From a virus, in IMG/VR virus record IMGVR_UViG_3300032205_000001, positions 108,218 through 172,217 of that record: a DNA stretch of 64,000 bases; one strand, written 5' to 3'. Both the position numbers and the translations under genes were made by a program. The notes under the pieces are model-generated. The model was given only the letters and a program-made list of their open reading frames with translations, had not been told where the DNA came from and ran no database searches. Below, in pieces: positions 1 to 64,000 of the stretch (its first letter is position 1; each line of letters begins with the position of its first letter).

Positions 1-137
1 TCTTCGTCGCACCACTTCGTGAGCATCTCGTAGACTTCCTTGTCGATGCCCTTCTTCGTCGAAGAGAGGCCTCGCCGGATGACGTAGATGACGTCTTCTA
101 GGTGTTCCTCAGGAATCGCGAGAATCTCTTTGGCCAT
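1..137 (-). CDS. hypothetical protein, 3' end outside window
   Basis: The frame opens leftward at ATG 137 and runs off the left edge, so only about 45 residues are visible. The start overlaps the stop of the upstream zinc-finger gene by one base (TAATG), which suggests translational coupling. The peptide begins MAKEILAIPEEHLEDV and looks helical and charged. No domain is recognised and no function is assigned. Confidence 0.6.
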   Translation of the reverse strand, partial: MAKEILAIPEEHLEDVIYVIRRGLSSTKKGIDKEVYEMLTKWCDE

Positions 138-316
138 TAGCTTTGAGCTGGTGGTTCGGGCGCCTGGTACTTGTGGACGAATTCATGAGCATGATCGTCA
201 CAGAGGGTCGTCTTGCCGGTACCCAGCGCCTGATCGGCGACATAGATGAAACCGGCCTTGCACCAATGACAAGGCCGGTTCTCGGACACCTTTTCGATTT
301 TCACTTCCAATTGCAT
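137..316 (-). CDS. small zinc-finger-like protein
   Basis: About 59 residues, starting at ATG 316. A longer in-frame start lies inside the neighbouring tRNA and is unlikely. A CHWC pair near the N-terminus and a later CDDH group make a plausible four-ligand zinc site. It is coupled to the gene that leaves the left edge of the window. Function unknown; small phage zinc proteins often bind host factors or nucleic acid, but nothing here proves that. Confidence 0.55.
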   Translation of the reverse strand: MQLEVKIEKVSENRPCHWCKAGFIYVADQALGTGKTTLCDDHAHEFVHKYQAPEPPAQS

Positions 317-319
317 TCG

Positions 320-393
320 TGATTCCGGCAGGATTCGAACCTGCAAATTTTCTCTTTAGGAAAGAGGCGCCTTATCCATTGGGCTACGGAACC
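320..393 (-). tRNA. tRNA-Arg(CCT)
   Basis: Seven-pair acceptor stem (GGTTCCG/CGGAATC), D arm, anticodon loop TTCCTAA and canonical T-loop TTCGAAT. Discriminator A73; CCA is not encoded. Reads AGG. Confidence 0.9.
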
Positions 394-395
394 AT

Positions 396-472
396 TGGTA
401 CATCCGGCAGGATTTGAACCTGCGACCTTGGAGGTAGAAGCTCCCTGCTCTGGTCCACTGAGCTACGGATGC
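396..472 (-). tRNA. tRNA-Arg(TCT)
   Basis: Anticodon loop CTTCTAC, acceptor GCATCCG/CGGATGT with a G1-U72 wobble, A73 and an encoded CCA. It lies 2 nt from the next tRNA. Reads AGA. Confidence 0.9.
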
Positions 473-504
473 GCAGAGCATCCGCCGGAACAAGCTACGG
501 ATGC

Positions 505-2343
505 CTAAGCGACCTTGTCGTCCTCGGTCTGAGTCTCGACGGTTGCCTGGTCATGGGAACGGAAGACATTCTCCTCTGGAACGTCGTCATTGTCAAAGGC
601 CAAGACGCCCTTGGTGGCACGACGAGTCGATGGGATGTACTGCGCGTTCTCGGGACCCTTGACGTAGTCCTTCTTCCAGAACCTCTTAATCGCAAGCCAT
701 TCGCCAGGCTGAGGCAGCGCCATGTCACGCTCGCGCAGTTCGTTGCGAACCCACTCATCGACAGGGCGGTCCTTGTAGATGCTGTACTTCTTATTGTCGA
801 GATCAAGTTCCAGTTCGACATCCATCGGCGTGTAGCCACGATAGATTTTGCAGCACCAGTGGCCGCGCACATCAAATCGATGAGACAGCTTCGCGCGCAG
901 CTTGCCGCCTGAGTATCCCTTGCTGATCTCCCTGATCACTTTGTCGCGCAGGTAGACCGTGTAGAACATCGGAGGGACGGCTTGCTTGATGCCGAGGTCG
1001 CCAAGCTTGTTCTTGAACTTGCTGATCGTGTGCAGGCTGGGCTTGCGCTGAGCGATGACGGTTGAGTGGTGATCGTTGATGCAGTCGACGAGCCCGTGCA
1101 GGACGAACGGCGCCAAACACAGCTTGTGGTTCCACATCACGAATTCCTGGACGTGGTGCGTAGAGATATGGAGGTTCATCTCCCAGGTCTCGCCGTGATC
1201 GATGTAGCCCTTGCTGATCAAAATCTCGTGATGCTCGCCGCTGGCCTCGGCGATGATGCCGACGAGCATGTATTCACCTGGGTCAAGACCACGCGTCTCA
1301 GCCTGGAGCTGGGAAAGCGCAATTCCGCCTGTGAGCGCAAACCAGCAAGTGTCGAACGGAAGCTTGTCCGGGAACGGAAGGCGCTGCAGGGCTTCGGCCT
1401 GACGCTTGTGGAGAAGGATCCCCTCTTCCTCGGGAACGTCCACATGTCCCTCACGAGGGTCGTAGAACTTGAGATGGGCGATATCCTCGGTGACGTGACG
1501 GTCGACCGAAATATGCAGCTCGTTGTACGACTCCGGCGTGATCTCGAAGATGCGCGCTTTGCGAAGGTAGTTGTACATAGCCCCGCACTCGGTACGGAAC
1601 TTCTCTTTGACCTTCTTGTTCCCCCAGTTCTGCTTGAGGGCGCGGAGAACCATCAGGTAGTTCTCGACGACGTACTCGTGGGCCTTGTTGTCGGGCTTGC
1701 CCCACCACGGCATCTCCTTTGGCTTCCACGGCAGCGGTCCGCCACCGATTTCTTCTAGAAGTGTAGGGATGCGCAGGATGCGCTCCATCTGAAGCTTGAG
1801 CCGGCTGGTCTCAGGAAGCCACTGCGGCGCCTTCGCGCGCAACGTTTTCAGCGTGTCTTCCCATGCCCGCTGGATGCTGGAACGAAGCTCGTCGGCGGTG
1901 AACCTCTCGGCCTGCTCCAAGATCATGTTGATGATGCCACCGGGAAAATGGCCGCCATCATTGAAGTACAGCCAGTAGACGTCTTTCTCTTCGTCTTGGC
2001 GACGCGCACGCAAGAACCACATCCCCCACTTTTTGCGGAGGCTCTCGAACAGCAGCCGGTCGTTTTCCGAGACTCGGTAGCCGACCCATTGCTCACCGCT
2101 ATCCAGCATGAGGCCGATGTATTTAGGGTTCGGCGACTTTGATGGCTTGTCAGCGTCGAGCTTGTCCTGCCACCGGATGGTGATGTTGCCCTCGGGGATT
2201 ACCTGCTGTTCTGTCACAGGCCAGATGAGCTGAACGACGGGGTAGAGATAATGCGTCGCCCCCCTTGGACAAGGGACCGCATCCGCTCCGACACGGACGA
2301 TGTTCTGTCCTTCGACGATGGGGGTGTCCGGGGTGACCTTCAT
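505..2343 (-). CDS. large hypothetical protein (612 aa)
   Basis: Longest leftward gene of the island, ATG at 2343. I recognise no catalytic motif. The protein is soluble, mixed alpha/beta in look, rich in Trp, His and charged residues, with an acidic C-terminus. No signal peptide or membrane span is visible. A copy of the dispersed palindrome (CGAAAACGCTTGCG) sits about 50 bp upstream of the start, between this gene and the tmRNA-like RNA, and could be an operator. Function unknown; coding status is well supported by length and the absence of competing frames. Confidence 0.85.
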   Translation of the reverse strand: MKVTPDTPIVEGQNIVRVGADAVPCPRGATHYLYPVVQLIWPVTEQQVIPEGNITIRWQDKLDADKPSKSPNPKYIGLMLDSGEQWVGYRVSENDRLLFESLRKKWGMWFLRARRQDEEKDVYWLYFNDGGHFPGGIINMILEQAERFTADELRSSIQRAWEDTLKTLRAKAPQWLPETSRLKLQMERILRIPTLLEEIGGGPLPWKPKEMPWWGKPDNKAHEYVVENYLMVLRALKQNWGNKKVKEKFRTECGAMYNYLRKARIFEITPESYNELHISVDRHVTEDIAHLKFYDPREGHVDVPEEEGILLHKRQAEALQRLPFPDKLPFDTCWFALTGGIALSQLQAETRGLDPGEYMLVGIIAEASGEHHEILISKGYIDHGETWEMNLHISTHHVQEFVMWNHKLCLAPFVLHGLVDCINDHHSTVIAQRKPSLHTISKFKNKLGDLGIKQAVPPMFYTVYLRDKVIREISKGYSGGKLRAKLSHRFDVRGHWCCKIYRGYTPMDVELELDLDNKKYSIYKDRPVDEWVRNELRERDMALPQPGEWLAIKRFWKKDYVKGPENAQYIPSTRRATKGVLAFDNDDVPEENVFRSHDQATVETQTEDDKVA

Positions 2344-2387
2344 GCGGACCTAGCTACAAGGCATTTGGTCCGCGCTTTCATGAATCT

Positions 2388-2404
2388 GCGAAAACGCTTG
2401 CGCC
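2388..2404. repeat. dispersed palindrome copy upstream of the 612-aa gene
   Basis: CGAAAACGCTTGCG, one base from the palindromic form CGCAAACGCTTGCG. The identical 14-mer recurs near 30,542 at the start of the helicase-loader gene. See the finding on the dispersed palindrome. Confidence 0.45.
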
Positions 2405-2501
2405 GACCGTAGTTGTCACTTTTTTACGATTGGCTGTCAGATGCGACGCCCTGTGACCGTCATGAGGGTGGAAGGCGCAGGTCTCATATCAGATAGACCT
2501 C

Positions 2502-2568
2502 GGCCGTTATGGATACAGAAAGGAGATAGGACGGCCGATTTTCTGTCCGATTGGTGTCACACGGCGCG
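2502..2568. terminator. inverted repeat, possible bidirectional terminator
   Basis: CGGCCGT and ACGGCCG face each other across about 27 nt, followed on the plus strand by GATTTTC. It lies between the divergent 612-aa gene and the tmRNA-like RNA. The long loop and short T tract make this weak. Confidence 0.3.
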
Positions 2569-2596
2569 TCCAGAGAACGACAGGCAAACAGAACAT

Positions 2597-2788
2597 GCTC
2601 TCGCTGGAGAGATTCGACCGTCCGGGGTTATCGCGGAAGAAACCGGCTCTAGGCCGCACACCCATGCCTTCGGTACCTGCCGTTGGGATGGTAGCGGCAA
2701 CCTGCGCAGGTCTGAGCTGGGGACCTGAGGCGTCTACAGGAAACCGGGAAATGCGGTCGTTGCGTGGGTTCGAATCCCACGGAGAGCA
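2597..2788 (+). ncRNA. short tmRNA-like (ssrA-like) RNA
   Basis: A ~192-nt plus-strand RNA whose ends form a tRNA-like domain: GCTCTCG at 2597-2603 pairs with GAGAGC at 2782-2787, A73 follows, and a perfect T arm (GTGGG, loop TTCGAAT, CCCAC) precedes the acceptor strand. There is no D arm. Instead the 5' part carries GAGATTCGACCG, closely resembling the tmRNA signature GGATTCGACGG, and the 3' part GGGAAATGCGG resembles the segment before the T arm of known tmRNAs. Internal hairpins are visible. It is about half the usual tmRNA length and I find no convincing resume codon or tag ORF, so it may be a tagless mimic. It is the only RNA gene here reading rightward. Confidence 0.5.
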
Positions 2789-2791
2789 CGA

Positions 2792-3073
2792 ATGGCAAAG
2801 AGGACTAAAAAAGAACAGCGCCAGCTGGAGGCCCAGTGGCGCGACGAGGAGGAGTACCTCAAGGAGGAGATAGAGCGCGACCTTGAGGAGAACGTGCGTC
2901 GTCTGTGGAAAACGACGCGGTGGTACCTCGGTCACGAGGAGTGGACCTTCTACCAGGGTTTCGAAGAGGACACCTGGTGCGGTTGCGACTGCAACAGGTG
3001 GAACCGCTTTGAGCTGCAGAAGGCGATCGATCGTCTACGAGCTTGGCGTGCCCGCAGGGAATACTGGATCTAG
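2792..3073 (+). CDS. hypothetical charged helical protein (93 aa)
   Basis: Starts 3 nt after the tmRNA-like RNA, with GGAGAG inside that RNA's 3' end as the only ribosome site, so it may be co-transcribed with it. The N-terminal half is a run of Lys, Glu and Arg typical of a long helix; the C-terminal half is Trp-rich with CGCDC. Its stop abuts the discriminator of the facing tRNA-Ser(GGA). No known family is recognised. Confidence 0.55.
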   Translation: MAKRTKKEQRQLEAQWRDEEEYLKEEIERDLEENVRRLWKTTRWYLGHEEWTFYQGFEEDTWCGCDCNRWNRFELQKAIDRLRAWRARREYWI

Positions 3074-3164
3074 CGGAAGACGGCGGAGTCGAACCGCAAG
3101 CGAGTTCATCACCCGCTCCATCCCGCTTCCAACGGGCTCAGGCTCCACAGCCTGTTCATCTTCC
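3074..3164 (-). tRNA. tRNA-Ser(GGA)
   Basis: Class II tRNA with long variable arm, anticodon loop TTGGAAG, acceptor GGAAGAT/GTCTTCC and the G73 expected for serine. CCA not encoded. Confidence 0.9.
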
Positions 3165-3168
3165 AGTG

Positions 3169-3378
3169 CTACCGACGTCTAGCACGTTTTTCCGGTAGCT
3201 GTATGACCTGATTGCTATTGCGGCTCGTTTTCACTGGGAGCTTCCTGATCTCGGCGAGGCGACGGGGATGAGCCCGTTTGGCCTCTGTCGTCGTCCCGCA
3301 CTGTTGGCAGTACGTGACGTAAGCATTTTCCGTGTCGTGAACGTCGAGGTGATCGTAGCCGCAATTGAAACACTTCAA
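3169..3378 (-). CDS. zinc-ribbon protein
   Basis: 69 residues. CFNC near the N-terminus and CQQC about 20 residues later form a classic two-knuckle zinc ribbon; the C-terminal third is strongly basic (ends KRARRR), consistent with nucleic-acid binding. The gene starts 7 nt after the stop of the release-factor-like gene and is likely co-transcribed with it. A ribosome- or RNA-linked role would fit the neighbourhood but is inference. Confidence 0.65.
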   Translation of the reverse strand: MKCFNCGYDHLDVHDTENAYVTYCQQCGTTTEAKRAHPRRLAEIRKLPVKTSRNSNQVIQLPEKRARRR

Positions 3379-3384
3379 GGTGTT

Positions 3385-4054
3385 TTAATCCCAGTCCCCT
3401 CTCAGGTACCTCTTGAGCTGCCACTGCTTGTTCAGCACGTGATCAGTGACAACGCCGTCCTGAGAACGGATCGTTCTGCGTTTGTCTCCCCGCATCCCCG
3501 AACCGACCTGTTCACGCCGCGAAGATGACGTTTGCGCAGAATGTTGGTTGTGTGCCGCATCCCAGAGTCTTGCTCGAAGAACCTCAAGCGCAGTTTCTTT
3601 GTTGCTGTGCTGAGATCTTTCAGACTCACATCTAACCGTGATCCCGCTCGGTATGTGCGTGAGCACGACGGCGCTATCCGTCACGTTTCGGTGCTGGCCG
3701 CCGGCCCCAGATCCACGACAGAATTTCCAATCCAGGTCGCCATCGTTGACGATGACCTGAGTCGGAGAGCGCTCGGGCAGAACGGCAACCGTGATGGTGC
3801 TGGTCTGCATCCGTCCACGCTTCTCGGTGGGCGGCACCCTCTGCCATCTGTGCCCACCTGATTCGTTGGCAAACGCTACATCGGAGCCCTTGCCAGAGGC
3901 CTTGAAGACAAGAAGGCCTGGTCTCTCGCTCACGATTTCGAGGTCAAAGACCCCTCCGAGCCCCCATCTTTGCGTAGATCGCAAACTGGTCGCGAACGAG
4001 TAATTTGGCATCATCGCCGCCCTCGGCGGCCCTAATTTCGACAAAAACCGACAT
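3385..4054 (-). CDS. peptide chain release factor homologue with RF2-type +1 frameshift site
   Basis: Two overlapping frames encode one RF-like protein of about 222 residues. Frame 1 starts at ATG 4054 (MSVFVEIRAAEGGDDA, as in RF domain 2) and stops at TGA 3946-3944. Reading continues +1 through CTT TGA C, with AGGGG just upstream: this is the CUUUGAC plus Shine-Dalgarno arrangement of bacterial prfB. The downstream frame supplies a PPT tripeptide (about residues 74-76, where RF1 has PxT and RF2 has SPF) and the catalytic GAGGQ (GGQ about 118-120). The N-terminal domain 1 is absent, as in PrfH-like and other short RFs. PPT predicts RF1-like (UAA/UAG) reading while the frameshift site is RF2-like, an unusual combination. 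Coordinates span both frames; base 3946 is skipped. Confidence 0.8.
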
Positions 4055-4072
4055 CCACCGACCATAGCCGAT

Positions 4073-4240
4073 TCAGATGTCTATGACAATAATCGTCGAC
4101 TTAGGCTCTTCTTGTCGAGGGCGTTCCTCTGGTTCCCAGGGGTGATGCTCGATTTGCAGCGGGGCATGGATGTCCTGCTTTGGGCAATGCGGACAGTAAT
4201 GCCAGGCTGGCCTCGCATGAGGGCATAGCGGTATGTCCAT
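4073..4240 (-). CDS. small Cys/His protein (55 aa)
   Basis: Short frame from ATG 4240. Spaced ligands CPHAR and YCPHCPK suggest a zinc knuckle; the tail is acidic and proline-rich. It lies between the RNA ligase and the release-factor-like gene, all leftward. Start supported only by position; no clear ribosome site. Confidence 0.45.
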   Translation of the reverse strand: MDIPLCPHARPAWHYCPHCPKQDIHAPLQIEHHPWEPEERPRQEEPKSTIIVIDI

Positions 4241-4258
4241 ACTCAAAGTATAGCCCGT

Positions 4259-4876
4259 TCAGCTGTCGACGATCTTGCGACCTTCAACCTCGCCATATTT
4301 CGTCATGACGCGGTCGATCCATTTCTGGGTCTTGGCCTTCGACATGACGAGCTTATGTCCTTCTCCGCCTTTACCGACGACACCTTCTTCGGTGATGTCG
4401 GATATCTCTCCCTGTCGGACTTGGTCGACGAAGCCACGCGTCCATCGACGAGTGCCGAGAAATCTGGGAATGTTGAGATGCTCGAACAGCTTGAGAAATT
4501 GTTTCGGGCCGAGAATTCCCTTCTTGTACGGATTCACATCGAACAGGGTTAGCTGTTTTTCGTCTTCAGGTTCATGGAGCCCAGCGAACGAGCGAGGTCC
4601 CCAGAATTCAGTGAAAACGATCATCCGTTCCCATCGCTCATCGCGTGCGACCTTGATCAGTGGTTCAGCGAGAGTTCTTTCAAACACGGCGATGGCGCCG
4701 CCGAACACCTCGTCGGTTTCGTCAAACAAACGAGTGCGAGTGCCGTGCTTGTACCAGCCGCTCTTCCTGGCCCACTCCCAACGCAGGTTGGAACCGTCGA
4801 GCTTGTCGAAGACGTAGGCATCGAATTCTCGAAAGTCCTGCCCAGTGCTTCGCGGGATGGATGGATAGTCCTTCAT
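4259..4876 (-). CDS. RNA ligase, nucleotidyltransferase superfamily
   Basis: 205 residues. Lysine 25 in DKLDGSN is the KxDG adenylation motif I; FTEFWG (about 90-96) fits motif III, EEGVVGKG (about 164-171) motif IV and the Lys pair in KAKTQKW (about 180-186) motif V. Length matches a stand-alone adenylyltransferase core such as Rnl2-type phage ligases. ATP-dependent joining of 3'-OH and 5'-phosphate RNA ends is the expected reaction. Its ATG overlaps the stop of the upstream 90-aa gene (ATGA), so the two are coupled. In this tRNA-dense island the likely substrates are cleaved tRNAs, or spliced ones if the anticodon-arm inserts are removed; both are inference. Confidence 0.85.
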   Translation of the reverse strand: MKDYPSIPRSTGQDFREFDAYVFDKLDGSNLRWEWARKSGWYKHGTRTRLFDETDEVFGGAIAVFERTLAEPLIKVARDERWERMIVFTEFWGPRSFAGLHEPEDEKQLTLFDVNPYKKGILGPKQFLKLFEHLNIPRFLGTRRWTRGFVDQVRQGEISDITEEGVVGKGGEGHKLVMSKAKTQKWIDRVMTKYGEVEGRKIVDS

Positions 4877-5145
4877 TGAACGAGATCATCATCATGCAGC
4901 CGGCAGTAGCCGAGAGGCTCTCCGCCACCGCCGCAGGTGCAGTCAGCCTCTTCAAGGCAGCCTTCAGGAAGACAGACCGCCGAAAAAGGATAATCCGCCC
5001 GAGGGAGCACCTTATCCATCTCGACGATGTATAGATGACCGACGGACGGGAACGACGCGGCAACCCCTCTGACTCGCCCACGACCCTTCAGGTCTGGTGT
5101 GTCGACGAAGACAAGCTGGTCTTGCCTGTACGTGTACTCGGCCAT
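4873..5145 (-). CDS. hypothetical protein coupled to RNA ligase
   Basis: 90 residues. The N-terminal part (KGRGRVRGV and following) looks like a small beta-barrel; the C-terminal part has several Cys (CTCGGGG) and may bind metal. Stop overlaps the ligase start. A TTGACA-N17-TACCCC promoter ends six bases before the ATG and no ribosome site is present, so the message may be leaderless. Confidence 0.6.
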   Translation of the reverse strand: MAEYTYRQDQLVFVDTPDLKGRGRVRGVAASFPSVGHLYIVEMDKVLPRADYPFSAVCLPEGCLEEADCTCGGGGEPLGYCRLHDDDLVQ

Positions 5146-5151
5146 TTACCC

Positions 5152-5180
5152 GGGGTATCAGGTGATGGTCGGATTGTCAA
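5152..5180 (-). promoter_or_regulatory. sigma70-like promoter for the 90-aa gene and RNA ligase
   Basis: TTGACA at 5180-5175, 17-bp spacer, weak -10 TACCCC at 5157-5152. Six bases separate the -10 from ATG 5145. Confidence 0.4.
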
Positions 5181-5182
5181 GA

Positions 5183-5275
5183 TGGAGGAGAGCTGAGGAA
5201 TCGGACCCCAACCGAGTTACTCACCCGGTCCCTTCCGCTTCAAACGGACGCCCGTCCCAGACGGGTTAACTCTCC
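5183..5275 (-). tRNA. tRNA-Ser(TGA)
   Basis: Class II, anticodon loop TTTGAAG, seven-pair variable arm, acceptor GGAGAGT/GCTCTCC, encoded CCA. The discriminator is T73 instead of the serine-typical G73, which is odd. Confidence 0.85.
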
Positions 5276-5300
5276 AAATGCGGCCGAAGCCGCTACAGGC

Positions 5301-5855
5301 TCACTCGTCCTGCTGCTCGGTCAAATCCGAGGTCCAGTACAGGTACGACGCCCAGGCGTCAGGAGCTGACGTCTGGCTGACCTGGATGGTCATCACCGGT
5401 ACCCAGTTCGGCTGCGCCGGCTTCGAAAGCAGACGCATTCCAGCCTGAGCCGGCGTGCGGTCTTTCTTGTCGCGGTTGCAGTCGTAGCAACAGGTGACGA
5501 TGTTGCTCCACTCGGTCTTTCCGCCCTGCGCGCGGGGAGTGACGTGGTCGTACGTCAGATCCGCCATCTTGCCCTTCATGCCACAGTACTGGCAGGTGTA
5601 CTTGTCGCGGGCGAAGATGTTGACACGAGAGAACTTGACCTTCTGCTTGTGGCGCCGGAACGCATTCAGCAGACGGACAACAGCGGGGATCTTGATGACG
5701 AGGCTGACCGACCGGACATCGTGGTCGTACTCCTCGATGACCTCAACCTTTCCCATCGTCAGTAGAGTGATAGCCCTCTGCCAGGAGATGGCCTTGATCG
5801 GCTCATATCCCTGAGAGAGCACAAGAGTTCGCAAATTCGTAGTAGCAGTCGACAC
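5301..5855 (-). CDS. HNH endonuclease, McrA-like
   Basis: 184 residues. Zinc-binding CQYC (about 94-97) and CCYDCN pairs flank the HNH core (YDHVTPRAQGG, then WSNIVTCC with the conserved Asn). This is the common phage form of the family, with an N-terminal domain of about 80 residues (TLLTMGKVEV). Roles in other phages include packaging-linked cleavage and homing; no intron or inserted target is visible around it. ATG 5855 is preceded by AGGAGG-like sequence. Confidence 0.85.
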   Translation of the reverse strand: MSTATTNLRTLVLSQGYEPIKAISWQRAITLLTMGKVEVIEEYDHDVRSVSLVIKIPAVVRLLNAFRRHKQKVKFSRVNIFARDKYTCQYCGMKGKMADLTYDHVTPRAQGGKTEWSNIVTCCYDCNRDKKDRTPAQAGMRLLSKPAQPNWVPVMTIQVSQTSAPDAWASYLYWTSDLTEQQDE

Positions 5856-5915
5856 GAGGGCACCTCCTTTCGTTTGGTTCTATATCTACAATCGTAACAG
5901 ATTTCGTTTTCAGGG

Positions 5916-5998
5916 TGCCCCGGGCGGGAGTCGAACCCGCACGCTTTTTACGGCGCTCGTTTTTGAAACGAGTGTGTCTACCACTCCACCACCAGGGC
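5916..5998 (-). tRNA. tRNA-Leu(CAA)
   Basis: Class II, anticodon loop TTCAAAA, acceptor GCCCTGG/CCGGGGC, A73. Its first base (5998) is also position 73 of the next tRNA-like gene, so the two must be alternative products of one transcript or end trimmed. Confidence 0.9.
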
Positions 5999-6071
5999 GC
6001 ACGCGACCGGAATCGAACCGGCAACCTTCCCGTTGCTTAGGCGGGATGTTCTACCTTTGAACTACGCGAGC
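5998..6071 (-). tRNA. atypical class I tRNA, anticodon uncertain (AAG if loop is 7 nt)
   Basis: Good T arm (GCCGG/CCGGT, TTCGATT) and D arm. The acceptor has one T-T mismatch. Anticodon stem TCCCG/CGGGA encloses nine bases (CCTAAGCAA), or six pairs with a C-A mismatch around CTAAGCA. With U33 kept, the anticodon is AAG with C37; GCA or AGC are alternatives. Identity cannot be fixed. Confidence 0.6.
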
Positions 6072-6079
6072 ATGAGCCG

Positions 6080-6108
6080 ATTAAATCGTCTCTCTATTCG
6101 AATGTCAA
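6080..6108 (-). promoter_or_regulatory. promoter for the atypical tRNA and tRNA-Leu(CAA)
   Basis: TTGACA at 6108-6103, exactly 17 bp, then TTTAAT at 6085-6080; the tRNA 5' end follows at 6071. Confidence 0.55.
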
Positions 6109-6114
6109 AAGAGA

Positions 6115-6196
6115 TGGTGCCGGAATCGGGACTCGAACCACAATTTCTCTCGGCGCCTCACGGCGGCGAGCACATTATCGATATATGCTATCCGGC
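6115..6196 (-). tRNA. degenerate tRNA-like gene
   Basis: Acceptor strands GCCGGAT/TTCCGGC (one mismatch), A73 and encoded CCA are clear and the T-loop is TTCGAGT, but the T stem pairs poorly. The anticodon arm is a four-pair stem around GCCGTGA with no U33. Likely a decaying tRNA or a decoy. Confidence 0.45.
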
Positions 6197-6201
6197 ATTC
6201 G

Positions 6202-6315
6202 TGCGGATGGATGGACTCGAACCACCGACTCCCAAGTTATAAACCTGGTACTCTTCCTGGCGTCCTTGTTCACGTCGATTGCTCTTCGTGGGATCGCTCT
6301 CTGAGTTACATCCGC
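6202..6315 (-). tRNA. tRNA-Ile(TAT) with ~45-nt D-loop insertion
   Basis: Acceptor GCGGATG/CATCCGC, A73, anticodon stem CCAGG/CTTGG with loop TTTATAA, normal T arm. The D stem ACTC/GAGT is intact but encloses about 50 nt instead of 8-10. The extra segment has a small CGT/ACG hairpin and the string GTGAACAAG, also found (as CGAACAAG) in the D-loop insert at 18,513-18,636. Confidence 0.7.
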
Positions 6316-6320
6316 AGATG

Positions 6321-6396
6321 CGGATCGGGCGGGATTTGAACCACACAGTTCCCAGGGCTATTAACCCCGGGTGTTCTACCGTTGAACTACCGATCC
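6321..6396 (-). tRNA. atypical tRNA, anticodon AAT, seven-pair anticodon stem
   Basis: Acceptor GGATCGG/CCGATCC and D arm are normal. The anticodon arm reads CCCGGGG, loop TTAATAG, CCCTGGG: seven pairs rather than five. The T stem is weak although the T-loop is canonical. U33-AAT-A37 would read AUU, with an unusual A34. Confidence 0.55.
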
Positions 6397-6402
6397 ATTT
6401 GG

Positions 6403-6756
6403 TTATTTGATCAGAGGGAAGTTTGACACCTCCTTCTTCACAAGGGATCGGTGGCACGGCACGATGCCGATAGCCATAAGTTGACCATTCCAGGGAGCAT
6501 CGGGCTCTCGGATGGCAACATGAGGAATGTTCTTCTTCTTGAGCTTCTGTTCGAGTCGAAGAAGCTCAAGCTCGCTGCGCGCACCAAGGGCAACCGCTCG
6601 TGTATCAGACGGAAGGTTGCCAGGGCTGCTCTCGCCTGCGGCGTGAATCAGCTGGGCGCAGAGGTCACCGATGGGAGCATCGAGGCGACCAATGCAGTAG
6701 TGGTAGAGGCAATTCTCGACGGAAACGACCGGAGAATCGTCTGGACTTGCAGGCAA
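6403..6756 (-). CDS. peptidyl-tRNA hydrolase II-like protein
   Basis: 117 residues. LYHYCIGRLD, CAQLIHAAGES, TRAVALGARSE and a C-terminal IREPDAPWNGQLMAIGI segment match the PTH2 fold in order. The family releases peptides from stalled peptidyl-tRNA in the cytoplasm, recycling tRNA; this fits the island. No ATG or GTG lies at a suitable place, so TTG 6756 is taken as start, about 57 nt downstream of a good promoter (6841-6813). Confidence 0.7.
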   Translation of the reverse strand: MPASPDDSPVVSVENCLYHYCIGRLDAPIGDLCAQLIHAAGESSPGNLPSDTRAVALGARSELELLRLEQKLKKKNIPHVAIREPDAPWNGQLMAIGIVPCHRSLVKKEVSNFPLIK

Positions 6757-6812
6757 CCACGCCGCCTGCGGGGCACTCGAAGCGTCAAGCTCGGGAAGAC
6801 ATCGTGGAAATG

Positions 6813-6841
6813 ACGATAGGGCCGACCAGGAGACCTGTCAA
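6813..6841 (-). promoter_or_regulatory. promoter upstream of PTH2-like gene
   Basis: TTGACA at 6841-6836, 17-bp spacer, TATCGT at 6818-6813. Confidence 0.5.
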
Positions 6842-6843
6842 CC

Positions 6844-7155
6844 CTACTTCTCGACTTTCACGCAACGGCCGAAAATCGCAGAGGGAGCAACCCAGCCGTT
6901 GATGAATCCCTTGTTGTTGGCGATTTGGAATCGCTTATCGGCGCCGATGGCCCTGATGAGATGGAAGAGCACCTTGCCGTTTACCTTGACGAGTACAACG
7001 TCACCAACGTTGAGTGAGCCGGCATCTGTCACCGGCTCCACGGTGCAGAGGTTCCCGTCATCCACCTTGCCCGTCATTGAATTGCCGCGAGGCCGGAACT
7101 GAACGGTTTCTCCAGCCTTCAGCTTCGCGATATGTCCTGTTGCCCATCCATCCAT
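6844..7155 (-). CDS. S24/LexA-type peptidase-fold protein
   Basis: 103 residues, essentially only the catalytic fold: GNSMTG gives the serine (about residue 26) and VLVKVNGKVLFHLI the region of the lysine partner, followed by a C-terminal RCVKV strand. No N-terminal DNA-binding domain is present, so it is not a full repressor. Stand-alone S24 proteins in phages may cleave themselves or other proteins (UmuD-like). The direct role here is unknown. Confidence 0.65.
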   Translation of the reverse strand: MDGWATGHIAKLKAGETVQFRPRGNSMTGKVDDGNLCTVEPVTDAGSLNVGDVVLVKVNGKVLFHLIRAIGADKRFQIANNKGFINGWVAPSAIFGRCVKVEK

Positions 7156-7172
7156 TGCTTGTACCTACAAAT

Positions 7173-7352
7173 CTAGAAGCAGCAGCTATCACGGTAGTGA
7201 CACTTTGGGCACTTCATATGCGCGTGTTCGGGCACTAACGGGATATTGCAGGTTGGACAGGAGATATCCGGGTCACATGTAGCGCCTAGAAGACGCTCAA
7301 GTTCCGCTACATCCACGAATCTAGGTTCCGCCTTCTTTTTCTCGTCTGTCAT
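7173..7352 (-). CDS. zinc-ribbon protein (59 aa)
   Basis: Starts at ATG 7352; the longer frame runs into tRNA-Leu(GAG). CPTC and CPKC pairs 20 residues apart, then a terminal CC, indicate a zinc ribbon. A Glu/Lys-rich N-terminal helix precedes it. Confidence 0.55.
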   Translation of the reverse strand: MTDEKKKAEPRFVDVAELERLLGATCDPDISCPTCNIPLVPEHAHMKCPKCHYRDSCCF

Positions 7353-7355
7353 TTG

Positions 7356-7438
7356 TGTCACCGACTGGATTCGAACCAGCACGCCTTGCGGCACCAGCAC
7401 CTCAAGCTGGCGAGTCTACCAAGCTCCTCCACGGTGAC
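7356..7438 (-). tRNA. tRNA-Leu(GAG)
   Basis: Class II, anticodon loop TTGAGGT, acceptor GTCACCG/CGGTGAC, A73, no encoded CCA. Confidence 0.9.
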
Positions 7439-7442
7439 GTAA

Positions 7443-8660
7443 CTACTTCTTGTACTTGCCGATGCCGAAATGGTCAGCAAGTGTCTTCTTCACGTCTTCG
7501 AAGATCTCGTTCACGGAGCGGTTCATGTCGAGCGTAACGACGTTCGACATGTCGCCGAACAGCTTCTTGTACTCGACGTCGCAGGCATGCGCGTATTTGA
7601 CGGCACTTTCCTCTGCGCTCTGTGAGTATCCGATGTCCATGCCGGCGGCGTAGTAATTGGGAACGCCCTTGTCTTTCATGATGCGCTCGAACGCCAGCCG
7701 AACTGGTGCGATGCAGTGGAAGATCAGATCGGGCTTCCGCATGCCACTGTAGACGTAGTTCAGAAGCTGCGTGTCTACGCCGCGAACCTTGTCTCGTACG
7801 TACGAGGTGTAGATATAGCGATCTGTGACGACGATGTTGTTCTCCTGCAGAGCAGGAATCACATCGTTTTCGTAGCGAGTGATCATGTCAGCCGCGTGCA
7901 GGATGCTGAACATGACCGGCGTCAGAAGTTTTTTCTTCTTGGCCTTCTTGATCGTCTTGCCGAGCAGCTTTGACGAATTCCACTTGGTGGTGGCGACGTC
8001 GTATCCGTGATCATCTAGCCAGTCGACGAGATGCTCCGTTTGAGTCGTCTTGCCCACGCCATCCACGCCCTCAAATACGATGAAGAGTCCTTTGTCGGTT
8101 TTCGTCTTGGCGTTGAGGATGTCGTTGACCTGGTCGTCGATGATATCTTCGACGAGGGCGCCTGGTGCCCGCATGATTGCTTCAACCGTCTTGTGGTGGG
8201 CGAAAGCGAAGCTCGCAGCATGGTGAATGCGGGCGTTGTCCTGGAAGGCCATGTGCGGCAACTTGCCAATGGAGCACCACTTCGCCTCGGCGGCGTCAGA
8301 TCCGGCCTTTGCTTCCGCGTTCGGCTTAACCTTGGCCCAGAACGTCACCCCTGATTTGTTGTGTCCGAATTCCGGGTATCCTGGATTCCACGGGGCAAGA
8401 AGGTGCAGCTCCTTTAGGTGAAGGCCGGTTTCTTCTTTGGCTTCCCTGCGAGCGCCATCTTCAACGGTCTCGTATTGCTCGACATGACCGCCGGGTAGAG
8501 CCCACCAGCCCTTGAACGGGGCGCCGCCACGTTTGGTGATCAATACTTCGATGCCGTTCTGAGGGTCTTCGCGGAAGATGGCCACGCAAGCAAGGACGCC
8601 AGTATCATTGGACGTCATCTCGCGAAGCTCGTCGCAAACCCGTCTCAACGACGTAAGCAT
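7443..8660 (-). CDS. NUDIX hydrolase fused to thymidylate kinase
   Basis: 405 residues. The N-terminal third carries a full Nudix box (GHVEQYE...REAKEETG), expected to hydrolyse nucleoside diphosphate-linked compounds. From about residue 190 a dTMP-kinase-like domain follows: P-loop FEGVDGVGKTT, a DRY motif (VTDRYIYTS) and a later LID region. The fusion suggests nucleotide-pool cleaning and dTMP phosphorylation in one polypeptide. An internal ATG (8618) could be the true start, removing 14 residues. The next gene starts 3 nt upstream of this one (8663 stop), so they form an operon. Confidence 0.85.
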   Translation of the reverse strand: MLTSLRRVCDELREMTSNDTGVLACVAIFREDPQNGIEVLITKRGGAPFKGWWALPGGHVEQYETVEDGARREAKEETGLHLKELHLLAPWNPGYPEFGHNKSGVTFWAKVKPNAEAKAGSDAAEAKWCSIGKLPHMAFQDNARIHHAASFAFAHHKTVEAIMRAPGALVEDIIDDQVNDILNAKTKTDKGLFIVFEGVDGVGKTTQTEHLVDWLDDHGYDVATTKWNSSKLLGKTIKKAKKKKLLTPVMFSILHAADMITRYENDVIPALQENNIVVTDRYIYTSYVRDKVRGVDTQLLNYVYSGMRKPDLIFHCIAPVRLAFERIMKDKGVPNYYAAGMDIGYSQSAEESAVKYAHACDVEYKKLFGDMSNVVTLDMNRSVNEIFEDVKKTLADHFGIGKYKK

Positions 8661-8662
8661 GA

Positions 8663-8872
8663 TCAGTCCGAGTAGCCCTTAACGCCACGGCGCGGGATGT
8701 TCACATCGTCAGGGGCTTTGGTCTTCAGCTGCTTCTTGCCTTGCTGACGGAGGTAGCGGGTAGCTCCGCGTTTGGCTTCCTTGCTGGCACCGGGGCTGCG
8801 CTGAAACGCAGCACGCAAGGAGCCGCGCATCAAAGCCTCGGTGCGAATGTCTTCGATCAGCTGCTTGAACAT
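8663..8872 (-). CDS. small basic hypothetical protein
   Basis: 69 residues, rich in Arg and Lys with no Cys. It overlaps the upstream 84-aa gene by a single base and precedes the Nudix-kinase gene, so it is part of that operon. Function unknown. Confidence 0.55.
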   Translation of the reverse strand: MFKQLIEDIRTEALMRGSLRAAFQRSPGASKEAKRGATRYLRQQGKKQLKTKAPDDVNIPRRGVKGYSD

Positions 8873-9126
8873 TAGCGTCGACCTCTCTCATACCAGTCGC
8901 TGCACATTTCATCGAGCGGCCAGCTGGGAAGTTTATGGCTGCCGCCATTCCAGCGAGCGTAGTGAGGAGACCCGCAGGAATGCTCCTTTACGTTCACGAA
9001 ACGGCAGTTGGCGCAGGAAGATCCACCTTTTGGAACCCTCAGCAACGCCTTATGGTCGGACGGGAATGTCTCCGCGTTAGTCTCGCTAAGCACGCGACGA
9101 GATTCGTGGATGATCCATCCGAACAC
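8872..9126 (-). CDS. Cys-rich hypothetical protein (84 aa)
   Basis: GTG start at 9126. CANC, a later C and a final C suggest a metal or Fe-S site; several Trp. The promoter TTGACA-N17-TAGTGT ends six bases before the start and there is no ribosome site, so the mRNA is probably leaderless. First gene of the 9,126-7,443 operon. Confidence 0.6.
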   Translation of the reverse strand: MFGWIIHESRRVLSETNAETFPSDHKALLRVPKGGSSCANCRFVNVKEHSCGSPHYARWNGGSHKLPSWPLDEMCSDWYERGRR

Positions 9127-9132
9127 CTCGCT

Positions 9133-9161
9133 ACACTATTCCAACAGATCCGTGCTGTCAA
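9133..9161 (-). promoter_or_regulatory. promoter for the 9,126-7,443 operon
   Basis: TTGACA at 9161-9156, 17 bp, TAGTGT at 9138-9133, then six bases to the GTG start. Confidence 0.55.
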
Positions 9162-9182
9162 ACCTCAGCAAACACACGGTTT

Positions 9183-9260
9183 TGGTACCGACGAGGGGAT
9201 TCGAACCCCTACTGCTCAGATCCTAAGTCTGACGCCTCCTACCAGTTGGGCTACGTCGGC
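9183..9260 (-). tRNA. class I tRNA with anticodon TAG
   Basis: Acceptor GCCGACG/CGTCGGT, anticodon loop CTTAGGA, A73, encoded CCA. The anticodon reads CUA (Leu) but the variable loop is only five bases, whereas leucine tRNAs are normally class II. Confidence 0.85.
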
Positions 9261-9268
9261 AAAATCTT

Positions 9269-9345
9269 TGGTACCCCCGGCCGGAGTCGAACCGGCACTG
9301 GACCAGGCTTAAACTGGATGTCTCCTACCGTTGGACTACGAGGGC
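9269..9345 (-). tRNA. class I tRNA with anticodon TAA
   Basis: Anticodon loop TTTAAGC, acceptor GCCCTCG/CGGGGGT, A73, encoded CCA, five-base variable loop. Leu-type anticodon again in a class I body. Its 5' end overlaps the last codons of the next small gene. Confidence 0.8.
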
Positions 9346-9530
9346 AAACACAACTCTAGCGGGACCTTTTGCACGATAATGGTGTTGCCGCACCGAAAGA
9401 AGTAGGTTCTTCCATCGTGGGAATCGGCGTCTGCAAGCGCTTGCGCGGCTGCCGAAGATGGCCCCAGGATTCTGGCCGTTGCCTCTAACACGTCCCTTGA
9501 GACCTTCGTCAGCTTCTTGCGTACTGCCAT
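9336..9530 (-). CDS. small hypothetical protein (64 aa)
   Basis: Basic N-terminus, helical centre and a short beta-like tail. Stop overlaps the tRNA(TAA) acceptor by about 10 nt. It abuts the gene upstream (stop of that gene at 9531). A dispersed-palindrome copy (TGCAAGCGCTTGCG) lies inside it. Function unknown. Confidence 0.5.
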   Translation of the reverse strand: MAVRKKLTKVSRDVLEATARILGPSSAAAQALADADSHDGRTYFFRCGNTIIVQKVPLELCLPS

Positions 9531-9800
9531 TTAGTTCACCGGAGCTGTGTTGAACCCCATCTGGATGAGCGCGTTGCGCAGGTTGCGGAAGTTGGGGTTC
9601 GCACTGTTGACGGTTGATGCCGCCAACTCGATGTATCCAACCAGGGATTCATTGTCGAGTTCGTCGATGCGGGCTCCGGTGAAGAGAACGGCATCATGGA
9701 GCAGGCTGTAGCAATGACGCTTTTGGTCGTCACGCTTGCACTGACGCTGAAGGTCAGCCATCTGAGCCTGCATCCGCTTGACCTTATCTTGAATCGACAT
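9531..9800 (-). CDS. hypothetical helical protein (89 aa)
   Basis: N-terminal amphipathic helix with Gln and Lys (KVKRMQAQMADLQRQ), likely coiled coil, then a mixed region. Immediately upstream of the 64-aa gene. No family recognised. Confidence 0.55.
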   Translation of the reverse strand: MSIQDKVKRMQAQMADLQRQCKRDDQKRHCYSLLHDAVLFTGARIDELDNESLVGYIELAASTVNSANPNFRNLRNALIQMGFNTAPVN

Positions 9801-9802
9801 CT

Positions 9803-9878
9803 TGGTACCCCCGGCAGGGATTGAACCTGCGACATCCGGCTTGTAAAACCAGCGCTACTTCCACTGAGCTACAGGGGC
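9803..9878 (-). tRNA. tRNA-Val(TAC)
   Basis: Anticodon loop TTTACAA, acceptor GCCCCTG/CGGGGGT, A73, encoded CCA. Confidence 0.9.
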
Positions 9879-9911
9879 AAGGTCCGTCATTTTCATCAAG
9901 TGACCAACTTT

Positions 9912-10751
9912 TTAGATGGGCGCCCGCAGCACATCGCGGACATCGTAGCTGAGGCTGTTCCACCACTCCAGCTCCGCCTTGGTGAGCTTCTTGTAGTACC
10001 GCCACACACCGAAGACACGATGCTCGGTGGAGTAGGTGCGCCACCAACCATTGTCTCCGAGGGAGCGGAATCCCGGCGAGCTGTACTTCTCGACGAGAGC
10101 AGCCGGCGTGGTCTCGACACGGCGGTGGAGGTCGTGGGAGATGTGGCAGCGACCACGGATGGCCTTGCAGGTATCCCAACGATCGACGTCATCGTGGAGC
10201 GCCCAGGCGTGGGGCTTCCAGCCGCTGTCGATCACCTTCCGGTCACGAGCAAAGGCGAGAGCCTGCGCCAGGGACGGACCGCTGTATCCGCTCTGCCATA
10301 CACGACGGTAGCGCTTGCCACGGTCCTGCAGCAGTCCCTCATCGTCGATGAAGAAGCGCTGGCTGCGGTAGTGCGCCAGAGCATCGCTCGTCGTGCCAGC
10401 ACCCTCCACCTCGGTCAGCATGTGCTGATTGACGATGTGCCAGGCGCTGAGCTTGCGAGTATCGAACGTCCCCGCGAGCTTGCTGCGGACATCATCCCAG
10501 CGCTCGCCGCAGTGGCTAGCAAGCCAGCCGTAGCAGGGACCGAGATTGTCCGTGAAGCCCTTGTGGACCTTGTTGCGAGGCTCCGGGTCGGAATCCTCGG
10601 CGGCGTCGATGTCGAAACGCACGTTATCGAGCCAGACCTTGGTCCGGCTGCGCTCGTGACGGTGCGACTCGTTGCGCTCGTCTTTGTTGTGCTTATAGCG
10701 TCCGCCCTCGACGGCGGACCTCGAAATATCCTTGGTTGCCATGTACGTCAC
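9912..10751 (-). CDS. hypothetical protein (279 aa)
   Basis: Trp-, His- and Arg-rich soluble protein; an internal ATG at residue 4 is an alternative start. No motif recognised. A similarly long frame on the opposite strand is judged a shadow because the flanking genes and promoters read leftward. Its ATG lies about 100 nt downstream of the SRP-like RNA. Confidence 0.65.
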   Translation of the reverse strand: MTYMATKDISRSAVEGGRYKHNKDERNESHRHERSRTKVWLDNVRFDIDAAEDSDPEPRNKVHKGFTDNLGPCYGWLASHCGERWDDVRSKLAGTFDTRKLSAWHIVNQHMLTEVEGAGTTSDALAHYRSQRFFIDDEGLLQDRGKRYRRVWQSGYSGPSLAQALAFARDRKVIDSGWKPHAWALHDDVDRWDTCKAIRGRCHISHDLHRRVETTPAALVEKYSSPGFRSLGDNGWWRTYSTEHRVFGVWRYYKKLTKAELEWWNSLSYDVRDVLRAPI

Positions 10752-10844
10752 TCCTGGAAATGCACTGCAAGTTCGCTAACTTACATGTGATTTCAGTAGT
10801 GCCGCGCATTGGTGTTTCCTTGGACTTTCGGTTGGTTTCTACGA

Positions 10845-10896
10845 GAGAGGCTTGCTTACCGTTGCTCCCTTCCGGGCCTGGCGGGGTTCACAAGTT
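10845..10896 (-). ncRNA. SRP (4.5S) RNA domain IV-like RNA
   Basis: Reading leftward from about 10896, CTTG (10894-10891) pairs with CAAG (10854-10851). Inside are GTGAAC, a CCG/CGG helix, the symmetric loop strands CAGG and AGCA, and CCC-GGAA-GGG with the GGAA tetraloop. This is the diagnostic 4.5S core CAGGnCCGGAAGGnAGCA in the correct order, the site bound by Ffh. The Alu-like and long stem parts are missing, so it is a minimal ~50-nt form. A TTGACA-N17-TAGGGT promoter is placed so that transcription starts at the first stem, which argues for a dedicated transcript. No Ffh gene is visible here. Confidence 0.85.
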
Positions 10897-10902
10897 GAAT
10901 GC

Positions 10903-10931
10903 ACCCTAATGGACGAGCGGCGCATTGTCAA
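10903..10931 (-). promoter_or_regulatory. promoter of the SRP-like RNA
   Basis: TTGACA at 10931-10926, 17 bp, TAGGGT at 10908-10903; the RNA's first helix begins about 8 nt downstream. Confidence 0.6.
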
Positions 10932-10938
10932 GAATTAG

Positions 10939-11067
10939 TCTGGCAGTGAAGAGTCGAACTTCTGTTTGATAACCGTTTCCGGTCGGTTCGCGAACGAACA
11001 AAGAAGTGGTCACGGAGCGCTACAGGCTTGCGCCTGCACCCTAGGGCCCTCCTAGGGAAGCTGCCAG
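10939..11067 (-). ncRNA. tRNA-like RNA carrying an anticodon-arm-type insert
   Basis: Seven-pair acceptor CTGGCAG/CTGCCAG, A73 and a T arm with loop TTCGACT. The D and anticodon region is replaced by two strong hairpins (CCCTAGG/CCTAGGG and CAGGC-GCAA-GCCTG) followed by a copy of the GAACCG/GGTTATC motif. Not a normal tRNA; amino-acid identity unclear. Confidence 0.4.
10968..11005 (-). repeat. insert motif copy 1 (inside tRNA-like RNA)
   Basis: Leftward: TTTGTTCG, UUCG-type loop, CGAACCG, spacer, GGTTATC. Same signature as the four tRNA-interrupting copies. Confidence 0.6.
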
Positions 11068-11069
11068 AT

Positions 11070-11202
11070 TGGTCGACAGGGTCGGGAATTGAACCCAACT
11101 ACCACCAGTCCCTTGGTAACCATAAATCTACGGTTCACCGAAGCGAACAAAGAGCGATCCACGGCGTTTTTTACTGGTGCTCTACCGTTGAGCTACCTGT
11201 CG
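11070..11202 (-). tRNA. interrupted tRNA (insert in anticodon arm), identity uncertain
   Basis: Acceptor CGACAGG/CCTGTCG, A73, encoded CCA, D arm GCTC/GAGC, T arm with six pairs. Anticodon stem CCAGT/ACTGG is complete but encloses about 70 nt, of which 58 (11172-11115) form the insert. What remains of the loop on the 3' side is AAGGG, so exact junctions and anticodon are unresolved. Confidence 0.6.
11115..11172 (-). repeat. insert motif copy 2, 58 nt, in tRNA anticodon arm
   Basis: Begins AAAAAACGCCGT, then TTTGTTCGC-UUCG-type hairpin, GAACCG, and ends GGTTACC. Same length and layout as copies 3 and 4. Confidence 0.65.
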
Positions 11203-11203
11203 G

Positions 11204-11274
11204 TCCCCCACGGAAGAGTCGAACTTCCGTCCTTCGCTTATCAAGCAACCGCTCTGCCATTGAGCTAGTGGGGG
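11204..11274 (-). tRNA. tRNA-Ile(GAT), copy 1
   Basis: Anticodon loop TTGATAA, acceptor CCCCCAC/GTGGGGG, A73, no CCA. Only one base separates it from the interrupted tRNA. Confidence 0.85.
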
Positions 11275-11330
11275 TTGTTACAGATCTTTGTGCGTTTGTT
11301 CCAGATCCAGATCGGGGATAGCCTTTGATC

Positions 11331-11489
11331 ATGCTGATCGCAATCTGGCCACTCGTCATCGCCGTCATTGGCGCCCTTGTGTACGCGCTTGCGAGTAACT
11401 CGAAAGCGGCTGAACTTGGCCGCCTCGTGTTCTTCTGCGGGTTCTTCTGGCTGGTGTACAGCCTCGTTGGACACACGCTGAAGATGTGA
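11331..11489 (+). CDS. two-span small membrane protein, holin-like
   Basis: 52 residues, rightward, inside the leftward tRNA cluster. Two hydrophobic spans (about residues 2-20 and 30-47) are joined by a short polar loop (ASNSKAAELGR). Size and topology fit class II holins or similar small phage membrane proteins, but no endolysin gene lies beside it, so the lysis role is unproven. GGGGAT about 11 nt upstream could serve as ribosome site. Confidence 0.6.
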   Translation: MLIAIWPLVIAVIGALVYALASNSKAAELGRLVFFCGFFWLVYSLVGHTLKM

Positions 11490-11492
11490 TCG

Positions 11493-11565
11493 TAGGACTG
11501 GCTGGATTTGAACCAGCTACCCCGCGCTTATCAAGCACGTGCTCTACCAAGTGAGCTACAGTCCC
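11493..11565 (-). tRNA. tRNA-Ile(GAT), copy 2
   Basis: Anticodon loop TTGATAA, acceptor GGGACTG/CAGTCCT, A73, no CCA. Body differs from copy 1, so not a recent duplication. Confidence 0.9.
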
Positions 11566-11575
11566 AAACTGAAAG

Positions 11576-11659
11576 TGCCGGTGACAGGGGTCGAACCTGC
11601 CTGGCCTTGCGGCCACTGCGCCCTGAACGCAGCGTGTCTACCAAATCCACCACACCGGC
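11576..11659 (-). tRNA. tRNA-Leu(CAG)
   Basis: Class II, anticodon loop TTCAGGG, acceptor GCCGGTG/CACCGGC, A73. Confidence 0.92.
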
Positions 11660-12070
11660 AAAAGGGAAGTCCGTGAGTGTGCTGCTACGCCAAATGCTCT
11701 AAGGGCTGTTTCGGCCGTCGGGGCTCTCGCACTTCTGCGTTCGCACTGCTTCCCCTCAGACCCGCATTTCCTCTCGTACTGCGCGGGCAAAGCCGATCCG
11801 TGCTACCTGACTGTTTGGTCACGAGCGCCGAAGCTGTTGGAGGAAACTTACCCGTTTGACCGGGGTTAGAAATGCCAACGTGCTGCAACGCCGTCTAGTC
11901 TTCGCGTCCCTGTGGTTATACTCCGGTCGAGCAGTCTATCCCTCGGTCGTACTATTGACCTTTGTTGGGGACCGGAAAAGCTTGATTTCGCCTGCGCCGG
12001 GCTACTTTCTACCACTCGCAACTCTTCAAAGGATTGCTGCTTCTAAGCCAACCTCCTCATCGTCCTTCCG
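11660..12070 (-). ncRNA. 23S rRNA-like RNA with GTPase-centre and sarcin-ricin elements
   Basis: Fills the gap between tRNA-Leu(CAG) and tRNA-Pro(TGG). Near its 5' end, GTTGGCTTAGAAGCAGC (12052-12036) matches by memory the L11-binding, GTPase-associated centre of 23S rRNA (around E. coli 1055-1075), and what follows (CCTTTGAAGAG, a purine-rich hairpin) continues the resemblance. Further on CGGGTAAGT (11854-11846) resembles helix 71. At 11787-11761 a CCCGC/GCGGG hairpin presents AGTACGAGAGGA, the universal sarcin-ricin loop core. GGAAG and CTTCC near the two ends could pair. There is no full rRNA, so this is a composite mini-LSU RNA or mimic. It presents the two rRNA elements that contact translational GTPases. 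Confidence 0.8.
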
Positions 12071-12144
12071 TCGGGGTGGTGAGACTCGAACTCACGAATT
12101 CCCTGGTCCCAAACCAGGTGTCCTGGCCGCTAGACTACACCCCG
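12071..12144 (-). tRNA. tRNA-Pro(TGG)
   Basis: Anticodon loop TTTGGGA, acceptor CGGGGTG/CACCCCG, A73. Confidence 0.92.
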
Positions 12145-12150
12145 TAAACA

Positions 12151-12525
12151 CTAACCGAACCTGTTGCTGCCGAACGGCGCTATCATGCATCGTACGCCAG
12201 CATCGTCAAGAATTCCTGCCATCCTTCGACGACCAGCATCGTTAAATGAGTGCAGGACAACGAACTTTGGCCGCATCTCTTCCGGCAAGGTGGCGATGAA
12301 TTCAGCCACGTGTGTGCCGGTCTTCTCGTCGGATGCTGGACGACCAGCCGCAGCTAGCTCGGACAGGTCGTGGTCAAGGTACGCGAGATCGAACTTGGTC
12401 TTGGCAAGAGCCGCGCAAGCATCTGCGTAGTTCATGACCGCTGTGATGTCCATGCCGATGCGATCCATCTTGAACTTCTTGTGGCGCTCAGCGTCGTCGT
12501 CTAGGAAGAAAATTTTCTGGTTCAT
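12151..12525 (-). CDS. receiver-like protein, cyclic-phosphate-processing (cREC) type
   Basis: 124 residues. IFFLDDDAERH near the N-terminus, YLDHDLSE at about 50, then a glycine/threonine segment and FVVLHSFND fit a small receiver-like fold with extra acidic and His residues. This matches my recollection of the cREC family proposed by comparative genomics to process 2',3'-cyclic phosphates in RNA repair. With the RNA ligase in the same island this suggests end healing and sealing of cut tRNA. The assignment needs a profile search. Confidence 0.6.
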   Translation of the reverse strand: MNQKIFFLDDDAERHKKFKMDRIGMDITAVMNYADACAALAKTKFDLAYLDHDLSELAAAGRPASDEKTGTHVAEFIATLPEEMRPKFVVLHSFNDAGRRRMAGILDDAGVRCMIAPFGSNRFG

Positions 12526-12533
12526 ATGATCTT

Positions 12534-12668
12534 TGGTTGGACAGGTCGGGCTCGAACCGACAACACTCCGCGTTCTAGGCGATAACCATTCCTCGGTCGG
12601 TTCACTTGCGTGAACAAGGAATTGAAAAACGGCGTTTTAGAGGCCTCTACCAATTGGGCTACTGTCCA
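12534..12668 (-). tRNA. interrupted tRNA, anticodon AGA if insert is removed
   Basis: Acceptor TGGACAG/CTGTCCA, A73, encoded CCA, good D and T arms. Removing 58 nt (12638-12581) leaves stem TCTGC/GCGGA and loop CTAGAAC, U33-AGA-A37. The insert would then lie between positions 29 and 30, inside the anticodon stem. Body is class I although AGA is a serine-type anticodon. Confidence 0.65.
12581..12638 (-). repeat. insert motif copy 3, 58 nt, in tRNA anticodon stem
   Basis: AAAACGCCGT..., lower helix ATTCC/GGAAT, TT, GTTCAC-GCAA-GTGAAC hairpin with GNRA loop, CCGA, and terminal GGTTATC. Confidence 0.7.
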
Positions 12669-12678
12669 AAAAGTTTCG

Positions 12679-12808
12679 TTGCGCAACCAGGACTCGAACC
12701 TGGAACATCCCGCTTAATAGGCGATAACCATCTCTCGATCGGTTCGGTTGCCCGAACAATGTGGTGAAAAACGGTGTTTTAGGCGCTCTACCCTTGAGCT
12801 ATTGCGCA
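12679..12808 (-). tRNA. interrupted tRNA, anticodon ATT if insert is removed
   Basis: Acceptor TGCGCAA/TTGCGCA, A73, no CCA. Removing 58 nt (12780-12723) gives stem CCTGC/GCGGG and loop CTATTAA, U33-ATT-A37 (reads AAU). Insert position is the same as in the preceding gene. A34 is unusual in bacteria. Confidence 0.65.
12723..12780 (-). repeat. insert motif copy 4, 58 nt, in tRNA anticodon stem
   Basis: AAAACACCGT..., TTGTTCGG-GCAA-CCGAACCG hairpin with GNRA loop, then GGTTATC. Length equal to copies 2 and 3 though the sequence differs. Confidence 0.7.
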
Positions 12809-12819
12809 GTAACAGATCG

Positions 12820-12946
12820 AGCGGCGAGGAGGAATTGGACCTCCACTTTCTCCTTGCATGGGATAACCATCCTCAGGCGGTTCGGTTGCCCGAACAAGAT
12901 GGCGAAGACGGAGATTTTAGACGTGCTACCGTTACACTATCGCCGC
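12820..12946 (-). tRNA. interrupted tRNA, probably Cys(GCA)
   Basis: Acceptor GCGGCGA/TCGCCGC and T73, a discriminator used by Cys and Gly. Removing 57 nt leaves stem TCTCC/GGAGA around ATGCAA; GCA with a U before it gives Cys, but the loop is one base short or U33 is lost. Confidence 0.55.
12862..12918 (-). repeat. insert motif copy 5, 57 nt, in tRNA anticodon stem
   Basis: AAAATCTCCGTC..., lower helix CCATC/GATGG, TT, GTTCGG-GCAA-CCGAAC hairpin, terminal GGTTATC. Its TCTCC can also pair with the 3' exon GGAGA, an alternative to the exon-exon stem. Confidence 0.65.
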
Positions 12947-12948
12947 AG

Positions 12949-13021
12949 TGGGAGCGGAGGGATTTGAGCCCTAACACCGAACGGCTTATGAGACCGTCGT
13001 CCTGACCCGCAGGTCGCTCCC
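12949..13021 (-). tRNA. tRNA-Met(CAT), elongator type (or Ile2)
   Basis: Anticodon loop CTCATAA, fully paired acceptor GGGAGCG/CGCTCCC, A73. The stem lacks the GGG/CCC of initiator tRNA. T-loop is CTCAAAT. Confidence 0.85.
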
Positions 13022-13022
13022 G

Positions 13023-13217
13023 TTATACAAGGCCGTGCTTTTCAGCCAGCCACAGTGGAATCACTAGGGTGCCCTCCGTGTCTTCCTTGTAGACCTCGGA
13101 GTCGTCGTCGATCTGAGACTTAGGAAGCCAGACCTCCTCGCCTTCGATCTCCACGAGGAGGGCCTTCTCGGTCTCACGAAGTGCCTTTGCGTTCTGGATT
13201 TGGACTGTTTCCGCCAT
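13023..13217 (-). CDS. conserved small phage protein (64 aa)
   Basis: Acidic beta-rich protein with EVWLPKSQIDDDSEVY and a C-terminal IPLWLAEKHGL. I recall similar short proteins in many phages, without function. Strong promoter TTGACA-N17-TATCGA lies just upstream with a leader of only a few bases. Confidence 0.65.
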   Translation of the reverse strand: MAETVQIQNAKALRETEKALLVEIEGEEVWLPKSQIDDDSEVYKEDTEGTLVIPLWLAEKHGLV

Positions 13218-13228
13218 CCGAGGAACCC

Positions 13229-13257
13229 TCGATACTTGGACGGGAAACCATTGTCAA
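13229..13257 (-). promoter_or_regulatory. promoter for the 64-aa gene and downstream tRNAs
   Basis: TTGACA at 13257-13252, 17 bp, TATCGA at 13234-13229. Confidence 0.5.
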
Positions 13258-13303
13258 GAACCGTCGGTTGCTGGATCTACCGAACTTGTAGTATTCATGG
13301 GAC

Positions 13304-13852
13304 ATGTTCAGGCCACTGATCGACGCTTTCCGTGCCGAGCTTCAGGAAGACGAGACGTCCACCGATCGCCCAGAGCCAGAAGGCGAAAAGAAGGCTGCTC
13401 CAGATGCTGAAGCCTCGCCGAAGCGGAGCAAGCACGACCGCGCCTCCGATCGGATGGGCTTCATCCTGAGCACTCCGCTTGCGAACATGTCCCGCAAGAA
13501 GATGATGAAGATGATCCCGCATCTGATGCATCACTTCACGAAGGGTCACGGCAAGCCAGGCGAAGATGGCAGCGTTGACCGGGATGACCTGTCCACGCTG
13601 AGTCGTCATGCGAAGCACATCTCCGACCAGGCCAACGGCATTCGTCGTATGCCTGGAGCGGCTCACCACCTCGCTGGTCACCTCACGCGGCACGTTGCTG
13701 ACTGCCACGATCGTATGGCCAAGACGATGAAGATGGCCGACATGCCAGAAGAGGCCGACCTTCACGCGAACGAGGGTGGCAAGTTCCGTGCGCTATCGAA
13801 GCACCACAAGATGACCGCTCGCCGTCACGGCATCTACGACGAGAGCTACTAG
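13304..13852 (+). CDS. hypothetical His/Met-rich protein (182 aa)
   Basis: Rightward gene, ATG 13304, with TAGTAT nine bases before the start as a possible -10. Acidic linker (about 15-40), then a region with many His, Lys and Met. No motif recognised. Its stop overlaps the stop of the convergent leftward gene (13849-13852). Confidence 0.65.
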   Translation: MFRPLIDAFRAELQEDETSTDRPEPEGEKKAAPDAEASPKRSKHDRASDRMGFILSTPLANMSRKKMMKMIPHLMHHFTKGHGKPGEDGSVDRDDLSTLSRHAKHISDQANGIRRMPGAAHHLAGHLTRHVADCHDRMAKTMKMADMPEEADLHANEGGKFRALSKHHKMTARRHGIYDESY

Positions 13853-14088
13853 AAACGATCCCAGGGCGGCATGTGCGGCGAACGCTGCACGTGATCCCTC
13901 CAGCCAGTGGCGCCAGGCACGAACGAACCAAGGTACGGCTGCCAGTGTGGCTTGACTCGATGAACCTCATCGCGAGCGTTCTCGAAGTCTAGCTTGCCGT
14001 CTACGTAGTCGACGTAGAGGAAGATCGTGTCCTTGACCTCTCCGCAGCCCTGGTAAACGTTCAGCAGTGTCAGCTTCCTCGTGCGCAT
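13849..14088 (-). CDS. hypothetical protein (79 aa)
   Basis: ATG 14088 with AAAGGA upstream; the longer frame enters the neighbouring tRNA. Alpha/beta look, Trp- and Pro-rich C-terminus. Function unknown. Confidence 0.55.
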   Translation of the reverse strand: MRTRKLTLLNVYQGCGEVKDTIFLYVDYVDGKLDFENARDEVHRVKPHWQPYLGSFVPGATGWRDHVQRSPHMPPWDRF

Positions 14089-14102
14089 GTCGTCCTTTCT
14101 AG

Positions 14103-14173
14103 TCCACCACGCTGGACTTGAACCAGCAACCAACCGCTTATAGGGCAGCCGCTCTACATTGAGCTAGTGGTGG
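14103..14173 (-). tRNA. class I tRNA, anticodon TAT with C33 (or ATA)
   Basis: Acceptor CCACCAC/GTGGTGG, A73. Stem GCTGC/GCGGT encloses CCTATAA: position 33 is C, not the near-universal U. Sliding by one would give U33-ATA. Confidence 0.7.
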
Positions 14174-14174
14174 A

Positions 14175-14244
14175 TGGCAGGCTGTGAGGGAATCGAACCC
14201 CCCTTCCCGGCTTTGGAGACCAGGACCGTCCCAGACGACAACCT
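14175..14244 (-). tRNA. tRNA-Trp(CCA)
   Basis: Anticodon loop CTCCAAA, acceptor AGGTTGT/ACAGCCT, G73 and encoded CCA, like bacterial tRNA-Trp. Confidence 0.88.
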
Positions 14245-14249
14245 AAGAG

Positions 14250-14321
14250 CGCATCTACGAGGACTTGAACCTCGGTTTCAGCTTTCGGAGAGCTGTGTCC
14301 TATCCACTGGACGATAGATGC
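14250..14321 (-). tRNA. tRNA-Arg(CCG)
   Basis: Anticodon loop CTCCGAA, acceptor GCATCTA/TAGATGC, G73. Confidence 0.9.
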
Positions 14322-14322
14322 A

Positions 14323-14397
14323 TGGTACCCCTACCAGGACTCTAACCCGGATCTGCCGGTCCGTAGCCGACCGCTCTTTACATTGAGCTATAGGGGC
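14323..14397 (-). tRNA. tRNA-Arg(ACG), copy 1
   Basis: Anticodon loop CTACGGA, acceptor GCCCCTA/TAGGGGT, A73, encoded CCA. T-loop TTAGAGT is slightly off consensus. A34 here is the normal inosine case. Confidence 0.88.
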
Positions 14398-14398
14398 A

Positions 14399-14474
14399 TG
14401 GTGACTCCAAGAGGACTCGAACCTCTAACTTCCTGTTCCGTAGACAGGCGCTCTATCCATTGAGCTATGGAGCC
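14399..14474 (-). tRNA. tRNA-Arg(ACG), copy 2
   Basis: Anticodon loop CTACGGA, acceptor GGCTCCA/TGGAGTC, A73, encoded CCA. Body differs from copy 1. Confidence 0.92.
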
Positions 14475-14489
14475 AAGAAACGATCGGCT

Positions 14490-14800
14490 CTACGGTGAAC
14501 CGGAGCCGAGATGCTTAATGTACGCTGCCAGCCGGGCGACGACTTCATCAGCTTGGGGGTAGCTGATGTCGCGTAGGACTTGCTCGATGGTGGACAGAAT
14601 TTTGGTGTCTGGCCAGCCGCATCCACGAGCATCCTTGTAGAACGAGACCCAACAAGGGATCAAATCGTTCCGCCGGAGAAACTCGAAGACGATCTCAAGC
14701 GGTATCCCGCGAGAATTGTATGCGGCGAACACGTTGCCCACCACGTACCTTCCGTCTCTGGTCTCTCCTATGTAGAAAAGCTTTCGGCGTCCCGCGACAT
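14490..14800 (-). CDS. hypothetical protein with apparent frameshift near 14,778
   Basis: The long frame (84 aa from GTG 14744) continues upstream in good coding form (RKLFYIGETRDGRY) but has no start codon before an in-frame stop. In another frame ATG 14800, with GGAGGT at ideal spacing, reads 10 codons to TAG. Switching at the TTTT run (14779-14776) joins them into one protein. Either a programmed shift or a one-base sequence error. Function unknown. Confidence 0.5.
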
Positions 14801-14919
14801 TTCGTACCTCCGTTGTGAATGAGTTAAGTACGCGTTGCCCGACTTACGCGGCAGGGTAGCCACCGCGCACCATACCTGGCTGCACCATTAAGATTATCTT
14901 GAGTGGAACACGTACCTAG

Positions 14920-14993
14920 AGCCCGCACCCAGAGTCGAACTGGGCCATCCTGCTTACCAAGCAGGCGTGCCGAACCGCGATCACTTTACGGGC
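14920..14993 (-). tRNA. tRNA-Thr(GGT)
   Basis: Anticodon loop TTGGTAA, acceptor GCCCGTA/TGCGGGC, T73 (threonine tRNAs usually have A73), large D-loop. Confidence 0.85.
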
Positions 14994-14997
14994 ATGC

Positions 14998-15203
14998 TGC
15001 TTCTGGTCGGATTTGAACCGACGTCTCTCGATTCGTCATGCGTCGCATGTAGTCGACCGATTGATCAGACCGGCCTCCTTGAAGGTGATCTGCCTCCGTG
15101 CGACTTACCCGGTCAGCTCAGCCGTAAGAGACGATCTATCCCTCCGTGCTGTGCCGATGAGCTGCTGCTTGATCGAGCGCCTTAACCACTAGGCTACAGG
15201 AGC
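14998..15203 (-). tRNA. tRNA with ~135-nt insertion in the anticodon loop
   Basis: Acceptor GCTCCTG/CAGAAGC (one mismatch), A73, D arm GCC/GGC, T arm GTCGG/CCGAC with TTCAAAT. Anticodon stem CTCGA/TCGAG is perfect but encloses about 140 nt; the 3' side of the loop reads GACGAA, hinting at ACG. The insert is too short for a normal group I intron. It shares GAGGGATAGA and CGGGTAAGT, in the same order, with the 23S-like RNA. Confidence 0.55.
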
Positions 15204-15358
15204 AAAAGTTTGATTCTCCCAGTTTGTGCTCGTGACTAGACCTTTCCGTCGGGCCCTGCTGACGCTCCACATTACTGGGCGTCCGTCCGAGTTACTGGTT
15301 GGTATCTCATCGGCTGGTTCTAGAAGGGCCGACTTTGACCTCCAGACGAATCACTCCG
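15204..15358 (-). other. unassigned 155-nt structured spacer
   Basis: No gene or tRNA found. Reading leftward it contains GACGGAAAGG and several short complementary blocks, similar in feel to rRNA-derived sequence. May be another small RNA. Confidence 0.25.
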
Positions 15359-15431
15359 TACACGAGCTGGGACTCGAACCCAGGATATTCGGCATGTGAA
15401 GCCGACGTTCTTGCCGCTGAACTACTCGTGC
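15359..15431 (-). tRNA. tRNA-Val(CAC)
   Basis: Anticodon loop TTCACAT, acceptor GCACGAG/CTCGTGT, A73. Confidence 0.9.
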
Positions 15432-15436
15432 GTGAC

Positions 15437-15542
15437 GTGAACAAGGTGTGCATCTTGGAGATCAGCAACCACCGTTTAGAAGCGGCAGCGCATGACAGTC
15501 GGGTTATTAACCTGATTTGGTAACCAATCTGCGTCGGTTCAC
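15437..15542 (-). repeat. intergenic permuted motif copy 6
   Basis: Leftward: GTGAACCG, spacer, TTGGTTACC, a long central segment, CCAAG, then CTTGTTCAC. Outer helix GTGAAC/GTTCAC and inner TTGG/CCAA; order is a circular permutation of copies 1-5. Confidence 0.55.
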
Positions 15543-15546
15543 TTCG

Positions 15547-15618
15547 TGCGCGATACTGGAATCGAACCAGTGATCTCTTGCATGTCAAGCAAGCGTTCTG
15601 CCGCTGAACTAATCGCGC
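15547..15618 (-). tRNA. tRNA-Val(GAC)
   Basis: Anticodon loop TTGACAT, acceptor GCGCGAT/ATCGCGC, A73. Confidence 0.92.
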
Positions 15619-15621
15619 ATA

Positions 15622-15680
15622 GACGAACAAGTGGGTGCTCGTGGGTGATTTACAAGATAACCCATGGGCTTCGGTTCGTC
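15622..15680 (-). repeat. intergenic permuted motif copy 7
   Basis: Outer helix GACGAAC/GTTCGTC, inner ATGGGT/ACCCAC; conserved GAACCG, GGGTTATC, CCACGAGCAC and CTTGTTCG. Closest relative of copy 9. Confidence 0.65.
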
Positions 15681-15802
15681 GAAAATCTGTGCCTTTGACT
15701 CCAGGAAAAATCCGGTTATATTTGATCCGATGATCTGAGACCAGTGTATCGGTCTCATTGATGCCCGACCTCTGGAGTGATGGTGGGCGGCTGGCGCTTT
15801 GA
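15681..15802 (-). other. spacer with hairpins, no gene found
   Basis: GAGACC/GGTCTC and CTCCAG/CTGGAG inverted repeats suggest a folded transcript between copy 7 and tRNA-Glu(TTC). No ORF or tRNA is supported. Confidence 0.25.
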
Positions 15803-15878
15803 TGGTGACCCTGGTGGGAATCGAACCCAACATTTCCGGGGTGAAAAGCCGGTTGCTTAGCCATTGGCAGACAGGGCC
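15803..15878 (-). tRNA. tRNA-Glu(TTC)
   Basis: Anticodon TTC in loop TTTTCAC, acceptor GGCCCTG/CAGGGTC, A73, encoded CCA; C31-C39 mismatch. Confidence 0.85.
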
Positions 15879-15882
15879 ATGT

Positions 15883-16071
15883 ATGAAGAAGGAAGATCTA
15901 GTTCGCTGGTTGAAAGTTTACGGAGACCACAAGGACAGCTGTGGAATTACCCAGGTGATCAGAGATCACCGGGCGAAAACCGACTCGGAGGGCAGAAAAA
16001 TCTACCCAGAATGCAGCTGCGGCTGGACTGAGATCAGCCGGTCGCTGGACAAACTATTCAAGCTGAATTGA
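15883..16071 (+). CDS. hypothetical protein (62 aa)
   Basis: ATG 15883; upstream codons belong to the facing tRNA-Glu. One CSC-type Cys group and an N-terminal amphipathic helix (KKEDLVRWLKVYGD). Its stop ends at the discriminator of the facing tRNA-Cys. Function unknown. Confidence 0.5.
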   Translation: MKKEDLVRWLKVYGDHKDSCGITQVIRDHRAKTDSEGRKIYPECSCGWTEISRSLDKLFKLN

Positions 16072-16140
16072 GCACGCCGAGGGAGTCGAACCCACTACTT
16101 ACAGGGTTGCAATCTGTAGCCTGGCCGCCAGGTGACGTGC
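16071..16140 (-). tRNA. tRNA-Cys(GCA) with nine-base loop
   Basis: Acceptor GCACGTC/GGCGTGC, T73. Stem TACAG/CTGTA encloses ATTGCAACC, two bases more than normal. Confidence 0.75.
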
Positions 16141-16148
16141 AAAGCCCA

Positions 16149-16210
16149 CGAACAAAGAGATGAACCTTGGGGTGATCATTAACAGTGATAACCAAAGCTC
16201 GAACGGTTCG
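16149..16210 (-). repeat. intergenic permuted motif copy 8a
   Basis: CGAACCG, spacer, TTTGGTTATC ... CCCAAGG ... TTTGTTCG; outer CGAAC/GTTCG and inner TTGG/CCAA helices. Confidence 0.6.
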
Positions 16211-16221
16211 CGGAAAAAATT

Positions 16222-16286
16222 GAACGAACAAGTTGGTTGCTCCAAGGAGTCACATGTTAGGTAACCTTGGTGCGATCGGTTCGCTC
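16222..16286 (-). repeat. intergenic permuted motif copy 8b
   Basis: GAGCGAACCG, spacer, CCAAGGTTACC ... CCTTGG ... CTTGTTCG. Inner helix CCAAGG/CCTTGG is perfect. Tandem with copy 8a. Confidence 0.6.
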
Positions 16287-16324
16287 GAAAAGTTCGGTGA
16301 GCAAGAATTTGTGACTGGTTAGGT

Positions 16325-16399
16325 TGGTCGGGAGGCGGATTTCAACCGCTACCTCCGGGGGTTCTAGCCCCGGCGCTCTAGCAATTAAGCTACCCCGGC
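16325..16399 (-). tRNA. degenerate tRNA, anticodon AGA, six-pair anticodon stem
   Basis: Stem CCGGGG/CCCCGG around CTAGAAC, the same loop as in the interrupted tRNA at 12,534. A73 and CCA encoded, but the acceptor pairs only over about five bases. T-loop TTGAAAT. Possible decoy. Confidence 0.55.
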
Positions 16400-16424
16400 G
16401 GTAATCCAATCACGACGGCTCACC

Positions 16425-16501
16425 TGGCATCGCTACAGGGATTCGAACCCTGGTTTCCGCGCTGAGAACGCAGCGTACTCGGCCGACTGTACGATAGCGA
16501 C
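16425..16501 (-). tRNA. tRNA-Glu(CTC), copy 1
   Basis: Anticodon loop TTCTCAG, acceptor GTCGCTA/TAGCGAT, G73 as expected for Glu, encoded CCA. Confidence 0.88.
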
Positions 16502-16507
16502 AAAATA

Positions 16508-16566
16508 GCGAACAAGTTTGTGCTCGTGGGGTACATTTGGCAGATAACCCACATGCTTCGGTTCGC
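16508..16566 (-). repeat. intergenic permuted motif copy 9
   Basis: Outer GCGAAC/GTTCGC, then AAGCAT, GTGGGTTATC ... CCCCACGAGCAC ... CTTGTTCG; inner GTGGG/CCCAC. Very similar to copy 7. Confidence 0.65.
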
Positions 16567-16567
16567 A

Positions 16568-16644
16568 TGGTGACCCTACTGGGATTTGAACCCGAGATTT
16601 CAGCCTTGAGAGGGCCGCGTCCTAAACCGTTGGACGATAGGGCC
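16568..16644 (-). tRNA. tRNA-Glu(CTC), copy 2
   Basis: Anticodon loop CTCTCAA, acceptor GGCCCTA/TAGGGTC, A73, encoded CCA. Confidence 0.82.
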
Positions 16645-16648
16645 AAAG

Positions 16649-16713
16649 AACGAACAAGAAATGGAGCAGGGGTTGTTCATCCAATTGAGGTAACCCTGTT
16701 CCGACGGTTCGTC
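16649..16713 (-). repeat. intergenic permuted motif copy 10
   Basis: GACGAACCG, spacer, CAGGGTTACC ... AACCCCTG ... CTTGTTCG; inner helix CAGGGTT/AACCCCTG. Confidence 0.6.
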
Positions 16714-16725
16714 CAAAAAGAAAGC

Positions 16726-16811
16726 GATGAACAAGTAGCGCGTCTGGCTTGCAGGTTCGACCCTGCACGGCTTTCGCCGCTTTTCCGATAACTCAAACGC
16801 CTCGGTTCACC
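16726..16811 (-). repeat. intergenic permuted motif copy 11 with T-arm-like hairpin
   Basis: GTGAACCG, spacer, GAGTTATC ... CTTGTTCA. Between them lies a GCAGG/CCTGC hairpin that looks like a T arm on the plus strand (loop TTCGACC). Confidence 0.5.
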
Positions 16812-16854
16812 TAAAACGGACTTTCGCCTGTCTTGAGGCGATTGTCAAAAGGAA

Positions 16855-16917
16855 GCTCGCTACAATCGACGGACTTGAACCGTCGTAGTCGACGTACCAA
16901 CCCAGGTTGCAGCAAGC
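16855..16917 (-). ncRNA. armless tRNA-like minihelix
   Basis: Eleven-pair terminal helix (GCTTGCTGCAA with TTGTAGCGAGC) and a six-pair T arm CGACGG/CCGTCG with loop TTCAAGT. D and anticodon arms are missing; only about 20 nt lie between. A minimal acceptor/T-arm mimic or a remnant. Confidence 0.4.
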
Positions 16918-16919
16918 CG

Positions 16920-16991
16920 CGTACTCCATGGGGATCGAACCCATCTCTGACGGTTTAACAGACCGGCGCATCACCAGATCGCTAGGAGTAC
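16920..16991 (-). tRNA. tRNA-Asn(GTT), copy 1
   Basis: Anticodon loop CTGTTAA, acceptor GTACTCC/GGAGTAC, G73 as expected for Asn. Confidence 0.88.
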
Positions 16992-17134
16992 AATTTCGCC
17001 ATGTGGACCTGACGTCTCGGGTCCTCTGCTCACGAGGGAAACCGTCCTGACGAGGATCGTGCTAGCTGTCCTTGTCTTCCAGACGACTTCAATGTGAAGC
17101 CTTGCTGCATGCCGCATGGCGACGGCTTGCCTAG
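16992..17134. other. 143-nt spacer, no gene found
   Basis: No supported ORF or tRNA. On the plus strand CTGACGAG and GGAAAC occur close together, but a hammerhead fold cannot be completed. Confidence 0.2.
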
Positions 17135-17217
17135 CTCCAGGGGTTGGATTCGAACCAACGATTGGGTTTCCCACGCACGGTTAACAGCCGTGTGCCTTAC
17201 CGCTAGGCTACCCTGGA
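17135..17217 (-). tRNA. tRNA-Asn(GTT) with extended variable arm, copy 2
   Basis: Acceptor TCCAGGG/CCCTGGA, loop CTGTTAA, G73. The variable region is about 16 nt with a GGG-AAA-CCC hairpin, a class II feature not normal for Asn. Confidence 0.8.
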
Positions 17218-17297
17218 ATAGGGCGAACCGGATCACTAACGGACCTTGCGGTCCTTACGCAATCGCTCCCGGGGATATTCCACCCTAGTAGTTCGCT

Positions 17298-17372
17298 TGG
17301 AGCTGACGCCCGGACTTGAACCGGGAACCTCGTCTTTACGAAAGACTTGCACCGCCATTGTGCTACGCCAGC
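17298..17372 (-). tRNA. tRNA-Thr(CGT)
   Basis: Anticodon loop TTCGTAA, acceptor GCTGGCG/CGTCAGC, T73, encoded CCA. Confidence 0.88.
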
Positions 17373-17381
17373 TAATATTCG

Positions 17382-17453
17382 TTCGGGCGGAAGGAGTCGA
17401 ACCCTCAACATTAGGCTCCAAAGGCCCACGTTCTGCCATTGAACTACGCCCGA
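17382..17453 (-). tRNA. tRNA-Gln(TTG)
   Basis: Anticodon loop CTTTGGA, acceptor TCGGGCG/CGCCCGA, A73. Confidence 0.9.
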
Positions 17454-17465
17454 TCAGTTTCTGTG

Positions 17466-17477
17466 TATACTCAGCCT
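17466..17477 (+). promoter_or_regulatory. -10 element for a leaderless RHH gene
   Basis: TATACT at 17466-17471 followed by exactly six bases and the ATG at 17478. No clear -35 and no ribosome site. Confidence 0.4.
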
Positions 17478-17654
17478 ATGCACGACAAAAGAAAGCAGAG
17501 CCTCTATTTTCCCGAGGGAATGCTCGAAGAAGTCGTCGCAGAAGCGACGAGACTCGATCGATCATTGTCCTGGGTTGTTCAAAAGGCCTGGGAGCTGTCG
17601 AAGGAAAAGCTTAAGGAGCTTCCTGCGGCACCTGGAGCTGGCGACGGGATTTGA
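17478..17654 (+). CDS. ribbon-helix-helix-like small protein
   Basis: 58 residues from ATG 17478. KRKQSLYFPEGMLEEV gives the beta strand and first helix, and RLDRSLSWVVQKAW the second helix, of a MetJ/Arc-type fold. It strongly resembles a small family (TIGR04563 by memory) that I associate mainly with Myxococcota, which would hint at the host. The 3' end overlaps the facing tRNA-Thr(TGT) by about 20 nt. Likely DNA-binding; a regulator of this region is possible. Confidence 0.7.
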   Translation: MHDKRKQSLYFPEGMLEEVVAEATRLDRSLSWVVQKAWELSKEKLKELPAAPGAGDGI

Positions 17655-17707
17655 ACTCGTAACCTTCTGCTTACAAGGCAGCTGCACTACCGTTGTGCTA
17701 CGCCAGC
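17633..17707 (-). tRNA. tRNA-Thr(TGT)
   Basis: Anticodon loop CTTGTAA, acceptor GCTGGCG/CGCCAGC, T73, encoded CCA. Sister of tRNA-Thr(CGT) with the same acceptor. Confidence 0.9.
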
Positions 17708-17712
17708 ATTCG

Positions 17713-17785
17713 AGCGGACAGCGGGAATCGAACCCAGCCTGAAGATGCTTGGAAGGCACCTGCCTCACCAGTCGGCCTTGTCCGC
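17713..17785 (-). tRNA. tRNA-Gly(TCC)
   Basis: Anticodon loop CTTCCAA, acceptor GCGGACA/TGTCCGC, T73 as expected for Gly. Confidence 0.9.
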
Positions 17786-17787
17786 GT

Positions 17788-17863
17788 TGGGGTGTCTAGA
17801 GGGAATTGAACCCTACTCTTCAAGAGCCACAATCTTGCGTGCGACCACTACACTATAGACACC
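17788..17863 (-). tRNA. tRNA-His(GTG)
   Basis: Anticodon loop TTGTGGC; the extra G(-1) paired with C73, the hallmark of tRNA-His, is present, and CCA is encoded. Confidence 0.92.
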
Positions 17864-17869
17864 ATATCG

Positions 17870-17942
17870 AGCGGACGGCGGGATTCGAACCCAGCCTGAT
17901 CTTCCTTGGCAAGGAAGTGCCGCACCTAGCGGCTTCGTCCGC
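17870..17942 (-). tRNA. tRNA-Gly(GCC)
   Basis: Anticodon loop TTGCCAA, acceptor GCGGACG/CGTCCGC, T73. Confidence 0.92.
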
Positions 17943-17950
17943 AAAATCAG

Positions 17951-18025
17951 TCGGGGTAGCCGGATTTGAACCGGCAATCTCATGGTCCCGAACCACGCGC
18001 TCTAACCAGATTGAGCCATACCCCG
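17951..18025 (-). tRNA. tRNA-Pro(CGG)
   Basis: Anticodon loop TTCGGGA, acceptor CGGGGTA/TACCCCG, A73. Confidence 0.92.
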
Positions 18026-18082
18026 GAAAGGGCGCTAGGCGTACTGCCTAGCTTTCATCTCCCACGGATGGGAGCACCCCGG

Positions 18083-18154
18083 TCGAGCTAGCGGGAATCG
18101 AACCCGCGATCCCTTGTCCCCCAGACAAGTGCGATGCCGCTTCGCTATAGCTCG
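18083..18154 (-). tRNA. tRNA-Pro(GGG)
   Basis: Anticodon loop CTGGGGG, acceptor CGAGCTA/TAGCTCG, A73. Confidence 0.9.
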
Positions 18155-18240
18155 GAAAATGGGCTTCGTTGATCAGTAAAGATCTGCAGGGCCTTTAACC
18201 CCAAACCAGGGCACGCAGCTCACACCCTGGACTTGAATCG

Positions 18241-18330
18241 TGCCGCTCTGGGAGTCGAACCCGCATCCTACGCCAGGAACAGAGGCATTTCCTCCTCCAG
18301 CTGGCTTAGGTTCCCGCCAGGAGGAACGGC
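18241..18330 (-). ncRNA. tRNA-like RNA lacking a normal D/anticodon domain
   Basis: Acceptor GCCGTTC/GAGCGGC, A73 and T-loop TTCGACT are present. The middle folds as a long hairpin (TCCTCC..TGGC/GCCA..GGAGGA) and a GCCAG/CTGGC helix. No anticodon arm can be drawn. Confidence 0.4.
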
Positions 18331-18343
18331 GCAAATGCTTTCG

Positions 18344-18431
18344 CGGAAGATGAGAGACTCGAACTCTCGGAGCAGTTATTAGCCGCTCTACGGTTTAGCA
18401 AACCGCTGCCTTACCACTCGGCCAATCTTCC
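18344..18431 (-). tRNA. tRNA-Ser(GCT)
   Basis: Class II, anticodon loop TTGCTAA, acceptor GGAAGAT/ATCTTCC, G73. Confidence 0.92.
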
Positions 18432-18436
18432 AGTCG

Positions 18437-18507
18437 TGGAGCCAAGGAGAATCGAACTCCTATATCTCGGGTGCAAGCCGAGCGCACTCCCTTTGTGCTA
18501 TGGCCCC
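18437..18507 (-). tRNA. tRNA-Ala(TGC)
   Basis: Anticodon loop CTTGCAC, acceptor GGGGCCA/TGGCTCC, A73. The alanine G3-U70 identity pair is present (G3 with T70). Confidence 0.9.
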
Positions 18508-18512
18508 GTTGG

Positions 18513-18636
18513 GATCGAGGACGGGATTCTCACCCGCAACCTGCCGGGTACCTAACCCGGAACTCTTGTAGCACTTGTTCGTGACCAAGTAAATGCGCAC
18601 TCCTTGATCCGTAACAGAGCCTTGAGCTACCTCGAT
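18513..18636 (-). tRNA. tRNA-like gene with ~50-nt D-loop insertion, anticodon AGG
   Basis: Acceptor ATCGAGG/CCTCGAT; D stem GCTC/GAGT encloses about 60 nt including an ACTTG/CAAGT hairpin with CGAACAAG. Anticodon stem CCGGG/CCCGG, loop TTAGGTA (U33-AGG). The T-loop TGAGAAT is abnormal. Confidence 0.5.
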
Positions 18637-18638
18637 CG

Positions 18639-18709
18639 TGGACCCACGGGGAATCGAACCCCGATCTCAGCGATGCGAACGCTGCATATTCCCGTTGTAC
18701 GATGGGCCC
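18639..18709 (-). tRNA. tRNA-Ala(CGC)
   Basis: Anticodon loop TTCGCAT, acceptor GGGCCCA/TGGGTCC, A73. Confidence 0.88.
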
Positions 18710-18719
18710 GAATCTATCG

Positions 18720-18790
18720 TGGAGTCACCGGGAATCGAACCCGGGTCTCTGCGCTGCCAGCGCAGCATCTTCCCTCTGGACGATGACCCC
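18720..18790 (-). tRNA. tRNA-Ala(GGC)
   Basis: Anticodon loop CTGGCAG, acceptor GGGGTCA/TGACTCC, A73, G3-U70 pair. Confidence 0.88.
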
Positions 18791-18792
18791 AA

Positions 18793-19014
18793 CTATTTCT
18801 GTTTCTTGAGTAGCTGACAGTTGGCGCAGAGCAGCTCGTAATCTGTTGGCCAGTTCTTCAACTTGAGAATTCTCGGAAGCGTCTCGTCAGGAGCTATATT
18901 TTTGCCGGTTACGCGGAGAAACGAGAGCACTCGTTCATCTGCGATTCCGCAGGTCTTACAGGCCCCGCCGTAGTGAGCAAACGCTTCGGCTTTGTCTTGT
19001 GGATCGTTCGGCAT
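18793..19014 (-). CDS. small zinc-binding protein (73 aa)
   Basis: CKTC and CANC pairs about 40 residues apart, with an intervening LRVTGKNIAPDE segment, resemble the zinc scaffold of HNH proteins, but the catalytic His-Asn-His are not evident. Possibly a degenerate HNH or zinc ribbon. Gene lies between tRNA-Ala(GGC) and tRNA-Asp(GTC). Confidence 0.55.
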   Translation of the reverse strand: MPNDPQDKAEAFAHYGGACKTCGIADERVLSFLRVTGKNIAPDETLPRILKLKNWPTDYELLCANCQLLKKQK

Positions 19015-19028
19015 GTTGCCGAGTATAG

Positions 19029-19102
19029 CGGGAACGACGGGACTCGAACCCGCGATCTCCGGCGTGACAGGCCAGCGGGGACTCCAGCTCCCCTACGTCC
19101 CC
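19029..19102 (-). tRNA. tRNA-Asp(GTC), copy 1
   Basis: Anticodon loop CTGTCAC, acceptor GGGGACG/CGTTCCC, G73. Confidence 0.9.
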
Positions 19103-19109
19103 AACTCAG

Positions 19110-19182
19110 CGGATGCAACGAGGATCGAACTCGCCTGGTCTTGATCGACAATCAAGCGCCCTCACCAGAGAGCAATACATCC
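19110..19182 (-). tRNA. tRNA-Asp(GTC), copy 2
   Basis: Anticodon loop TTGTCGA, acceptor GGATGTA/TGCATCC, G73. Sequence body differs from copy 1. Confidence 0.88.
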
Positions 19183-19248
19183 AAAAAGAAGAAACGGGCA
19201 GGTGAGCTTGTATCACCTTGTGGCGCTTATGACCGTCCAACCCGTTTC
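19183..19248 (-). terminator. terminator-like structure after the coiled-coil gene
   Basis: Leftward GAAACGGG pairs with CCCGTTTC across an inner GGTGA/TCACC hairpin and is followed by TTCTTTTT. Lies 9 nt after the gene's stop. Confidence 0.5.
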
Positions 19249-19256
19249 AGAACTTG

Positions 19257-20168
19257 TTACGACCGAGGGCGAGCGCCGTTGCCGTTGCCGCCGATGTTGG
19301 TCATCAGGGCGAGAGCCTCGGACTGAGCCTTCGAGTTGGCGGCGCCATCGACTGCAGCGCGAGCCAGCTTGACGTTCTCCTCGTAGGCCGTCTTGAGCTG
19401 AGCCTGCAGCTCCTTGATCTGTGCGTCGTTGCTGACGACCTGCTGCTGGAAGCGCTGGTTGTCGAACTGCAGCTTGTCGACCTCCGTCTTGTGCTGCATC
19501 TGAGCGATCTGCGCCTGGTGGTTGAAGTCCTTCGTCAGCACGTTCTTCAGGATGGCCTCAGCCTTGGAGACCTCCTTCTTCACGTCCTCGTCGAAGGTAG
19601 CGGCCTTCTGGAGAGCGGCCTGGTACTCGGTCTCCTTGGTCTTCAGGACGAACTCGCGGTTGGCGACGTCCTTCTCGAAGGCCTCCTGGCGATCACGCTC
19701 CTGGTTGTTGCGAACCCGAAGCTCCTCGGTCCACTTGTCGTTCTCGGCCCGACGATTCTGGTGAAGCTTGTAGGTGTAGGCTTCCTCGTCACGGGTACGC
19801 TCCTGAGCCCGCTGAGCGATGGTCGCCAGGTTGTCCTGGGCGAGCTGCTCCTTCTGCTTCGCTTGCTCTTCGAGGTACTGCTGATGAAGAGCCTTGGCCT
19901 CATCGATGGTCAGCAGGACGTTGTCGACCCCGTGAAGGTTCTCCATCTCCTGCTTCTTCAGAGTGATGGCTTCGGTGACCGCTTGGTACTCGGCGTTCTT
20001 CTGGATCAGCTCTTCGCTGATTTTCGAGAAGTCCGCCTGGACCTTGAGGCTGGTTGCCGTGATCGCCGACAGCGACGATTCGACATTGAAATTCGCAGCC
20101 CTGCCGACTGCAACCGCGTTCTTGTTCTGCTGGACCTGTTGCTTCTTGGTGCTCTTCTTCGATGCCAC
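19257..20168 (-). CDS. coiled-coil protein (303 aa)
   Basis: Almost entirely Ala/Gln/Glu/Lys heptad-type sequence from about residue 40 to 270, with a Lys/Gln-rich head and a Gly-rich tail (NIGGNGNGARPRS). No enzyme motif. Could be a structural or scaffold-type protein; the isolated position among tRNAs gives no clue. The opposite-strand Leu-rich long frame is the complement of this coil and is not a gene. ATG 20168 with GGGAGA-like sequence upstream. Confidence 0.8.
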   Translation of the reverse strand: MASKKSTKKQQVQQNKNAVAVGRAANFNVESSLSAITATSLKVQADFSKISEELIQKNAEYQAVTEAITLKKQEMENLHGVDNVLLTIDEAKALHQQYLEEQAKQKEQLAQDNLATIAQRAQERTRDEEAYTYKLHQNRRAENDKWTEELRVRNNQERDRQEAFEKDVANREFVLKTKETEYQAALQKAATFDEDVKKEVSKAEAILKNVLTKDFNHQAQIAQMQHKTEVDKLQFDNQRFQQQVVSNDAQIKELQAQLKTAYEENVKLARAAVDGAANSKAQSEALALMTNIGGNGNGARPRS

Positions 20169-20263
20169 GGTGACTCTCCCTGAAATGGTTTGACGTGCCC
20201 TATGTCTGGGCTACGCGAACAATCGCAGAAGGGTCTGACATCGAATGCCGGTAATTGTCTACG

Positions 20264-20351
20264 CGGAAGACGGAGGTATCGATCCCCAACCGGGTCACCC
20301 CGGTCCATCTCAGTTCGAATGAGCGCCCCTGCCATCAGAGGTTCATCTTCC
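20264..20351 (-). tRNA. tRNA-Ser(CGA)
   Basis: Class II, anticodon loop TTCGAAC, acceptor GGAAGAT/GTCTTCC, G73. T-loop ATCGATA is off consensus. Confidence 0.82.
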
Positions 20352-20425
20352 ATGCTGCCTCAACCCTTGCGGGAAACCGTTGAAGGCTTCGGTGCTGCCA
20401 CCGAGGTTTTACAAAGCACACAGCC

Positions 20426-20501
20426 TGGTGCCCCCAGAAGGACTCGAACCTTCAACCAACCGATTAAGAGTCGGGTGCTCTAACCATTGAGCTATGGAGG
20501 C
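20426..20501 (-). tRNA. tRNA-Lys(CTT)
   Basis: Anticodon loop CTCTTAA, acceptor GCCTCCA/TGGGGGC, A73, encoded CCA. Confidence 0.92.
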
Positions 20502-20558
20502 GAACTTCATCAGGTACTACCCATGCTGATGAGCCATGCCGTCGCGGCAAACGTCGGG

Positions 20559-20631
20559 TGCCCCAGTTCTGAGTCGAACAGAAATCTTCCCGTCTTCAGC
20601 GGGACGCTTAGACCACCTAAGCTACCGGGGC
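20559..20631 (-). tRNA. tRNA-Phe(GAA)
   Basis: Anticodon loop CTGAAGA, acceptor GCCCCGG/CTGGGGC, A73. Confidence 0.88.
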
Positions 20632-20748
20632 GAAATGGGGACTTGGCGGTCCCCGCGTCGTTCATCTATTCAGTTATCAGGAGCCTCGCTTGGGTTGTCC
20701 GGGATTCTCTCTTGGAGAAGTTATGCCCAGTCGCGCTTTGCTTTGGCT

Positions 20749-20823
20749 TGGTTCGGGCTCAGGGATTCGAACCCCGATTCATGGTTCCAGAGACCAGTGT
20801 CCTGCCTGTTGGACGAAGCCCGA
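20749..20823 (-). tRNA. tRNA-Gln(CTG)
   Basis: Anticodon loop CTCTGGA, acceptor TCGGGCT/AGCCCGA, A73, encoded CCA. Confidence 0.88.
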
Positions 20824-20847
20824 ATGATTACTGCTGCATCGTTGAAG

Positions 20848-20918
20848 TAGGGCCGCAGGGAATCGAACCCTGATCACAAGGTTAAAAGCCAAGTGCTCTG
20901 CCATTGAGCTACGACCCC
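20848..20918 (-). tRNA. tRNA-Lys(TTT)
   Basis: Anticodon loop CTTTTAA, acceptor GGGGTCG/CGGCCCT, A73. Confidence 0.92.
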
Positions 20919-20961
20919 AGAATTAGGGACGTAGATCTGTTTTCGAATGGTCAACATGTCG

Positions 20962-21045
20962 TGGGAGCGCCAGGAGTCGAACCTGAAGTGACCGCAAGGG
21001 CCAACGCGTTTACAGCGCGCCTGATGCACCGGCATCAACACTCCC
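20962..21045 (-). tRNA. tRNA-Tyr(GTA)
   Basis: Class II variable arm as in bacterial Tyr tRNAs, anticodon loop CTGTAAA, acceptor GGGAGTG/CGCTCCC, A73. Confidence 0.9.
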
Positions 21046-21052
21046 AGAAACT

Positions 21053-21083
21053 AGAAAAGCCCCCCGGGTTTCCCTGGGAGGCC
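21053..21083 (-). terminator. Rho-independent terminator
   Basis: Leftward GCCTCCC, AGGG-AAA-CCC, GGGGGGC stem followed by TTTTC. It separates the fMet transcript and small gene from tRNA-Tyr. Confidence 0.6.
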
Positions 21084-21113
21084 TCTCTGAGTTCTAGGTA
21101 TTTGTTGGTCTAC

Positions 21114-21296
21114 CTAGCTTGAGGGGCCTCCAGTGGGATCATTCGCGCGCTTGGCCTGGAGATACTGCGGGAGGGGGTGGCTTTCGACGCCGACGGTACC
21201 CAAGGTCTCCAGGCCCGACGCAATAAACCCTTTGCGCCACGAGCACGTGCTCGTTCCGCAGAGGTCTTGCGCTAGGTATGTGGACAGGGATGACAT
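21114..21296 (-). CDS. possible small protein (60 aa) before terminator
   Basis: Frame from ATG 21296 to TAG, placed between tRNA-fMet and the terminator 30 nt downstream. No ribosome site and no known motif, so coding status is uncertain; position before the terminator is the main support. Confidence 0.35.
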   Translation of the reverse strand: MSSLSTYLAQDLCGTSTCSWRKGFIASGLETLGTVGVESHPLPQYLQAKRANDPTGGPSS

Positions 21297-21329
21297 TGAA
21301 GGCGTGCTCTTGGTTTGGTGCTTATCTCG

Positions 21330-21401
21330 TTGCGGAAACGGGGGTCGAACCCGATGTCTCTGGGTTATGAGCCCAGCGTGGAACCGTTTCACTCTTCCGC
21401 G
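21330..21401 (-). tRNA. initiator tRNA-fMet(CAT)
   Basis: Anticodon loop CTCATAA in a CTGGG/CCCAG stem (three G-C pairs next to the loop) and a C1-A72 mismatch (CGCGGAA/TTCCGCA): both are defining features of bacterial initiator tRNA. A73. First gene of the leftward array, directly under its promoter. Confidence 0.92.
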
Positions 21402-21407
21402 AATCAG

Positions 21408-21436
21408 AGCCTACGAAAAGATTTACGGTTTGTCAA
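21408..21436 (-). promoter_or_regulatory. promoter of tRNA-fMet and the tRNA array
   Basis: TTGACA at 21436-21431, exactly 17 bp, TAGGCT at 21413-21408; initiation would fall at the tRNA 5' end. Confidence 0.65.
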
Positions 21437-21607
21437 GACTGAAGGCACCTACAGGTGTAAGTATCCGATTTTTCGATGACTCAATCTTTGGCGTCTTGAA
21501 TGTCTTACACGTGTCTAATAGGTGAAGCAGACGTTACGTTATGAAAAGGACTTGATCTTTTCAGAATTGTTGGCATGCTCAAGGCACTCCATGAAAGGAG
21601 GTCCCGT

Positions 21608-21928
21608 ATGAAGTACACACGAGTTCTCATCGCCAAGGTAGCCCTGGGTGTAGCAACCGAAGACGAGGTCTTCTGGGTGGGCAAGTGCATCGCTGATGGA
21701 TGCGGCTGCAAGAACGACGTCGAGAACATCCGTGCGTTTGCGGAGCTTCCATCGACACCGTTCTGCGTCGACGAGCGTGACCTGATCCAAATCGCCGACA
21801 CGAACAAGATGTCGACGATGGCGGCAGATCACATCGTTGCCTGCGAGCGGTGCTCGAAGATCGGCCACTACATCGCGAACATGTCGAACCCGGAGACGGG
21901 CATCGAGCGCAAGTCTCTCGCGGGCTGA
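21608..21928 (+). CDS. hypothetical Cys-containing protein (106 aa)
   Basis: First gene of the rightward half; ATG 21608 is preceded by a perfect AAAGGAGG. CIADGCGC and CERC could form a metal site. A strong terminator follows directly, so it is a single-gene transcript, possibly an early gene. Function unknown. Confidence 0.75.
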   Translation: MKYTRVLIAKVALGVATEDEVFWVGKCIADGCGCKNDVENIRAFAELPSTPFCVDERDLIQIADTNKMSTMAADHIVACERCSKIGHYIANMSNPETGIERKSLAG

Positions 21929-21947
21929 TCTATCCACCACAACCAAC

Positions 21948-21988
21948 GAAGCCGGCTGGTCCAACTCGGGCCGCCGGCTTCTTGTTTT
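21948..21988 (+). terminator. Rho-independent terminator
   Basis: GAAGCCGGC at 21948-21956 pairs with GCCGGCTTC at 21973-21981, followed by TTGTTTTT. Confidence 0.8.
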
Positions 21989-22041
21989 TCTAGCTACAAC
22001 TCCTCTAGACAATTGGGCATCCCCTGGATACCGTGCGCCGG

Positions 22042-22308
22042 ATGAAGGGTTTGCAGGTACTTCTTCTGCTCGGGCTGCTTAGCATCTCGACGTGGGGACT
22101 CTCCGGGGAAGGCCCCATCTGGACGAAGTACGTCGGCGCCGGCTTCGTGCTGGTGGTCTTGATGCTGATCCTGCAAGGCGTGTCCAACCTTCCAACGGCG
22201 ACTGACTTGCGCAAGGCGATGAGCGCCGTCGAACAAACCAAGCAGGTCGTCAACCCAGATGACATGGACATTGTCGAGGCTCGCAGCCAGAGGGTTCCGC
22301 GAAACTAA
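22042..22308 (+). CDS. small membrane protein with two spans
   Basis: About 88 residues. Hydrophobic stretches at roughly 3-18 and 29-48 are followed by a soluble helical tail ending in Arg/Asn. Topology recalls phage membrane accessory proteins; no specific family. Its stop overlaps the next start by one base (TAATG). Confidence 0.6.
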   Translation: MKGLQVLLLLGLLSISTWGLSGEGPIWTKYVGAGFVLVVLMLILQGVSNLPTATDLRKAMSAVEQTKQVVNPDDMDIVEARSQRVPRN

Positions 22309-22925
22309 TGGCGAGCAAGATCGTCATCCTTGAAGTCCCGGACGACAAATGCGACGGGCTTATCGATGCCATGCAGAAGCGTTCGTATACCGTCCATGTG
22401 TTGGATCGGGACGGGCGCAAGAAGCTCGTTGACTGCCCAGCGTGTAATCACAAACTGAGCAGAGAGAAGACGTATACGATCGACGATGGCTTCGTGGAGG
22501 TCTTGACGAAGATCGCCAAGAAGATGGTCGTCGCCAAAACGGTCATCGTCACGAACAAGAACAATCCGATGACCGCAATTCCACCAATCGAATATCCGCG
22601 ATGCGTGGAGATTGATCAGACCATGATGTTCAGGGCTGAGACCTTCGGCATGGTCAAAAGATTCCAGGACGGCAACCGGCTGACGCATTACGTGACCGCC
22701 GCAGGTCTCTCGTTCCTTAGCGGTGAGAAACCTGCTTCGCCCTGTACAGTGGTAACGCTAGACGGCGACGTTGTCGAAACATCTGGAGAACTTGCGCTTG
22801 AAAATGTAGACTACGAAAACGAAATCAGAGCGGGGACTCTGAAGCGTGACGCCCAGGACGCCGTCGAGGAGATTCCTGAACACGTCATGAAATTTGTGAT
22901 TAACGGCCAGATGAGCCTTATCTGA
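22308..22925 (+). CDS. hypothetical zinc-finger protein (205 aa)
   Basis: CPACNHK near residue 43 gives one zinc knuckle; the rest is mixed alpha/beta with an acidic C-terminal third. Coupled to the upstream membrane protein gene and 10 nt before the HU-like gene. No function recognised. Confidence 0.65.
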   Translation: MASKIVILEVPDDKCDGLIDAMQKRSYTVHVLDRDGRKKLVDCPACNHKLSREKTYTIDDGFVEVLTKIAKKMVVAKTVIVTNKNNPMTAIPPIEYPRCVEIDQTMMFRAETFGMVKRFQDGNRLTHYVTAAGLSFLSGEKPASPCTVVTLDGDVVETSGELALENVDYENEIRAGTLKRDAQDAVEEIPEHVMKFVINGQMSLI

Positions 22926-22935
22926 GGGGGCACCG

Positions 22936-23211
22936 ATGACGAAGTCCGATTTGATCCGCCACATCTCTGTGATGAACGAAATCCCTTACCCGGAAGCCGA
23001 GAATGCGGTTAACGCCGTATTTGACACGATGTCGGGCGCCCTCAAAGATGGTCGGCGCGTCGAGATCCGTGGGTTCGGTTCGTTTGCTCCCAGGGAGTAT
23101 GACGGATACATGGGGCGCAATCCGAGGACCGGGGAGGTCGTCAACGTTGCCCCCAAGAAGCTACCGCACTTCAAGTGCGGAAAAGAGATGCGCGAAGCGC
23201 TGAACGCCTGA
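22936..23211 (+). CDS. HU/IHF-family DNA-binding protein (IHF beta-like)
   Basis: 91 residues, the full family length. VEIRGFGSFAPREYDGYMGRNPRTGE is the conserved DNA-binding ribbon arm (seen in parts: RGFGSF, GRNPRTGE), with helices before it and KKLPHFKCGKEMRE at the end. It bends DNA non-specifically or at sites. GAGGGGG-like ribosome site upstream. Paired with a second family member directly downstream, which suggests a phage-encoded heterodimer. Confidence 0.9.
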   Translation: MTKSDLIRHISVMNEIPYPEAENAVNAVFDTMSGALKDGRRVEIRGFGSFAPREYDGYMGRNPRTGEVVNVAPKKLPHFKCGKEMREALNA

Positions 23212-23217
23212 GCAAGG

Positions 23218-23535
23218 ATGAACATGAGCGAGAGCGTAACCAAGGCAGTGCTCACCGATGCGGTGATCGAATCCGTTCCGTCGCTGACGGGCAAGAAGGC
23301 AGTGGCAGTCGTGGAGAGCATCTTCGACTGCATCTGCGAAACGCTTGTCAAAGGCGAGGAGGTGAAAATCTCCGGGTTCGGGAAGTTCAGCCCACACGAG
23401 AAGAAGGCGCGCAAGGGCCGCAATCCGAAGACAGGCGAGCCCATCACCATCTCAGACCGTCGCGTCCTCAAATTCAAGGTCAGCGACTGTCTCAAGGCCG
23501 AGATGAACGGAGCAACCTTCAATGGCGAAGAGTAA
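23218..23535 (+). CDS. HU/IHF-family DNA-binding protein (IHF alpha-like)
   Basis: 105 residues; VKISGFGKFSPHEKKARKGRNPKTGE carries the ribbon arm (ISGFGKF, GRNPKTGE). A second ATG two codons in is also possible. Adjacent to the beta-like gene (6-nt gap). Such pairs act in nucleoid-like compaction, replication initiation, site-specific recombination or packaging. Confidence 0.9.
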   Translation: MNMSESVTKAVLTDAVIESVPSLTGKKAVAVVESIFDCICETLVKGEEVKISGFGKFSPHEKKARKGRNPKTGEPITISDRRVLKFKVSDCLKAEMNGATFNGEE

Positions 23536-23695
23536 TATCGAGACCGGCGTTGAGAATATCGCCGGACTGGCCGTCATTTCCGTGGAAAAGGAATTCGGAA
23601 TCGCTGGTCTTGATCACTTGCTTAAGGTTGTGGAAGAGCGAAGAAAGACGCTACTCTACGAGGCTCAGAAGGAGCGCAATTGGGCTCCCAAATGA
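23522..23695 (+). CDS. hypothetical helical protein (57 aa)
   Basis: Starts inside the end of the IHF-like gene (14-nt overlap) with GGAG about 10 nt upstream. Mainly helical (HLLKVVEERRKTLLYEAQ). No function recognised. Confidence 0.5.
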   Translation: MAKSNIETGVENIAGLAVISVEKEFGIAGLDHLLKVVEERRKTLLYEAQKERNWAPK

Positions 23696-23702
23696 CCATA
23701 CC

Positions 23703-23731
23703 TTGACAATGCGGGCAACACCGCATAATGT
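23703..23731 (+). promoter_or_regulatory. strong promoter for a leaderless gene
   Basis: TTGACA at 23703-23708, 17 bp, TAATGT at 23726-23731, then six bases to ATG 23738; no ribosome site. Confidence 0.65.
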
Positions 23732-23737
23732 CTTGCT

Positions 23738-24184
23738 ATGGCAAGTGCAGCACGCAAGATGAGTGGTCCAACGAAGATTGTCGAGCTAGACGGCGTTCCG
23801 ATAGCGAAGTGGAAGATAGATCCCAACGCTGTCCACCTGTGGAAGGGCAAGCTGTGGAAGAAGGAGAACGTCGGTTGCGTTCTCTGCGTCGAGAAGGAAG
23901 GCAACGAGCACATCACGCTCTGCCACTCCGACGACTCCGGCAAAGAGCACTTCTACTGCATGGAGCACGGTGAGCTGTCTGCTGTGCCGTACTCTTCGAA
24001 GAAGGTCTACACGATCACCATCGGGACCGTCACGCGCGAGGGCGAAGAGACGCTCAATGACGTGATGCTCTTTCCTGCCGAGATGACGCTGCCTGAGCAG
24101 GAGAAGCTCATCAATCGTCTCCTGGACGAAGCTCAGAAAGAGGAAGTCGACTCAGGCCCGATTCCTTCCGATGAAGACGAGTGA
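23738..24184 (+). CDS. hypothetical Cys-containing protein (148 aa)
   Basis: CVLC, then C and a CMEH group in the first 80 residues suggest a zinc domain; the C-terminal part is acidic (ends SDEDE). Probably translated from a leaderless transcript. Function unknown. Confidence 0.7.
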   Translation: MASAARKMSGPTKIVELDGVPIAKWKIDPNAVHLWKGKLWKKENVGCVLCVEKEGNEHITLCHSDDSGKEHFYCMEHGELSAVPYSSKKVYTITIGTVTREGEETLNDVMLFPAEMTLPEQEKLINRLLDEAQKEEVDSGPIPSDEDE

Positions 24185-24244
24185 TTGAGGCCTATACACG
24201 TGAAAAGTGTAGACAATCACAAAGCTGGCGGGCATCTATATCGC

Positions 24245-24433
24245 ATGTCCCCAAGTGGTCCTCGCCCGCGCGAGCCAAGCGAGAGACAGGTAGAAGCTGC
24301 CGCCCAGGCGTGGATGACGTGGCAGTTCCCTGGTCGTGACTGGGATGATGCTGTTCCAGCGATGAAGAACAAGTTCAGAGACGGAGCCCGACGTGCATTG
24401 CTTGCTGCAGCCATTGCCGAGCTAGAACGCTGA
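24245..24433 (+). CDS. hypothetical protein (62 aa)
   Basis: ATG 24245 chosen; TATATC lies just before it and the longer upstream start would overlap the preceding gene's end region. Contains a WDDAVPAMKNKFRDGARRALLAA helix pair (quoted in part: FRDGARRALLAA). No function recognised. Confidence 0.5.
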   Translation: MSPSGPRPREPSERQVEAAAQAWMTWQFPGRDWDDAVPAMKNKFRDGARRALLAAAIAELER

Positions 24434-24492
24434 AAAAGTCTTCCAGGCTGATTGTAGATACGGGGTGAGCTAAGTGCTCGCCCCGTTTCGTT

Positions 24493-24519
24493 TTGACAAT
24501 CAACGGGTTGACCTATATA
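24493..24519 (+). promoter_or_regulatory. promoter for the GHKL ATPase gene
   Basis: TTGACA at 24493-24498, 15 bp, TATATA at 24514-24519; ATG-like GTG start at 24531 has CGGAG upstream. Confidence 0.4.
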
Positions 24520-24530
24520 CCGGAGTCCAC

Positions 24531-25862
24531 GTGAAGGTACCGCTAACGATCGAGGATGATTACGTCGCTGACTGGGGCCTGTTCGAGGGTGTTCGCGAGT
24601 TCATGCAGAACGGTCGTGATGCCACCCGAGATGGTTGCACGTTCGATGTCGTGTATTTGCCCGACGCAAACACGATTCGAGCAAAGACGGTCGGCGCCAA
24701 GCTAGAGCACAGATCTCTGCTCCTCGGCGCCTCTACCAAGCGTGGCCGCAGCGACATGCTTGGTAACAAGGGCGAGGGCTACAAAGTTGGCTCGCTCGCG
24801 CTAATTCGTCTCGGCAAGGGCATCAAGATTCGAACCGGCAGCGAAGTCTGGGTTCCGGCCATCGAGTTCTCGAAGAAGTTCGGCGCGAATGTTCTTGTGT
24901 TCGACATCGATGGCAACCGCAAGGACGTCAAAGAGGTCGTCGTCGACATCACGGGCGTGACCCAGGACGAGTGGGATTCGATCAAGCGTCGCTTCCTCTT
25001 TATCGACGACGATCATAAGACCATCGTCGATTCGCCGGTCGGCGCAGTCATCTTGGACGGCCTCGGTCAGGTATTCGTCGACGGCATCGAGGTCTGCAAG
25101 CTGGAGAAGTTCCGCCACGGCTACAACTTCCGCCCTCAGGATGTGAAGCTGGACCGTGATCGTCGCCTCGTCGAGTACTGGGAAGCGCATCAGCTGACCG
25201 CAAAGGTCTGGGAAGCGCTGTACATGCGTACAACGCGCGAATTCTGTGACCAGGTCGATCGAATGCTGGCCGACAACGTGCCCGACATCGAGCATTTCCG
25301 CTACGAGTGGTGCGTGGGCATGAACACGCGCAAGCAGGTTGCCGAGCGCTTCAAGGAGAAGATGGGCGGTCCCATTATTCCTGTGAAGACCGAGAGCGAG
25401 GTCCGTGAGATCGAGTTCTACGGTCGCAAGGGAACCGTCGTCGAGTCCGAACCTCTTCGGGCCATCCTGGAGAAGGAAGTCGGAACCATCGAACAGGTCA
25501 AGAAGGAGCTGGCCGACGAAATCAAGTCGGAGCATCCGATGGTTACCCTGGCGCCAGAAGAGGCCAAGAACTTCGTGATGGCCTTGGAGTTCGTGTCCAA
25601 GGCGACCAAGCGAGCCGGTCTAACGATTACGCAAGACATCACGATCGCAGAGTTCCGTATGCCGAGCACGTTGGGCATGCGCAAGAGTGGAAAGATCTAT
25701 CTCAGCCGGAACACGCTCGTCTCCTTCCAGGAAGCGCTCAAGACGCTTGTGGAGGAAGTCGCTCACGAGGTTGGCGGCGACGCCACGCACGACCATGTTG
25801 AGCGCATGCACGAGATCTACGCCAACGGCGTCGCTGCGATGATCGAGGGTAGTGGTGCCTAA
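24531..25862 (+). CDS. GHKL-fold ATPase (Hsp90/MORC-like N-terminal domain)
   Basis: 443 residues from GTG 24531, chosen because the earlier GTG would lie upstream of a promoter and CGGAG precedes this one. The ATP site is clear: N-box EFMQNGRDA (about 21-29), and GNKGEGYKVG (about 77-86) as the G2 lid. A long middle part follows; near the C-terminus EEVAHEVGGDATHDH (about 407-421) looks like a metal-binding site, perhaps a remnant protease motif. Such phage proteins are poorly characterised; ATP-driven conformational work on DNA or protein is expected. Confidence 0.75.
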   Translation: MKVPLTIEDDYVADWGLFEGVREFMQNGRDATRDGCTFDVVYLPDANTIRAKTVGAKLEHRSLLLGASTKRGRSDMLGNKGEGYKVGSLALIRLGKGIKIRTGSEVWVPAIEFSKKFGANVLVFDIDGNRKDVKEVVVDITGVTQDEWDSIKRRFLFIDDDHKTIVDSPVGAVILDGLGQVFVDGIEVCKLEKFRHGYNFRPQDVKLDRDRRLVEYWEAHQLTAKVWEALYMRTTREFCDQVDRMLADNVPDIEHFRYEWCVGMNTRKQVAERFKEKMGGPIIPVKTESEVREIEFYGRKGTVVESEPLRAILEKEVGTIEQVKKELADEIKSEHPMVTLAPEEAKNFVMALEFVSKATKRAGLTITQDITIAEFRMPSTLGMRKSGKIYLSRNTLVSFQEALKTLVEEVAHEVGGDATHDHVERMHEIYANGVAAMIEGSGA

Positions 25863-26142
25863 GGCTGAATCAGATGCCGTCCTTTGCGTTGGCTGCGGAC
25901 GACCTATCGGAAAGTACAAGTCGCCCCGTAATCCGGGCGAACGTGCTGTCGAGGTTCGTGTTGGCAAGCTACTACAGAGCCAGATTTCCGACGGAAAACG
26001 GAAGCCAGGCCGACCACGAACGAAGGTTGAGAAGTTCAAAGCCGAGAAGCTCTGGGGGATGATGCATCTCGAATGCTTCGTCAGGTCGCTTGAATCGCCT
26101 GATGACGTGTTTGCCCAACTGAGCGCCATCAATGGCCGATGA
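25852..26142 (+). CDS. hypothetical protein with zinc knuckle and AT-hook-like motif
   Basis: GTG start overlapping the ATPase stop. CVGC near residue 12, GKRKPGRPRTK around 48-58 resembles an AT-hook, and a later HLEC may complete a metal site. Likely DNA-binding. Confidence 0.6.
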   Translation: MVPKAESDAVLCVGCGRPIGKYKSPRNPGERAVEVRVGKLLQSQISDGKRKPGRPRTKVEKFKAEKLWGMMHLECFVRSLESPDDVFAQLSAINGR

Positions 26143-26356
26143 TGATGACAACAGCATCCTCGGCGGCCTCAAGAAGATGGCCGAGCTGGAGGGATACAGA
26201 GAGGGCACGCCCGGAAATGAGAGACGTGTCCGCCAGCTCAAGGTGATCAAATGCCGCGAGCTTCGCGGTGTATCGTTCTGCTCCGAATGCAAGTATTACG
26301 ATGACTGCGAGCTGATCAAACAGGTAATGCGCGAGCAGCAGGGCTACGAGGAGTAG
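26132..26356 (+). CDS. hypothetical small Cys protein (74 aa)
   Basis: Overlaps the previous gene by 11 nt. C-terminal half has C-x9-CSEC-x5-C spacing, a compact zinc or Fe-S motif. Seven nt before the ParB-like gene. Confidence 0.6.
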   Translation: MADDDDNSILGGLKKMAELEGYREGTPGNERRVRQLKVIKCRELRGVSFCSECKYYDDCELIKQVMREQQGYEE

Positions 26357-26362
26357 GCGGCC

Positions 26363-27166
26363 ATGTCTATCGTCAAGATTCTATTCGACGACATCAAGTT
26401 CCATCCTGAGATCAAGAATCCTCGCGATGAGCTGAAAGACATCGACGATCTAATTTCTTCGCTGAAGTCGGTCGGGCTCCAGGTGCCGCTGACCGTTATG
26501 GAGATCGAACTAGAGAACTACCTCGTGGTCGGGTTCCGTCGACACGAGGCAATTCGCCGCATCAGAGAAGGCGATCCACGGGCATTTAGAACCATCGAAG
26601 TCAGGAAGTTCAAGGGCTCGCTTGCAGAGGCGCAGGTTCTCAACATTACCGAGAACATTCAGCGTTCCGAGCTGACGCCGATGGAGATCTGTCGCAGCGT
26701 CGAGATCCTCATGAACCTCGGGTACAAACAAAAGGAAGTCGCCGAGAAAATTGGCAAATCCCAAACGTGGGTCTCAAATGCCATGCAGTTCAGAAAGCAG
26801 GCAGTTCCACAGCTTCAGGAGGCTGTGAGAACAGGCGATATTCCTTATGGTTTTGCCAGAGATATCGCAACGCTTCCAGACAAAGAGCAAAGGGATAAGG
26901 TCAAGACCCTGGCGAAGAAGACCAGCGCGTCTGATCAGAATGATGTAAAAGGGGCGCCCAAGACCAACAAGGCGGTAGACGCTCAAGTGAGAAAGGTCGT
27001 CAGAGAAACATCCGGCAGGGTCATTCGGCCATCGACATCGGAAATTCGTTACGAGGTAAATAGGCTATCCGATACAGGCCGCAAGCCGTCCGACGACTTT
27101 GATCTGGGCGTCATGATTGCCCTCGAATGGGCACTTGGGGAGAGAAAGACGCTTCGGCGTCCATAA
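26363..27166 (+). CDS. ParB-like protein 1
   Basis: 267 residues. N-terminal ParB/Srx fold with GFRRHEA (about 56-62, the CTP-contact GERRxRA motif) and ENIQRSELTPME (about 96-107), followed by a helix-turn-helix (KQKEVAEKIGKSQTWVSNAM). C-terminal part is variable. Families of this type bind parS-like palindromes and spread as CTP clamps. In lytic phages they may organise replication or act as regulators. A dispersed 14-bp palindrome in this genome is a candidate site. Confidence 0.85.
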   Translation: MSIVKILFDDIKFHPEIKNPRDELKDIDDLISSLKSVGLQVPLTVMEIELENYLVVGFRRHEAIRRIREGDPRAFRTIEVRKFKGSLAEAQVLNITENIQRSELTPMEICRSVEILMNLGYKQKEVAEKIGKSQTWVSNAMQFRKQAVPQLQEAVRTGDIPYGFARDIATLPDKEQRDKVKTLAKKTSASDQNDVKGAPKTNKAVDAQVRKVVRETSGRVIRPSTSEIRYEVNRLSDTGRKPSDDFDLGVMIALEWALGERKTLRRP

Positions 27167-27179
27167 CCCGGAGGCACTG

Positions 27180-27812
27180 ATGTTGAGATGGTTGTTCCCA
27201 GGCTTTAACTGGGCAGTGGTGTTTTTTGTTTTTTGGGGAGGATGGGCTGATGCAGATGCTCCAAAAATCGTTCCAGCAGAGACCGTGGAGTACGCGAGTA
27301 TTGTCTCATCTGGATCGGCTGTTCAGCTTCCGCCGTCACCTGATGAGAATGGTGTCGGGTCCAGATTCGGCGATCCTGGCGATCAGTGGACAGGCGGAGC
27401 CATGGCTTGTTCGCCGCACGCCAAGGTAGACTCCAAGATGCATGCATGCGCGCACCGTTGGTACCCGTGCGGCACGCTGCTCATCGTGGAGTACAAGGGT
27501 CAACGCAACTGGTGCGAGGTCACCGATCGAGGACCGTACGGCGCAAACGTTTTCGCGGCTGACGGCAAGATGGTCATGGACGGTGGCTCTCCAGCTTGGT
27601 ACGTGATGGTCCACCAGGGAGACCCTCCACCCGACGAGCTGTGCCCCGATGGCGGCTGCAAAGGTCGTTGGCGCGGCGTCATCGACATGAGCCCGGCCGT
27701 CAGCAAGGGCATGGGACATCCAGGGATGGGCTACGTGCGCGTCTGGACGCTCAAGAAGATAGTCGACTACCAGAACTATCTCGCCACCAAGAAGCCGCCT
27801 GCATCGTCGTAG
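27180..27812 (+). CDS. secreted RlpA-like double-psi beta-barrel protein
   Basis: 210 residues from ATG 27180 (GGAGG seven nt upstream). Hydrophobic leader at about 5-22 looks like a signal peptide or anchor. The barrel motifs are FGDPGDQWTGG, VTDRGPYGAN (about 113-122) and VIDMSPAVSKGMG (about 167-179), the last carrying the catalytic-type Asp of RlpA/MltA-like peptidoglycan enzymes. Four or more Cys may form disulfides. A role in cell-wall degradation or remodelling is likely. Confidence 0.75.
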   Translation: MLRWLFPGFNWAVVFFVFWGGWADADAPKIVPAETVEYASIVSSGSAVQLPPSPDENGVGSRFGDPGDQWTGGAMACSPHAKVDSKMHACAHRWYPCGTLLIVEYKGQRNWCEVTDRGPYGANVFAADGKMVMDGGSPAWYVMVHQGDPPPDELCPDGGCKGRWRGVIDMSPAVSKGMGHPGMGYVRVWTLKKIVDYQNYLATKKPPASS

Positions 27813-27833
27813 CTTGAACGCGGGTCGGAGCAG

Positions 27834-28226
27834 GTGTTACCTTCCGGCTCCGTGTCGCAAGAAGCCGCCAACAGGGCCCTGTCCATCGTCGTCGGGATGA
27901 TGAACGACAGGAGCGGCCTTTGGCAGGTTACGCCGGAACGTATATCTCTACTTAGAGATGCATGCGGGCAGATGTCTTCACGTGCAAAGCCAGCCGTGGA
28001 GGATATGCTCGTGGTTGCTGCGAGTGGGGAGCGTTTCTGGAAACCTACGGCGGAGCAGTACTTCGCCCTGGCGGAAATCAGAACCAAGTCGCTTTCCATC
28101 GATAAGAAGACGATCGAGAAAACGATCAACGAAGTAATCGCCTGTGCGCAACGTGACCGAGTGGCTCATCGCGAATGGGTCAAGAACGTTATCGACGTTC
28201 TCACCAGGCTCGCCAACGAGAAGTGA
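27834..28226 (+). CDS. hypothetical protein (130 aa)
   Basis: GTG start (27834, or 27852). Helical, no Cys motif, no recognised family. Between the RlpA-like and zinc-ribbon genes. Confidence 0.55.
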   Translation: MLPSGSVSQEAANRALSIVVGMMNDRSGLWQVTPERISLLRDACGQMSSRAKPAVEDMLVVAASGERFWKPTAEQYFALAEIRTKSLSIDKKTIEKTINEVIACAQRDRVAHREWVKNVIDVLTRLANEK

Positions 28227-28268
28227 CCTTCGAGGGACATGTTGACAATGCACATGCCAGGTGGTTCG

Positions 28269-28499
28269 ATGACTGTTCGGAAGCAGATAAAGCAGGAATA
28301 TGTAAGGCATCCGTTCACAAAGAAAAAGCTCCTCGTTATTGACACGTTTGAGCCGAGCGATGCCGCGCCATGTCCTCAGTGCAAGACCGGAACGATCAAA
28401 CAAATCAAGGTAGTTGAGTCGGAGTATCGTGGAGGGGTTCGCTACAACATCGTTACCTGCGATAAGTGCGAGCAGCCTGTGTGGGTTGTGCCGATGTGA
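28269..28499 (+). CDS. zinc-ribbon protein (76 aa)
   Basis: ATG 28269 with AGGTGG upstream (28239 is an alternative start). CPQC and CDKC 40 residues apart, beta-rich between: a zinc ribbon. Function unknown. Confidence 0.6.
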   Translation: MTVRKQIKQEYVRHPFTKKKLLVIDTFEPSDAAPCPQCKTGTIKQIKVVESEYRGGVRYNIVTCDKCEQPVWVVPM

Positions 28500-28564
28500 T
28501 GGTTTTGAGAAGGTGACCGACGGCATTCTGCAAAACCTGATGTAGTTCGAAAGGCAGCGTATCG

Positions 28565-29173
28565 ATGGGTGCTCTCCTAATGTTTCCTTCTCGCTTTCGT
28601 GACTACACGGACAGCTTCACCGAATGGAAGCAGCAGACCTTTAGGTCGTTACCAGTGCTAATGAAGCAGGTCATCCGTCAACACGAGGTGGCCTGGTCAG
28701 CGAAGCTGGAAGAGAACCTGAACCGTCCGATGGCTGAGATGGAACAAGCCGACGAGGTTCATCCTGGAGTCTGGATTGGAAGCTACTCGTCGGTCGTCGA
28801 TGACCGGCTCATGAACAACGAAATCGACGTCGTGCTCAACATGGCCATCGAGTGCGACTACGCGCTGAAGGCACCGAAGACGCAGCTCGTGAAGATCGGC
28901 ATCGAGGATGGTCGTCTCACGAACGTCGGCGTCTTTCGTAAGGCGGCCGAGGTGATTCACACGGCCAAAGAACAAGGCAGGGCGACGCTGACCCACTGTG
29001 CTGCCGGCGTGAGCAGGAGCAGCACGGCGGTGCTTGCGTACTTGATGATCTATGAACGCATGGGATGGAGCGACGCCCTCTCGTATGTTCAGTCCGGCAG
29101 ATCGTGCGTCAACCCGCATCCTCTCCTGGTGAGGTCCCTCATCCGAGATCTTGGATCTGACTTCGTCCCCTAG
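28565..29173 (+). CDS. dual-specificity protein phosphatase-like enzyme
   Basis: 202 residues. LTHCAAGVSRSSTA (about 141-154) is the HCx5R active-site loop with the following Ser/Thr; the general-acid Asp probably lies in GIEDGRLTN. An N-terminal helical extension of about 60 residues is unusual. The family removes phosphate from protein or, in some members, from RNA 5' ends; which applies here is unknown. Last gene before the 29,204 terminator. Confidence 0.85.
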   Translation: MGALLMFPSRFRDYTDSFTEWKQQTFRSLPVLMKQVIRQHEVAWSAKLEENLNRPMAEMEQADEVHPGVWIGSYSSVVDDRLMNNEIDVVLNMAIECDYALKAPKTQLVKIGIEDGRLTNVGVFRKAAEVIHTAKEQGRATLTHCAAGVSRSSTAVLAYLMIYERMGWSDALSYVQSGRSCVNPHPLLVRSLIRDLGSDFVP

Positions 29174-29203
29174 TGTACCGACCCACTAGAGAACACTAGG
29201 AGT

Positions 29204-29236
29204 GAGCCAGCCATGTGCTGGCTTCTCTTCGTTTTA
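29204..29236 (+). terminator. Rho-independent terminator
   Basis: AGCCAGC (29205-29211) pairs with GCTGGCT (29217-29223), followed by TCTCTTCGTTTT. Confidence 0.7.
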
Positions 29237-29263
29237 TTGACATTGACGGACACGGTCTATAGC
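29237..29263 (+). promoter_or_regulatory. promoter of the replication operon
   Basis: TTGACA at 29237-29242, 15 bp, TATAGC at 29258-29263, directly after the terminator. Confidence 0.5.
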
Positions 29264-29295
29264 GTGCGCCCCCTACAAGGATCTTGGGGTGCTCG

Positions 29296-30537
29296 ATGTC
29301 GATCGATGAAGATCTGCAGGTCTCTTCCGAAGTCGTAAACGCAGACTGGCAGTTCGATGTAATTCGAACCTATGTCCTTGGCGTTGAAATCTTGGACACA
29401 CGTCTAAGTGACGCCGAATTTCGTTTACTCACTCTGTTGAGACTAAGGGCAGGCGGCGGCCGAAACAACGTCGTCTCGTACGAAACGCTGGCCAAAGATC
29501 TTGGAACGAGCGCACGCACAATCAAGCGCACGATGGCCGGTCTAAAAGAGAACGGGTACGTCACCTGCGAAGCGCGCGGATATGGCGCTTCCACAAAGAA
29601 GACCATCGCCTCGATGAGTGAGCGCTTCGACGCCGACATCCTGACGATGAACCGCAAGCAGCTCCTAGGGTCCGAGCGCACCGACGACATGCTCAACCGG
29701 CTGCGCAGCCTTAACAATGCAGCCGAACATCCATTGGTGCCAAAAATGTCCCCATCCGAAACTACTGGGGAAAATCAGGTCCAGAGGGGACAAATTTGTC
29801 ACCATGGAGGGGACAAAAATGGCACCTCAGAGGGGACAAATCTGGCCCCTAAAGTAAATCAAGATAACGTAAATCAAATCGAAATAGATTCACCTCGCGC
29901 TGCTCGGTGTCAGCCACCTATGGTGTCTGATCCTACAAGATCTTCGAAGATCGAAGACACAGAGGGAGACAGAGACTCAGGAAGTCTGAGATCTGAGAAA
30001 GCAGAGACACCTCGCGATTCCCGTGACGACGACATGGAGCGCGCAAAGGCAGCAGCCGATGCCGCCATGAACAACGCCACCGCAAGATCCAGGGTCCAGT
30101 TGGACAAGCGGCGAGAGAGGGCCGAGCGGGAAGATCGTGACGGAACCCGTGAGGAGCGCGAGAAGCTCAAGCGCATGACCAAGCAGGAGCGCCAGACGAT
30201 TGGCGCAAGGTTCGAGGACTGGGCCCGCAACGAATACGATCTGTTCTTCCCGGAGGAAAACCTTCGCATGGCTCGCTTGGACGAGAAGGGCTTCTCGGTC
30301 CTGAAGCGAATGTTCGAACAGTACGACGGCAACGAGCGGATCATCCGCCGTGCTTGGACGTACACCTGCGAGAACTGGGACGAGCTTCGGAAGAAGTTGA
30401 AAATTGAGGACACCGTTCCTACCATCTGGCTGCTGTACGCATTCCGTGCGCGGATTTTCCCGCTGTCACAGGAACGCCAAACGAATCGCCAGGTGGCAGA
30501 GCACGCAACCACCGAGAAAAAGGCCGGTGAGTGGTGA
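29296..30537 (+). CDS. replication initiator-like protein with internal iterons
   Basis: 413 residues from ATG 29296 (29284 is possible). Residues about 35-100 form a winged helix (LSDAEFRLL, YETLAKDLGTSARTIKRTM). A hydrophilic linker rich in Ser, Asp and Arg follows, then a C-terminal helical domain of the type that contacts helicase loaders. Layout and position before a DnaC-like gene and a DnaB-like gene recall lambda O or DnaD-type initiators. The linker-coding DNA holds three direct and one inverted 18-bp repeats, as the lambda O gene holds its origin. Confidence 0.7.
   Translation: MSIDEDLQVSSEVVNADWQFDVIRTYVLGVEILDTRLSDAEFRLLTLLRLRAGGGRNNVVSYETLAKDLGTSARTIKRTMAGLKENGYVTCEARGYGASTKKTIASMSERFDADILTMNRKQLLGSERTDDMLNRLRSLNNAAEHPLVPKMSPSETTGENQVQRGQICHHGGDKNGTSEGTNLAPKVNQDNVNQIEIDSPRAARCQPPMVSDPTRSSKIEDTEGDRDSGSLRSEKAETPRDSRDDDMERAKAAADAAMNNATARSRVQLDKRRERAEREDRDGTREEREKLKRMTKQERQTIGARFEDWARNEYDLFFPEENLRMARLDEKGFSVLKRMFEQYDGNERIIRRAWTYTCENWDELRKKLKIEDTVPTIWLLYAFRARIFPLSQERQTNRQVAEHATTEKKAGEW
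29736..29849. repeat. iteron cluster, candidate replication origin
   Basis: Direct copies of GGGGACAnAnnTGgCaCC start at 29786, 29809 and 29832, exactly 23 bp apart; an inverted copy lies at 29736-29753. An A/T-richer stretch follows (about 29850-29890). Confidence 0.65.
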
Positions 30538-31190
30538 ACGACGAAAACGCTTGCGCAGATGACCGCCCACACCGACGAAAGCTAACGGAGGCGGACTTCC
30601 GTCGAGTCAACGTCGGCAAGGCGTTCTGGGGGTCGCGCACCGATCATATTCAGCATGATGAGACGAGGGACGTGATCCTCCGCTACCGGAAGAACATCGA
30701 GTCGATGATCAAGACCGGAAGCGGCCTGATCTTCCTAGGTCCACCAGGGGTCGGGAAGACGTCGGCCGCCGTGTGCATCGTGAAGGAAGCCATCGTGGCT
30801 AGGTACAGCGTGTATTTCGCAACCCATGCCGAGATGCGCGAGCTTCGCTTTTCGAGGAGGGATGAGCTTTTCGGGGATGGTACCGACGGAATTACGATAG
30901 CCAAGAAGGTCGAGATCGCAGACCTGTTGGTGCTCGATGGGTTCAACGAGCCATTCTTCACGGACAAGGTGTTCGGCCCGCTGCAGTTGGAGGAGCTGCT
31001 TGTTTATCGGTCGTCGCGGAAGCTGACCACGATGATGACTACGAGAAGCGGGGCCACGCTGAAGAAGGAAGAATTCACCGATCTGTTCGAGCAGATCAGC
31101 CAGTGCATGGTCCCGTTGAACATGGGCGGGAAAAACATGCGAGACGATGACCGCAAGAAACTTAGTGTCCGAGTTCTAGGTGGACGCTAA
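30531..31190 (+). CDS. DnaC-like helicase loader, AAA+ ATPase
   Basis: 219 residues, GTG start overlapping the initiator stop. Walker A GPPGVGKTS (about 69-77), Walker B LLVLDGF (about 131-137), sensor region TTRSGATLK. N-terminal helical part would bind the helicase. A dispersed-palindrome copy sits at the third codon. Confidence 0.85.
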   Translation: MVNDENACADDRPHRRKLTEADFRRVNVGKAFWGSRTDHIQHDETRDVILRYRKNIESMIKTGSGLIFLGPPGVGKTSAAVCIVKEAIVARYSVYFATHAEMRELRFSRRDELFGDGTDGITIAKKVEIADLLVLDGFNEPFFTDKVFGPLQLEELLVYRSSRKLTTMMTTRSGATLKKEEFTDLFEQISQCMVPLNMGGKNMRDDDRKKLSVRVLGGR

Positions 31191-31194
31191 ATAA

Positions 31195-31446
31195 ATGGGT
31201 CCAGATCTATCCTTCACTTGTCAGATCTGCGGGCAGTCAATTTCTCGTGGAGAACACACTATCCGGGTTGTCGCTGAGACATGTATAAGCGACGGCATCG
31301 GCGGTGGCTCTAAGCAGACAGACGGCAGCGAGGTCGTCTTCTCTGTGTTCCATATGGAATGCGTTTGTGCGACCTACGCTAGTCGTGAATGCGACGTCAT
31401 TGCCTATATTTCAGAAGCCCGCGAGGTGATCGATGGACATCGATAA
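31195..31446 (+). CDS. hypothetical zinc protein (83 aa)
   Basis: CQIC near the N-terminus and HMEC later give four potential ligands. Overlaps the helicase start by 14 nt. Function unknown. Confidence 0.6.
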   Translation: MGPDLSFTCQICGQSISRGEHTIRVVAETCISDGIGGGSKQTDGSEVVFSVFHMECVCATYASRECDVIAYISEAREVIDGHR

Positions 31447-32776
31447 GGAATTCGTTCGAGCTGTTGTTCGTGGCGGAAGGCCTGCTGTTCTGGCGGCCAT
31501 CGACAGGTACATCGATCGCGAAGTAGAAATTGGCGGCGAAAAGGGGACCTACCTCTTCGGCGACGGGAAAAAGGCGTGGGGATTCGTTAAGGAATTCTAT
31601 AACAAGTACAACGATGTGCCTTCTATCGAAGCCATCGAAGGAAACCTTGGAATCGACCTTAGCGGCACGATGAACGAGCCCTATGGGTTCTTCCTCGAAG
31701 AGATCCTGAAACGCCGCCTATGGCAGTTACAGCGCCACGGAACCAAGACGGTTAGCGAGAAGCTGGAGGCCAAAGATCCTACCGGAGCTGCTGAGGTTTG
31801 GGCCGAGATTCATCGCAAGATTCAGGAAGAGGCCCTCACGGTACGCAAGGTCGAGTCCCTGTTGTCGCTCGGAAAGGATCTAATCCAGGACTACAAGGAC
31901 GCGAAGGCAGGCAAGCGTGGAATTCCTACGCCGTGGCCATCAATGGACCAGCAGACCCTGGGATGGCAGCCAGAAGACCTGATTCTTTTCGTTGGACGTC
32001 TCGGCGTCGGAAAGACCTGGTCGTTGGTGATTTGTGCGCATACGGCATGGAAGCACGGTAAGCGAGTTCTGGTCGTCTCTACGGAGATGAACAAGAAACA
32101 GATGGCCCGGCGCTTCTTTGCGTTGCACCTGAAGATGCCGTATGACGAGATCAGACGAGGCAAGCTTGGCGAGTTCGTCGAGGACAAGTTCTACAAGGGC
32201 GTCGAGGAGATCATGGGAGAGCAGGGCATCGACATCGTTGCCGGCGATTTCGATTACTCGATCGACAACATCTCGGCGGTTCTTGGCGACCTGAAGCCTG
32301 ACCTCATGGCTCTCGACGGTCCGTACCTGATCAAGAATTCAGGAAAAGATCGCCACGAGCGTGTCTCGAACACGTTTGACGATTTCAAGAAGCTCGGAAA
32401 GCGCCACCTACACGCGACCATCACCAACCTCCAGTTCAACCGTTCTGCCAAGACTGGCGATGCCAAGACGATCGCCGCCGACAACATCGGCATCACCGAC
32501 GTCGCCGGCTGGAACGCTGATGCCGCCTACGGTCTTCAGCAGACCGAGGAAATGCGGAAGAACTGGGAGATGGGCATGAAAGGCCTTAAGGTTCGTGAGG
32601 GCTTGCCAGATGAATTCAAGATCCACTGGAACCATCAAGCGATGGATTTCTCGGAGATTGGCGGCAGTAATACGACGCCAACTAGCCCAACGTCTGGAGG
32701 AGGAACGCCAAGCGGCGGAGGAGGCGATGCTGCCTACGCCGTCGAGGACGACGGATTCGACGATGTCCCATTCTGA
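31433..32776 (+). CDS. replicative DNA helicase, DnaB-like
   Basis: 447 residues. N-terminal helical domain, linker, then RecA-fold motor: Walker A GRLGVGKTW (about 187-195), ISTEM-like VVSTEMNKKQMARR, Walker B LMALDG (about 290-295) and a Q-containing NLQFNRSAK motif. The protein ends DDGFDDVPF, an SSB-type acidic tip, preceded by a Gly/Ser/Thr linker; this is unusual for a helicase. ATP-driven 5'-3' unwinding at the fork is expected. Confidence 0.88.
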   Translation: MDIDKEFVRAVVRGGRPAVLAAIDRYIDREVEIGGEKGTYLFGDGKKAWGFVKEFYNKYNDVPSIEAIEGNLGIDLSGTMNEPYGFFLEEILKRRLWQLQRHGTKTVSEKLEAKDPTGAAEVWAEIHRKIQEEALTVRKVESLLSLGKDLIQDYKDAKAGKRGIPTPWPSMDQQTLGWQPEDLILFVGRLGVGKTWSLVICAHTAWKHGKRVLVVSTEMNKKQMARRFFALHLKMPYDEIRRGKLGEFVEDKFYKGVEEIMGEQGIDIVAGDFDYSIDNISAVLGDLKPDLMALDGPYLIKNSGKDRHERVSNTFDDFKKLGKRHLHATITNLQFNRSAKTGDAKTIAADNIGITDVAGWNADAAYGLQQTEEMRKNWEMGMKGLKVREGLPDEFKIHWNHQAMDFSEIGGSNTTPTSPTSGGGTPSGGGGDAAYAVEDDGFDDVPF

Positions 32777-33032
32777 AGTCGAACCCCGGCGTTGTCCGCG
32801 CTGCAGCAAGTTTGTGACGAGCAAAACCGCCTTCGCCGTCCATCTGTGGACCGATGGAGACAGGCTGCTTTACGATGTTGTTTCGGCCAAAAATACGCCT
32901 ACAACAGGGATGCTAATGCATCTTACAGGGGACAGACAGTGTGGGTCAGAAGTTTCTGGTTATGTAGGCAAACTACTCAAAAGGCTAGGACTCACGCTGG
33001 ACTGCGATACCTCGTTTTTGGACGGGTTGTAG
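32763..33032 (+). CDS. hypothetical zinc protein (89 aa)
   Basis: ATG 32763 overlaps the helicase stop by 14 nt. CPRC at residue 11 and a later HL..C may bind zinc. No family recognised. Confidence 0.55.
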   Translation: MSHSEVEPRRCPRCSKFVTSKTAFAVHLWTDGDRLLYDVVSAKNTPTTGMLMHLTGDRQCGSEVSGYVGKLLKRLGLTLDCDTSFLDGL

Positions 33033-33035
33033 CCG

Positions 33036-33064
33036 TTGACAATTTAGCCTTTACCTCTTAATGT
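33036..33064 (+). promoter_or_regulatory. strong promoter TTGACA-N17-TAATGT
   Basis: TTGACA 33036-33041, TAATGT 33059-33064. Drives the 33,118 operon with a ~50-nt leader. Confidence 0.65.
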
Positions 33065-33114
33065 CCGATATAGAAAAGGTGCTAAGATAAGCACCATCGA
33101 CAGCTAAGAGGTAA
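33051..33114 (+). promoter_or_regulatory. inverted repeats over promoter and ribosome site
   Basis: TTACCTCTTA (33051-33060) is the exact complement of TAAGAGGTAA (33105-33114), which includes the AAGAGG ribosome site; GGTGCT/AGCACC forms a hairpin between them. Read-through RNA would hide the ribosome site; RNA from the local promoter would not. Confidence 0.5.
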
Positions 33115-33117
33115 GCC

Positions 33118-33465
33118 ATGGCGACCAAGCGAGTTCAGGAAGTGATCGATCGGTTCGTTGCAGAACTGGTCGAGGTTTGTGAGAAGGAGGCCGCCGAGAA
33201 CATTCAGAGCAGGCTGCGAGATGCTTTGGGTTCGGAAATTGCGCTGCCTCCTATGACAGTGAAGCGCAGGAAGACGACGAAGGGCTATTCGGTTCTTCGT
33301 CCCTGCCCGATCCCGGACTGCAAGGACACGGCAGCGCCTCGTCACGGAATGGTGTGCAAGAAGCACAGCACGCTTCCGCGTGAGGAAATTCTGGTTGCCC
33401 GTGACAACGCGGTCAAAGAGGGCGGCGTTTGGTTCAATCTGAAGCCAGGCAGGAAGACCGCCTGA
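33118..33465 (+). CDS. hypothetical zinc-finger protein (115 aa)
   Basis: Helical N-terminal half and a C-terminal CPIPDC...C..H group that could bind zinc. Basic overall. Stop overlaps the next start (ATGA). Confidence 0.65.
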   Translation: MATKRVQEVIDRFVAELVEVCEKEAAENIQSRLRDALGSEIALPPMTVKRRKTTKGYSVLRPCPIPDCKDTAAPRHGMVCKKHSTLPREEILVARDNAVKEGGVWFNLKPGRKTA

Positions 33466-33728
33466 TGCCGAAGAAGAAGCCAGCGAAGAAGAAGGTACGA
33501 ACCGAAGAGGAGTATCAGGAGCTGCGCAAGGCAACGGTTGCGCTGGCGAACTGCGCAATCCTGACCCTCGCCAGCAAGGGCAAGCTCGGTGCCGGTTCAG
33601 GGATGACGATCAACCTGAAGACCAAGCAGGTCAGGCACTGGTCTGCGCAGTTCTTCGATGCGCTCGATATGGTTGGCATCGTATACGATCGAGACAAGTA
33701 CTTCGAGAAGCCGAAGCGCAAGCGCTGA
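33465..33728 (+). CDS. small basic protein (87 aa)
   Basis: Lys-rich N-terminus (PKKKPAKKK), helical centre and a KPKRKR tail. Coupled to the gene before it. Probably nucleic-acid binding; no family recognised. Confidence 0.6.
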   Translation: MPKKKPAKKKVRTEEEYQELRKATVALANCAILTLASKGKLGAGSGMTINLKTKQVRHWSAQFFDALDMVGIVYDRDKYFEKPKRKR

Positions 33729-33746
33729 TCGTGGTATCATGGACGC

Positions 33747-34181
33747 ATGAAGTGGCAGGACGTACCTGCACTCGTGCGTCATTCGACGTTGGCGATCTAC
33801 AACAAGTCGACTGGCGGCGGTGCCGACGGTTTTATCAAGGCGCTACGCATCTCCAGGGACACCCTTGCGAAGCAGGGGTACGTCTACGCTGGCCAGAAGA
33901 TGGCAGTGCTTGAGGAAATCAAGCTGACAGCCAAGGGCTGGTTGCAGAATCGCAAGCATGTGGCCGAGGGGCGATCGGGGGCGGAGAAGGACAAGGCGTT
34001 CGCTCAGCTGTGGAAGCTGATCGAAAATCGCGTCTGGGAATTGGATGGTCCATCCGGCGAAAAGCCGAGCCCGCCAAAGAACAGCGAAGAAGCCGCTGCT
34101 CGTGAGAAAATGCCATCGAAGCCAGGCGAGAAGCCAAAGGTTGACGATAGACGAGGTCTTGTCTACCCTCCGCCTAAATGA
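33747..34181 (+). CDS. hypothetical protein (144 aa)
   Basis: N-terminal helical domain of about 90 residues, then a Pro/Lys/Glu-rich disordered tail. Overlaps the primase start by 4 nt; a primase-linked role is possible. Confidence 0.6.
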   Translation: MKWQDVPALVRHSTLAIYNKSTGGGADGFIKALRISRDTLAKQGYVYAGQKMAVLEEIKLTAKGWLQNRKHVAEGRSGAEKDKAFAQLWKLIENRVWELDGPSGEKPSPPKNSEEAAAREKMPSKPGEKPKVDDRRGLVYPPPK

Positions 34182-35239
34182 GAGCTGAGCACATAGAATA
34201 TGTGCTGCGAGAGCTTGGCTGTTCTAAAATCAAAAACAAGGGCAACGAAGTAGAGAGTAGGTGCCCGTTCGTAGCGTGCTCAAACAAACGCGGCTCGTCC
34301 TTTTATATCGACGTGTCTCTAGATGATGAGAGCACGTTTTTTTGTCACAGATGCAAAGCGAAGGGCACGTTACGAGGGTTGATGTATCTCCTCTATAAGG
34401 AGTCTGGACGAGACCGTTCAGATCTAAGGGCGTTTGTTCTTGCGAACAATTTAGTAGATCCAAAAAAACAGCTGGCGAGGGTGGACGCTGCAGCTGGCTG
34501 GTATGCGACGCCTAGGAGCGATCGTATGCCTGCGACCGTAGAAGGCGGCAAGGATTACTCAGATCCTTTACTGCGCGCCGACATGAAGCCGCCACTTCCA
34601 GAATCAGCCGTCGAGCTGATGGAGAAGATGCGCACCTGGATTGACCAGGAGGCGTGGAATTATCTGACAGGACCAGAGCGAAGGTTGACGCCACAGACGA
34701 TTGAGAAGTGGAAAATCGGTTGGCATCCGAGACTGCGTCGAATTTCAGTTCCTCAATACGACCGGATCGGCCGACTGGTAAATCTATCGGGGCGTCATGT
34801 GCCGTATTGGCCTGAGTGCGTTCCGTTGTCGGAGTGGGAAAGCAAGGCGCCCAAATGGATGCACTCGCATGGGTTCGATCGCGAGCTGTATCTGTTTGGC
34901 GAAGATTGGCTCAAAACCGACGGAGACGGCAAGGGAACTGTGTTTCTCGTCGAGGGTGCGTTCGACGCCATCTACATGGACCAATGCGGCGTTCCCAACG
35001 TTGCCGGAATCAACGGCTCGTACATCAACGATACGCAGGTCGACAAGATCCTAAAGTGGTTCGACTTTGTAGTTATTCTGATGGATGGAGATCAGGCCGG
35101 CATCGACGCTGCTGCTAGAATCGAAGCAAGACTACTGCGAAGGATCCAAACGGTTACGTTCCTGATCCCCGACGGCAGAGATCCAAATCAGATGACAGAC
35201 AACGAGGTCGAAGATCTGAAGAGCCGGTTCCTTTCTTGA
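34178..35239 (+). CDS. DnaG-type primase
   Basis: 353 residues. N-terminal zinc site CPFVAC..CHRC (about 28-56, with a GTLRGL follow-up), RNA-polymerase-like core and TOPRIM motifs VFLVEGAFDAI (about 254-264) and LMDGDQAG (about 300-307). Shorter than cellular DnaG because the C-terminal helicase-binding domain is missing, as is common in phages. Makes RNA primers at the fork. Confidence 0.9.
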   Translation: MRAEHIEYVLRELGCSKIKNKGNEVESRCPFVACSNKRGSSFYIDVSLDDESTFFCHRCKAKGTLRGLMYLLYKESGRDRSDLRAFVLANNLVDPKKQLARVDAAAGWYATPRSDRMPATVEGGKDYSDPLLRADMKPPLPESAVELMEKMRTWIDQEAWNYLTGPERRLTPQTIEKWKIGWHPRLRRISVPQYDRIGRLVNLSGRHVPYWPECVPLSEWESKAPKWMHSHGFDRELYLFGEDWLKTDGDGKGTVFLVEGAFDAIYMDQCGVPNVAGINGSYINDTQVDKILKWFDFVVILMDGDQAGIDAAARIEARLLRRIQTVTFLIPDGRDPNQMTDNEVEDLKSRFLS

Positions 35240-35326
35240 CTATGTCAGACCCTCTTGGTACTGCTGGACCGTCGCCCGAACCGGACGACTCAAGGTTCCG
35301 ACAAGGACCACTTCAGGAGATCTAAG

Positions 35327-36109
35327 ATGGCGAAATCATGGTACGAGACTGGATACGAGGGTGCGGAGAAGGAGCAGGAGCGCAGGGCGATGGGTTACCC
35401 ACCCGATCGCTTCTGGCTGAAGCCAGGCACCTCCAAGGAGATCGTCTTTGTTGGAGACGATCCGTTCTGCATCAACGAGCATTCGTGGCGTGATAGCGAG
35501 GGTAACTGGCATCAAGCCACTTGCACCGCGAAGATCAACGACAACGGATGCGGTGGTTGCGGCCAACCGGGTGTAAGCCGCCCGGACTACACGGGCCACT
35601 ACACGATCGTCGACATCACCGGCTACACGACACAGAAGGGTGAGAACAAGAACAGACTCATCCTTCTGCCGGCCAAGACCAAGGTGATCAACAAGTTCAA
35701 GTTCAAGAAGGAGAACAGGGGTTCTCTTCTTGGGCAGCTGTGGAACATCACACGCGCCGACGAGAACGCTCCCAACACGGGCGACGATCTCGATCATGTG
35801 CGCGAGCTGAAGTCCATGGAGGGCCTCCTCAGCGTTGTCCAGTACAAGGGCAAGAGCCTGAAGGAGATGATCGAGAAGGCCAACGGTTCTGGTTCGGAAG
35901 CCGAGAAGACACGCAAGTATCTCGCGCACCACTTCCAGATCCCTGACAGCGGTCCGATCCCGATGAAGATCCCGCAGTTCAACTTCCCGGTGCTCTGTGC
36001 CCCGTTGGAGTTCGGAACACTGCGGGCACTCGTTGCGGATGCTCAGCCCTTCAAGAAGCAGGGCGGCGCGTCGGAGACCAGCAAGTCCGACGACGAAGTT
36101 CCGTTTTGA
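35327..36109 (+). CDS. phage ssDNA-binding protein 1 (gp32-like)
   Basis: 260 residues from ATG 35327 (AGGAGA upstream); the longer start is unlikely. C-x11-C...CGGCGQ provides a zinc site as in gp32-type proteins, and the C-terminus SDDEVPF is a typical acidic SSB tip for partner binding. Located between primase and helicase/recombination genes. Confidence 0.75.
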   Translation: MAKSWYETGYEGAEKEQERRAMGYPPDRFWLKPGTSKEIVFVGDDPFCINEHSWRDSEGNWHQATCTAKINDNGCGGCGQPGVSRPDYTGHYTIVDITGYTTQKGENKNRLILLPAKTKVINKFKFKKENRGSLLGQLWNITRADENAPNTGDDLDHVRELKSMEGLLSVVQYKGKSLKEMIEKANGSGSEAEKTRKYLAHHFQIPDSGPIPMKIPQFNFPVLCAPLEFGTLRALVADAQPFKKQGGASETSKSDDEVPF

Positions 36110-36181
36110 TCGTCTGACGGAATGGTAGCGAGTGGCCGCTCTTTGCGGCTTCTCGCTATTTGCGTTCTGGAATGGAATCAA

Positions 36182-37603
36182 ATGCAGATCCACGTCGATG
36201 GATGGTCATGGCTTAAACTTGAAGAACTGAGCGAAACCAACGCCCAGGTCATCAAGCGCAAGCTGACGCTTGTCGATGTAGTTCGTCGTTCAGCGGTCGT
36301 AAACAGGGCGTACGTCGAGAGGGATGGGCGGCTTGGAATCCCACGTTCGTTCTTCAGGAAGTCGGTCACCAAAGAACATGATGTAGTCTTCGACTGCAGT
36401 CATGGGCTTCCGTGGCCTGGTCGCGTTAAGGCCCCAGATGGAGCCCTTTGGGCGCATGCTCAGGATGGCGACGTCGACGACCTTGCCCTTGTTGATGCTT
36501 TCACCGGGGGCAAGCCAGCGGACTTCTTTTCGAAGGACCAGAAGACTGGGATAGGGCTGATCCTGAATTCGTTGTGTGACCAACGAGCCGGTGATGGCAT
36601 CGCCATTTTTTCTTCCGAGCAAGCAGCCGCCAAAGTCTGCTTATCGATCATCAAGTCGTTCAAGATGCGAACGCTAGTGGTGACACCGCCAGGCGCACCA
36701 CTAGCGATGTGGAAAACGGTTGTTGGCAGGTACTTGCCCGACGCAAGCGTTTGCGTCATACGCCGAGGCCAACGGGATAACGTTGACGCCCACATCACGA
36801 TCAGCACCATCGATGACATCCAGGACTTCATTACTCGTGGTGAGATCAAGCCTGACGAGTTCGGGTTCATCGTTACGCATCAGATACAGGCAATCGACCC
36901 GGTTGCATGGTCGAGAGCGATATCGTTCTTCTCAGCGTCAAAGCGTCTAGGAATCGCGGATTCCGGGGCCAAGTTCGATGCGGGCATGAACAGGATCTAC
37001 AAGTATCACCTTGGAGATCCTGTGTTCTGCTCTGACCCGGACTACGCGCCGGTCAAGGTCAGGCGTGTTTGGTCGACGTGGAAAATTAGCTCGTGGGCCA
37101 AGGTGAATCCGCAGTTCGTTTCCAAGGAGACGCTGCTGAGCCACATGTGTACCGCCACGACGTACAACACACAGGTCGTTGAGCAGGTTATTGAGGCCAT
37201 GAAGAAGGATCGCAAGATTCTGGTCTTCAGCGAGCGTGTCCCTCATCTCAAGACGCTCAAGCTACAGATCGAGTCAGAGTGGTCAGGGACAGCCAAGAAG
37301 GTCGACTTTGCGATCGATGGCATGTCACCCGAGGAAGTTGCTGACGCTGCTGACGGCGACGTGATCTTGACAACGTATTCGTTCGCCAAATCCATGCCAG
37401 AGATCATCCTGCTGGATACGATCGTCCTGGCTACGCCGATACAGAACCCGTTGCCGTTTGCGAAGCTTTGCCAGATCAAGGATCCAAGTAAAAAGCAGCC
37501 GATTATCGTGGACATGCGATGCGATGAGATCCCGGTTTGTCGAGATTACGGCAAGTTGAGGGACGACATATATCGCGTGTCATTTGGCCAAGATAGCGGA
37601 TAG
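36182..37603 (+). CDS. SF2 helicase-like protein with degenerate motifs
   Basis: 473 residues from ATG 36182. Overall layout follows UvsW-type SF2 helicases: a motif Ia-like LVVTPPGAPLAMWK, a motif III-like region and C-terminal ILVFSER and VILTTYSFA (motifs IV and V). The Walker A position reads GDGIAIFSSEQAAAK, without GKT, and the DExH position reads FIVTHQIQA, so ATPase activity is doubtful. Perhaps a structural or regulatory derivative. Confidence 0.65.
   Translation: MQIHVDGWSWLKLEELSETNAQVIKRKLTLVDVVRRSAVVNRAYVERDGRLGIPRSFFRKSVTKEHDVVFDCSHGLPWPGRVKAPDGALWAHAQDGDVDDLALVDAFTGGKPADFFSKDQKTGIGLILNSLCDQRAGDGIAIFSSEQAAAKVCLSIIKSFKMRTLVVTPPGAPLAMWKTVVGRYLPDASVCVIRRGQRDNVDAHITISTIDDIQDFITRGEIKPDEFGFIVTHQIQAIDPVAWSRAISFFSASKRLGIADSGAKFDAGMNRIYKYHLGDPVFCSDPDYAPVKVRRVWSTWKISSWAKVNPQFVSKETLLSHMCTATTYNTQVVEQVIEAMKKDRKILVFSERVPHLKTLKLQIESEWSGTAKKVDFAIDGMSPEEVADAADGDVILTTYSFAKSMPEIILLDTIVLATPIQNPLPFAKLCQIKDPSKKQPIIVDMRCDEIPVCRDYGKLRDDIYRVSFGQDSG
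36741..36756. repeat. dispersed palindrome copy
   Basis: ACGCAAGCGTTTGCGT, the most symmetric copy of the CGCAARYRYTTGCG palindrome, inside the helicase-like gene. Confidence 0.4.
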
Positions 37604-37609
37604 CCATGA

Positions 37610-37638
37610 TTGACAGTGGAGGATCTACTAGGTAGTTT
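37610..37638 (+). promoter_or_regulatory. promoter upstream of MerR-like gene
   Basis: TTGACA 37610-37615, 17 bp, TAGTTT 37633-37638, with the start codon 12 nt downstream. Confidence 0.45.
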
Positions 37639-37650
37639 CCGAATGTTCAG

Positions 37651-38232
37651 ATGGAGTCAATGATGATCGAAAATGAGAACGTAAGCGGGCAGAACGGAAA
37701 GTCGGAGGCTCCATCTGACGGTAAGACTGTTTGGACGTATCGTGGCTGGTACGAGAAGAACAAGGAAGCGCTCTCAAAGAAACGCAAGGAGCGCTACCGC
37801 AAGGACAAGGATTACCGCGAGAAGGTTCTTGAGCAGAACAAGGACTACCGCGCGAAGAAGGCCAAGGAGAAACCGGCCCAACCCAAGGCCAAGGTAAGAA
37901 CGCCGAAGCATCGTAAGCCAGTGATGATGGAGATCCCGGTGAAGGGGAAGCCGCAGCAGGTCTCCATGGTCCATGTCGGAGCGTTTGCCAGGGCGATCGG
38001 ACGCAGCGTTCCAACGATTCATCAGTGGGAACGTGTTGGGCTGTTGCCACGTACGCCGTTCCTTCTTGAGGGCAGGAACAAACAGGAGCGTCTGTACTCG
38101 GCCGATATGATCGGCGTCGTGCGTAATGTGTTGAGCAGGCGTGGTGCGACCGTTGCTTCTACGGATACGAATTTCTACACGGAGATCAGGGACGGCTGGA
38201 TTGCTCTTGGCGTTCCTCTGGAGGATGACTAG
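37651..38232 (+). CDS. MerR-like DNA-binding protein
   Basis: 193 residues. A very basic N-terminal half is followed by a MerR-type winged helix (VGAFARAIGRSVPTIHQWE, GLLPRTPF, ERLYSADM). No effector domain. Probable regulator of the recombination operon it opens. Starts at 37660 and 37663 are possible. Confidence 0.65.
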   Translation: MESMMIENENVSGQNGKSEAPSDGKTVWTYRGWYEKNKEALSKKRKERYRKDKDYREKVLEQNKDYRAKKAKEKPAQPKAKVRTPKHRKPVMMEIPVKGKPQQVSMVHVGAFARAIGRSVPTIHQWERVGLLPRTPFLLEGRNKQERLYSADMIGVVRNVLSRRGATVASTDTNFYTEIRDGWIALGVPLEDD

Positions 38233-38543
38233 TGAAGGCGCAAAATTCTACGGTCTATGTGACTCGCACGATTGGTTCAAACAAAGGACCGAAGACGAGC
38301 AGTGAGTCTGAGGACATCATCGCCATTCACAAGTTCGAAACGGAACCGGCAAAGGTGACAGTCGACTATGCGTTGACGGTTAACCTGGGCAACTTCGAAT
38401 CTGCAAAGATCGGCGTTTCTGTCACTGTTCCGTGCTACTCGGAAGAGATCGACAAGGCGTACGAATTTGCTCAGGGATGGGCAGAGGAACGTCTCTCTCA
38501 CGAGAGAGACCAGATCGTCAACCGCAGCCAGGCGCCGCTCTAG
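38232..38543 (+). CDS. hypothetical protein (103 aa)
   Basis: GTG start overlapping the previous TAG. Beta-rich (KVTVDYALTVNLGNF) with a C-terminal helix. This pattern occurs in small phage proteins near recA-like genes; function unknown. Confidence 0.6.
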   Translation: MKAQNSTVYVTRTIGSNKGPKTSSESEDIIAIHKFETEPAKVTVDYALTVNLGNFESAKIGVSVTVPCYSEEIDKAYEFAQGWAEERLSHERDQIVNRSQAPL

Positions 38544-38552
38544 GAGATACAG

Positions 38553-39779
38553 ATGGCCAGGAAAAAGAAGAGCGAGGAAGAGGTCGAGGAGGTCGAACAG
38601 GAGCAAGTGCAGGAAGAAAAGAAGCCTGCCAAGCCTGGCGTTGACGATCGCGATGAGCAGCTCTCTGCCTACTTCAAGCAGGCAGAGAAGAACTACGGCA
38701 AGGGAGCTATCCAGTTCGCCATCGATCATGGTCATGAGAACATTTCCAGGATCACCACCGGGATTCTGCCGCTCGACGTGAGTCTTGGTGGCGGCCTACC
38801 TGTTGGCAGGATCTCGATGTTCTACGGACCAAAGTCGTCGTCGAAAACGACCTGCTTTCTTCGTGCCCTAGGCCGCGCCCAGCGGATGTGCTCAACCTGC
38901 TGGACGCCTGCGTTTCCTATTTGGCGCGTTGACATCTCCGGTCTGAAGCCGAAGTGCAAATGCGGCGAGTATCGCAAGGTCAACGCTGCCTGGCTGGATG
39001 TTGAGGGCGTCTGGGATGCCGGATGGTCAAGTAGGTTCCTGGACACGTCGCGTATCGTTTTCAGCGATCCTGATACAGGAGAGCAGGCCTGCGACATTGC
39101 AGACTCGCTTCTGCGCTCAGGCGCGGTCGACATCATCGTGATCGATTCCGTTGCGTTCATGACGCCGGTAGCGGAAATCGAGAGGTCGGCGGCTGATCCA
39201 ACGGTTGGAACCCAGGCACGACTTCTCGGCAACATGTTTCGCAAGCTCGTCTCTGGAACTAACACAGTGGGCAAGCGAGACGGTCGGCGTCCAACGGTCT
39301 GGTTCACCAATCAGATCCGCCACAAGGTTGGCGTCATGTTCGGCAACCCGGAAACGGTGCCTGGTGGATTCGCTCAGGGGTTTGCGACGTCTACGGAGAC
39401 GCGCATGTCACAGGGCAAGACCCACGAGGACAAAGAGACCGGAATCATTTCTCGTGTGGAGATGAGGATCCGTAACGAGAAGAACAAGTGCGGCGTCGCG
39501 AAGATGGAAGGGGAGTACGACCTCATTCTTCGTGATAGCGAGGTCAAGAAGCTGGGCGACGTCTACGACGAGAACTATGCCATCAAGATTGGCCAGCAAT
39601 GCGGTCTGATTGAGATTGGCCGTGGTCGTGGCAACACCGTCTGGAACGGCAAAGAATTCGATGGCAAGTCCTTGCTGGAACGGTACTGGATGCAGAACCG
39701 AGACGAGTACGAAGACTTCAAGCTGAAGCTTCTCGAACACGTCAGGACGGTCAGCATCGAGCACGAGGCTCAGCTTTGA
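38553..39779 (+). CDS. RecA-family recombinase
   Basis: 408 residues. Acidic/basic leader of 35 residues, Walker A GPKSSSKTT (about 91-99), Walker B IIVIDSVAF, and DNA-contact loop region (AQGFATSTETRMS). An insertion with CSTC and CKC pairs between motif A and the catalytic region should bind zinc; it is absent in cellular RecA. Strand exchange in recombination-dependent replication is expected (UvsX role). Confidence 0.88.
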   Translation: MARKKKSEEEVEEVEQEQVQEEKKPAKPGVDDRDEQLSAYFKQAEKNYGKGAIQFAIDHGHENISRITTGILPLDVSLGGGLPVGRISMFYGPKSSSKTTCFLRALGRAQRMCSTCWTPAFPIWRVDISGLKPKCKCGEYRKVNAAWLDVEGVWDAGWSSRFLDTSRIVFSDPDTGEQACDIADSLLRSGAVDIIVIDSVAFMTPVAEIERSAADPTVGTQARLLGNMFRKLVSGTNTVGKRDGRRPTVWFTNQIRHKVGVMFGNPETVPGGFAQGFATSTETRMSQGKTHEDKETGIISRVEMRIRNEKNKCGVAKMEGEYDLILRDSEVKKLGDVYDENYAIKIGQQCGLIEIGRGRGNTVWNGKEFDGKSLLERYWMQNRDEYEDFKLKLLEHVRTVSIEHEAQL

Positions 39780-40159
39780 GCGATTCCAAGCTGCCGTCGT
39801 ACTTCACTCCGCACGAAAAGAAGACGCGGAAGAAGAAGTCCATGGCCCAGGAGGGCCGTGTGGCGGGTGCTGTTGGTGGCCGCCGTCAGAAGGCGTCTGG
39901 CGCTCTTCCTGGATCCAAAGGTGATGTGCGCTCTGTAGAGCTGTTGAACGAGTGCAAGCGCACGGACAAGAAGAGCATCTCGATCACCATCGAGTATCTC
40001 CAGAAGATCACCCAGGAGGCGGCCTTCTATAACAAGGTTCCGTCTGTCGCCATCGAGATTGAATCCCCGCCCAAGTTCGTGAACCGGGACTGGATCCTAG
40101 TTCCTGCTGGGTTCTTCAACGAGCTGATTGAGGTCTATCGTGGAAGAAAATCAGACTGA
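39776..40159 (+). CDS. PD-(D/E)XK nuclease, Holliday-junction-resolvase-like
   Basis: 127 residues, overlapping the recA stop. KGDVRSVELLNECKRT supplies the D and ExK catalytic set, followed by SISITIEYLQKITQEA and a conserved strand. This short form occurs beside recA in other phages. Confidence 0.65.
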   Translation: MSDSKLPSYFTPHEKKTRKKKSMAQEGRVAGAVGGRRQKASGALPGSKGDVRSVELLNECKRTDKKSISITIEYLQKITQEAAFYNKVPSVAIEIESPPKFVNRDWILVPAGFFNELIEVYRGRKSD

Positions 40160-40610
40160 AGAAGTCCAAGAGATTCAGCCGACACCATCTCTGCCGATCA
40201 CGGATAGTGAGCGTGCGGCCATCGATGCTGCCATCGAACAGTGGGCGAAACTTGGCAAGCGTCGCGGTGTATTCTCTGAATCGACCAGATACAGGGAGAT
40301 CATCGCTGACCAAGACCTATGCAAGAGGGCCGACGAACTGATTGCAGAGGGCCTCGTCTCTATCAAGACGAAGGTCAAGGAAGACACCGCCGAGAAGATG
40401 TTCGATCGCTTGGCCAAGATCGTTGACGACTGGAAGGACCGCGACGAGCAGACCACGTTGGCGATCGTGTTCTTTCGATACATGGATACGATGCGGTTCT
40501 TTATGGCCTACCGTGGCAAATATCGTGGCAGGGAGCGCAAGTCGTCGTTGACAAAGCAAGAAGCGCTTGCTGAGCTGAAGGCTCGCGGGCTTACCAAGGG
40601 CAAATCATGA
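40140..40610 (+). CDS. hypothetical helical protein (156 aa)
   Basis: GTG 40140 taken as start, inside the nuclease gene's end. Highly charged, all helical, basic C-terminus. Unknown function. Confidence 0.6.
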   Translation: MEENQTEEVQEIQPTPSLPITDSERAAIDAAIEQWAKLGKRRGVFSESTRYREIIADQDLCKRADELIAEGLVSIKTKVKEDTAEKMFDRLAKIVDDWKDRDEQTTLAIVFFRYMDTMRFFMAYRGKYRGRERKSSLTKQEALAELKARGLTKGKS

Positions 40611-40867
40611 AGACGAGAATTCAGCTTGCAGGCGGCGCACACGGATCTCAGGAAAAAACCCTTTGGAGGGGAGAACTTCCTCTGTGGTCCGGTATTCCTG
40701 GCATGCGGGTTGTTCTATACAAGCCCAGCGATGAAGGCGAGGGCGAAGCAGTGCCTCTGCAGTTTCGTCAGGTGGCGCTTGAGATCAACATCACTACGAA
40801 CGAATCCGAGCAGGTTATCTACGTCTCGCCGGTAGACAAGACCAAGCAGAACGAACTGCTGGGATGA
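40607..40867 (+). CDS. hypothetical beta-rich protein (86 aa)
   Basis: Overlaps the previous stop (ATGA). Strands such as RVVLYKPSDEG and VALEINITTNE; no Cys. Unknown. Confidence 0.6.
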   Translation: MKTRIQLAGGAHGSQEKTLWRGELPLWSGIPGMRVVLYKPSDEGEGEAVPLQFRQVALEINITTNESEQVIYVSPVDKTKQNELLG

Positions 40868-40868
40868 C

Positions 40869-41147
40869 ATGTTTGGATGGCTACGCGAGAAACGAGCGAA
40901 GAAAATGCGTGCATCACTAGCGGATGCGCTACTCGCTCAGGCGGCTGCTTCGCTGCAGGGCGGTAGTAGGTTCCAGTTTCGCGTGGAGGCCATCGGCGGA
41001 GAGTCGGAGCTGAAGCGGTTCGTGGTCAAGCTGTCGACGGTCGTTGGCTACAATGTTTGGGCCAACTGCGGTCACGGTCTAGTTACGGTGTACAGCAACG
41101 ACACGGTTGAGAATTCCAAGATCGTTATCGCCACTGTGAGCATGTAA
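40869..41147 (+). CDS. hypothetical protein (92 aa)
   Basis: Basic helical N-terminus and beta-rich C-terminal half. Stop overlaps the next ATG. Unknown. Confidence 0.6.
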   Translation: MFGWLREKRAKKMRASLADALLAQAAASLQGGSRFQFRVEAIGGESELKRFVVKLSTVVGYNVWANCGHGLVTVYSNDTVENSKIVIATVSM

Positions 41148-41491
41148 TGTCCTATCTGGCCATCAAGAGAAACAAGTTCCTTGTTCGACCGGATGGCTCG
41201 GTTGAGTTGAGGGTGGAGCTACTTAGCGATCTGTCTTCGGAGCCGAGGATTTGGCTTCAGTGTGCGTCGTGTGGCGATGAACTTGTGGAGTGGTCGGATA
41301 GGAAGTTGTTTGCCTGCCCGGAGTGTGGCCACGAAATCACGTTTCCTGAGATTGATGTGCTCGGGAAAAAGACGGCGACGGTTCTCTGCGAACGATTTGG
41401 CCTACCTGAGGGCTACAAAAAGAAGGGACTTCTATGGCGCTTTCTCGGCTTGTTCGGAAGCAAAAAAAGACTTCCAGCGCCAAAGAGCTGA
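41147..41491 (+). CDS. zinc-ribbon protein (114 aa)
   Basis: CASC (about 39) and CPEC (about 58) form a ribbon; the C-terminal tail is hydrophobic and basic. Overlaps the next gene by 58 nt in another frame, a long but plausible overlap. Confidence 0.6.
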   Translation: MSYLAIKRNKFLVRPDGSVELRVELLSDLSSEPRIWLQCASCGDELVEWSDRKLFACPECGHEITFPEIDVLGKKTATVLCERFGLPEGYKKKGLLWRFLGLFGSKKRLPAPKS

Positions 41492-42336
41492 TCGAGGCCG
41501 CTATGCGGCAGGCTGTCGGCGAAATGGCGCCGATGAGGCCGGACGATTGGATTCGTATATCCAGTCTTGGTGCCCTATGCCCACGCGAGCAGGTACTTCG
41601 TGCTCGATTCAACGTACCCAAAAAGGTTGGCATCAGCCCAGATCTCGGGTTCACGTTCGAGTTCGGTCACGACGTCCACTACATGATGCAGAACAAAGTC
41701 ATGCCAGCGACAGGCAAGATTGTTGGCTCATGGCGCTGCGTCTGGTGCGGCGAGGTTTACGGGTCTATTCGTGGCGAGGGCCTGGTTCCGCGCCCAGATC
41801 GATGTATCCGCTGTGGTGGCATTGCCGGCGAGCAGACGAGAGTCAACAACAGACCCATCGAACACGAGAGGTCGGAGTCGTTTGTGTTCGTTGAGGAGTG
41901 GGTTGGAAACTACGAGCACATGATTGGCGGCTCGCCAGACGGCTATTTTGTCGATGGAGATCCCAAGTCGTTTACACCAAACGATGTGGTGATCTTGGAA
42001 TTCAAGGGCGCTGCAGACGGCACCTATGTGAAGTTCGAGAAGGCGCCAGACTTCATGCACGTAATTCAATCCCAGTGTTACATGTGGATCACTGGGTTCA
42101 AGCGCACGAAGATCATCTACATCAACAAGGGCAACACCGGGTTGGACGGCATCGCTGAGCACGATGTGGTGTATGATCCAGAAACCATCACCATGGTGAC
42201 GAACGCAGTCAAGGAAATCAGGACCGGGCTGGCTGGCGGCCCTGTGCCGAGGCGTGAGGCCTGTGGCGATCCTGGATGTCCTAGGGCCAAAGCCTGTGAT
42301 GTTTCGAAGCAATGCTTCTCTGGAGACTTCAAATGA
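41434..42336 (+). CDS. PD-(D/E)XK exonuclease with Cys cluster (Cas4/RecB-like)
   Basis: 300 residues. GSPDGYF, VVILEFKG and QSQCYMW give the D, ExK and QxxxY motifs of RecB-type nucleases. One Cys near the N-terminus (LCPRE) and a C-terminal CGDPGCPRAKACDVSKQC cluster resemble the Fe-S site of Cas4/AddB. A CVWC..CIRC zinc insert lies in between. Likely 5'-3' or flap-end processing for recombination. Confidence 0.8.
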   Translation: MALSRLVRKQKKTSSAKELIEAAMRQAVGEMAPMRPDDWIRISSLGALCPREQVLRARFNVPKKVGISPDLGFTFEFGHDVHYMMQNKVMPATGKIVGSWRCVWCGEVYGSIRGEGLVPRPDRCIRCGGIAGEQTRVNNRPIEHERSESFVFVEEWVGNYEHMIGGSPDGYFVDGDPKSFTPNDVVILEFKGAADGTYVKFEKAPDFMHVIQSQCYMWITGFKRTKIIYINKGNTGLDGIAEHDVVYDPETITMVTNAVKEIRTGLAGGPVPRREACGDPGCPRAKACDVSKQCFSGDFK

Positions 42337-42692
42337 AGAAGCCGATCATCATAGACTCTGAGTGGATTAGGCCGATGGACGCTGGTTCGTCCGCCAAGAT
42401 CTGCATCGCCTGTTCGATGGAAAGCGCCCGTTGGAGCGTTGGGAAGCCACCTAACACCTATCTGACTTGTGCGCGTTGTTTTCTCTATACGAGCCCATGG
42501 GGGAAGTCGAACAAGGAGAAAATTGCCTCATTCGTTGCTGAGGTCCAAGAAGTGCTTGGCCGCAAGATTGAGGACGATGGCTTTGTTCGGCACGGAGAAG
42601 CGGACAGGATCCTGTCGTCTATTGTTGCGGTTTCTGGAATCGCTCGCGTGAGGGCTCAAAGAAGGCTTAGGAATGAAAGTCCTGGCTCTTGA
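42333..42692 (+). CDS. hypothetical zinc protein (119 aa)
   Basis: ATGA overlap with the nuclease. CIAC and CARC pairs, 25 residues apart. Unknown role. Confidence 0.6.
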   Translation: MKKPIIIDSEWIRPMDAGSSAKICIACSMESARWSVGKPPNTYLTCARCFLYTSPWGKSNKEKIASFVAEVQEVLGRKIEDDGFVRHGEADRILSSIVAVSGIARVRAQRRLRNESPGS

Positions 42693-43317
42693 TCTAAGTC
42701 TCAAGGGAACTGGAATCTGTGTCCTCGAAGGTGAGCTTGGTTCGAAGCCAGCCATGCGGACAGAGAGATTCCCGCAACCAGAGGTCAAGACGGTCGAAGA
42801 CAGGATCAAGCGTCTTGAGGCCATCGCTGAGCACATTGTCCAGCTGATGGACGGCGAGCGCCCAGACCACGTGATCATCGAAGCGCCGGCCAAGAATCAA
42901 ATGTGGCAGGCGGCGGCCATTGGCGAGGTCCACGGCGTCGTCAAGCTGCAGATCTATCTGGCTACGAAGAAGATCCCGATGGTCAAGGAGGCCTCCGAGA
43001 TGCGGAAGGTTGTCGTCGGGAAAATCGAGAGAAAGATGGTTCCGGTCGTCGACCGGAAGGGAAAGGTCAAGAAGCAGGCGTCCTACGGTCAAATTGATGG
43101 CAAACGGGGAAAGAAGCGAGCGACCATCAAGGATGTCATTGAAATGCGCCTAGCCGAGCTGGGGCTGCACTTTTCTACCCAGGACGAAATGGACGCCTAT
43201 GTCGCTGCCAAGTACTGCTGGGATAAGGTTAGCCCCACAGAGCAGGGCAGTTTTGATGACCCAAAAGAGACGCAGAATGACCGGGCAAAACCAGGTTCTG
43301 ATCAGCGGCTACGTTGA
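42673..43317 (+). CDS. RuvC-like Holliday junction resolvase
   Basis: 214 residues. RNase H-fold acidic set: ALDLSLKGTG (Asp 6), VIIEAPA (Glu about 69) and QDEMDAYVAA (about 166-175). Basic insert between motifs. Resolves branched DNA before packaging. Confidence 0.82.
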   Translation: MKVLALDLSLKGTGICVLEGELGSKPAMRTERFPQPEVKTVEDRIKRLEAIAEHIVQLMDGERPDHVIIEAPAKNQMWQAAAIGEVHGVVKLQIYLATKKIPMVKEASEMRKVVVGKIERKMVPVVDRKGKVKKQASYGQIDGKRGKKRATIKDVIEMRLAELGLHFSTQDEMDAYVAAKYCWDKVSPTEQGSFDDPKETQNDRAKPGSDQRLR

Positions 43318-43612
43318 ATCTCGTGTGCTTGCTGGGAAGACCGGGGACGGCGGAGAAGCCTGTTCCTTTACAGTTGCATCTGGAGATAGCGGGCAGAAGA
43401 CCACCCACGTGAGAATCAATGCGTACGGATCGATCGCTGAACAATGTGAACAGGAGAGCAGAGTCGGCGTGTACTGCGTGATCTTCGGCGAGTTGATGAA
43501 TCGACCGGGGAAGTTCGGTAAGCTTACCGAGATTAGAGCCAAAAAAGTGGAGTTCGTCTCCGACGTTGACAATGGAGCCCAAGGAGATTCAGATGCCGGA
43601 CCCGAAGACTGA
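43277..43612 (+). CDS. ssDNA-binding protein 2 (OB-fold SSB)
   Basis: 111 residues from ATG 43277 (43256 also possible). QVLISGYVESR, ACSFTVASG and VRINAYGSIAEQC follow a bacterial SSB OB fold; the acidic tail ends GPED but lacks the PF tip. Overlaps the resolvase end by 41 nt. Second SSB in this window. Confidence 0.75.
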   Translation: MTGQNQVLISGYVESRVLAGKTGDGGEACSFTVASGDSGQKTTHVRINAYGSIAEQCEQESRVGVYCVIFGELMNRPGKFGKLTEIRAKKVEFVSDVDNGAQGDSDAGPED

Positions 43613-43736
43613 AAAGAAGCACGAAGCACCAGGTTGTGGATCCTGTGGTGACAAGCGAGTCATGCTTTCGGAGGAGAAAAACTCTCCACCGAGGTGTGCT
43701 GGCTGTGGTAAGCCTGTTCCCCGACCGAAGACCTGA
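43593..43736 (+). CDS. zinc-ribbon peptide (47 aa)
   Basis: ATG 43593 with AAGGAG upstream. CGSC and CAGC pairs; basic ends. Overlaps the SSB stop by 20 nt. Confidence 0.6.
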   Translation: MPDPKTEKKHEAPGCGSCGDKRVMLSEEKNSPPRCAGCGKPVPRPKT

Positions 43737-43752
43737 AACAGGGGGAATCTAA

Positions 43753-44727
43753 ATGGGCACGACCCTTCGAGTAGTTGGCAATGGCGAGAAAAAGATCGTT
43801 GGTTCGGATGCTTCGAAGCCGTCCGAAGAAGATCTTCTCAAGGCAGAGAACCAACTACGCGAAGAGGCTCGATCTCTGGTCCAGGAAATCGACCGGAAGT
43901 ATTGGGATCTTGGTCGCGTCCTGTTCGAGGTCTATGACGGCGTGCCGGGCGGTTACCGTGCCCTGATGAGCGGCGCTGGATCCAAGCAGGATCGTAAGGC
44001 GTTGTTCGAGAAGTGGGGCTACAAGAACTTCGGCGAGTACTGCGAAAACGAAGTTGGCCTTCGTAAGCGGACTGCCGAGAACCTCCGGTACGCCTACTAC
44101 TACTTCACGATCCAGCAGGAGATGCCCGAGTCGGTCATCGACCAGCTGGTCTCGATCGGCCGCTCGAAGGTTTACCTGCTCGCCGGCATGGCGACCAAGA
44201 GCAGTATCGCCTTGTGGCTTGAGAAGGCCAAGGAGCTGACCTTCGAAGATCTGAAGAAGTCCATCAAGTCGGCCAAGGCAGTTGCCGCTGGCAAGAGTGA
44301 AGATTCCGAGGAGAGAGACTCGACTCCTCCCAGGTCGACGGCGACGGTGCCCGACGAGGATGAGTCCGACGAAGAGTCAAACAGCGAGAAGTACGACACC
44401 AAGGATCTTCCGAAGCCAGACGAGTGGCACACGATCACCGGCAACATGGTGGACTCGCAGTACGAGGTCTACCAGGCGGCGCTAAAGCGGGCCTCTGGAA
44501 TCACCAGCTCGGACAAGGTTGGCTACAACCTGGACTTCATCTGCCAGGACTTCCTCGCCAACAACAATTTCTCGAACGTCAAAGAGAAGGATCGTAGCGC
44601 CTATCTGAACAAGATGGAGCGCAGGCTCGGTGTCCTCCTGATCGCGATTGATCCGAACACTGGCAAGCCGATTCATGGCCGTGACCTTCTCTGGCGGATG
44701 ATCGAGGAAAGCAAGTCGGAGAAGTAA
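43753..44727 (+). CDS. hypothetical DNA-binding-like protein (324 aa)
   Basis: Helical region (about 25-150, including NFGEYCENEVGLRKRTAENL) resembles DUF3102-type proteins thought to bind DNA. A Ser/Glu/Asp-rich linker leads to a conserved C-terminal domain. AGGGGG ribosome site. Function not established. Confidence 0.65.
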   Translation: MGTTLRVVGNGEKKIVGSDASKPSEEDLLKAENQLREEARSLVQEIDRKYWDLGRVLFEVYDGVPGGYRALMSGAGSKQDRKALFEKWGYKNFGEYCENEVGLRKRTAENLRYAYYYFTIQQEMPESVIDQLVSIGRSKVYLLAGMATKSSIALWLEKAKELTFEDLKKSIKSAKAVAAGKSEDSEERDSTPPRSTATVPDEDESDEESNSEKYDTKDLPKPDEWHTITGNMVDSQYEVYQAALKRASGITSSDKVGYNLDFICQDFLANNNFSNVKEKDRSAYLNKMERRLGVLLIAIDPNTGKPIHGRDLLWRMIEESKSEK

Positions 44728-45197
44728 TGGGCTTCGGCAAGAAGAAGAGACAGATCCGAGAAGCAGTCGAGAAGTGGGGTTGCTTCGGCTTCTTTGGCTA
44801 CGGCCAGGGAAGGGCTGTGGCCGAATTCGGCCAGAAGGTGATGGACGGAAAATCCGCCTGTTTTGATTTTTGCACGCGCGCAAGTGCTTGCAGAGATCAG
44901 CACCACGAGGCCATGAACAAGCGCTACCCACAGCTTGCCCAGCTCGTCGAGAGCACGGCCAGAATCGCGACGCTCCGCAAGTTGGACGTTGTGAAGGAAG
45001 TCGTCGAGGCGATGAACAACGCCGTCGAGATGAAGATGGATGAGGCGCTTGAAGTTCAGCAGTCTCTCACTAAGTTCAAGATCAACACGATGACGGACCA
45101 CTTCCGGGTAGGCCAATTCGAGAACATCCAGGATGGTCTCGACAGAAAAACGCCTGGATCTAGTGCGCCGTCGACGTCTTTGATCAAAGCTTCTTAG
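44727..45197 (+). CDS. hypothetical helical protein with CxxxC cluster (156 aa)
   Basis: CFDFCTRASAC near residue 45 could hold a metal; the rest is long helices. Start overlaps the previous stop. Unknown. Confidence 0.6.
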   Translation: MGFGKKKRQIREAVEKWGCFGFFGYGQGRAVAEFGQKVMDGKSACFDFCTRASACRDQHHEAMNKRYPQLAQLVESTARIATLRKLDVVKEVVEAMNNAVEMKMDEALEVQQSLTKFKINTMTDHFRVGQFENIQDGLDRKTPGSSAPSTSLIKAS

Positions 45198-45205
45198 GAG
45201 GGACT

Positions 45206-45673
45206 ATGGCTCGCATCTATCAGGCTCTGCAGCGTCAGAGTGACAAACGCTGGGATATGACAGTTTCCTCTGATGAGGAAGGCTGGGCCCATGCCGAGGG
45301 ATACTGCGCAGGCTGGCGTGGAGATCCCGACGAAGCCGAAAAAGAACGCCTCAACAAGATGTTCGGCGAAGGCTTCTCAGATCGCCTCCAGGCTGACTGG
45401 GATGCGAAGCGCGAGTTCAAGGACAAGTTCCACACCGACGGTCACGCAACCAGCGCCGAGGCGTATGACTGCTACAGGCAGTACGAGCTGGATTGCGAGC
45501 TTCGTTTTTGGGAGAGCAAGTCCGAGCAGCGGAAGTGCCAGGTCTGCGAAACGTGGACTACGCACCGAGCAGAACTTGGGCATGGATGCTCTCGCGAGTT
45601 CATCGTGTGCCCAGAGCATTCGACGAAAGACCAGATCAAAACCCTGATGGAGAGAAAAGATGTCGCTCGTTGA
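45206..45673 (+). CDS. hypothetical protein (155 aa)
   Basis: Strong AGGAGG site. Acidic helical body with a C-terminal CQVC...C..H group, possibly zinc. Overlaps the next gene by 14 nt. Confidence 0.65.
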   Translation: MARIYQALQRQSDKRWDMTVSSDEEGWAHAEGYCAGWRGDPDEAEKERLNKMFGEGFSDRLQADWDAKREFKDKFHTDGHATSAEAYDCYRQYELDCELRFWESKSEQRKCQVCETWTTHRAELGHGCSREFIVCPEHSTKDQIKTLMERKDVAR

Positions 45674-46229
45674 TCTGAACGGAATGCCCGTTGGGCAGGT
45701 TGGTCGTAGCAAGATTACCGACAAGAACGGGATCAACTACGAGGACATGAATCGCCTCTACGAGGTCATTCTCCAACGCCTCAAGACCAACCGCAAAGAG
45801 GGGGCGATTCATCGTCGTATCCACATCTCGATGCAGAAGGTCGAGTCGGCCATCGCCTTCTGGAAGAAGATCTACTTCGAGAACACCATCGAGGGCCGCT
45901 TCATGAACGGCATCGAGGCCTACGAGCTTGGCGACCCAGTGAAGACGCCCGGTGTGAAGTGCGACAAGGGTCCGTACATCGCCATGTGCAACCTGATGGC
46001 GCTGGAAGCGATCAGGATGATGGGTGACGAGATGCCGACTGCCGAGAAGGCAGAGCTGCTGGCCTTCGCCTCCGACCGCGAGAAGGAGATCTCGGCCTTT
46101 TGGAAGGAAGTCTTCGCTCCAACGGTCTTCATGGCCGAATGGTCGTGGAAGGCTGTCCTGGCTGTTCTCGTCGGGAATCCTGCGGCGATCTCTGAGATCT
46201 TGGATAACTACCAAGTACAACTGCCGTAA
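45660..46229 (+). CDS. hypothetical helical protein (189 aa)
   Basis: Mostly alpha-helical; no motif recognised. Last gene of the replication block, closed by a strong terminator 23 nt later. Confidence 0.65.
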   Translation: MSLVDLNGMPVGQVGRSKITDKNGINYEDMNRLYEVILQRLKTNRKEGAIHRRIHISMQKVESAIAFWKKIYFENTIEGRFMNGIEAYELGDPVKTPGVKCDKGPYIAMCNLMALEAIRMMGDEMPTAEKAELLAFASDREKEISAFWKEVFAPTVFMAEWSWKAVLAVLVGNPAAISEILDNYQVQLP

Positions 46230-46251
46230 TCGGAGAAGCTTAGGTCGGAAG

Positions 46252-46281
46252 CCGCCTTACATGCCGTAAGGCGGATTTTTT
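46252..46281 (+). terminator. Rho-independent terminator
   Basis: CCGCCTTAC-atgcc-GTAAGGCGG, nine perfect pairs, then ATTTTTT. Confidence 0.88.
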
Positions 46282-46341
46282 GTGCCCGAATGCTTACGTA
46301 AATATTTGCGCGATTGATCGATTCATTGTATTTCCCTGGGA

Positions 46342-47118
46342 ATGGGGGAAGCCATTCCTGAGAAAAGGAAGAGGTCCCGTTGGACCTCAGACGAGGAAGA
46401 CCTTCTGCGTAAGCTGTGGGGCACGCAGAGGGACTCAGAGATCGCCGACAACCTTGGCAAAACGCTGAAGGCGGTTCGATCTAAGGCCACAGAGATGAAC
46501 GTTCGCGCCGAGAAGGGGCGGCGCACCGTTTGTAGATCCGGCAGGATCGCCTTTCCGTGGACCCAGGAAGAAGATCTGGTTCTCATCAAGAACGTCGGCC
46601 ACCTGAGTATCTTCGAGCTGCTTGAGCTGCTCCCTCGCCGGAACAGGCTCGCAATCGAGCGTCGGTGCTATGAGCTTGGTTTTTCGCCAACGCAAGGGAC
46701 GCACACCAGGCTGCAGATTGAGCGCGAAACGGGATACGACTGGCGACAGATCCAGCGTGCTCGTGATGCGCTCGGGCAGACCTGGAAGCGCTATGGCGTT
46801 CGCAAGTACATGATTACGTTTGATCAAGTTCAAGACATCATCGAGTACTTAAAGAACGAAACGAGGAAGTGGTCCCTCCACTACGATCTCGACTGCTGCC
46901 GTTTGTGTGGCGTGTCTGGCAACGAGGAGCGCACCAGGCACTCTGGCGACGGCCTGTGCAAGCGCTGCTGGGATTTCCGTCGGCACGGTAGGAGCCAGAT
47001 CGTCGACGCCCTGAAGAAGGGCAAGATGATGCTCCTCACTGAGGAGACGTGGCACGCCTACGTTCGTGATGAACCTCAGGTCGTTCCAGAGGAAACCATC
47101 ACCGCAGCGGCCAGTTAG
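46342..47118 (+). CDS. SANT/Myb-like DNA-binding regulator with zinc finger
   Basis: 258 residues. Two Myb-like helical units (SRWTSDEEDLLRKLW at about 12; FPWTQEEDLVLIKNV at about 72) followed by a third helical unit and a CRLCGVSG..CKRCWDF zinc finger. Such proteins act as regulators or as DNA-recognition parts of homing enzymes; no nuclease motif is seen. First gene after a terminator, so it may control the late block. Confidence 0.65.
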   Translation: MGEAIPEKRKRSRWTSDEEDLLRKLWGTQRDSEIADNLGKTLKAVRSKATEMNVRAEKGRRTVCRSGRIAFPWTQEEDLVLIKNVGHLSIFELLELLPRRNRLAIERRCYELGFSPTQGTHTRLQIERETGYDWRQIQRARDALGQTWKRYGVRKYMITFDQVQDIIEYLKNETRKWSLHYDLDCCRLCGVSGNEERTRHSGDGLCKRCWDFRRHGRSQIVDALKKGKMMLLTEETWHAYVRDEPQVVPEETITAAAS

Positions 47119-47155
47119 TCTGGCTTATCTACAGCTGGATAGATAGGATGCGGGC

Positions 47156-47371
47156 ATGACAATGAAGATCAGGCCCGATACGGTGCGCAGCGAGATCGAG
47201 CAAGTGCTCGCAATCCTTGCTGGATGGAAAGAAAGGCTAGATGCTGGTATTCCAGGGGATGAAATGCCTGGTAACGAGCTGAACGTCGAGATCTTCCAGT
47301 TCCAGTTCCGAGGTGAAATTCAGCTCGCTGCCGAACGGCTGCTGGCCATTGTCGAGGTTCTTGAAGGATGA
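47156..47371 (+). CDS. hypothetical helical protein (71 aa)
   Basis: All-helical, acidic; overlaps the ParB-like start by 4 nt. Unknown. Confidence 0.55.
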   Translation: MTMKIRPDTVRSEIEQVLAILAGWKERLDAGIPGDEMPGNELNVEIFQFQFRGEIQLAAERLLAIVEVLEG

Positions 47372-48126
47372 GCGATCTAGATATCGAACGTATCGAAGTG
47401 GATCCTGCGGACCTCGTAGGTGCCGAATGGAACCCCAACGAGATGGGGGAAAACGAGTTCAACCTCCTGAAGGAGCAGATCAGGGAGGTTGGGTTCATTG
47501 ACCCGCCAACAGTCGTCGAGGTCGAGAACCAGAAGGGCAACCGTTTCTATCGAATCATTGGCGGTCACCATCGCGTGGCAGCAGCCAAGGAAGTCGGCTT
47601 GCCGAAGATTCCCGTCGACCTTCTCAAAGGTGACCGCTGGAAGGATGAGGATCTCCAGAAGCTGCAGACCGTTCGCATGAACGTGCTGCACGGCAAGATG
47701 AACCCAGAGAAGATGGTCGCGCTCTACAACGAGATGGCGACCAAGTACGGACCAGCCGTCACCAAGATGCTTGGGTACACGAGCGACCAAGGCATCAAGA
47801 AGATGATCAAGGCCGTCTCTGCCGAGCTGGCGAAGGGCCTTCCACCGGACTTGTCTGCGCAGTTTCAAGAGCAGGCGAAGGAGGCCAAGACCGTCGACGA
47901 TCTGGAGAAAATCATCCAGAAGCTGATGCAGGAGAGCGGCGACTCGGCGAAGTACGGCTTCGTTGTGTTCGCGTGGGGCGGCAAGGAGCATATCTACGTC
48001 GCTATGTCCGACAAGACCAGGGAAGCGATGAAGCGCATTGTTCGCGCTACTCGTTCAAAGAAGGTCGACATCAACGAGCTGATCGAAGAAGCCGTTGTTG
48101 ATGCAGCTCGGAATCTGGAGTTCTAA
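47368..48126 (+). CDS. ParB-like protein 2
   Basis: 252 residues. ParB/Srx nuclease-fold N-terminus with IIGGHHRVAAAKEVG (about 61-75) and a following VDLLKGD strand. No clear helix-turn-helix; C-terminal half helical. In several phages a ParB-like gene precedes the terminase block. Distinct from ParB-like protein 1. Confidence 0.75.
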   Translation: MSDLDIERIEVDPADLVGAEWNPNEMGENEFNLLKEQIREVGFIDPPTVVEVENQKGNRFYRIIGGHHRVAAAKEVGLPKIPVDLLKGDRWKDEDLQKLQTVRMNVLHGKMNPEKMVALYNEMATKYGPAVTKMLGYTSDQGIKKMIKAVSAELAKGLPPDLSAQFQEQAKEAKTVDDLEKIIQKLMQESGDSAKYGFVVFAWGGKEHIYVAMSDKTREAMKRIVRATRSKKVDINELIEEAVVDAARNLEF

Positions 48127-48423
48127 ATGGACCCGTCCAAGCCACAGCTTCTGCCAGACGACGTTGTAGGCGACACGCGCCGAATCCGTATCGTCAGCAT
48201 CGATCCTTCTACGGGAAGGGATAAATCGATCGTAGGAGAGGCCTGGCAGGACACGGACGGGAATCTGCACGGAACCGGCATTGCTGCAGTCATGCTGTTT
48301 CAGCCAGCAGCACAGGACAAGTACAGGACTTCGTCGGTGGCGGCCGATCTGTCTCCGCTTTCTGTTCTGTACGCGCGCATTGCACGAACGTCGTTTCTCA
48401 GAGTGGAGATCATTGAACCATGA
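48127..48423 (+). CDS. small partner of kinase-fold protein 1 (98 aa)
   Basis: Beta-rich. RRIRIVSIDPSTG, EAWQDTDGNLHGTGIAA and a C-terminal LSVLYARIAR helix align by eye with the 86-aa protein at 50,011. Each precedes a kinase-fold gene, overlapping it. Unknown function. Confidence 0.65.
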   Translation: MDPSKPQLLPDDVVGDTRRIRIVSIDPSTGRDKSIVGEAWQDTDGNLHGTGIAAVMLFQPAAQDKYRTSSVAADLSPLSVLYARIARTSFLRVEIIEP

Positions 48424-50027
48424 GCGACGACTTTGGCGAAGCGCTTACTCGGGTGATCAAGAAGGTTCAGCGCAACGGTAAGCCCGTCAAGCAGGCATTT
48501 CATGTGAGGCAGGCAGCTCCCGGCGATGAATACTCGGCGCTCAAGACTTCGGCGCTCAAGACTTCGCCGCAGAAGAATCCGAAGGCGACTCCGAGGCCAG
48601 CATCGCAAGATCCTCAAGCAGTACAAGATCCGGCGGCGCAGGACATCCCTCCTGAGGAGATGCAGCAACCGCCGGTCACCAGGATGACCGTCAGTTATTT
48701 TGAGCCGCCCTGGAAGAAGGACGAGGAAGAGGAGCAAGACCCAATTCCTCGTGCTCTGCGGAAGCGGTTCGACAAGGACAACAAAGCGGCCAATTTCATC
48801 AATCCTCAGGTCACTGGGATGCCGGTGATTAGCGTTGTGCCGACGGATAGGATTTTCTGGGGCGGTGACGAGCCGGATATTTTGCGGGCTCTGCGCCTTG
48901 GTTCTATTCGCAGGATGCGCCTCGTTGGTGACAACGGGATGATGGTCGTCAAGCTGGAAGCGATAGGCAGTGGTTCGTATGCAGTGTCAGCCGGTTCCTT
49001 CTATGCCTACATGTGGATGGAGTCGCTTCGCTGTCCGCTATTGAGACAGATCTGGGGAGATCTGATCGATTTCGGTGAGAACGGTACGCTATCAAAGCGC
49101 GCTGCCGCAGCATATGAAACGGCCAAAGCATGCGGACTTGACGATCTGACGCCGCCGACGGTTTACCGCCAGGACACCGAAGGTGATGTCCGAGCGATGC
49201 TTCCTGATTCGCTCATCGAACGTATCTCAACAGAATGGGTGTCTAGGCAGACCGGCAAGGATGCCGATACGGTTCGTAAGGAAATCAGCGGTCATGCCAC
49301 GGTGCAGCTAATTAGAGGCGAGCCGTGGCCTATTGAAGAAGAAGAATGGTTCAGCAACCTGTTCAAGGAGAGCGACCCTGATGCGCTGAATCAGATCTGG
49401 TCGTACCTTCCGCCAGAGCGTCGTGTCGCATTTTTGCGGCTGGCAGCCTTGGATTTCCTTGTTGGATCTCTGGATCGCTCCTACGGAGACATGGCGTTCT
49501 CTGATGACCCACGCCACCCAGTGATGGTGTTTGGCGGGGAAATGAGCTGTCCGTGTCCTCGAAAAATCGGCCTTGCCTACATTGGCGGAAATTATTCCGG
49601 TTATGCAGACCCACTAGATCCGACATCCGGTGGTCTGCCATTGCTCTGGAGCGAAGCCTCAACAATGCTCGCTACACAGGGAACAGACCAGGAAATCGCA
49701 GACTTTGAGGCCATTGGTATTTCTGTGGCTGACCGTATGAAAGACGACCGAGGATCTGAGCTAGCCAGGGCTTTGCTTGAGTATGGGTTGACGCCTTTGC
49801 AGATTGCTGGGATTCTGACTCGGATCTGGATGATGCAGACGTTCTCTAGGGACATTGCCAGGGATCCTTACTTCGCTGCGAGGTATTACGGTTCTGTTGT
49901 CTCTGGGAATCCAGATTCGCTGATGGAAGGATTGGCCGACTTCGCGAACAACGTTCTAAGCAAGGTGATGGTCAACCCGTTCGACTTCTATGAAGAAATG
50001 AAGAGAGACGATGCAGGCGATATCTGA
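48420..50027 (+). CDS. kinase-fold protein 1 (HipA/PI4K-like, degenerate)
   Basis: 535 residues. After a Pro/Lys-rich 100-residue leader, KLEAIG (Lys about 182), AAAAYETAKACGLDDLTPPTV and LDFLVGSLDRSYGDM (about 343-357) follow the layout of HipA/PI3-4-kinase-like folds. The catalytic loop has DRSYGD where active members have D/N-x-D-R-x-x-x-N, and the metal-binding Asp site reads VMVFGGE, so activity is doubtful. First of three tandem modules. Confidence 0.55.
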   Translation: MSDDFGEALTRVIKKVQRNGKPVKQAFHVRQAAPGDEYSALKTSALKTSPQKNPKATPRPASQDPQAVQDPAAQDIPPEEMQQPPVTRMTVSYFEPPWKKDEEEEQDPIPRALRKRFDKDNKAANFINPQVTGMPVISVVPTDRIFWGGDEPDILRALRLGSIRRMRLVGDNGMMVVKLEAIGSGSYAVSAGSFYAYMWMESLRCPLLRQIWGDLIDFGENGTLSKRAAAAYETAKACGLDDLTPPTVYRQDTEGDVRAMLPDSLIERISTEWVSRQTGKDADTVRKEISGHATVQLIRGEPWPIEEEEWFSNLFKESDPDALNQIWSYLPPERRVAFLRLAALDFLVGSLDRSYGDMAFSDDPRHPVMVFGGEMSCPCPRKIGLAYIGGNYSGYADPLDPTSGGLPLLWSEASTMLATQGTDQEIADFEAIGISVADRMKDDRGSELARALLEYGLTPLQIAGILTRIWMMQTFSRDIARDPYFAARYYGSVVSGNPDSLMEGLADFANNVLSKVMVNPFDFYEEMKRDDAGDI

Positions 50028-50271
50028 CAGACGGCGCATCAGGATCTATATGATGACCGTCGCTGACGGTAAGCCATCGCTGTCTCCGGCGGCAGATGCG
50101 TGGCAAGAGGCCGACGGAACCGTGATCGTCTCTGGGCTGTGGGGCGGTTTGCTTCCGTTTGCTCAGGAAGATAACGCTCTCTTGGCTACTCAGGCTGGTG
50201 TGTCACCGCTTGAGTGGCTTCGTATGCGGTTGGCGAATATGCCGACCGTATCGACGGAGGTCTTCGACTAA
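50011..50271 (+). CDS. small partner of kinase-fold protein 2 (86 aa)
   Basis: Similar by eye to the 98-aa gene at 48,127 (RRIRI, DAWQEADGT, SGLWGG, LEWLRMRLA). Stop and next start overlap (TAATG). Confidence 0.65.
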   Translation: MQAISDRRRIRIYMMTVADGKPSLSPAADAWQEADGTVIVSGLWGGLLPFAQEDNALLATQAGVSPLEWLRMRLANMPTVSTEVFD

Positions 50272-51584
50272 TGTCCAGGTCGTGGATCGATCCAGCAACA
50301 ATTCTTGCGCCAGGCAAGGCTGCGAAGCTGTTGTCCGAGATTGCTGCTGACAAGACAGCTGTTTTGCCCTCTCAGGCCCCAGGTCTGGCGGTCCAAAACG
50401 CTCCAGTTGCTCCGGCTGCTGATGTTGGCCAGGGTGCGCGCGGTAGCGCTCCGCCGCCTCAGATCGGAGTTCCGCCACCACCTGCAGCACCTGTTTCTCC
50501 AGCTGCTCCAAAGCCGATTCAGTTCCAGCAGGTTCCTCGTATGACGGAACTGCCTGGCCAAGAGCCCAGCTTGGCAGCAAGGGCACGCCCAGATCTTCCG
50601 ACGGCAGCGGAACGCCACCAGGGCTTCGTCGGTTCGTATAGCGATCCTCAGGCGATGAACAAGAGCCTGCGCCAACACGGCAAGGGCAGCTTGAATGTCG
50701 TATTTCATGGGCAGCTAGCAAATGGCGGTGGATACATCGCCAAGCCGCATGAAGGAATCGGGCATCGAGATCGCTTCCGTCCAGACGAAGCGCAGCGAAT
50801 GAATGATGAGACTTTTCAGTCTCTCAAGAACGATGCGCCTGCAAACGCCGAGCGTCACAACGCCACCTACGATTTGATGTCGGCAATGGGGGCTCATCAC
50901 ATGGTTGCGCCTGGAATGCAGGCGAACATGCATGGTGCTCATCAGTTCAAGGGCGCTTCGCCGGACGAGATGGACACGGACGAAAAGCGTCTGACGATGG
51001 CGAAGCACCATGCCGGTGGCCTCGCTCACGTTCAAGAATTCATCCCGGATACCACGCCGGTAAACCAGGCGTCCCCAGAACAATTAAACCAAGTCGACTC
51101 CGAGCACAGGCTACACGGACTCGTTAGTCATCTCCTGATGGGAAACGGAGACGCTCACAGCGCCAACGTTTTGCTCCATAAATCTGGTCACCCGGTTCTG
51201 ATCGACCACGACATTACCTTGGGTTCATCGCAAGCACAGGCATATAAAGAACATTTTGGAAAACCGTCGATTCGGTCGGTATTTGCGCCGGGCGGCGCGC
51301 TTGACTATCAAGCCAAAATGCCTAAGGATGCTAATGGTCAGCCGATGCCTGTTGGAACCAATTACCCGCCGAGAATGGCCGAAGTCCTGAATAGGGCAGC
51401 GGAGGGGTATTATTCCAAGGGTCCAGGCGCTCTCAATTTGTCACCGCAGGACCATGCCGTCTTGCAGCAGAACGCGCGTGACTTGCTTTCTCACGGCCTT
51501 GAGGGCACGCTGAGTCGCCGGCATGACATTGATGCCGAGCAGCGCGCCAAGAAGGCGGAGAAGGTAGCCAGGCTGAAGAAATGA
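50271..51584 (+). CDS. kinase-fold protein 2 (HipA/PI4K-like, motifs intact)
   Basis: 437 residues. N-terminal 110 residues are Pro/Ala-rich. YIAKPHEG carries the ATP lysine (about 157), ATYDLMSAMGAHHMVAPG the helix before the hinge, MGNGDAHSANVLL (about 289-301) the catalytic loop and LIDHDITLG (about 309-317) the metal-binding Asp. The set is complete, so this is the member most likely to be an active kinase. Substrate unknown; location next to the terminase suggests a virion or assembly role, or delivery with the DNA. Confidence 0.65.
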   Translation: MSRSWIDPATILAPGKAAKLLSEIAADKTAVLPSQAPGLAVQNAPVAPAADVGQGARGSAPPPQIGVPPPPAAPVSPAAPKPIQFQQVPRMTELPGQEPSLAARARPDLPTAAERHQGFVGSYSDPQAMNKSLRQHGKGSLNVVFHGQLANGGGYIAKPHEGIGHRDRFRPDEAQRMNDETFQSLKNDAPANAERHNATYDLMSAMGAHHMVAPGMQANMHGAHQFKGASPDEMDTDEKRLTMAKHHAGGLAHVQEFIPDTTPVNQASPEQLNQVDSEHRLHGLVSHLLMGNGDAHSANVLLHKSGHPVLIDHDITLGSSQAQAYKEHFGKPSIRSVFAPGGALDYQAKMPKDANGQPMPVGTNYPPRMAEVLNRAAEGYYSKGPGALNLSPQDHAVLQQNARDLLSHGLEGTLSRRHDIDAEQRAKKAEKVARLKK

Positions 51585-51880
51585 AGGTTCTCTTCGTCTC
51601 AAGTCAGGGTCGAACCAGGGCAGTCGTCTGGCAGAAGGATGTCGACATCGTCTTGGCTCGCGTCTGGTACGACAACAAGACGACCGAGGACAAGATCTGC
51701 GATTCCGACACCTTGTATGATGCGATTGATGAATGGGGCGGGCTCTATTCAGCTGTTCATATCGCAGAGGTGGATGACTTGCGCAGCGCGTTCAAGTACC
51801 TTGGCAAGGCTTCGGATCTAGCCGAGACTTTGCCCGAGGTCAGCGCGTATGAAATCCAGCCCATTGCCACAGCTCCGTAG
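51581..51880 (+). CDS. small partner of kinase-fold protein 3 (99 aa)
   Basis: Same position as the two other partners (directly before and overlapping a kinase-fold gene) but weak sequence similarity to them. Alpha/beta, acidic. Confidence 0.6.
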   Translation: MKVLFVSSQGRTRAVVWQKDVDIVLARVWYDNKTTEDKICDSDTLYDAIDEWGGLYSAVHIAEVDDLRSAFKYLGKASDLAETLPEVSAYEIQPIATAP

Positions 51881-53189
51881 TGTTTTTGGGCCACTAGCGC
51901 AGAATCCGCCACAACGTAACAGTCAGCCAGCAGAAGAGCCGGCCGAGATTGATACGTCAGGCGTGCCGGATGTTCTTCCGGCTGAGGCAGTCTTCCATCC
52001 GAAGACCGAGGTTGAGCTGATTCCGGCATGCCGTATCGATGGCTCGGAGCGGAACGCGCCCTGGAATTTTGCAGAGCCGCAGGTCTGGAACTGGCTCCGA
52101 ACGACTCCGATCGAGCATATCGACGAACAGATGCTCGACGGCACAAGGGGAACGTTCTTGGCCTGGTGTCGGAACGACGACAACGAGCTACGTGGAACCC
52201 TCCTTCGTTTCGATACGGTTGGGTTCGACAAGATTTATGAGCTATGGGGCGACGAGTACACGTTGACCGTCGAAGCTCACGACCCACTTCGTCGTGAGCA
52301 GGCCGCCTACGAAGTTGCAAAGGCGATGGGATGTGAAGACATCGTTCCGCCGATCGCAGCTCGTGAGGTCAACCTTGTTCCTCTCATCTCTGATGCAGTA
52401 CGAGACAAGGTAGCCGCCCAGTACAACATGGATCCGCTTCTCGTCGACGAGACGTTTGGCGTTGTGGCGGCGCTTCAGCTTCTTCCTCTCAACGCTACGA
52501 ACTTCATCGAGTACTGGGCGACGTTGGGAGCTGATTCGGTCAACCGCTATAGCAGGGCGTCCGATGCTCTTCGTCACAGCATCTACAGAGCCATCGCATT
52601 GGATTTCGTTCTCGGCACCGGGAATCGTTCGCTCGCTGATTTCATGCACAACGAAGCAAATGACACCGTTGTCATGTACGGCATGGGCATAACGTTTCCG
52701 AGTCCTGTTGGGATCGCAGATAGCTATCTGAACCAGAGGTCCATTGGATGGGAACGCGAGCTTCCTGCGCCCACTCAGGATCCGATTCCTGGAGTTCCAC
52801 CATCGAGCGTGGACACGGTGTGGCTCAGCCGTGAATTCAGGAACAAAGAGATCGAAGAGTGCATGATGACCTTTCAGCAGATGAGCAAGGCCATGCAGCC
52901 GGAGGTCATATACCTGCTTATTCAAGCACTTGAGGACATCGGTGTACCGCCAGACAATGTGGCCGGATTCGTTGCTAGAGTTGCTTTTCTCCAGGAAGAT
53001 CCAGAGTCTGTGATTGCTAACCAGTTCGATTTTATTCGAAGCATTCTGGTTCCAATGCGCAGAGGGTACGGCTTCGACCAGGGCCGCAACGCCAAGATCG
53101 TGCAGATCGTCAACGACACCATGACGCAAGCGACTGGAGTGCCTTATGATTTCGTATCCAGCATGCAAGCGCAGACCGAACAGGAATGA
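51849..53189 (+). CDS. kinase-fold protein 3 (HipA/PI4K-like, degenerate)
   Basis: 446 residues, overlapping its partner by 32 nt. REQAAYEVAKAMGCEDIVPP and LDFVLGTGNRSLADFM (about 250-265) match the corresponding parts of kinase-fold protein 1. The catalytic loop is GNRSLAD and the Asp site reads VVMYGMG, so probably a pseudokinase. A dispersed-palindrome copy lies at its stop codon. Confidence 0.55.
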   Translation: MKSSPLPQLRSVFGPLAQNPPQRNSQPAEEPAEIDTSGVPDVLPAEAVFHPKTEVELIPACRIDGSERNAPWNFAEPQVWNWLRTTPIEHIDEQMLDGTRGTFLAWCRNDDNELRGTLLRFDTVGFDKIYELWGDEYTLTVEAHDPLRREQAAYEVAKAMGCEDIVPPIAAREVNLVPLISDAVRDKVAAQYNMDPLLVDETFGVVAALQLLPLNATNFIEYWATLGADSVNRYSRASDALRHSIYRAIALDFVLGTGNRSLADFMHNEANDTVVMYGMGITFPSPVGIADSYLNQRSIGWERELPAPTQDPIPGVPPSSVDTVWLSREFRNKEIEECMMTFQQMSKAMQPEVIYLLIQALEDIGVPPDNVAGFVARVAFLQEDPESVIANQFDFIRSILVPMRRGYGFDQGRNAKIVQIVNDTMTQATGVPYDFVSSMQAQTEQE

Positions 53190-53204
53190 CGCAAACACTT
53201 GCGC
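53188..53204. repeat. dispersed palindrome copy before terminase
   Basis: CGCAAACACTTGCG, next to the start of the 120-bp gap upstream of the small terminase gene. Confidence 0.4.
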
Positions 53205-53312
53205 GGTAGTGTCCATGGCTACGATTTGAGGTGAATCGCGATTCCCGCTAAGATCTGGATAGTTCCATGTCGGATCTCCGACTTTACTGGGGACATTCAG
53301 AGAGGAATGGCG

Positions 53313-54056
53313 ATGTCTGATACCACCCGGCGTCCTCCAATTCGGCCAATCAGTCGAGAGCCAAAGCGCGTGGCGGCTTCGCTGCAGGAGTGCCGTTGTT
53401 TTGACGAGGTTGATCGTCGGCTCAGGATTGGATGGGGGTCGCCAGATCTTGCGAAGTTCATCCAGGAAGAGAGCCAAGAGCTGACCGAGCTGAGCACTAA
53501 CTACGTGCGCAAGATGATCGACGAATATCGCAAGACCATTCCGCCGGCTGAGCTGCTACTGACGACGCAGAATACGATCGTTGCTTCGAACGCAGCCAAG
53601 AAGTTCTCGAACGGCATGGAGGAGCTGGAGAAGCTCGACGAGCTGTACAACCTCCAGATGGAGCGCATCAAGATTGATGTCGCCAACGAGAAGAAGATCA
53701 ACAAGCTGTTTCCATCGACGGGACGCGAAGTCTTCTATGCGATGAAGATCATCCATCAGACGTCGCAGCTCAAGATGGATCTTGGTATTGCCAAACGACA
53801 GCTGGGAGAAGTCTCTGTCTCTGGCACTGCAGCCGTTCAGATCGGTGCCCGGTACGACGACAACGTTGGCCGCGTGATGGCTGACCCCGATGGCCGTCGC
53901 AAGGTGCTTGGAATGGTAGAGGCGCTGATGACGCTTGGGTCCAAGGTCAGCATCGACGCCTCGGAGATCGTGAAGAATGCGGCTGCCGCATACGCCGGGG
54001 AAGACATTCCTGACGACGACATTATCGATGTGCCATCTACGCCGGAAGCTGAGTAG
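53313..54056 (+). CDS. probable terminase small subunit
   Basis: 247 residues from ATG 53313 (53307 possible). N-terminal helix-turn-helix-like part (SPDLAKFIQEESQELTELSTNYVRKMI), long helical centre and an acidic tail ending DVPSTPEAE. Assigned by position directly before the large subunit and by this layout; the family is too variable to call by eye. Confidence 0.6.
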   Translation: MSDTTRRPPIRPISREPKRVAASLQECRCFDEVDRRLRIGWGSPDLAKFIQEESQELTELSTNYVRKMIDEYRKTIPPAELLLTTQNTIVASNAAKKFSNGMEELEKLDELYNLQMERIKIDVANEKKINKLFPSTGREVFYAMKIIHQTSQLKMDLGIAKRQLGEVSVSGTAAVQIGARYDDNVGRVMADPDGRRKVLGMVEALMTLGSKVSIDASEIVKNAAAAYAGEDIPDDDIIDVPSTPEAE

Positions 54057-54058
54057 TT

Positions 54059-56077
54059 ATGGCGATCAAAGATCTCGGAGGGCGTGTTCGCAGCGAGCAG
54101 ACCTCAGACGAAATCGTCCGTATGCTCAAGGCGAATTTTGCGAGCCTTTCGCCAGCAGAGCAACAAGCTGTGATGCTCTGCCTTCAGGAGTTAAACGATC
54201 CGGCATTCAACGAACTTGAAGAGAAGGAAGGCGTTGCGCCGACCAGAATCTACGATGTTCTCACCGAAGCTGAGTACGCCCACAAGCCGGTGGACATCGA
54301 GACGTTCGTTCGCGATCCGTATTACCTCGGAAAGACCTGCGACGCCCTCTATCCGAAGCTGATGGATGACATGAAAGAACTATTCTCGGGCAGCTACCGA
54401 GAAATGATTCTTTCGGGGTCTATTGGTTGGGGAAAGAGCTTCTTTGCGTCGATTGCAGCATGCCGAATCATCTACGAGCTGTCTTGCATGCGCGACCCGC
54501 ACAAGAGCTTCGGCATCGGTAAGGGAACCGATATTACATTCGTCGTTCTCTCGGTTCAGGAAGACCTCGCCATCAAGGTCGCGTTTGAGAACATTGCAAA
54601 CAAGATCAAGGAGAGCGACTACTTCAAGGAGAATTTCGCGTTCAAGCCGCTCAAGAAGGAGATCATTTTCCCCAATCACATCCAGGTGGCCGCTCGTGCG
54701 TCGACAGACAGCGCAGCACTTGGTTTGAACGTCTTCTCGGCATGGATCGACGAGGGTAACTTCCTCGCTCCGATGCGCAAGAAGGGCGGCATCGAAAGTC
54801 GCATGGGCCTCACCGATCGCGCCCAGTTCCTGTACAGCCAGCTCATTCGTCGTATGAAGTCGCGCTTCCAGCGCCACGGCAAGTTGCCAGGCATGATGAT
54901 CGTAGTTTCTTCAAAGCAGACACACGACGACTTCACGGCCAAGCGCATTCGTGAATCGAAGGACGATCCGACTCTGTTCGTGAGGGACTACGCGACGTGG
55001 CACACCAAGCCAGAGGGTACGTACTCTAGTGAGACGTTCCAGGTGTTGGTAGGAAACAGCCTCGTTCCGTCGAAGGTTCTTACCCCAGAGGAGGTCGAGC
55101 CCACCAGGGCCAAGCTCCAGGACGGGATGATTATCATCGACGTACCGATCGACTTCAAACATGACTTCGTCAACGACTGCGAGAACGCAATCCGCGACGT
55201 TGCCGGCGTTGAAACCGTCTCGGTTTCTCCATTCATTCAACAGCGCGACAAGATCGTTCCCTGTATCGACATCAACAGAAAGCATCCATTTACTGTTGAT
55301 GAATGGGTTCAGACGCTAGGCGGCGATTTCATCTGGACGATGCTTGCAAGGCAGGTCGATCAGCGGGATGGAGCCGAGGTCATCAGGACGTGGCAGCCGC
55401 TCTATTTCCCAGGCTACGCACGCCACGTTCACATCGATCCGTCTCTCAATGGAGACGCGACAGGAATCGCAGTTGGATGCGTGACGGGCTACAAGAACGT
55501 GATGCGTCGTGATGAAGCGACGCAAGAGCAATACGTCGAGCGAGCCCCAGACATCTGGGTTGATTTCATGCTTCGAATCAAGCCGCCAATCGGCGGCGAG
55601 ATCGACCAGGGATTAGTAAGGGCGCTTGTCTACAAGCTGCAGGCGCATGGTTTCTACATTGCGCTGGCGACGATGGATCAGTTCAATAGCGCCTCAACTC
55701 TGCAGAAGTTCGCTGCGAAGTCGATGACAGCTGAACGTATCTCGGTTGATAAGCCGATGGATGCCTACGACTTGTTGAAGTCTGCCATCTATGAAGGTCG
55801 GATCAGCTTCTACAACTACAAGCCGTTGTTGGAGGAGTTGGGATGGATCCAGAAGGACAACATCCGCAACAAGGTCGACCACCCTCAGAACAAGAGCAAG
55901 GACGTCGCCGACGCTCTGGCCGGCATTACCTTCTCGTTGACGACGATGTATCACGGCACCCCTATGGGCGTGTTAAAAGGGGTGTCTCAGCACTCTGATC
56001 CAATACTTGAAGCCCAGCGTCAGGCAGTGGAAGATGAGCCGGCCGAGATCGAAATTCTTCCATTCTTGCAAGGATGA
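54059..56077 (+). CDS. terminase large subunit
   Basis: 672 residues. Walker A-like GSIGWGKSF (about 119-127), Walker B AWIDEG (about 227-232) and coupling motif VVSSKQ form the packaging motor. The RNase H-like nuclease shows HIDPSLNGDATGIAVG (about 456-471), TMDQFNS and KSKDVADALAG (about 611-621). Long form with an N-terminal helical extension. Cuts and translocates concatemeric DNA at the portal. Confidence 0.88.
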   Translation: MAIKDLGGRVRSEQTSDEIVRMLKANFASLSPAEQQAVMLCLQELNDPAFNELEEKEGVAPTRIYDVLTEAEYAHKPVDIETFVRDPYYLGKTCDALYPKLMDDMKELFSGSYREMILSGSIGWGKSFFASIAACRIIYELSCMRDPHKSFGIGKGTDITFVVLSVQEDLAIKVAFENIANKIKESDYFKENFAFKPLKKEIIFPNHIQVAARASTDSAALGLNVFSAWIDEGNFLAPMRKKGGIESRMGLTDRAQFLYSQLIRRMKSRFQRHGKLPGMMIVVSSKQTHDDFTAKRIRESKDDPTLFVRDYATWHTKPEGTYSSETFQVLVGNSLVPSKVLTPEEVEPTRAKLQDGMIIIDVPIDFKHDFVNDCENAIRDVAGVETVSVSPFIQQRDKIVPCIDINRKHPFTVDEWVQTLGGDFIWTMLARQVDQRDGAEVIRTWQPLYFPGYARHVHIDPSLNGDATGIAVGCVTGYKNVMRRDEATQEQYVERAPDIWVDFMLRIKPPIGGEIDQGLVRALVYKLQAHGFYIALATMDQFNSASTLQKFAAKSMTAERISVDKPMDAYDLLKSAIYEGRISFYNYKPLLEELGWIQKDNIRNKVDHPQNKSKDVADALAGITFSLTTMYHGTPMGVLKGVSQHSDPILEAQRQAVEDEPAEIEILPFLQG

Positions 56078-56841
56078 CCATGGCTGCCCATAAGAAGCGG
56101 AAGAAAAAGAAGCAGTATAGGTCAGTATTTCCAATACTATACCCATCTAGGCTGGGTACTCCGTATGGTTATCGCCCAGGATCTACGAACGAATTTGGTG
56201 GAAAGGGTGCTTCGCCTGGCGCTTCTGGCTCCAATGGCGGTTATGGCGCCGGGGTGATGCCTGGTGGCTCTGGCGGATCTGGAACTGGTGGCACCGGAGG
56301 TGGTGGGACCGGCGGGGTCGGAGAGTCACGCGGGATCAAGCCAAGCCGTGCTCGCGTTCTTCATGAGATGCGGAAGGCCATGGGATGTACGACCGGAAAT
56401 GACCGACCCAATTTCGGAGGCGACGCATTTCCGTCGAGTCCTCTCGTTGAGTATTTCGGCGATGGCCCGCAGGTCGCTTTCGGCGGCTATTCAGTCCCCA
56501 ATTGGTCAATGGTTGGAATGAGAGGCGGCGGCCCTGTTATCGGCGGCCCAGGCTTCTATCACGATGGCCACGGAGAAGGCGGTAAGTACAACTTTCAGAA
56601 GTCGCCTGGTCTCGGTTTCAGAACTGAGCAAGCCTGGAAGATCTGGGACAAGGCGCTTGAGCTGATGAAGTCGGAACCTCAGCTCACAAAGGAATCGATT
56701 CTCATGCGGGCGATGGCGAAATCCGGCGTCTATCGCGGGTCGATAGATCCAGCAGAGATTCGTCTTCTGGAGATGGGAATCGATTGGTATCTGAGCGATG
56801 CCGGTCAGTACACGAATCGTCGGGACGTCTTCTACACGTAA
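56074..56841 (+). CDS. Gly-rich hypothetical virion-type protein (255 aa)
   Basis: Basic N-terminus (HKKRKKKK), a 50-residue Gly/Ser/Thr-rich stretch and a C-terminal helical domain. Overlaps the terminase stop. Low-complexity linker suggests a structural or decoration role; no family recognised. Confidence 0.6.
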   Translation: MTMAAHKKRKKKKQYRSVFPILYPSRLGTPYGYRPGSTNEFGGKGASPGASGSNGGYGAGVMPGGSGGSGTGGTGGGGTGGVGESRGIKPSRARVLHEMRKAMGCTTGNDRPNFGGDAFPSSPLVEYFGDGPQVAFGGYSVPNWSMVGMRGGGPVIGGPGFYHDGHGEGGKYNFQKSPGLGFRTEQAWKIWDKALELMKSEPQLTKESILMRAMAKSGVYRGSIDPAEIRLLEMGIDWYLSDAGQYTNRRDVFYT

Positions 56842-56847
56842 GTATTC

Positions 56848-57114
56848 ATGAAAATACAATCAGAACTGAAGAACGACCCGGCCCAGGCCTTTGGAGACGC
56901 TCCAGAGGAGGAGTACACGTTCCTTCTGGTGCCCGTTGCGGTGTACTCAATGGTGTCGCAGATCGCACGACGGGATCAATGTTCGGTTGGAGAGGTGTTC
57001 CAAAGAGCGCTTCTGCAGTATGTTCAGGCCGCTGATTCGGCCGCTAAGCGGCCACAAGATCGACAGCAGATGGGAAGGCCAGAGCCAGCCATTGTTGTCA
57101 AAAAGAGGAGATAA
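56848..57114 (+). CDS. hypothetical small protein (88 aa)
   Basis: FLLVPVAVYSMVSQIARRDQCSVGEVFQRAL resembles the helical part of a ribbon-helix-helix fold (quoted in part: RRDQCSVGEVFQRAL); basic tail. Unknown. Confidence 0.55.
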   Translation: MKIQSELKNDPAQAFGDAPEEEYTFLLVPVAVYSMVSQIARRDQCSVGEVFQRALLQYVQAADSAAKRPQDRQQMGRPEPAIVVKKRR

Positions 57115-57116
57115 CG

Positions 57117-57542
57117 ATGTGGCAGACGGTTCTTGAAAATCTGATTCCGACGATCTTCATCATCATCACGCCGCCCCTGGCGCTATTTGTGGGCAAGCTG
57201 TTCCATAAGCTGGCCGTGAAGTGGCATATGGAGAGCGCCCTGGCCTACGAAGACAAGGTCGACGACCTTGTTATCAAGGGCATCCAAGCTGTTGAGCAGA
57301 AGAGCCTGGCTGCCGCCAAGAAAGGTGGAGAGCCAACGCCGAACGAGAAGAAGCTCGACGATGCGATGAAGTTCGTGAACGCACAGCTAGCTGCTCTCAA
57401 GTTGCCTGAGAAGGCTGCCAATGAGCTGTCTATGTTGGTTGAGTCGCACCTCTTCACTGGGGCCAAAGACCAGCCAGCCCCTGCTCCAGCTCCGCTGCCG
57501 CCAGCTGACGTAACACCAACTGACGTAAAGCCAGCATCTTGA
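57117..57542 (+). CDS. LLH-type holin-like membrane protein
   Basis: 141 residues. One N-terminal transmembrane helix (about 9-25), then a charged helical part (YEDKVDDLVIKGIQAVEQK, KKLDDAMKFVNAQL) and a Pro-rich tail. Pattern matches phage LL-H family holins. AGGAG ribosome site. No endolysin gene is next to it in this window. Confidence 0.6.
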   Translation: MWQTVLENLIPTIFIIITPPLALFVGKLFHKLAVKWHMESALAYEDKVDDLVIKGIQAVEQKSLAAAKKGGEPTPNEKKLDDAMKFVNAQLAALKLPEKAANELSMLVESHLFTGAKDQPAPAPAPLPPADVTPTDVKPAS

Positions 57543-57556
57543 GGTAGGATCCGCCC

Positions 57557-57880
57557 ATGCCACTCGCGCCTGCATTTCCGCCTCCGCTGCCGAGCAACAT
57601 CAAGTCGATCCGGTTCTATGCGACCGGAACGGCTACCGGCGCGTTTACTGGCAACGAATTCGCCTTCCAGCGTGTTGACCCAGCAGATCCAGCGGTGCCG
57701 GAACAGGGTTGGTCGTACACGATCCAGATCACGGCAACCTCAGCGAATATTGAGTTCTCGTTCGATGGAACCAATGTTCACGGCATCGTCTTGGCTGGAA
57801 AGACGAACCAGTACCAGAAGCGTCACGAGGGTGGTATTGCGGTTCGTGGCTCGGGCACGTTTTACGTAGAAGCCTGGTAG
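57557..57880 (+). CDS. hypothetical beta-rich protein (107 aa)
   Basis: All-beta look with GSGTFYVEAW end, as in small head or tail decoration proteins. ATG 57557 after GGTAGGAT. Family not recognised. Confidence 0.6.
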   Translation: MPLAPAFPPPLPSNIKSIRFYATGTATGAFTGNEFAFQRVDPADPAVPEQGWSYTIQITATSANIEFSFDGTNVHGIVLAGKTNQYQKRHEGGIAVRGSGTFYVEAW

Positions 57881-57913
57881 GTTAGTCAAGATCCTTGTGG
57901 TAGTGTCCTCGCT

Positions 57914-58273
57914 ATGTCTGAGGAGGACTCTACGAAAAAGGCCGCTGATTCCGTTGATACGGACTGCGGCCTTTCCTTTTATGACGAACTTGCCGAGAAA
58001 CAAGGCATTTCCGTAAAAGCCGAGAGATCACCACTAGAAGACGCAATCCTTCAGCAGGCTTTGGCTTTTCAAAAAACCAAAGCAGCGAAGCGGGCAGACC
58101 GTCCCCAACAAGGACCATCTCCATCCGACTTCGGTGATCACGAGCCCATTCCACTCGATACGATCTGCATTGTCCCTGTGTTCGCCACAGGCGAGAGCGT
58201 CGTCGAAAACGTTCCCGAGACCGTAGAAGAACTGGAACAAGATCTCAAAGAAAGGAGAACGGCCGATGGTTGA
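57914..58273 (+). CDS. hypothetical acidic protein (119 aa)
   Basis: Acidic ends and a helical centre; ATG 57914. Between two structural-type genes. Unknown. Confidence 0.6.
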   Translation: MSEEDSTKKAADSVDTDCGLSFYDELAEKQGISVKAERSPLEDAILQQALAFQKTKAAKRADRPQQGPSPSDFGDHEPIPLDTICIVPVFATGESVVENVPETVEELEQDLKERRTADG

Positions 58274-58376
58274 GTTCACCATTCCGCGAAAGCGCATGCT
58301 TCGCCCTGTTCGTCGCTGCAAGTCGGGCTGCATAGGATAGCCGGGCCTGCAAAGGACCCGGCTTAACCATCAACAG

Positions 58377-58673
58377 ATGATGACCTTGATCTGCTTCATC
58401 CTTGCTTGCTACGGCGTCACCAACATCGTGACGGGCGGGAAGATTTTTCAATGGCTCCGAGATCTGCTCAAACCAGTCCCGGTCCTTGGCTACTGGATCA
58501 AGTGTCCGATGTGCATTTCAGTTCCGGTCGGAGTTGGGTGGTATCTGCTCGGACTTCGGCCGGAACTGGATGCGTCTTACTGGGTTTCTGCTGCGGCATG
58601 CGGGATGATTTCAAGCGGATCTTGTTGGATTTTCCGAGTGGTGCTGTTCCGCTTGGGAGAGGATGAACTGTAA
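58377..58673 (+). CDS. membrane protein (98 aa)
   Basis: Three hydrophobic stretches with WIKCPMCISVPVGVGWYLLG in the centre, resembling DUF1360-type phage membrane proteins. Stop overlaps the portal start region. Confidence 0.6.
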   Translation: MMTLICFILACYGVTNIVTGGKIFQWLRDLLKPVPVLGYWIKCPMCISVPVGVGWYLLGLRPELDASYWVSAAACGMISSGSCWIFRVVLFRLGEDEL

Positions 58674-60490
58674 TGGGCTTCTGGGGCGACATTGGATACC
58701 GAGTTCGCGGGCTGCTCCGTTATGACAAGGAGCAGGTTGTCCTAAGCCTGGCCAAGGGTGGAACTGCCTCTGGTTATCCAGCGACTGGTTTCGATCTGCT
58801 TCAGGCCTACGGCCAGGACATCCTCAGCGACTACCTCAAGCTCGAACACGACCTGATGTCCAGGTACGTCGACTACGAGGAGATGGACGATTACCCTGAG
58901 CTAGCCAGCGCGATCGACATCTACGCAGATGACGCCACTCAGGTTGAGTCGCTACAGAACAAGGTCGTTTGGGTAGACAGCCCAGACAAGACGGTTCAGT
59001 CGATTCTTGAGGAAATGCTCTGGAAGCGCTGCCGTGTTGACGAGGAAGTTTGGGAGATGACCCGGACGCTCGTGAAGTACGGCAACGACTACGAGGAGCT
59101 TCTCGTTACCGGCGATGGTCTCGTCGGATTCAACTTCTTGCCTCCGCCGACCATGCGCCGCATTGAGGGTCGCCGAGGTGAGTTGTTTGGTTTCGTCCAG
59201 GACTTCAAGGGACGCTTTGGATACTCGCCAGAGGAATTCAAGCAGCTGCTGGCTCAACGTGCCGGTGGCGGCAATACGCCGAATTACAAATACGCTGCCC
59301 TAGAGGACTGGGAGGTTGCTCACCTTCGTTTGCGTTCGAAGCATCGCCGCTCGATCTACGGGTACTCAGTTCTTGAACCGGCTCGTTGGATCTGGAAGCG
59401 ACTGATGCTGCTTGAGGATGCTGCGATGGTGTATCGCCTGCAGCGCGCTCCTCAGCGTTACGCCTTCTATATCGACGTCGGTGACATGCCGCCGAAGGAA
59501 GCAATGGGCTTCCTGCATAAGATGCGGCAGCAGTACAAAAAGACGAAGTTCTACAATCCGCAGACCGGCAAGCTGGATCTAAAATACAACCCGCTTTCCG
59601 TCGACGAAGACTTCTTTGTCCCCGTGCGCAAGGGCGTTCAGGCGACGAAGATTGACGTTGTTGGATCGCCCTCCTGGCAACACATGGAGGACATCGAGTA
59701 CTTCAAGTTGAAGCTCTATGCGGCGATTAAAGTGCCCAAGGTCTACCTTGGATCTGAGGCGCCTCGCGCTAAGGGTGTGCTTTCACAGGAAGATGTACGC
59801 TTCGCCAGAACTGTCCTTCGTATTCAACGCGAAGTGAGGAACGGCATCAAGAAGATGTGCCGCGTCCACCTGGCGGCCCTTGGAATCAATCCGGCGCAGG
59901 TTGAATTCGAGGTCTATATGACCGTGCCCAGCTCGATCTTTGAGCTGGCACAAATGGAGGTCCGTAATGCCAAGGCGGACTTTGCTGGCCGCATGAGCCA
60001 GTTCGTCTCCTTGCACTGGATTCTCCAGAAAGTCTTTGGACTTAGCGAAGAGGAGATCGAGTACATCATCAAGGAGCGCCACGAAGAGCAGCTCGCTGAT
60101 GCTGAGATCCAAGCGAAGGCGATGGGCCTCACCATGGACGTTCAAAACAAGGCCGCTCTACACCAGCAGGCGGCGTCGGCTGAGATTCAAAATCAGCAGG
60201 CTCAACAGATGGCAGCCGCGCAACCGAATACCGCCAAGGCGGAGGAACTGCGCAAGCACTTACGTCATGCTGGAAGCATGTCTCATACATGGCCACTAAT
60301 GAGACAGCGCCTTGGCTATCGCCCGATATCCGAACAAGAGCTGTATCACGGCAATCGTGAGCACGAGAAATTGGTCGGCGACAATCTCGACAAGATTTTG
60401 GCGTCCAATACCGGATTTGCTAGAAGACTCGAAGAGTTGGGGCAGCTCGTGAACGAAATCAAACTGAGCATGCCGCGCAACCAGTATTAG
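58673..60490 (+). CDS. portal protein (T4 gp20-like)
   Basis: 605 residues. Conserved stretch from LMSRYVDYEEMDDYPELASAIDIYADDA (quoted in part: DYPELASAIDIYADD, about 72-86) through the LRSKHRRSIYGYSVLEPARW region to VYLGSEAPRAKG matches gp20-type portals, followed by a Gln/Ala-rich helical C-terminal barrel part. Forms the dodecameric DNA entry channel at one capsid vertex. Confidence 0.88.
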   Translation: MGFWGDIGYRVRGLLRYDKEQVVLSLAKGGTASGYPATGFDLLQAYGQDILSDYLKLEHDLMSRYVDYEEMDDYPELASAIDIYADDATQVESLQNKVVWVDSPDKTVQSILEEMLWKRCRVDEEVWEMTRTLVKYGNDYEELLVTGDGLVGFNFLPPPTMRRIEGRRGELFGFVQDFKGRFGYSPEEFKQLLAQRAGGGNTPNYKYAALEDWEVAHLRLRSKHRRSIYGYSVLEPARWIWKRLMLLEDAAMVYRLQRAPQRYAFYIDVGDMPPKEAMGFLHKMRQQYKKTKFYNPQTGKLDLKYNPLSVDEDFFVPVRKGVQATKIDVVGSPSWQHMEDIEYFKLKLYAAIKVPKVYLGSEAPRAKGVLSQEDVRFARTVLRIQREVRNGIKKMCRVHLAALGINPAQVEFEVYMTVPSSIFELAQMEVRNAKADFAGRMSQFVSLHWILQKVFGLSEEEIEYIIKERHEEQLADAEIQAKAMGLTMDVQNKAALHQQAASAEIQNQQAQQMAAAQPNTAKAEELRKHLRHAGSMSHTWPLMRQRLGYRPISEQELYHGNREHEKLVGDNLDKILASNTGFARRLEELGQLVNEIKLSMPRNQY

Positions 60491-60513
60491 TTGGTAATCA
60501 GATCTGCGCGTGC

Positions 60514-60542
60514 TTGACACACGCGATCGATTAAACCAGTAT
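60514..60542 (+). promoter_or_regulatory. possible promoter after the portal gene
   Basis: TTGACA 60514-60519, 17 bp, CAGTAT 60537-60542. Confidence 0.4.
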
Positions 60543-60568
60543 CCCTTCAAGCAAAGGCTTGGGGATCG

Positions 60569-61525
60569 GTGAAAGCCAACCAAACATCAGCGTCTCGGAT
60601 CGTCCCGTTGGATTCGCTCAAGAGCCTCGTTGAGGGGTCGTTTGAGCATCTCGGAGCGAGCCTGGATGAAGCGGTTGCGAAAAATTTTTCGTCACTGTCC
60701 AAGACGAACGTCGAGGTTTCGCGCATTGCGACCTTTAAGGATCACTTGATCCTGGGCACCGCAGCTGGCGAGTACTTCAATGTCAAGTATGAGAACAAGA
60801 ACGGTGAAATCGTTCTCTCTGCTTGTGAGAAGGTCGACGTCCCAGTTGTGACGCCGTCCAATGCGGCGAAATCCGTCAAGGAATTCTCTCTCAACGCAGT
60901 TGATGCGTTGATGGCAGAGGACGCCCCTTCGGCAGCGAAGCGCATCCTTTACTTGGTCGATCTGCAGGAGCAGAACCAAGTGGTGAACGCTCGCGATTAC
61001 GTCGCTGAAGCGATGGCCACTGTTTCTTCTGGTCGGCCGTGGCGACAGGCTCTCTCTTCTCAGTCGAAGGAGATTGCCCGCCAGGTAGTAGACAAGCTGG
61101 AGTCGATCCGCTCGTCTGCTCTGGAAGCGAAGTACAAAGCCCTCTACGAGTCTGACGAAATTCCCGAGGGGGATTTCGAGAAGTTCAGGACTCTAGCGGA
61201 GAACGATCTCAAGTCGCTTGCAGATCGTTTGCGTGTCCTGCACGAGGCCGTTGAGGGAGCGTATTTGCCCTTCAAGGATTCCTTGACCAAGGATGAGCTG
61301 GACGAGTCCGACGAGGATGTCCTGTCTCACTTCTGCTTCTTCTCTGAAGACCTCATTGAGGATCTCGGCGAGGTCAGGTCACTGGTGGCGGACACGATCG
61401 AGAACGAACAATGTGTTATGTGCCTCGGTCAGGTTTACGACACTATTGCCGAGTCGCTTGCTGACTGCGAAATCGCAGGTGCGTTTGTTCAGCGCATGGC
61501 TGGCGCATTCGACGACGCAGCGTAA
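60569..61525 (+). CDS. hypothetical structural-type protein (318 aa)
   Basis: GTG start. Acidic helical protein between portal and scaffold-like genes; position fits prohead core or internal proteins. No motif recognised. Confidence 0.65.
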   Translation: MKANQTSASRIVPLDSLKSLVEGSFEHLGASLDEAVAKNFSSLSKTNVEVSRIATFKDHLILGTAAGEYFNVKYENKNGEIVLSACEKVDVPVVTPSNAAKSVKEFSLNAVDALMAEDAPSAAKRILYLVDLQEQNQVVNARDYVAEAMATVSSGRPWRQALSSQSKEIARQVVDKLESIRSSALEAKYKALYESDEIPEGDFEKFRTLAENDLKSLADRLRVLHEAVEGAYLPFKDSLTKDELDESDEDVLSHFCFFSEDLIEDLGEVRSLVADTIENEQCVMCLGQVYDTIAESLADCEIAGAFVQRMAGAFDDAA

Positions 61526-61557
61526 ACCCGGAACCTCGACGAAATAGGAGAAGCGAA

Positions 61558-62541
61558 ATGTATCCAGGACGCAATTACAAGCTGACTACTCTCGAAGAGG
61601 ATTTCCGCAAGATCGGTCTTCTCCCGCCGGAGAAGAAGCTGCAAGAGGTCGACGACTCTACGGAGCCGCGCGACATTCCTTCGCCAGACCCGAGCACGAT
61701 GGGTGGCGGTTCCGGCAATGACGACAGCCAGGCTACGCCGGCTCGTCACAAGTACGCCAAGCAGCCGAAGCCGAAGATGGCGCCGGACGAGAAGGACGAT
61801 CATGACGATCCGCTGGAGGCTGGTGCCACCCAGGGCGGCAAGTCGGCCGGCTCGTACAAGAAGGTTGCCGGCGGCAAAGAAGCCAGCCTGGAAGACGTCA
61901 GCTATCCGCAGGGCTACCAGACCCTGAAGGACAAGGTGATGGCTCGCGCGAAGGACAAGGGCAAGACCCCAGCGGTCGCCCAGGGTCTTGAGCCGACCAA
62001 GAGCATCGCCGGCATGGGCAAGAAGCACGAGTCGCAGAACGTCAGCCGCGCTGCCGAGTTGGTGGGCGAGGTTGAGGCTCTGCTTCAGGGTTCGCAGATG
62101 GGCGAGGATCTCAACAACCTCGCACACGGTTTCACCCTGATCGGTGAGAACTGCGCACTTCTGGCGAATCGACTCGTCGATATCGCCGAGCACTACAACG
62201 TCGATGACGCCATCGCCGAGATGGAGGAGCTGTACAACAGCGCCGTTGAGGCCTGCAGCATCATCGAGTCTGCCGAGAAGGAAGAGGAGATCGACGTCGA
62301 CGGTCTCAAGGAAGCCTTCCGCGTCATGACGCTGTCTCTCATGGACGCCGTCGAGATGTACGACTCCACCCTCGTCGAGATGTCGAAGGAAGACGACGAC
62401 AAGGATGACGATGATGATGACGACGACAAGGATGACGACGGCGATGACGATGATGATGACAAGGACGACGACGGAGGCATGGCCGCTCGCATGGCCAAGC
62501 TGAAGGCGATGAAGGGCAAAAAAGGCCCTTTCGGAAAGTAG
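61558..62541 (+). CDS. acidic scaffold/core-like protein (327 aa)
   Basis: GGAG ribosome site. Basic N-terminal half, helical centre, then a long Asp-rich tract (about 282-308) of DDDKDDD repeats and a basic KGKKGPFGK end. Charge pattern and position between portal and protease recall T4 prohead core proteins (gp67/gp68 place). Confidence 0.65.
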   Translation: MYPGRNYKLTTLEEDFRKIGLLPPEKKLQEVDDSTEPRDIPSPDPSTMGGGSGNDDSQATPARHKYAKQPKPKMAPDEKDDHDDPLEAGATQGGKSAGSYKKVAGGKEASLEDVSYPQGYQTLKDKVMARAKDKGKTPAVAQGLEPTKSIAGMGKKHESQNVSRAAELVGEVEALLQGSQMGEDLNNLAHGFTLIGENCALLANRLVDIAEHYNVDDAIAEMEELYNSAVEACSIIESAEKEEEIDVDGLKEAFRVMTLSLMDAVEMYDSTLVEMSKEDDDKDDDDDDDDKDDDGDDDDDDKDDDGGMAARMAKLKAMKGKKGPFGK

Positions 62542-62600
62542 GGCTCACTCTAGAAGAGCCCAGGGCCCGCAGGACGGCATATGCCTCGGGTCGCAAGGAA

Positions 62601-62768
62601 ATGGCGTTTGGATTGGAACCACGAGACGGCATCGGAGGAAAATCGACCAGGAACCCAAAACGGAGACAGAAGAAGTCGGATCTAGGATTTGATTACGACG
62701 TCGGATTTAAGTCTCCTTTCGGACCCAGGTCGCCTTTCGCCGGCACGTTCAAATGGATGAGAAGGTAA
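62601..62768 (+). CDS. small basic protein (55 aa)
   Basis: ATG 62601 with AAGGA upstream; stop runs into the protease ATG (TAAATG). Repeated GFKSPFGPRSPF-type segment. Occupies the place of small core genes in T4-like phages. Confidence 0.6.
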   Translation: MAFGLEPRDGIGGKSTRNPKRRQKKSDLGFDYDVGFKSPFGPRSPFAGTFKWMRR

Positions 62769-64000
62769 ATGGCCCAACTCGGAAAACTCCTCGTAGACAC
62801 ACTCTCCTTTAGGGCGACAACCCTAGAGGAGAGCAAGTCTGAACCCGGCAAGTACATTGCTCGGGGCGAGTTCGCTCGTGCCGATCGAGCGACTGAGAAC
62901 AAGCGCCTCTACCCAGCATCCCTGTGGGAGCGTGAGATCGGACGCTTGGGCAAGCAGCTCAAGGAAGGGAAGGTCTACGGCGAACTAGACCACCCGATGG
63001 ACGGTCGCACCCAGCTCAAGCGCGTCAGCCATTTTATTACCGATCTACGACTTGAGAACAACGTCGTTGTCGGAACTGCGGTGATCCTTGACACGAGCGA
63101 AGGCCGCAACCTCAAGGCGATCCTTGATGGCGGTGGCGCGGTCGGTGTTTCTTCCCGTGGATTCGGAACCACGAAGCCGAACCTCAAGGGCGAAGAGGTC
63201 GTTCAGCCGGACTACCGACTGATGACTTTCGATTTCGTGGCAGAACCGGCGCAGCAAAGCGCCTATCCAGAAATCAGCGTTGAGAACAAAGAGCCTTCTC
63301 AACACACGGAGGCAGCAGCGATGGATGAGAACATGACGTTTGAGGACTTCAAGAAGGCTTATCCACAGCTTGCTGAGCACTTCGCAGACGATGCGGAGCG
63401 TGAGTACGAGAAGCGCATGGCCGCTGTTTGGGCGAAGAAGATCACCGGCTCGAAGGAGGAGGCTCAGACGAACCTCCGCGCCGAGTTCGCTGAGAAGCTC
63501 GAAGCTGCCGTTGCCGAGGCCAAGAAGGAGATGGAGAAGACCATCTCTGAGCGCCTGATGAAGGATCCGGGCGTCGGTCTTGCCAAGAAGACCCTTGGTG
63601 AGCTGAAGGAACTCCTTCGTCCGTTCATCATTCCCCAGGATGTTGAGCAGGTCGTCAAGGACAAGGAAGCCGAGATCTCAAGGCTGGAATCGAAGCTCGC
63701 CGAGAAGGAGCTGGAAATCGGCAAGTTCAAGCTCGAAGGCGAGAAGCTCGCTGCAATCGCCAAGGAAGCCGGCTATCGGTTCCACCTGGAGCAGCGTCTC
63801 AATGATATCGGCCACGCCGACGAGATCCGTCAGGCCGTTGGTGATGTCCTGCAGTTCGAGAACCTCAAGTCGATGGACAAGCGCATCGTCGAGATCGCCG
63901 AATCCATCATCGATCGTGAAGCTGCTGCTCAGCAGCGCGACACGGAGCTGGCTTCCCTCAAGGAAGAGGTTGCTCGCCAGAAGCTCATCGCCGAGAAGGC
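62769..64000 (+). CDS. prohead protease fused to scaffold region, 3' end outside window
   Basis: 410 residues visible. N-terminal ~170 residues match T4 gp21-type proteases: GELDHP (about 76-81, catalytic His) and GVSSRGFG (about 124-131, catalytic Ser). From about residue 190 on the protein becomes a long charged coiled coil, like a gp22-type scaffold, so protease and scaffold appear to be one polypeptide. Cleaves head proteins during prohead maturation. The major capsid gene should follow outside the window. Confidence 0.82.
   Translation, partial: MAQLGKLLVDTLSFRATTLEESKSEPGKYIARGEFARADRATENKRLYPASLWEREIGRLGKQLKEGKVYGELDHPMDGRTQLKRVSHFITDLRLENNVVVGTAVILDTSEGRNLKAILDGGGAVGVSSRGFGTTKPNLKGEEVVQPDYRLMTFDFVAEPAQQSAYPEISVENKEPSQHTEAAAMDENMTFEDFKKAYPQLAEHFADDAEREYEKRMAAVWAKKITGSKEEAQTNLRAEFAEKLEAAVAEAKKEMEKTISERLMKDPGVGLAKKTLGELKELLRPFIIPQDVEQVVKDKEAEISRLESKLAEKELEIGKFKLEGEKLAAIAKEAGYRFHLEQRLNDIGHADEIRQAVGDVLQFENLKSMDKRIVEIAESIIDREAAAQQRDTELASLKEEVARQKLIAEK

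Follow-up and report, generated by a model that had tools for sequence, protein, structure and literature searches.

A domain IV fragment of SRP RNA suffices for binding of Ffh, and the known cargo of large phages includes tRNAs, tmRNA, and some ribosomal proteins. In the SRP of E. coli, the tetraloop of the RNA is the contact for the receptor (FtsY) and a distal RNA site triggers GTP hydrolysis (PMC4737761); the Xanthomonas phage XacN1 has 56 tRNAs (PMC5852040). The locus described here lies in a 64,000-nt stretch (the window) of the IMG/VR virus record IMGVR_UViG_3300032205_000001. It shares with bacterial 4.5S RNA (RF00169) the CAGG/AGCA loop, the GGAA tetraloop, the lower helix, and the AAC of the asymmetric loop, but it is devoid of the 5′ and 3′ arms and of the distal GTPase-docking site, is phage-borne, and is located in a tRNA array behind a putative promoter of its own. 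With phage tRNA arrays and tmRNA, such as those of XacN1, it has in common that translation RNAs are clustered on a phage genome; unlike these, the product would serve protein targeting and not decoding. The other close counterparts are SRP RNA genes near tRNA genes on very large phage contigs (L003/L011, 497 and 372 kb, with a terminase match; L012, 290 kb, in which none was found), but those match model positions 1 to 97 with ~58 bits and are nearly full length, whereas the copy in the window is restricted to domain IV. No description of a phage-encoded SRP RNA was found in the literature searched, which included few subscription journals, and the main text of "Clades of huge phages" has no mention of SRP. 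Domain IV of SRP RNA is a known kind of element, and its phage-borne minimal form appears to be new.

The Rfam covariance model for bacterial small SRP RNA (RF00169, Bacteria_small_SRP) matched the minus strand with 40.7 bits (E = 1.9e-8), just above the gathering score of 40 bits and as the single match in the whole virus record of 175,284 bases. The match covers model positions 24 to 66 of 97, that is, only the Ffh-binding domain IV hairpin, in the alignment CUUGUG-AAC-CCCGC-CAGG-CCC-GGAA-GGG-AGCA-ACGGU-A-AGCAAG (Table 1). A preliminary description, made from the letters and without a strand, had claimed a complete and ordered domain IV signature and had named the Rfam model as the check; all the elements it named are indeed present, on the minus strand, with the lower helix, the symmetric loop, and the GNRA tetraloop of the family, and the model places the copy above its cut-off. 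A plus-strand reading was rejected, as it has no family match and an unrelated fold. The copy does not extend to a full hairpin of ~100 nt, which would include a terminal closing helix and the distal site. CUUGU/GCAAG is the outermost pairing, with no further pairing outside domain IV in the window folds, and the distal arms are therefore missing, as had been stated.

Folding of the predicted 48-nt transcript gave all three helices, and the domain IV structure (−12.8 kcal/mol) differs from the minimum (−13.1 kcal/mol) by no more than 0.3 kcal/mol. The outer helix is short and no stabler than in shuffles, and the folding energy of this transcript is no better than that of shuffled sequences (z = −0.23); the case for a gene therefore rests on comparison. 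The minimal hairpins of other phages fold alone exactly as domain IV, most of them with z of about −2.4 to −3.7. The pair adjoining the symmetric loop is C-A in the window, which is common to many phage copies, with U-G as the usual alternative.

Table 1. Features of the SRP RNA locus and its surroundings (window coordinates)
Feature	Position	Strand	Basis or remark
tRNA array holding the SRP gene, ~50 genes	319..21401	minus	47 ARAGORN genes plus interrupted ones
RF-1-domain peptide release factor-like gene, same tRNA array	3385..4065	minus	phrog_20323 / phrog_3122, E 4e-10 / 1e-8
Downstream gene, 279-aa soluble protein, no assigned function	9912..10751	minus	syntenic in L019
Predicted SRP transcript, ~48 nt	~10849-10896	minus	
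Minimal SRP RNA, domain IV only	10851..10894	minus	RF00169 match; 40-nt block in L019; covariation in 15 phage sequences
Closing helix, 3′ strand GCAAG	10851..10855	minus	pairs with CUUGU; in predicted fold
Symmetric loop, 3′ strand AGCA	10863..10866	minus	Rfam alignment; AGCA in phage copies (AGCA belonged to the search pattern that found them)
Apical stem CCC, partner GGG	10876-10874, 10869-10867	minus	
GGAA tetraloop	10870..10873	minus	Rfam alignment; GGAA or GAAA in phage copies
Symmetric loop, 5′ strand CAGG	10877..10880	minus	Rfam alignment; CAG(G/A) in phage copies
Closing helix, 5′ strand CUUGU	10890..10894	minus	pairs with GCAAG 10851-10855; in predicted fold
Putative −10 box TAGGGT	10903..10908	minus	kept in L019; start placed at ~10895-10896
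Putative −35 box TTGACA	10926..10931	minus	exact match; kept in L019
tRNA genes with anticodon-loop insert	12537-12668, 12677-12806, 12819-12945, 11076-11204; also 10939-11069	minus	
Opened/permuted insert motif (apparent)	15655-15685, 16090-16330, 16542-16572, 16688-16718, 16786-16816	minus	

The preliminary description had also proposed a promoter that starts transcription at the closing helix, with TTGACA and TAGGGT separated by 17 nt. TAGGGT agrees with the sigma-70 −10 consensus (TATAAT) at only 3 of 6 positions, and because of this poor match a generic promoter scan made no call. Nevertheless, both boxes are unchanged in L019, a diverged relative (a 194-kb contig with a portal 88% identical), despite a 17-nt spacer that is identical at only 9 of 17 positions, which supports the promoter. 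In both genomes, the transcription start would be placed at the base of the closing helix. When as many as two mismatches are allowed, TTGACA-N17-TAGGGT occurs 13 times in the window (2.5 expected).

The record is that of a myovirus-like phage with a T4-type portal, terminase, UvsX, DnaB, primase, and ParB-like genes, and L019 and L024 are syntenic with it. With these hallmark genes on the same contig as the SRP gene, contamination by host DNA was rejected for the window. Within the window, NUDIX and thymidylate kinase domains are joined in a single open frame on the minus strand (7443-8660). A structured insert of ~55 to 65 nt (motif CUAAAA..CCGU ... UUGUUCG-loop-CGAACCG ... GGUUAYC) interrupts the anticodon loop of at least four tRNA genes of the window, and the tRNA arms covary around it. 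The exact insert pattern has six matches in G000 and six in the near-identical G009, with none in 20 other phage records and in reversed controls, and the insert is covered by no Rfam family; possibly, it represents a new small tRNA intron family. A diverged insert is found directly upstream of the SRP gene in L019, and what appear to be opened or permuted versions of the motif (CGAACCG...GGUUAYC...UUGUUCG) occur in spacers of the tRNA array.

Closer inspection of the relatives revealed different degrees of conservation. L024 is nearly identical to the window record. In L019, a 40-nt SRP block is 100% identical, compared to 70 of 140 flanking columns (50%), and the closing helix reads CCUGU/GCAGG in place of CUUGU/GCAAG, a compensatory change from U-A to C-G. 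L123/L124 (portal 56% identical) have the variant CAGA-CCC-GAAA-GGG-AGCA (23.7 bits) between tRNA-Gln and tRNA-Trp, and the hairpin of L213, with stems that are changed yet paired, is also located between these two tRNA genes. No credible SRP copy was detected in G025, G026, and G036, which have 36 to 46 tRNA genes, even in a search with filters off. Relatives with a tRNA array and no hairpin thus exist, and the SRP gene is therefore accessory and dispensable. Letter for letter, the 40-nt core is also present in 11 bacterial MAG contigs from several phyla, so that neither donor nor host can be named from the SRP sequence.

Two pattern scans of IMG/VR, followed by a paired-flank test to part chance matches from hairpins, uncovered the hairpin in at least 15 or so other large phage records among the matches listed, mostly in tRNA arrays. 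tRNA-rich records with the hairpin are L003/L011, L006/L007 (38 tRNAs plus tmRNA), L013 (436 kb, with tmRNA), L019, L023, L030 (183 kb, with tmRNA), L034, L123/L124, L162, L200, and L213; in L012, L016 (417 kb), and L029, one or two tRNA genes are nearby. Among the matches listed, 82 of the 111 counted did not pass this test and resemble chance or coding matches, and four or more tRNA genes were present at 10 of the 29 loci that passed, compared to 1 of the 82 that failed (Fisher p = 3.5e-6). The single tRNA-rich locus that failed, L184, may itself represent a hairpin, interrupted by a C-C mismatch. Among the loci that passed but have no tRNAs are ordinary full-length genes of the host type, located on prophage or host DNA. 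Within 19 hairpin-bearing records, tmRNA was above the cut-off in 8 and a terminase match was obtained in 8, so that some of the smaller records are phage by their IMG/VR class and tRNA array only.

In an alignment of 15 phage sequences, the six named pairs are standard throughout (100% of cells paired), and four of the six have changes on both sides. The covariation score was 0.76, compared to 0.14 in shuffles, none of which (0 of 500) reached the observed value, and slid controls did not exceed 0.13; since the search pattern fixed the core letters, the information comes from the lower helix and the first apical pair alone. The asymmetric loop is also missing from several other phage hairpins (L013, L016, and L006). 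In L029 (237-290), six T residues directly follow the minimal SRP hairpin, which may double as an intrinsic terminator.

Named phages gave no further examples: the phage hairpin model had no credible match in XacN1 and seven other named phage records (one match of 20.9 bits lies inside a tail gene), and BLAST of the window hairpin and eight others against 50,697 phage records returned, besides mislabelled Acinetobacter DNA, chance-level matches that were nearly all in coding genes (e.g., H142). The record CAKLQF020000006.1 ("Acinetobacter phage MD-2021a"; L037) is bacterial chromosome at the site of its SRP RNA match (yaeT-lpxD-fabZ-lpxA, ybgF, recA).

Taken together, the covariance-model match, the phage context, the promoter boxes conserved in L019, the missing arms, and the finding of the hairpin in further large phages support the initial claim of a phage-encoded minimal SRP RNA with a putative promoter of its own. 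As to its partners, Ffh or FtsY (SRP54 family; PF02978, PF00448) was found in none of 16 hairpin-bearing records, several of which are fragments, so that absence is not absolute, and in all of 14 control genomes; an SRP that is self-sufficient by its own Ffh or FtsY was thus not seen in the 16 records, and the RNA must therefore act on host proteins. In the best reading, which we consider probable, the phage supplies a minimal SRP RNA that would load host Ffh, most likely to sustain membrane targeting while translation is run by the phage. In this model, the TTGACA-N17-TAGGGT promoter, as judged from sequence and conservation, would transcribe the RNA from the closing helix; the RNA would fold into the Ffh-binding hairpin and be loaded by host Ffh; and the hybrid SRP would bind signal sequences, and FtsY via the GNRA tetraloop. 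Alongside the tRNAs and the release factor, to which other phages add tmRNA, it would form part of a translation kit that sustains cotranslational membrane targeting as host RNA synthesis declines. Most likely, its role in this kit would be to provide the infected cell with an RNA that loads Ffh. Points that count against this reading are the score barely above the Rfam cut-off, the short outer helix, the lack of a copy in relatives with large tRNA arrays, the missing distal site, and the missing asymmetric loop of several other phage hairpins.

The main rival, which we regard as unlikely, is that of a decoy or dominant negative: the short RNA would occupy host Ffh and FtsY without GTP hydrolysis and jam targeting, for host shut-off or for the exclusion of competing phages. 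Consistent with this, the RNA in the window keeps the parts that bind Ffh and FtsY and is devoid of the distal GTPase-activation site (for the role of the distal site, see PMC4737761), and the putative promoter has a perfect −35 box. However, the near-full-length SRP RNAs of L003/L011 and L012 fit supply better than jamming, as does the placement among tRNAs and tmRNA. Under the supply model, a particle without the distal site at which the GTPases dock for activation would be expected to turn over slowly, so that partial inhibition of host targeting is also possible. The hairpin could instead be a 5′-leader element that recruits Ffh to the mRNA of the downstream gene, since it lies ~100 to 140 nt upstream on the same strand, as it does in L019, and a search of the interval gave no terminator on the minus strand. 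This is very improbable: the product is soluble (no membrane segment; GRAVY −0.89, best 19-residue hydropathy 0.17), and in other phages the hairpin is located between tRNA genes and not in front of this gene. The product is 60% identical in L119/L019 and had no match in PHROG and Pfam searches.

The preliminary description had suggested that the copy could compete for Ffh, redirect secretion, or bind EF-G; the lack of an Ffh or FtsY match in the phage records favors host Ffh as the partner, and nothing in the analysis independently backs EF-G. It is also imaginable that the RNA acts on the ribosome or EF-G rather than on Ffh. The GGAAGGNAGCA stretch, proposed as the EF-G-binding motif of 4.5S RNA, is kept, and the neighbors are translation genes; but the phage copies also retain the whole Ffh-binding symmetric loop with its adjoining C-A/U-G wobble, as well as the GNRA loop, which is more than the EF-G motif alone would need, and we give this explanation very little weight. 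Just as remote is the idea that the locus has no function and is either the decaying remainder of a 4.5S RNA gene once taken from a host or host DNA that entered the assembly. The Rfam score just at the cut-off, the lost arms, and the absence from some relatives would fit a relic, and public records do contain host DNA under a phage label (the Acinetobacter DNA of H21), but the 40 nt that are fully identical in L019, together with the compensatory change and the conserved promoter boxes, argue against this explanation, as do the phage genes that share the contig and the finding of the hairpin in other phages.

In sum, the recurrence of the core in other large, tRNA-rich viruses suggests that such viruses tap the protein-delivery machinery of the host. 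More tentatively, and with more doubt than confidence, we envisage SRP RNAs restricted to domain IV as recurrent, independently acquired members of large-phage translation kits that would reprogram or throttle host SRP via a particle that binds cargo and FtsY without a distal GTPase-activating site. The phage hairpins represent natural minimal SRP RNAs (~30 to 50 nt) that lend themselves to tests of which parts Ffh loading, FtsY engagement, and GTPase activation require. A phage RNA for cotranslational membrane targeting would extend the takeover of the host from decoding to protein delivery.
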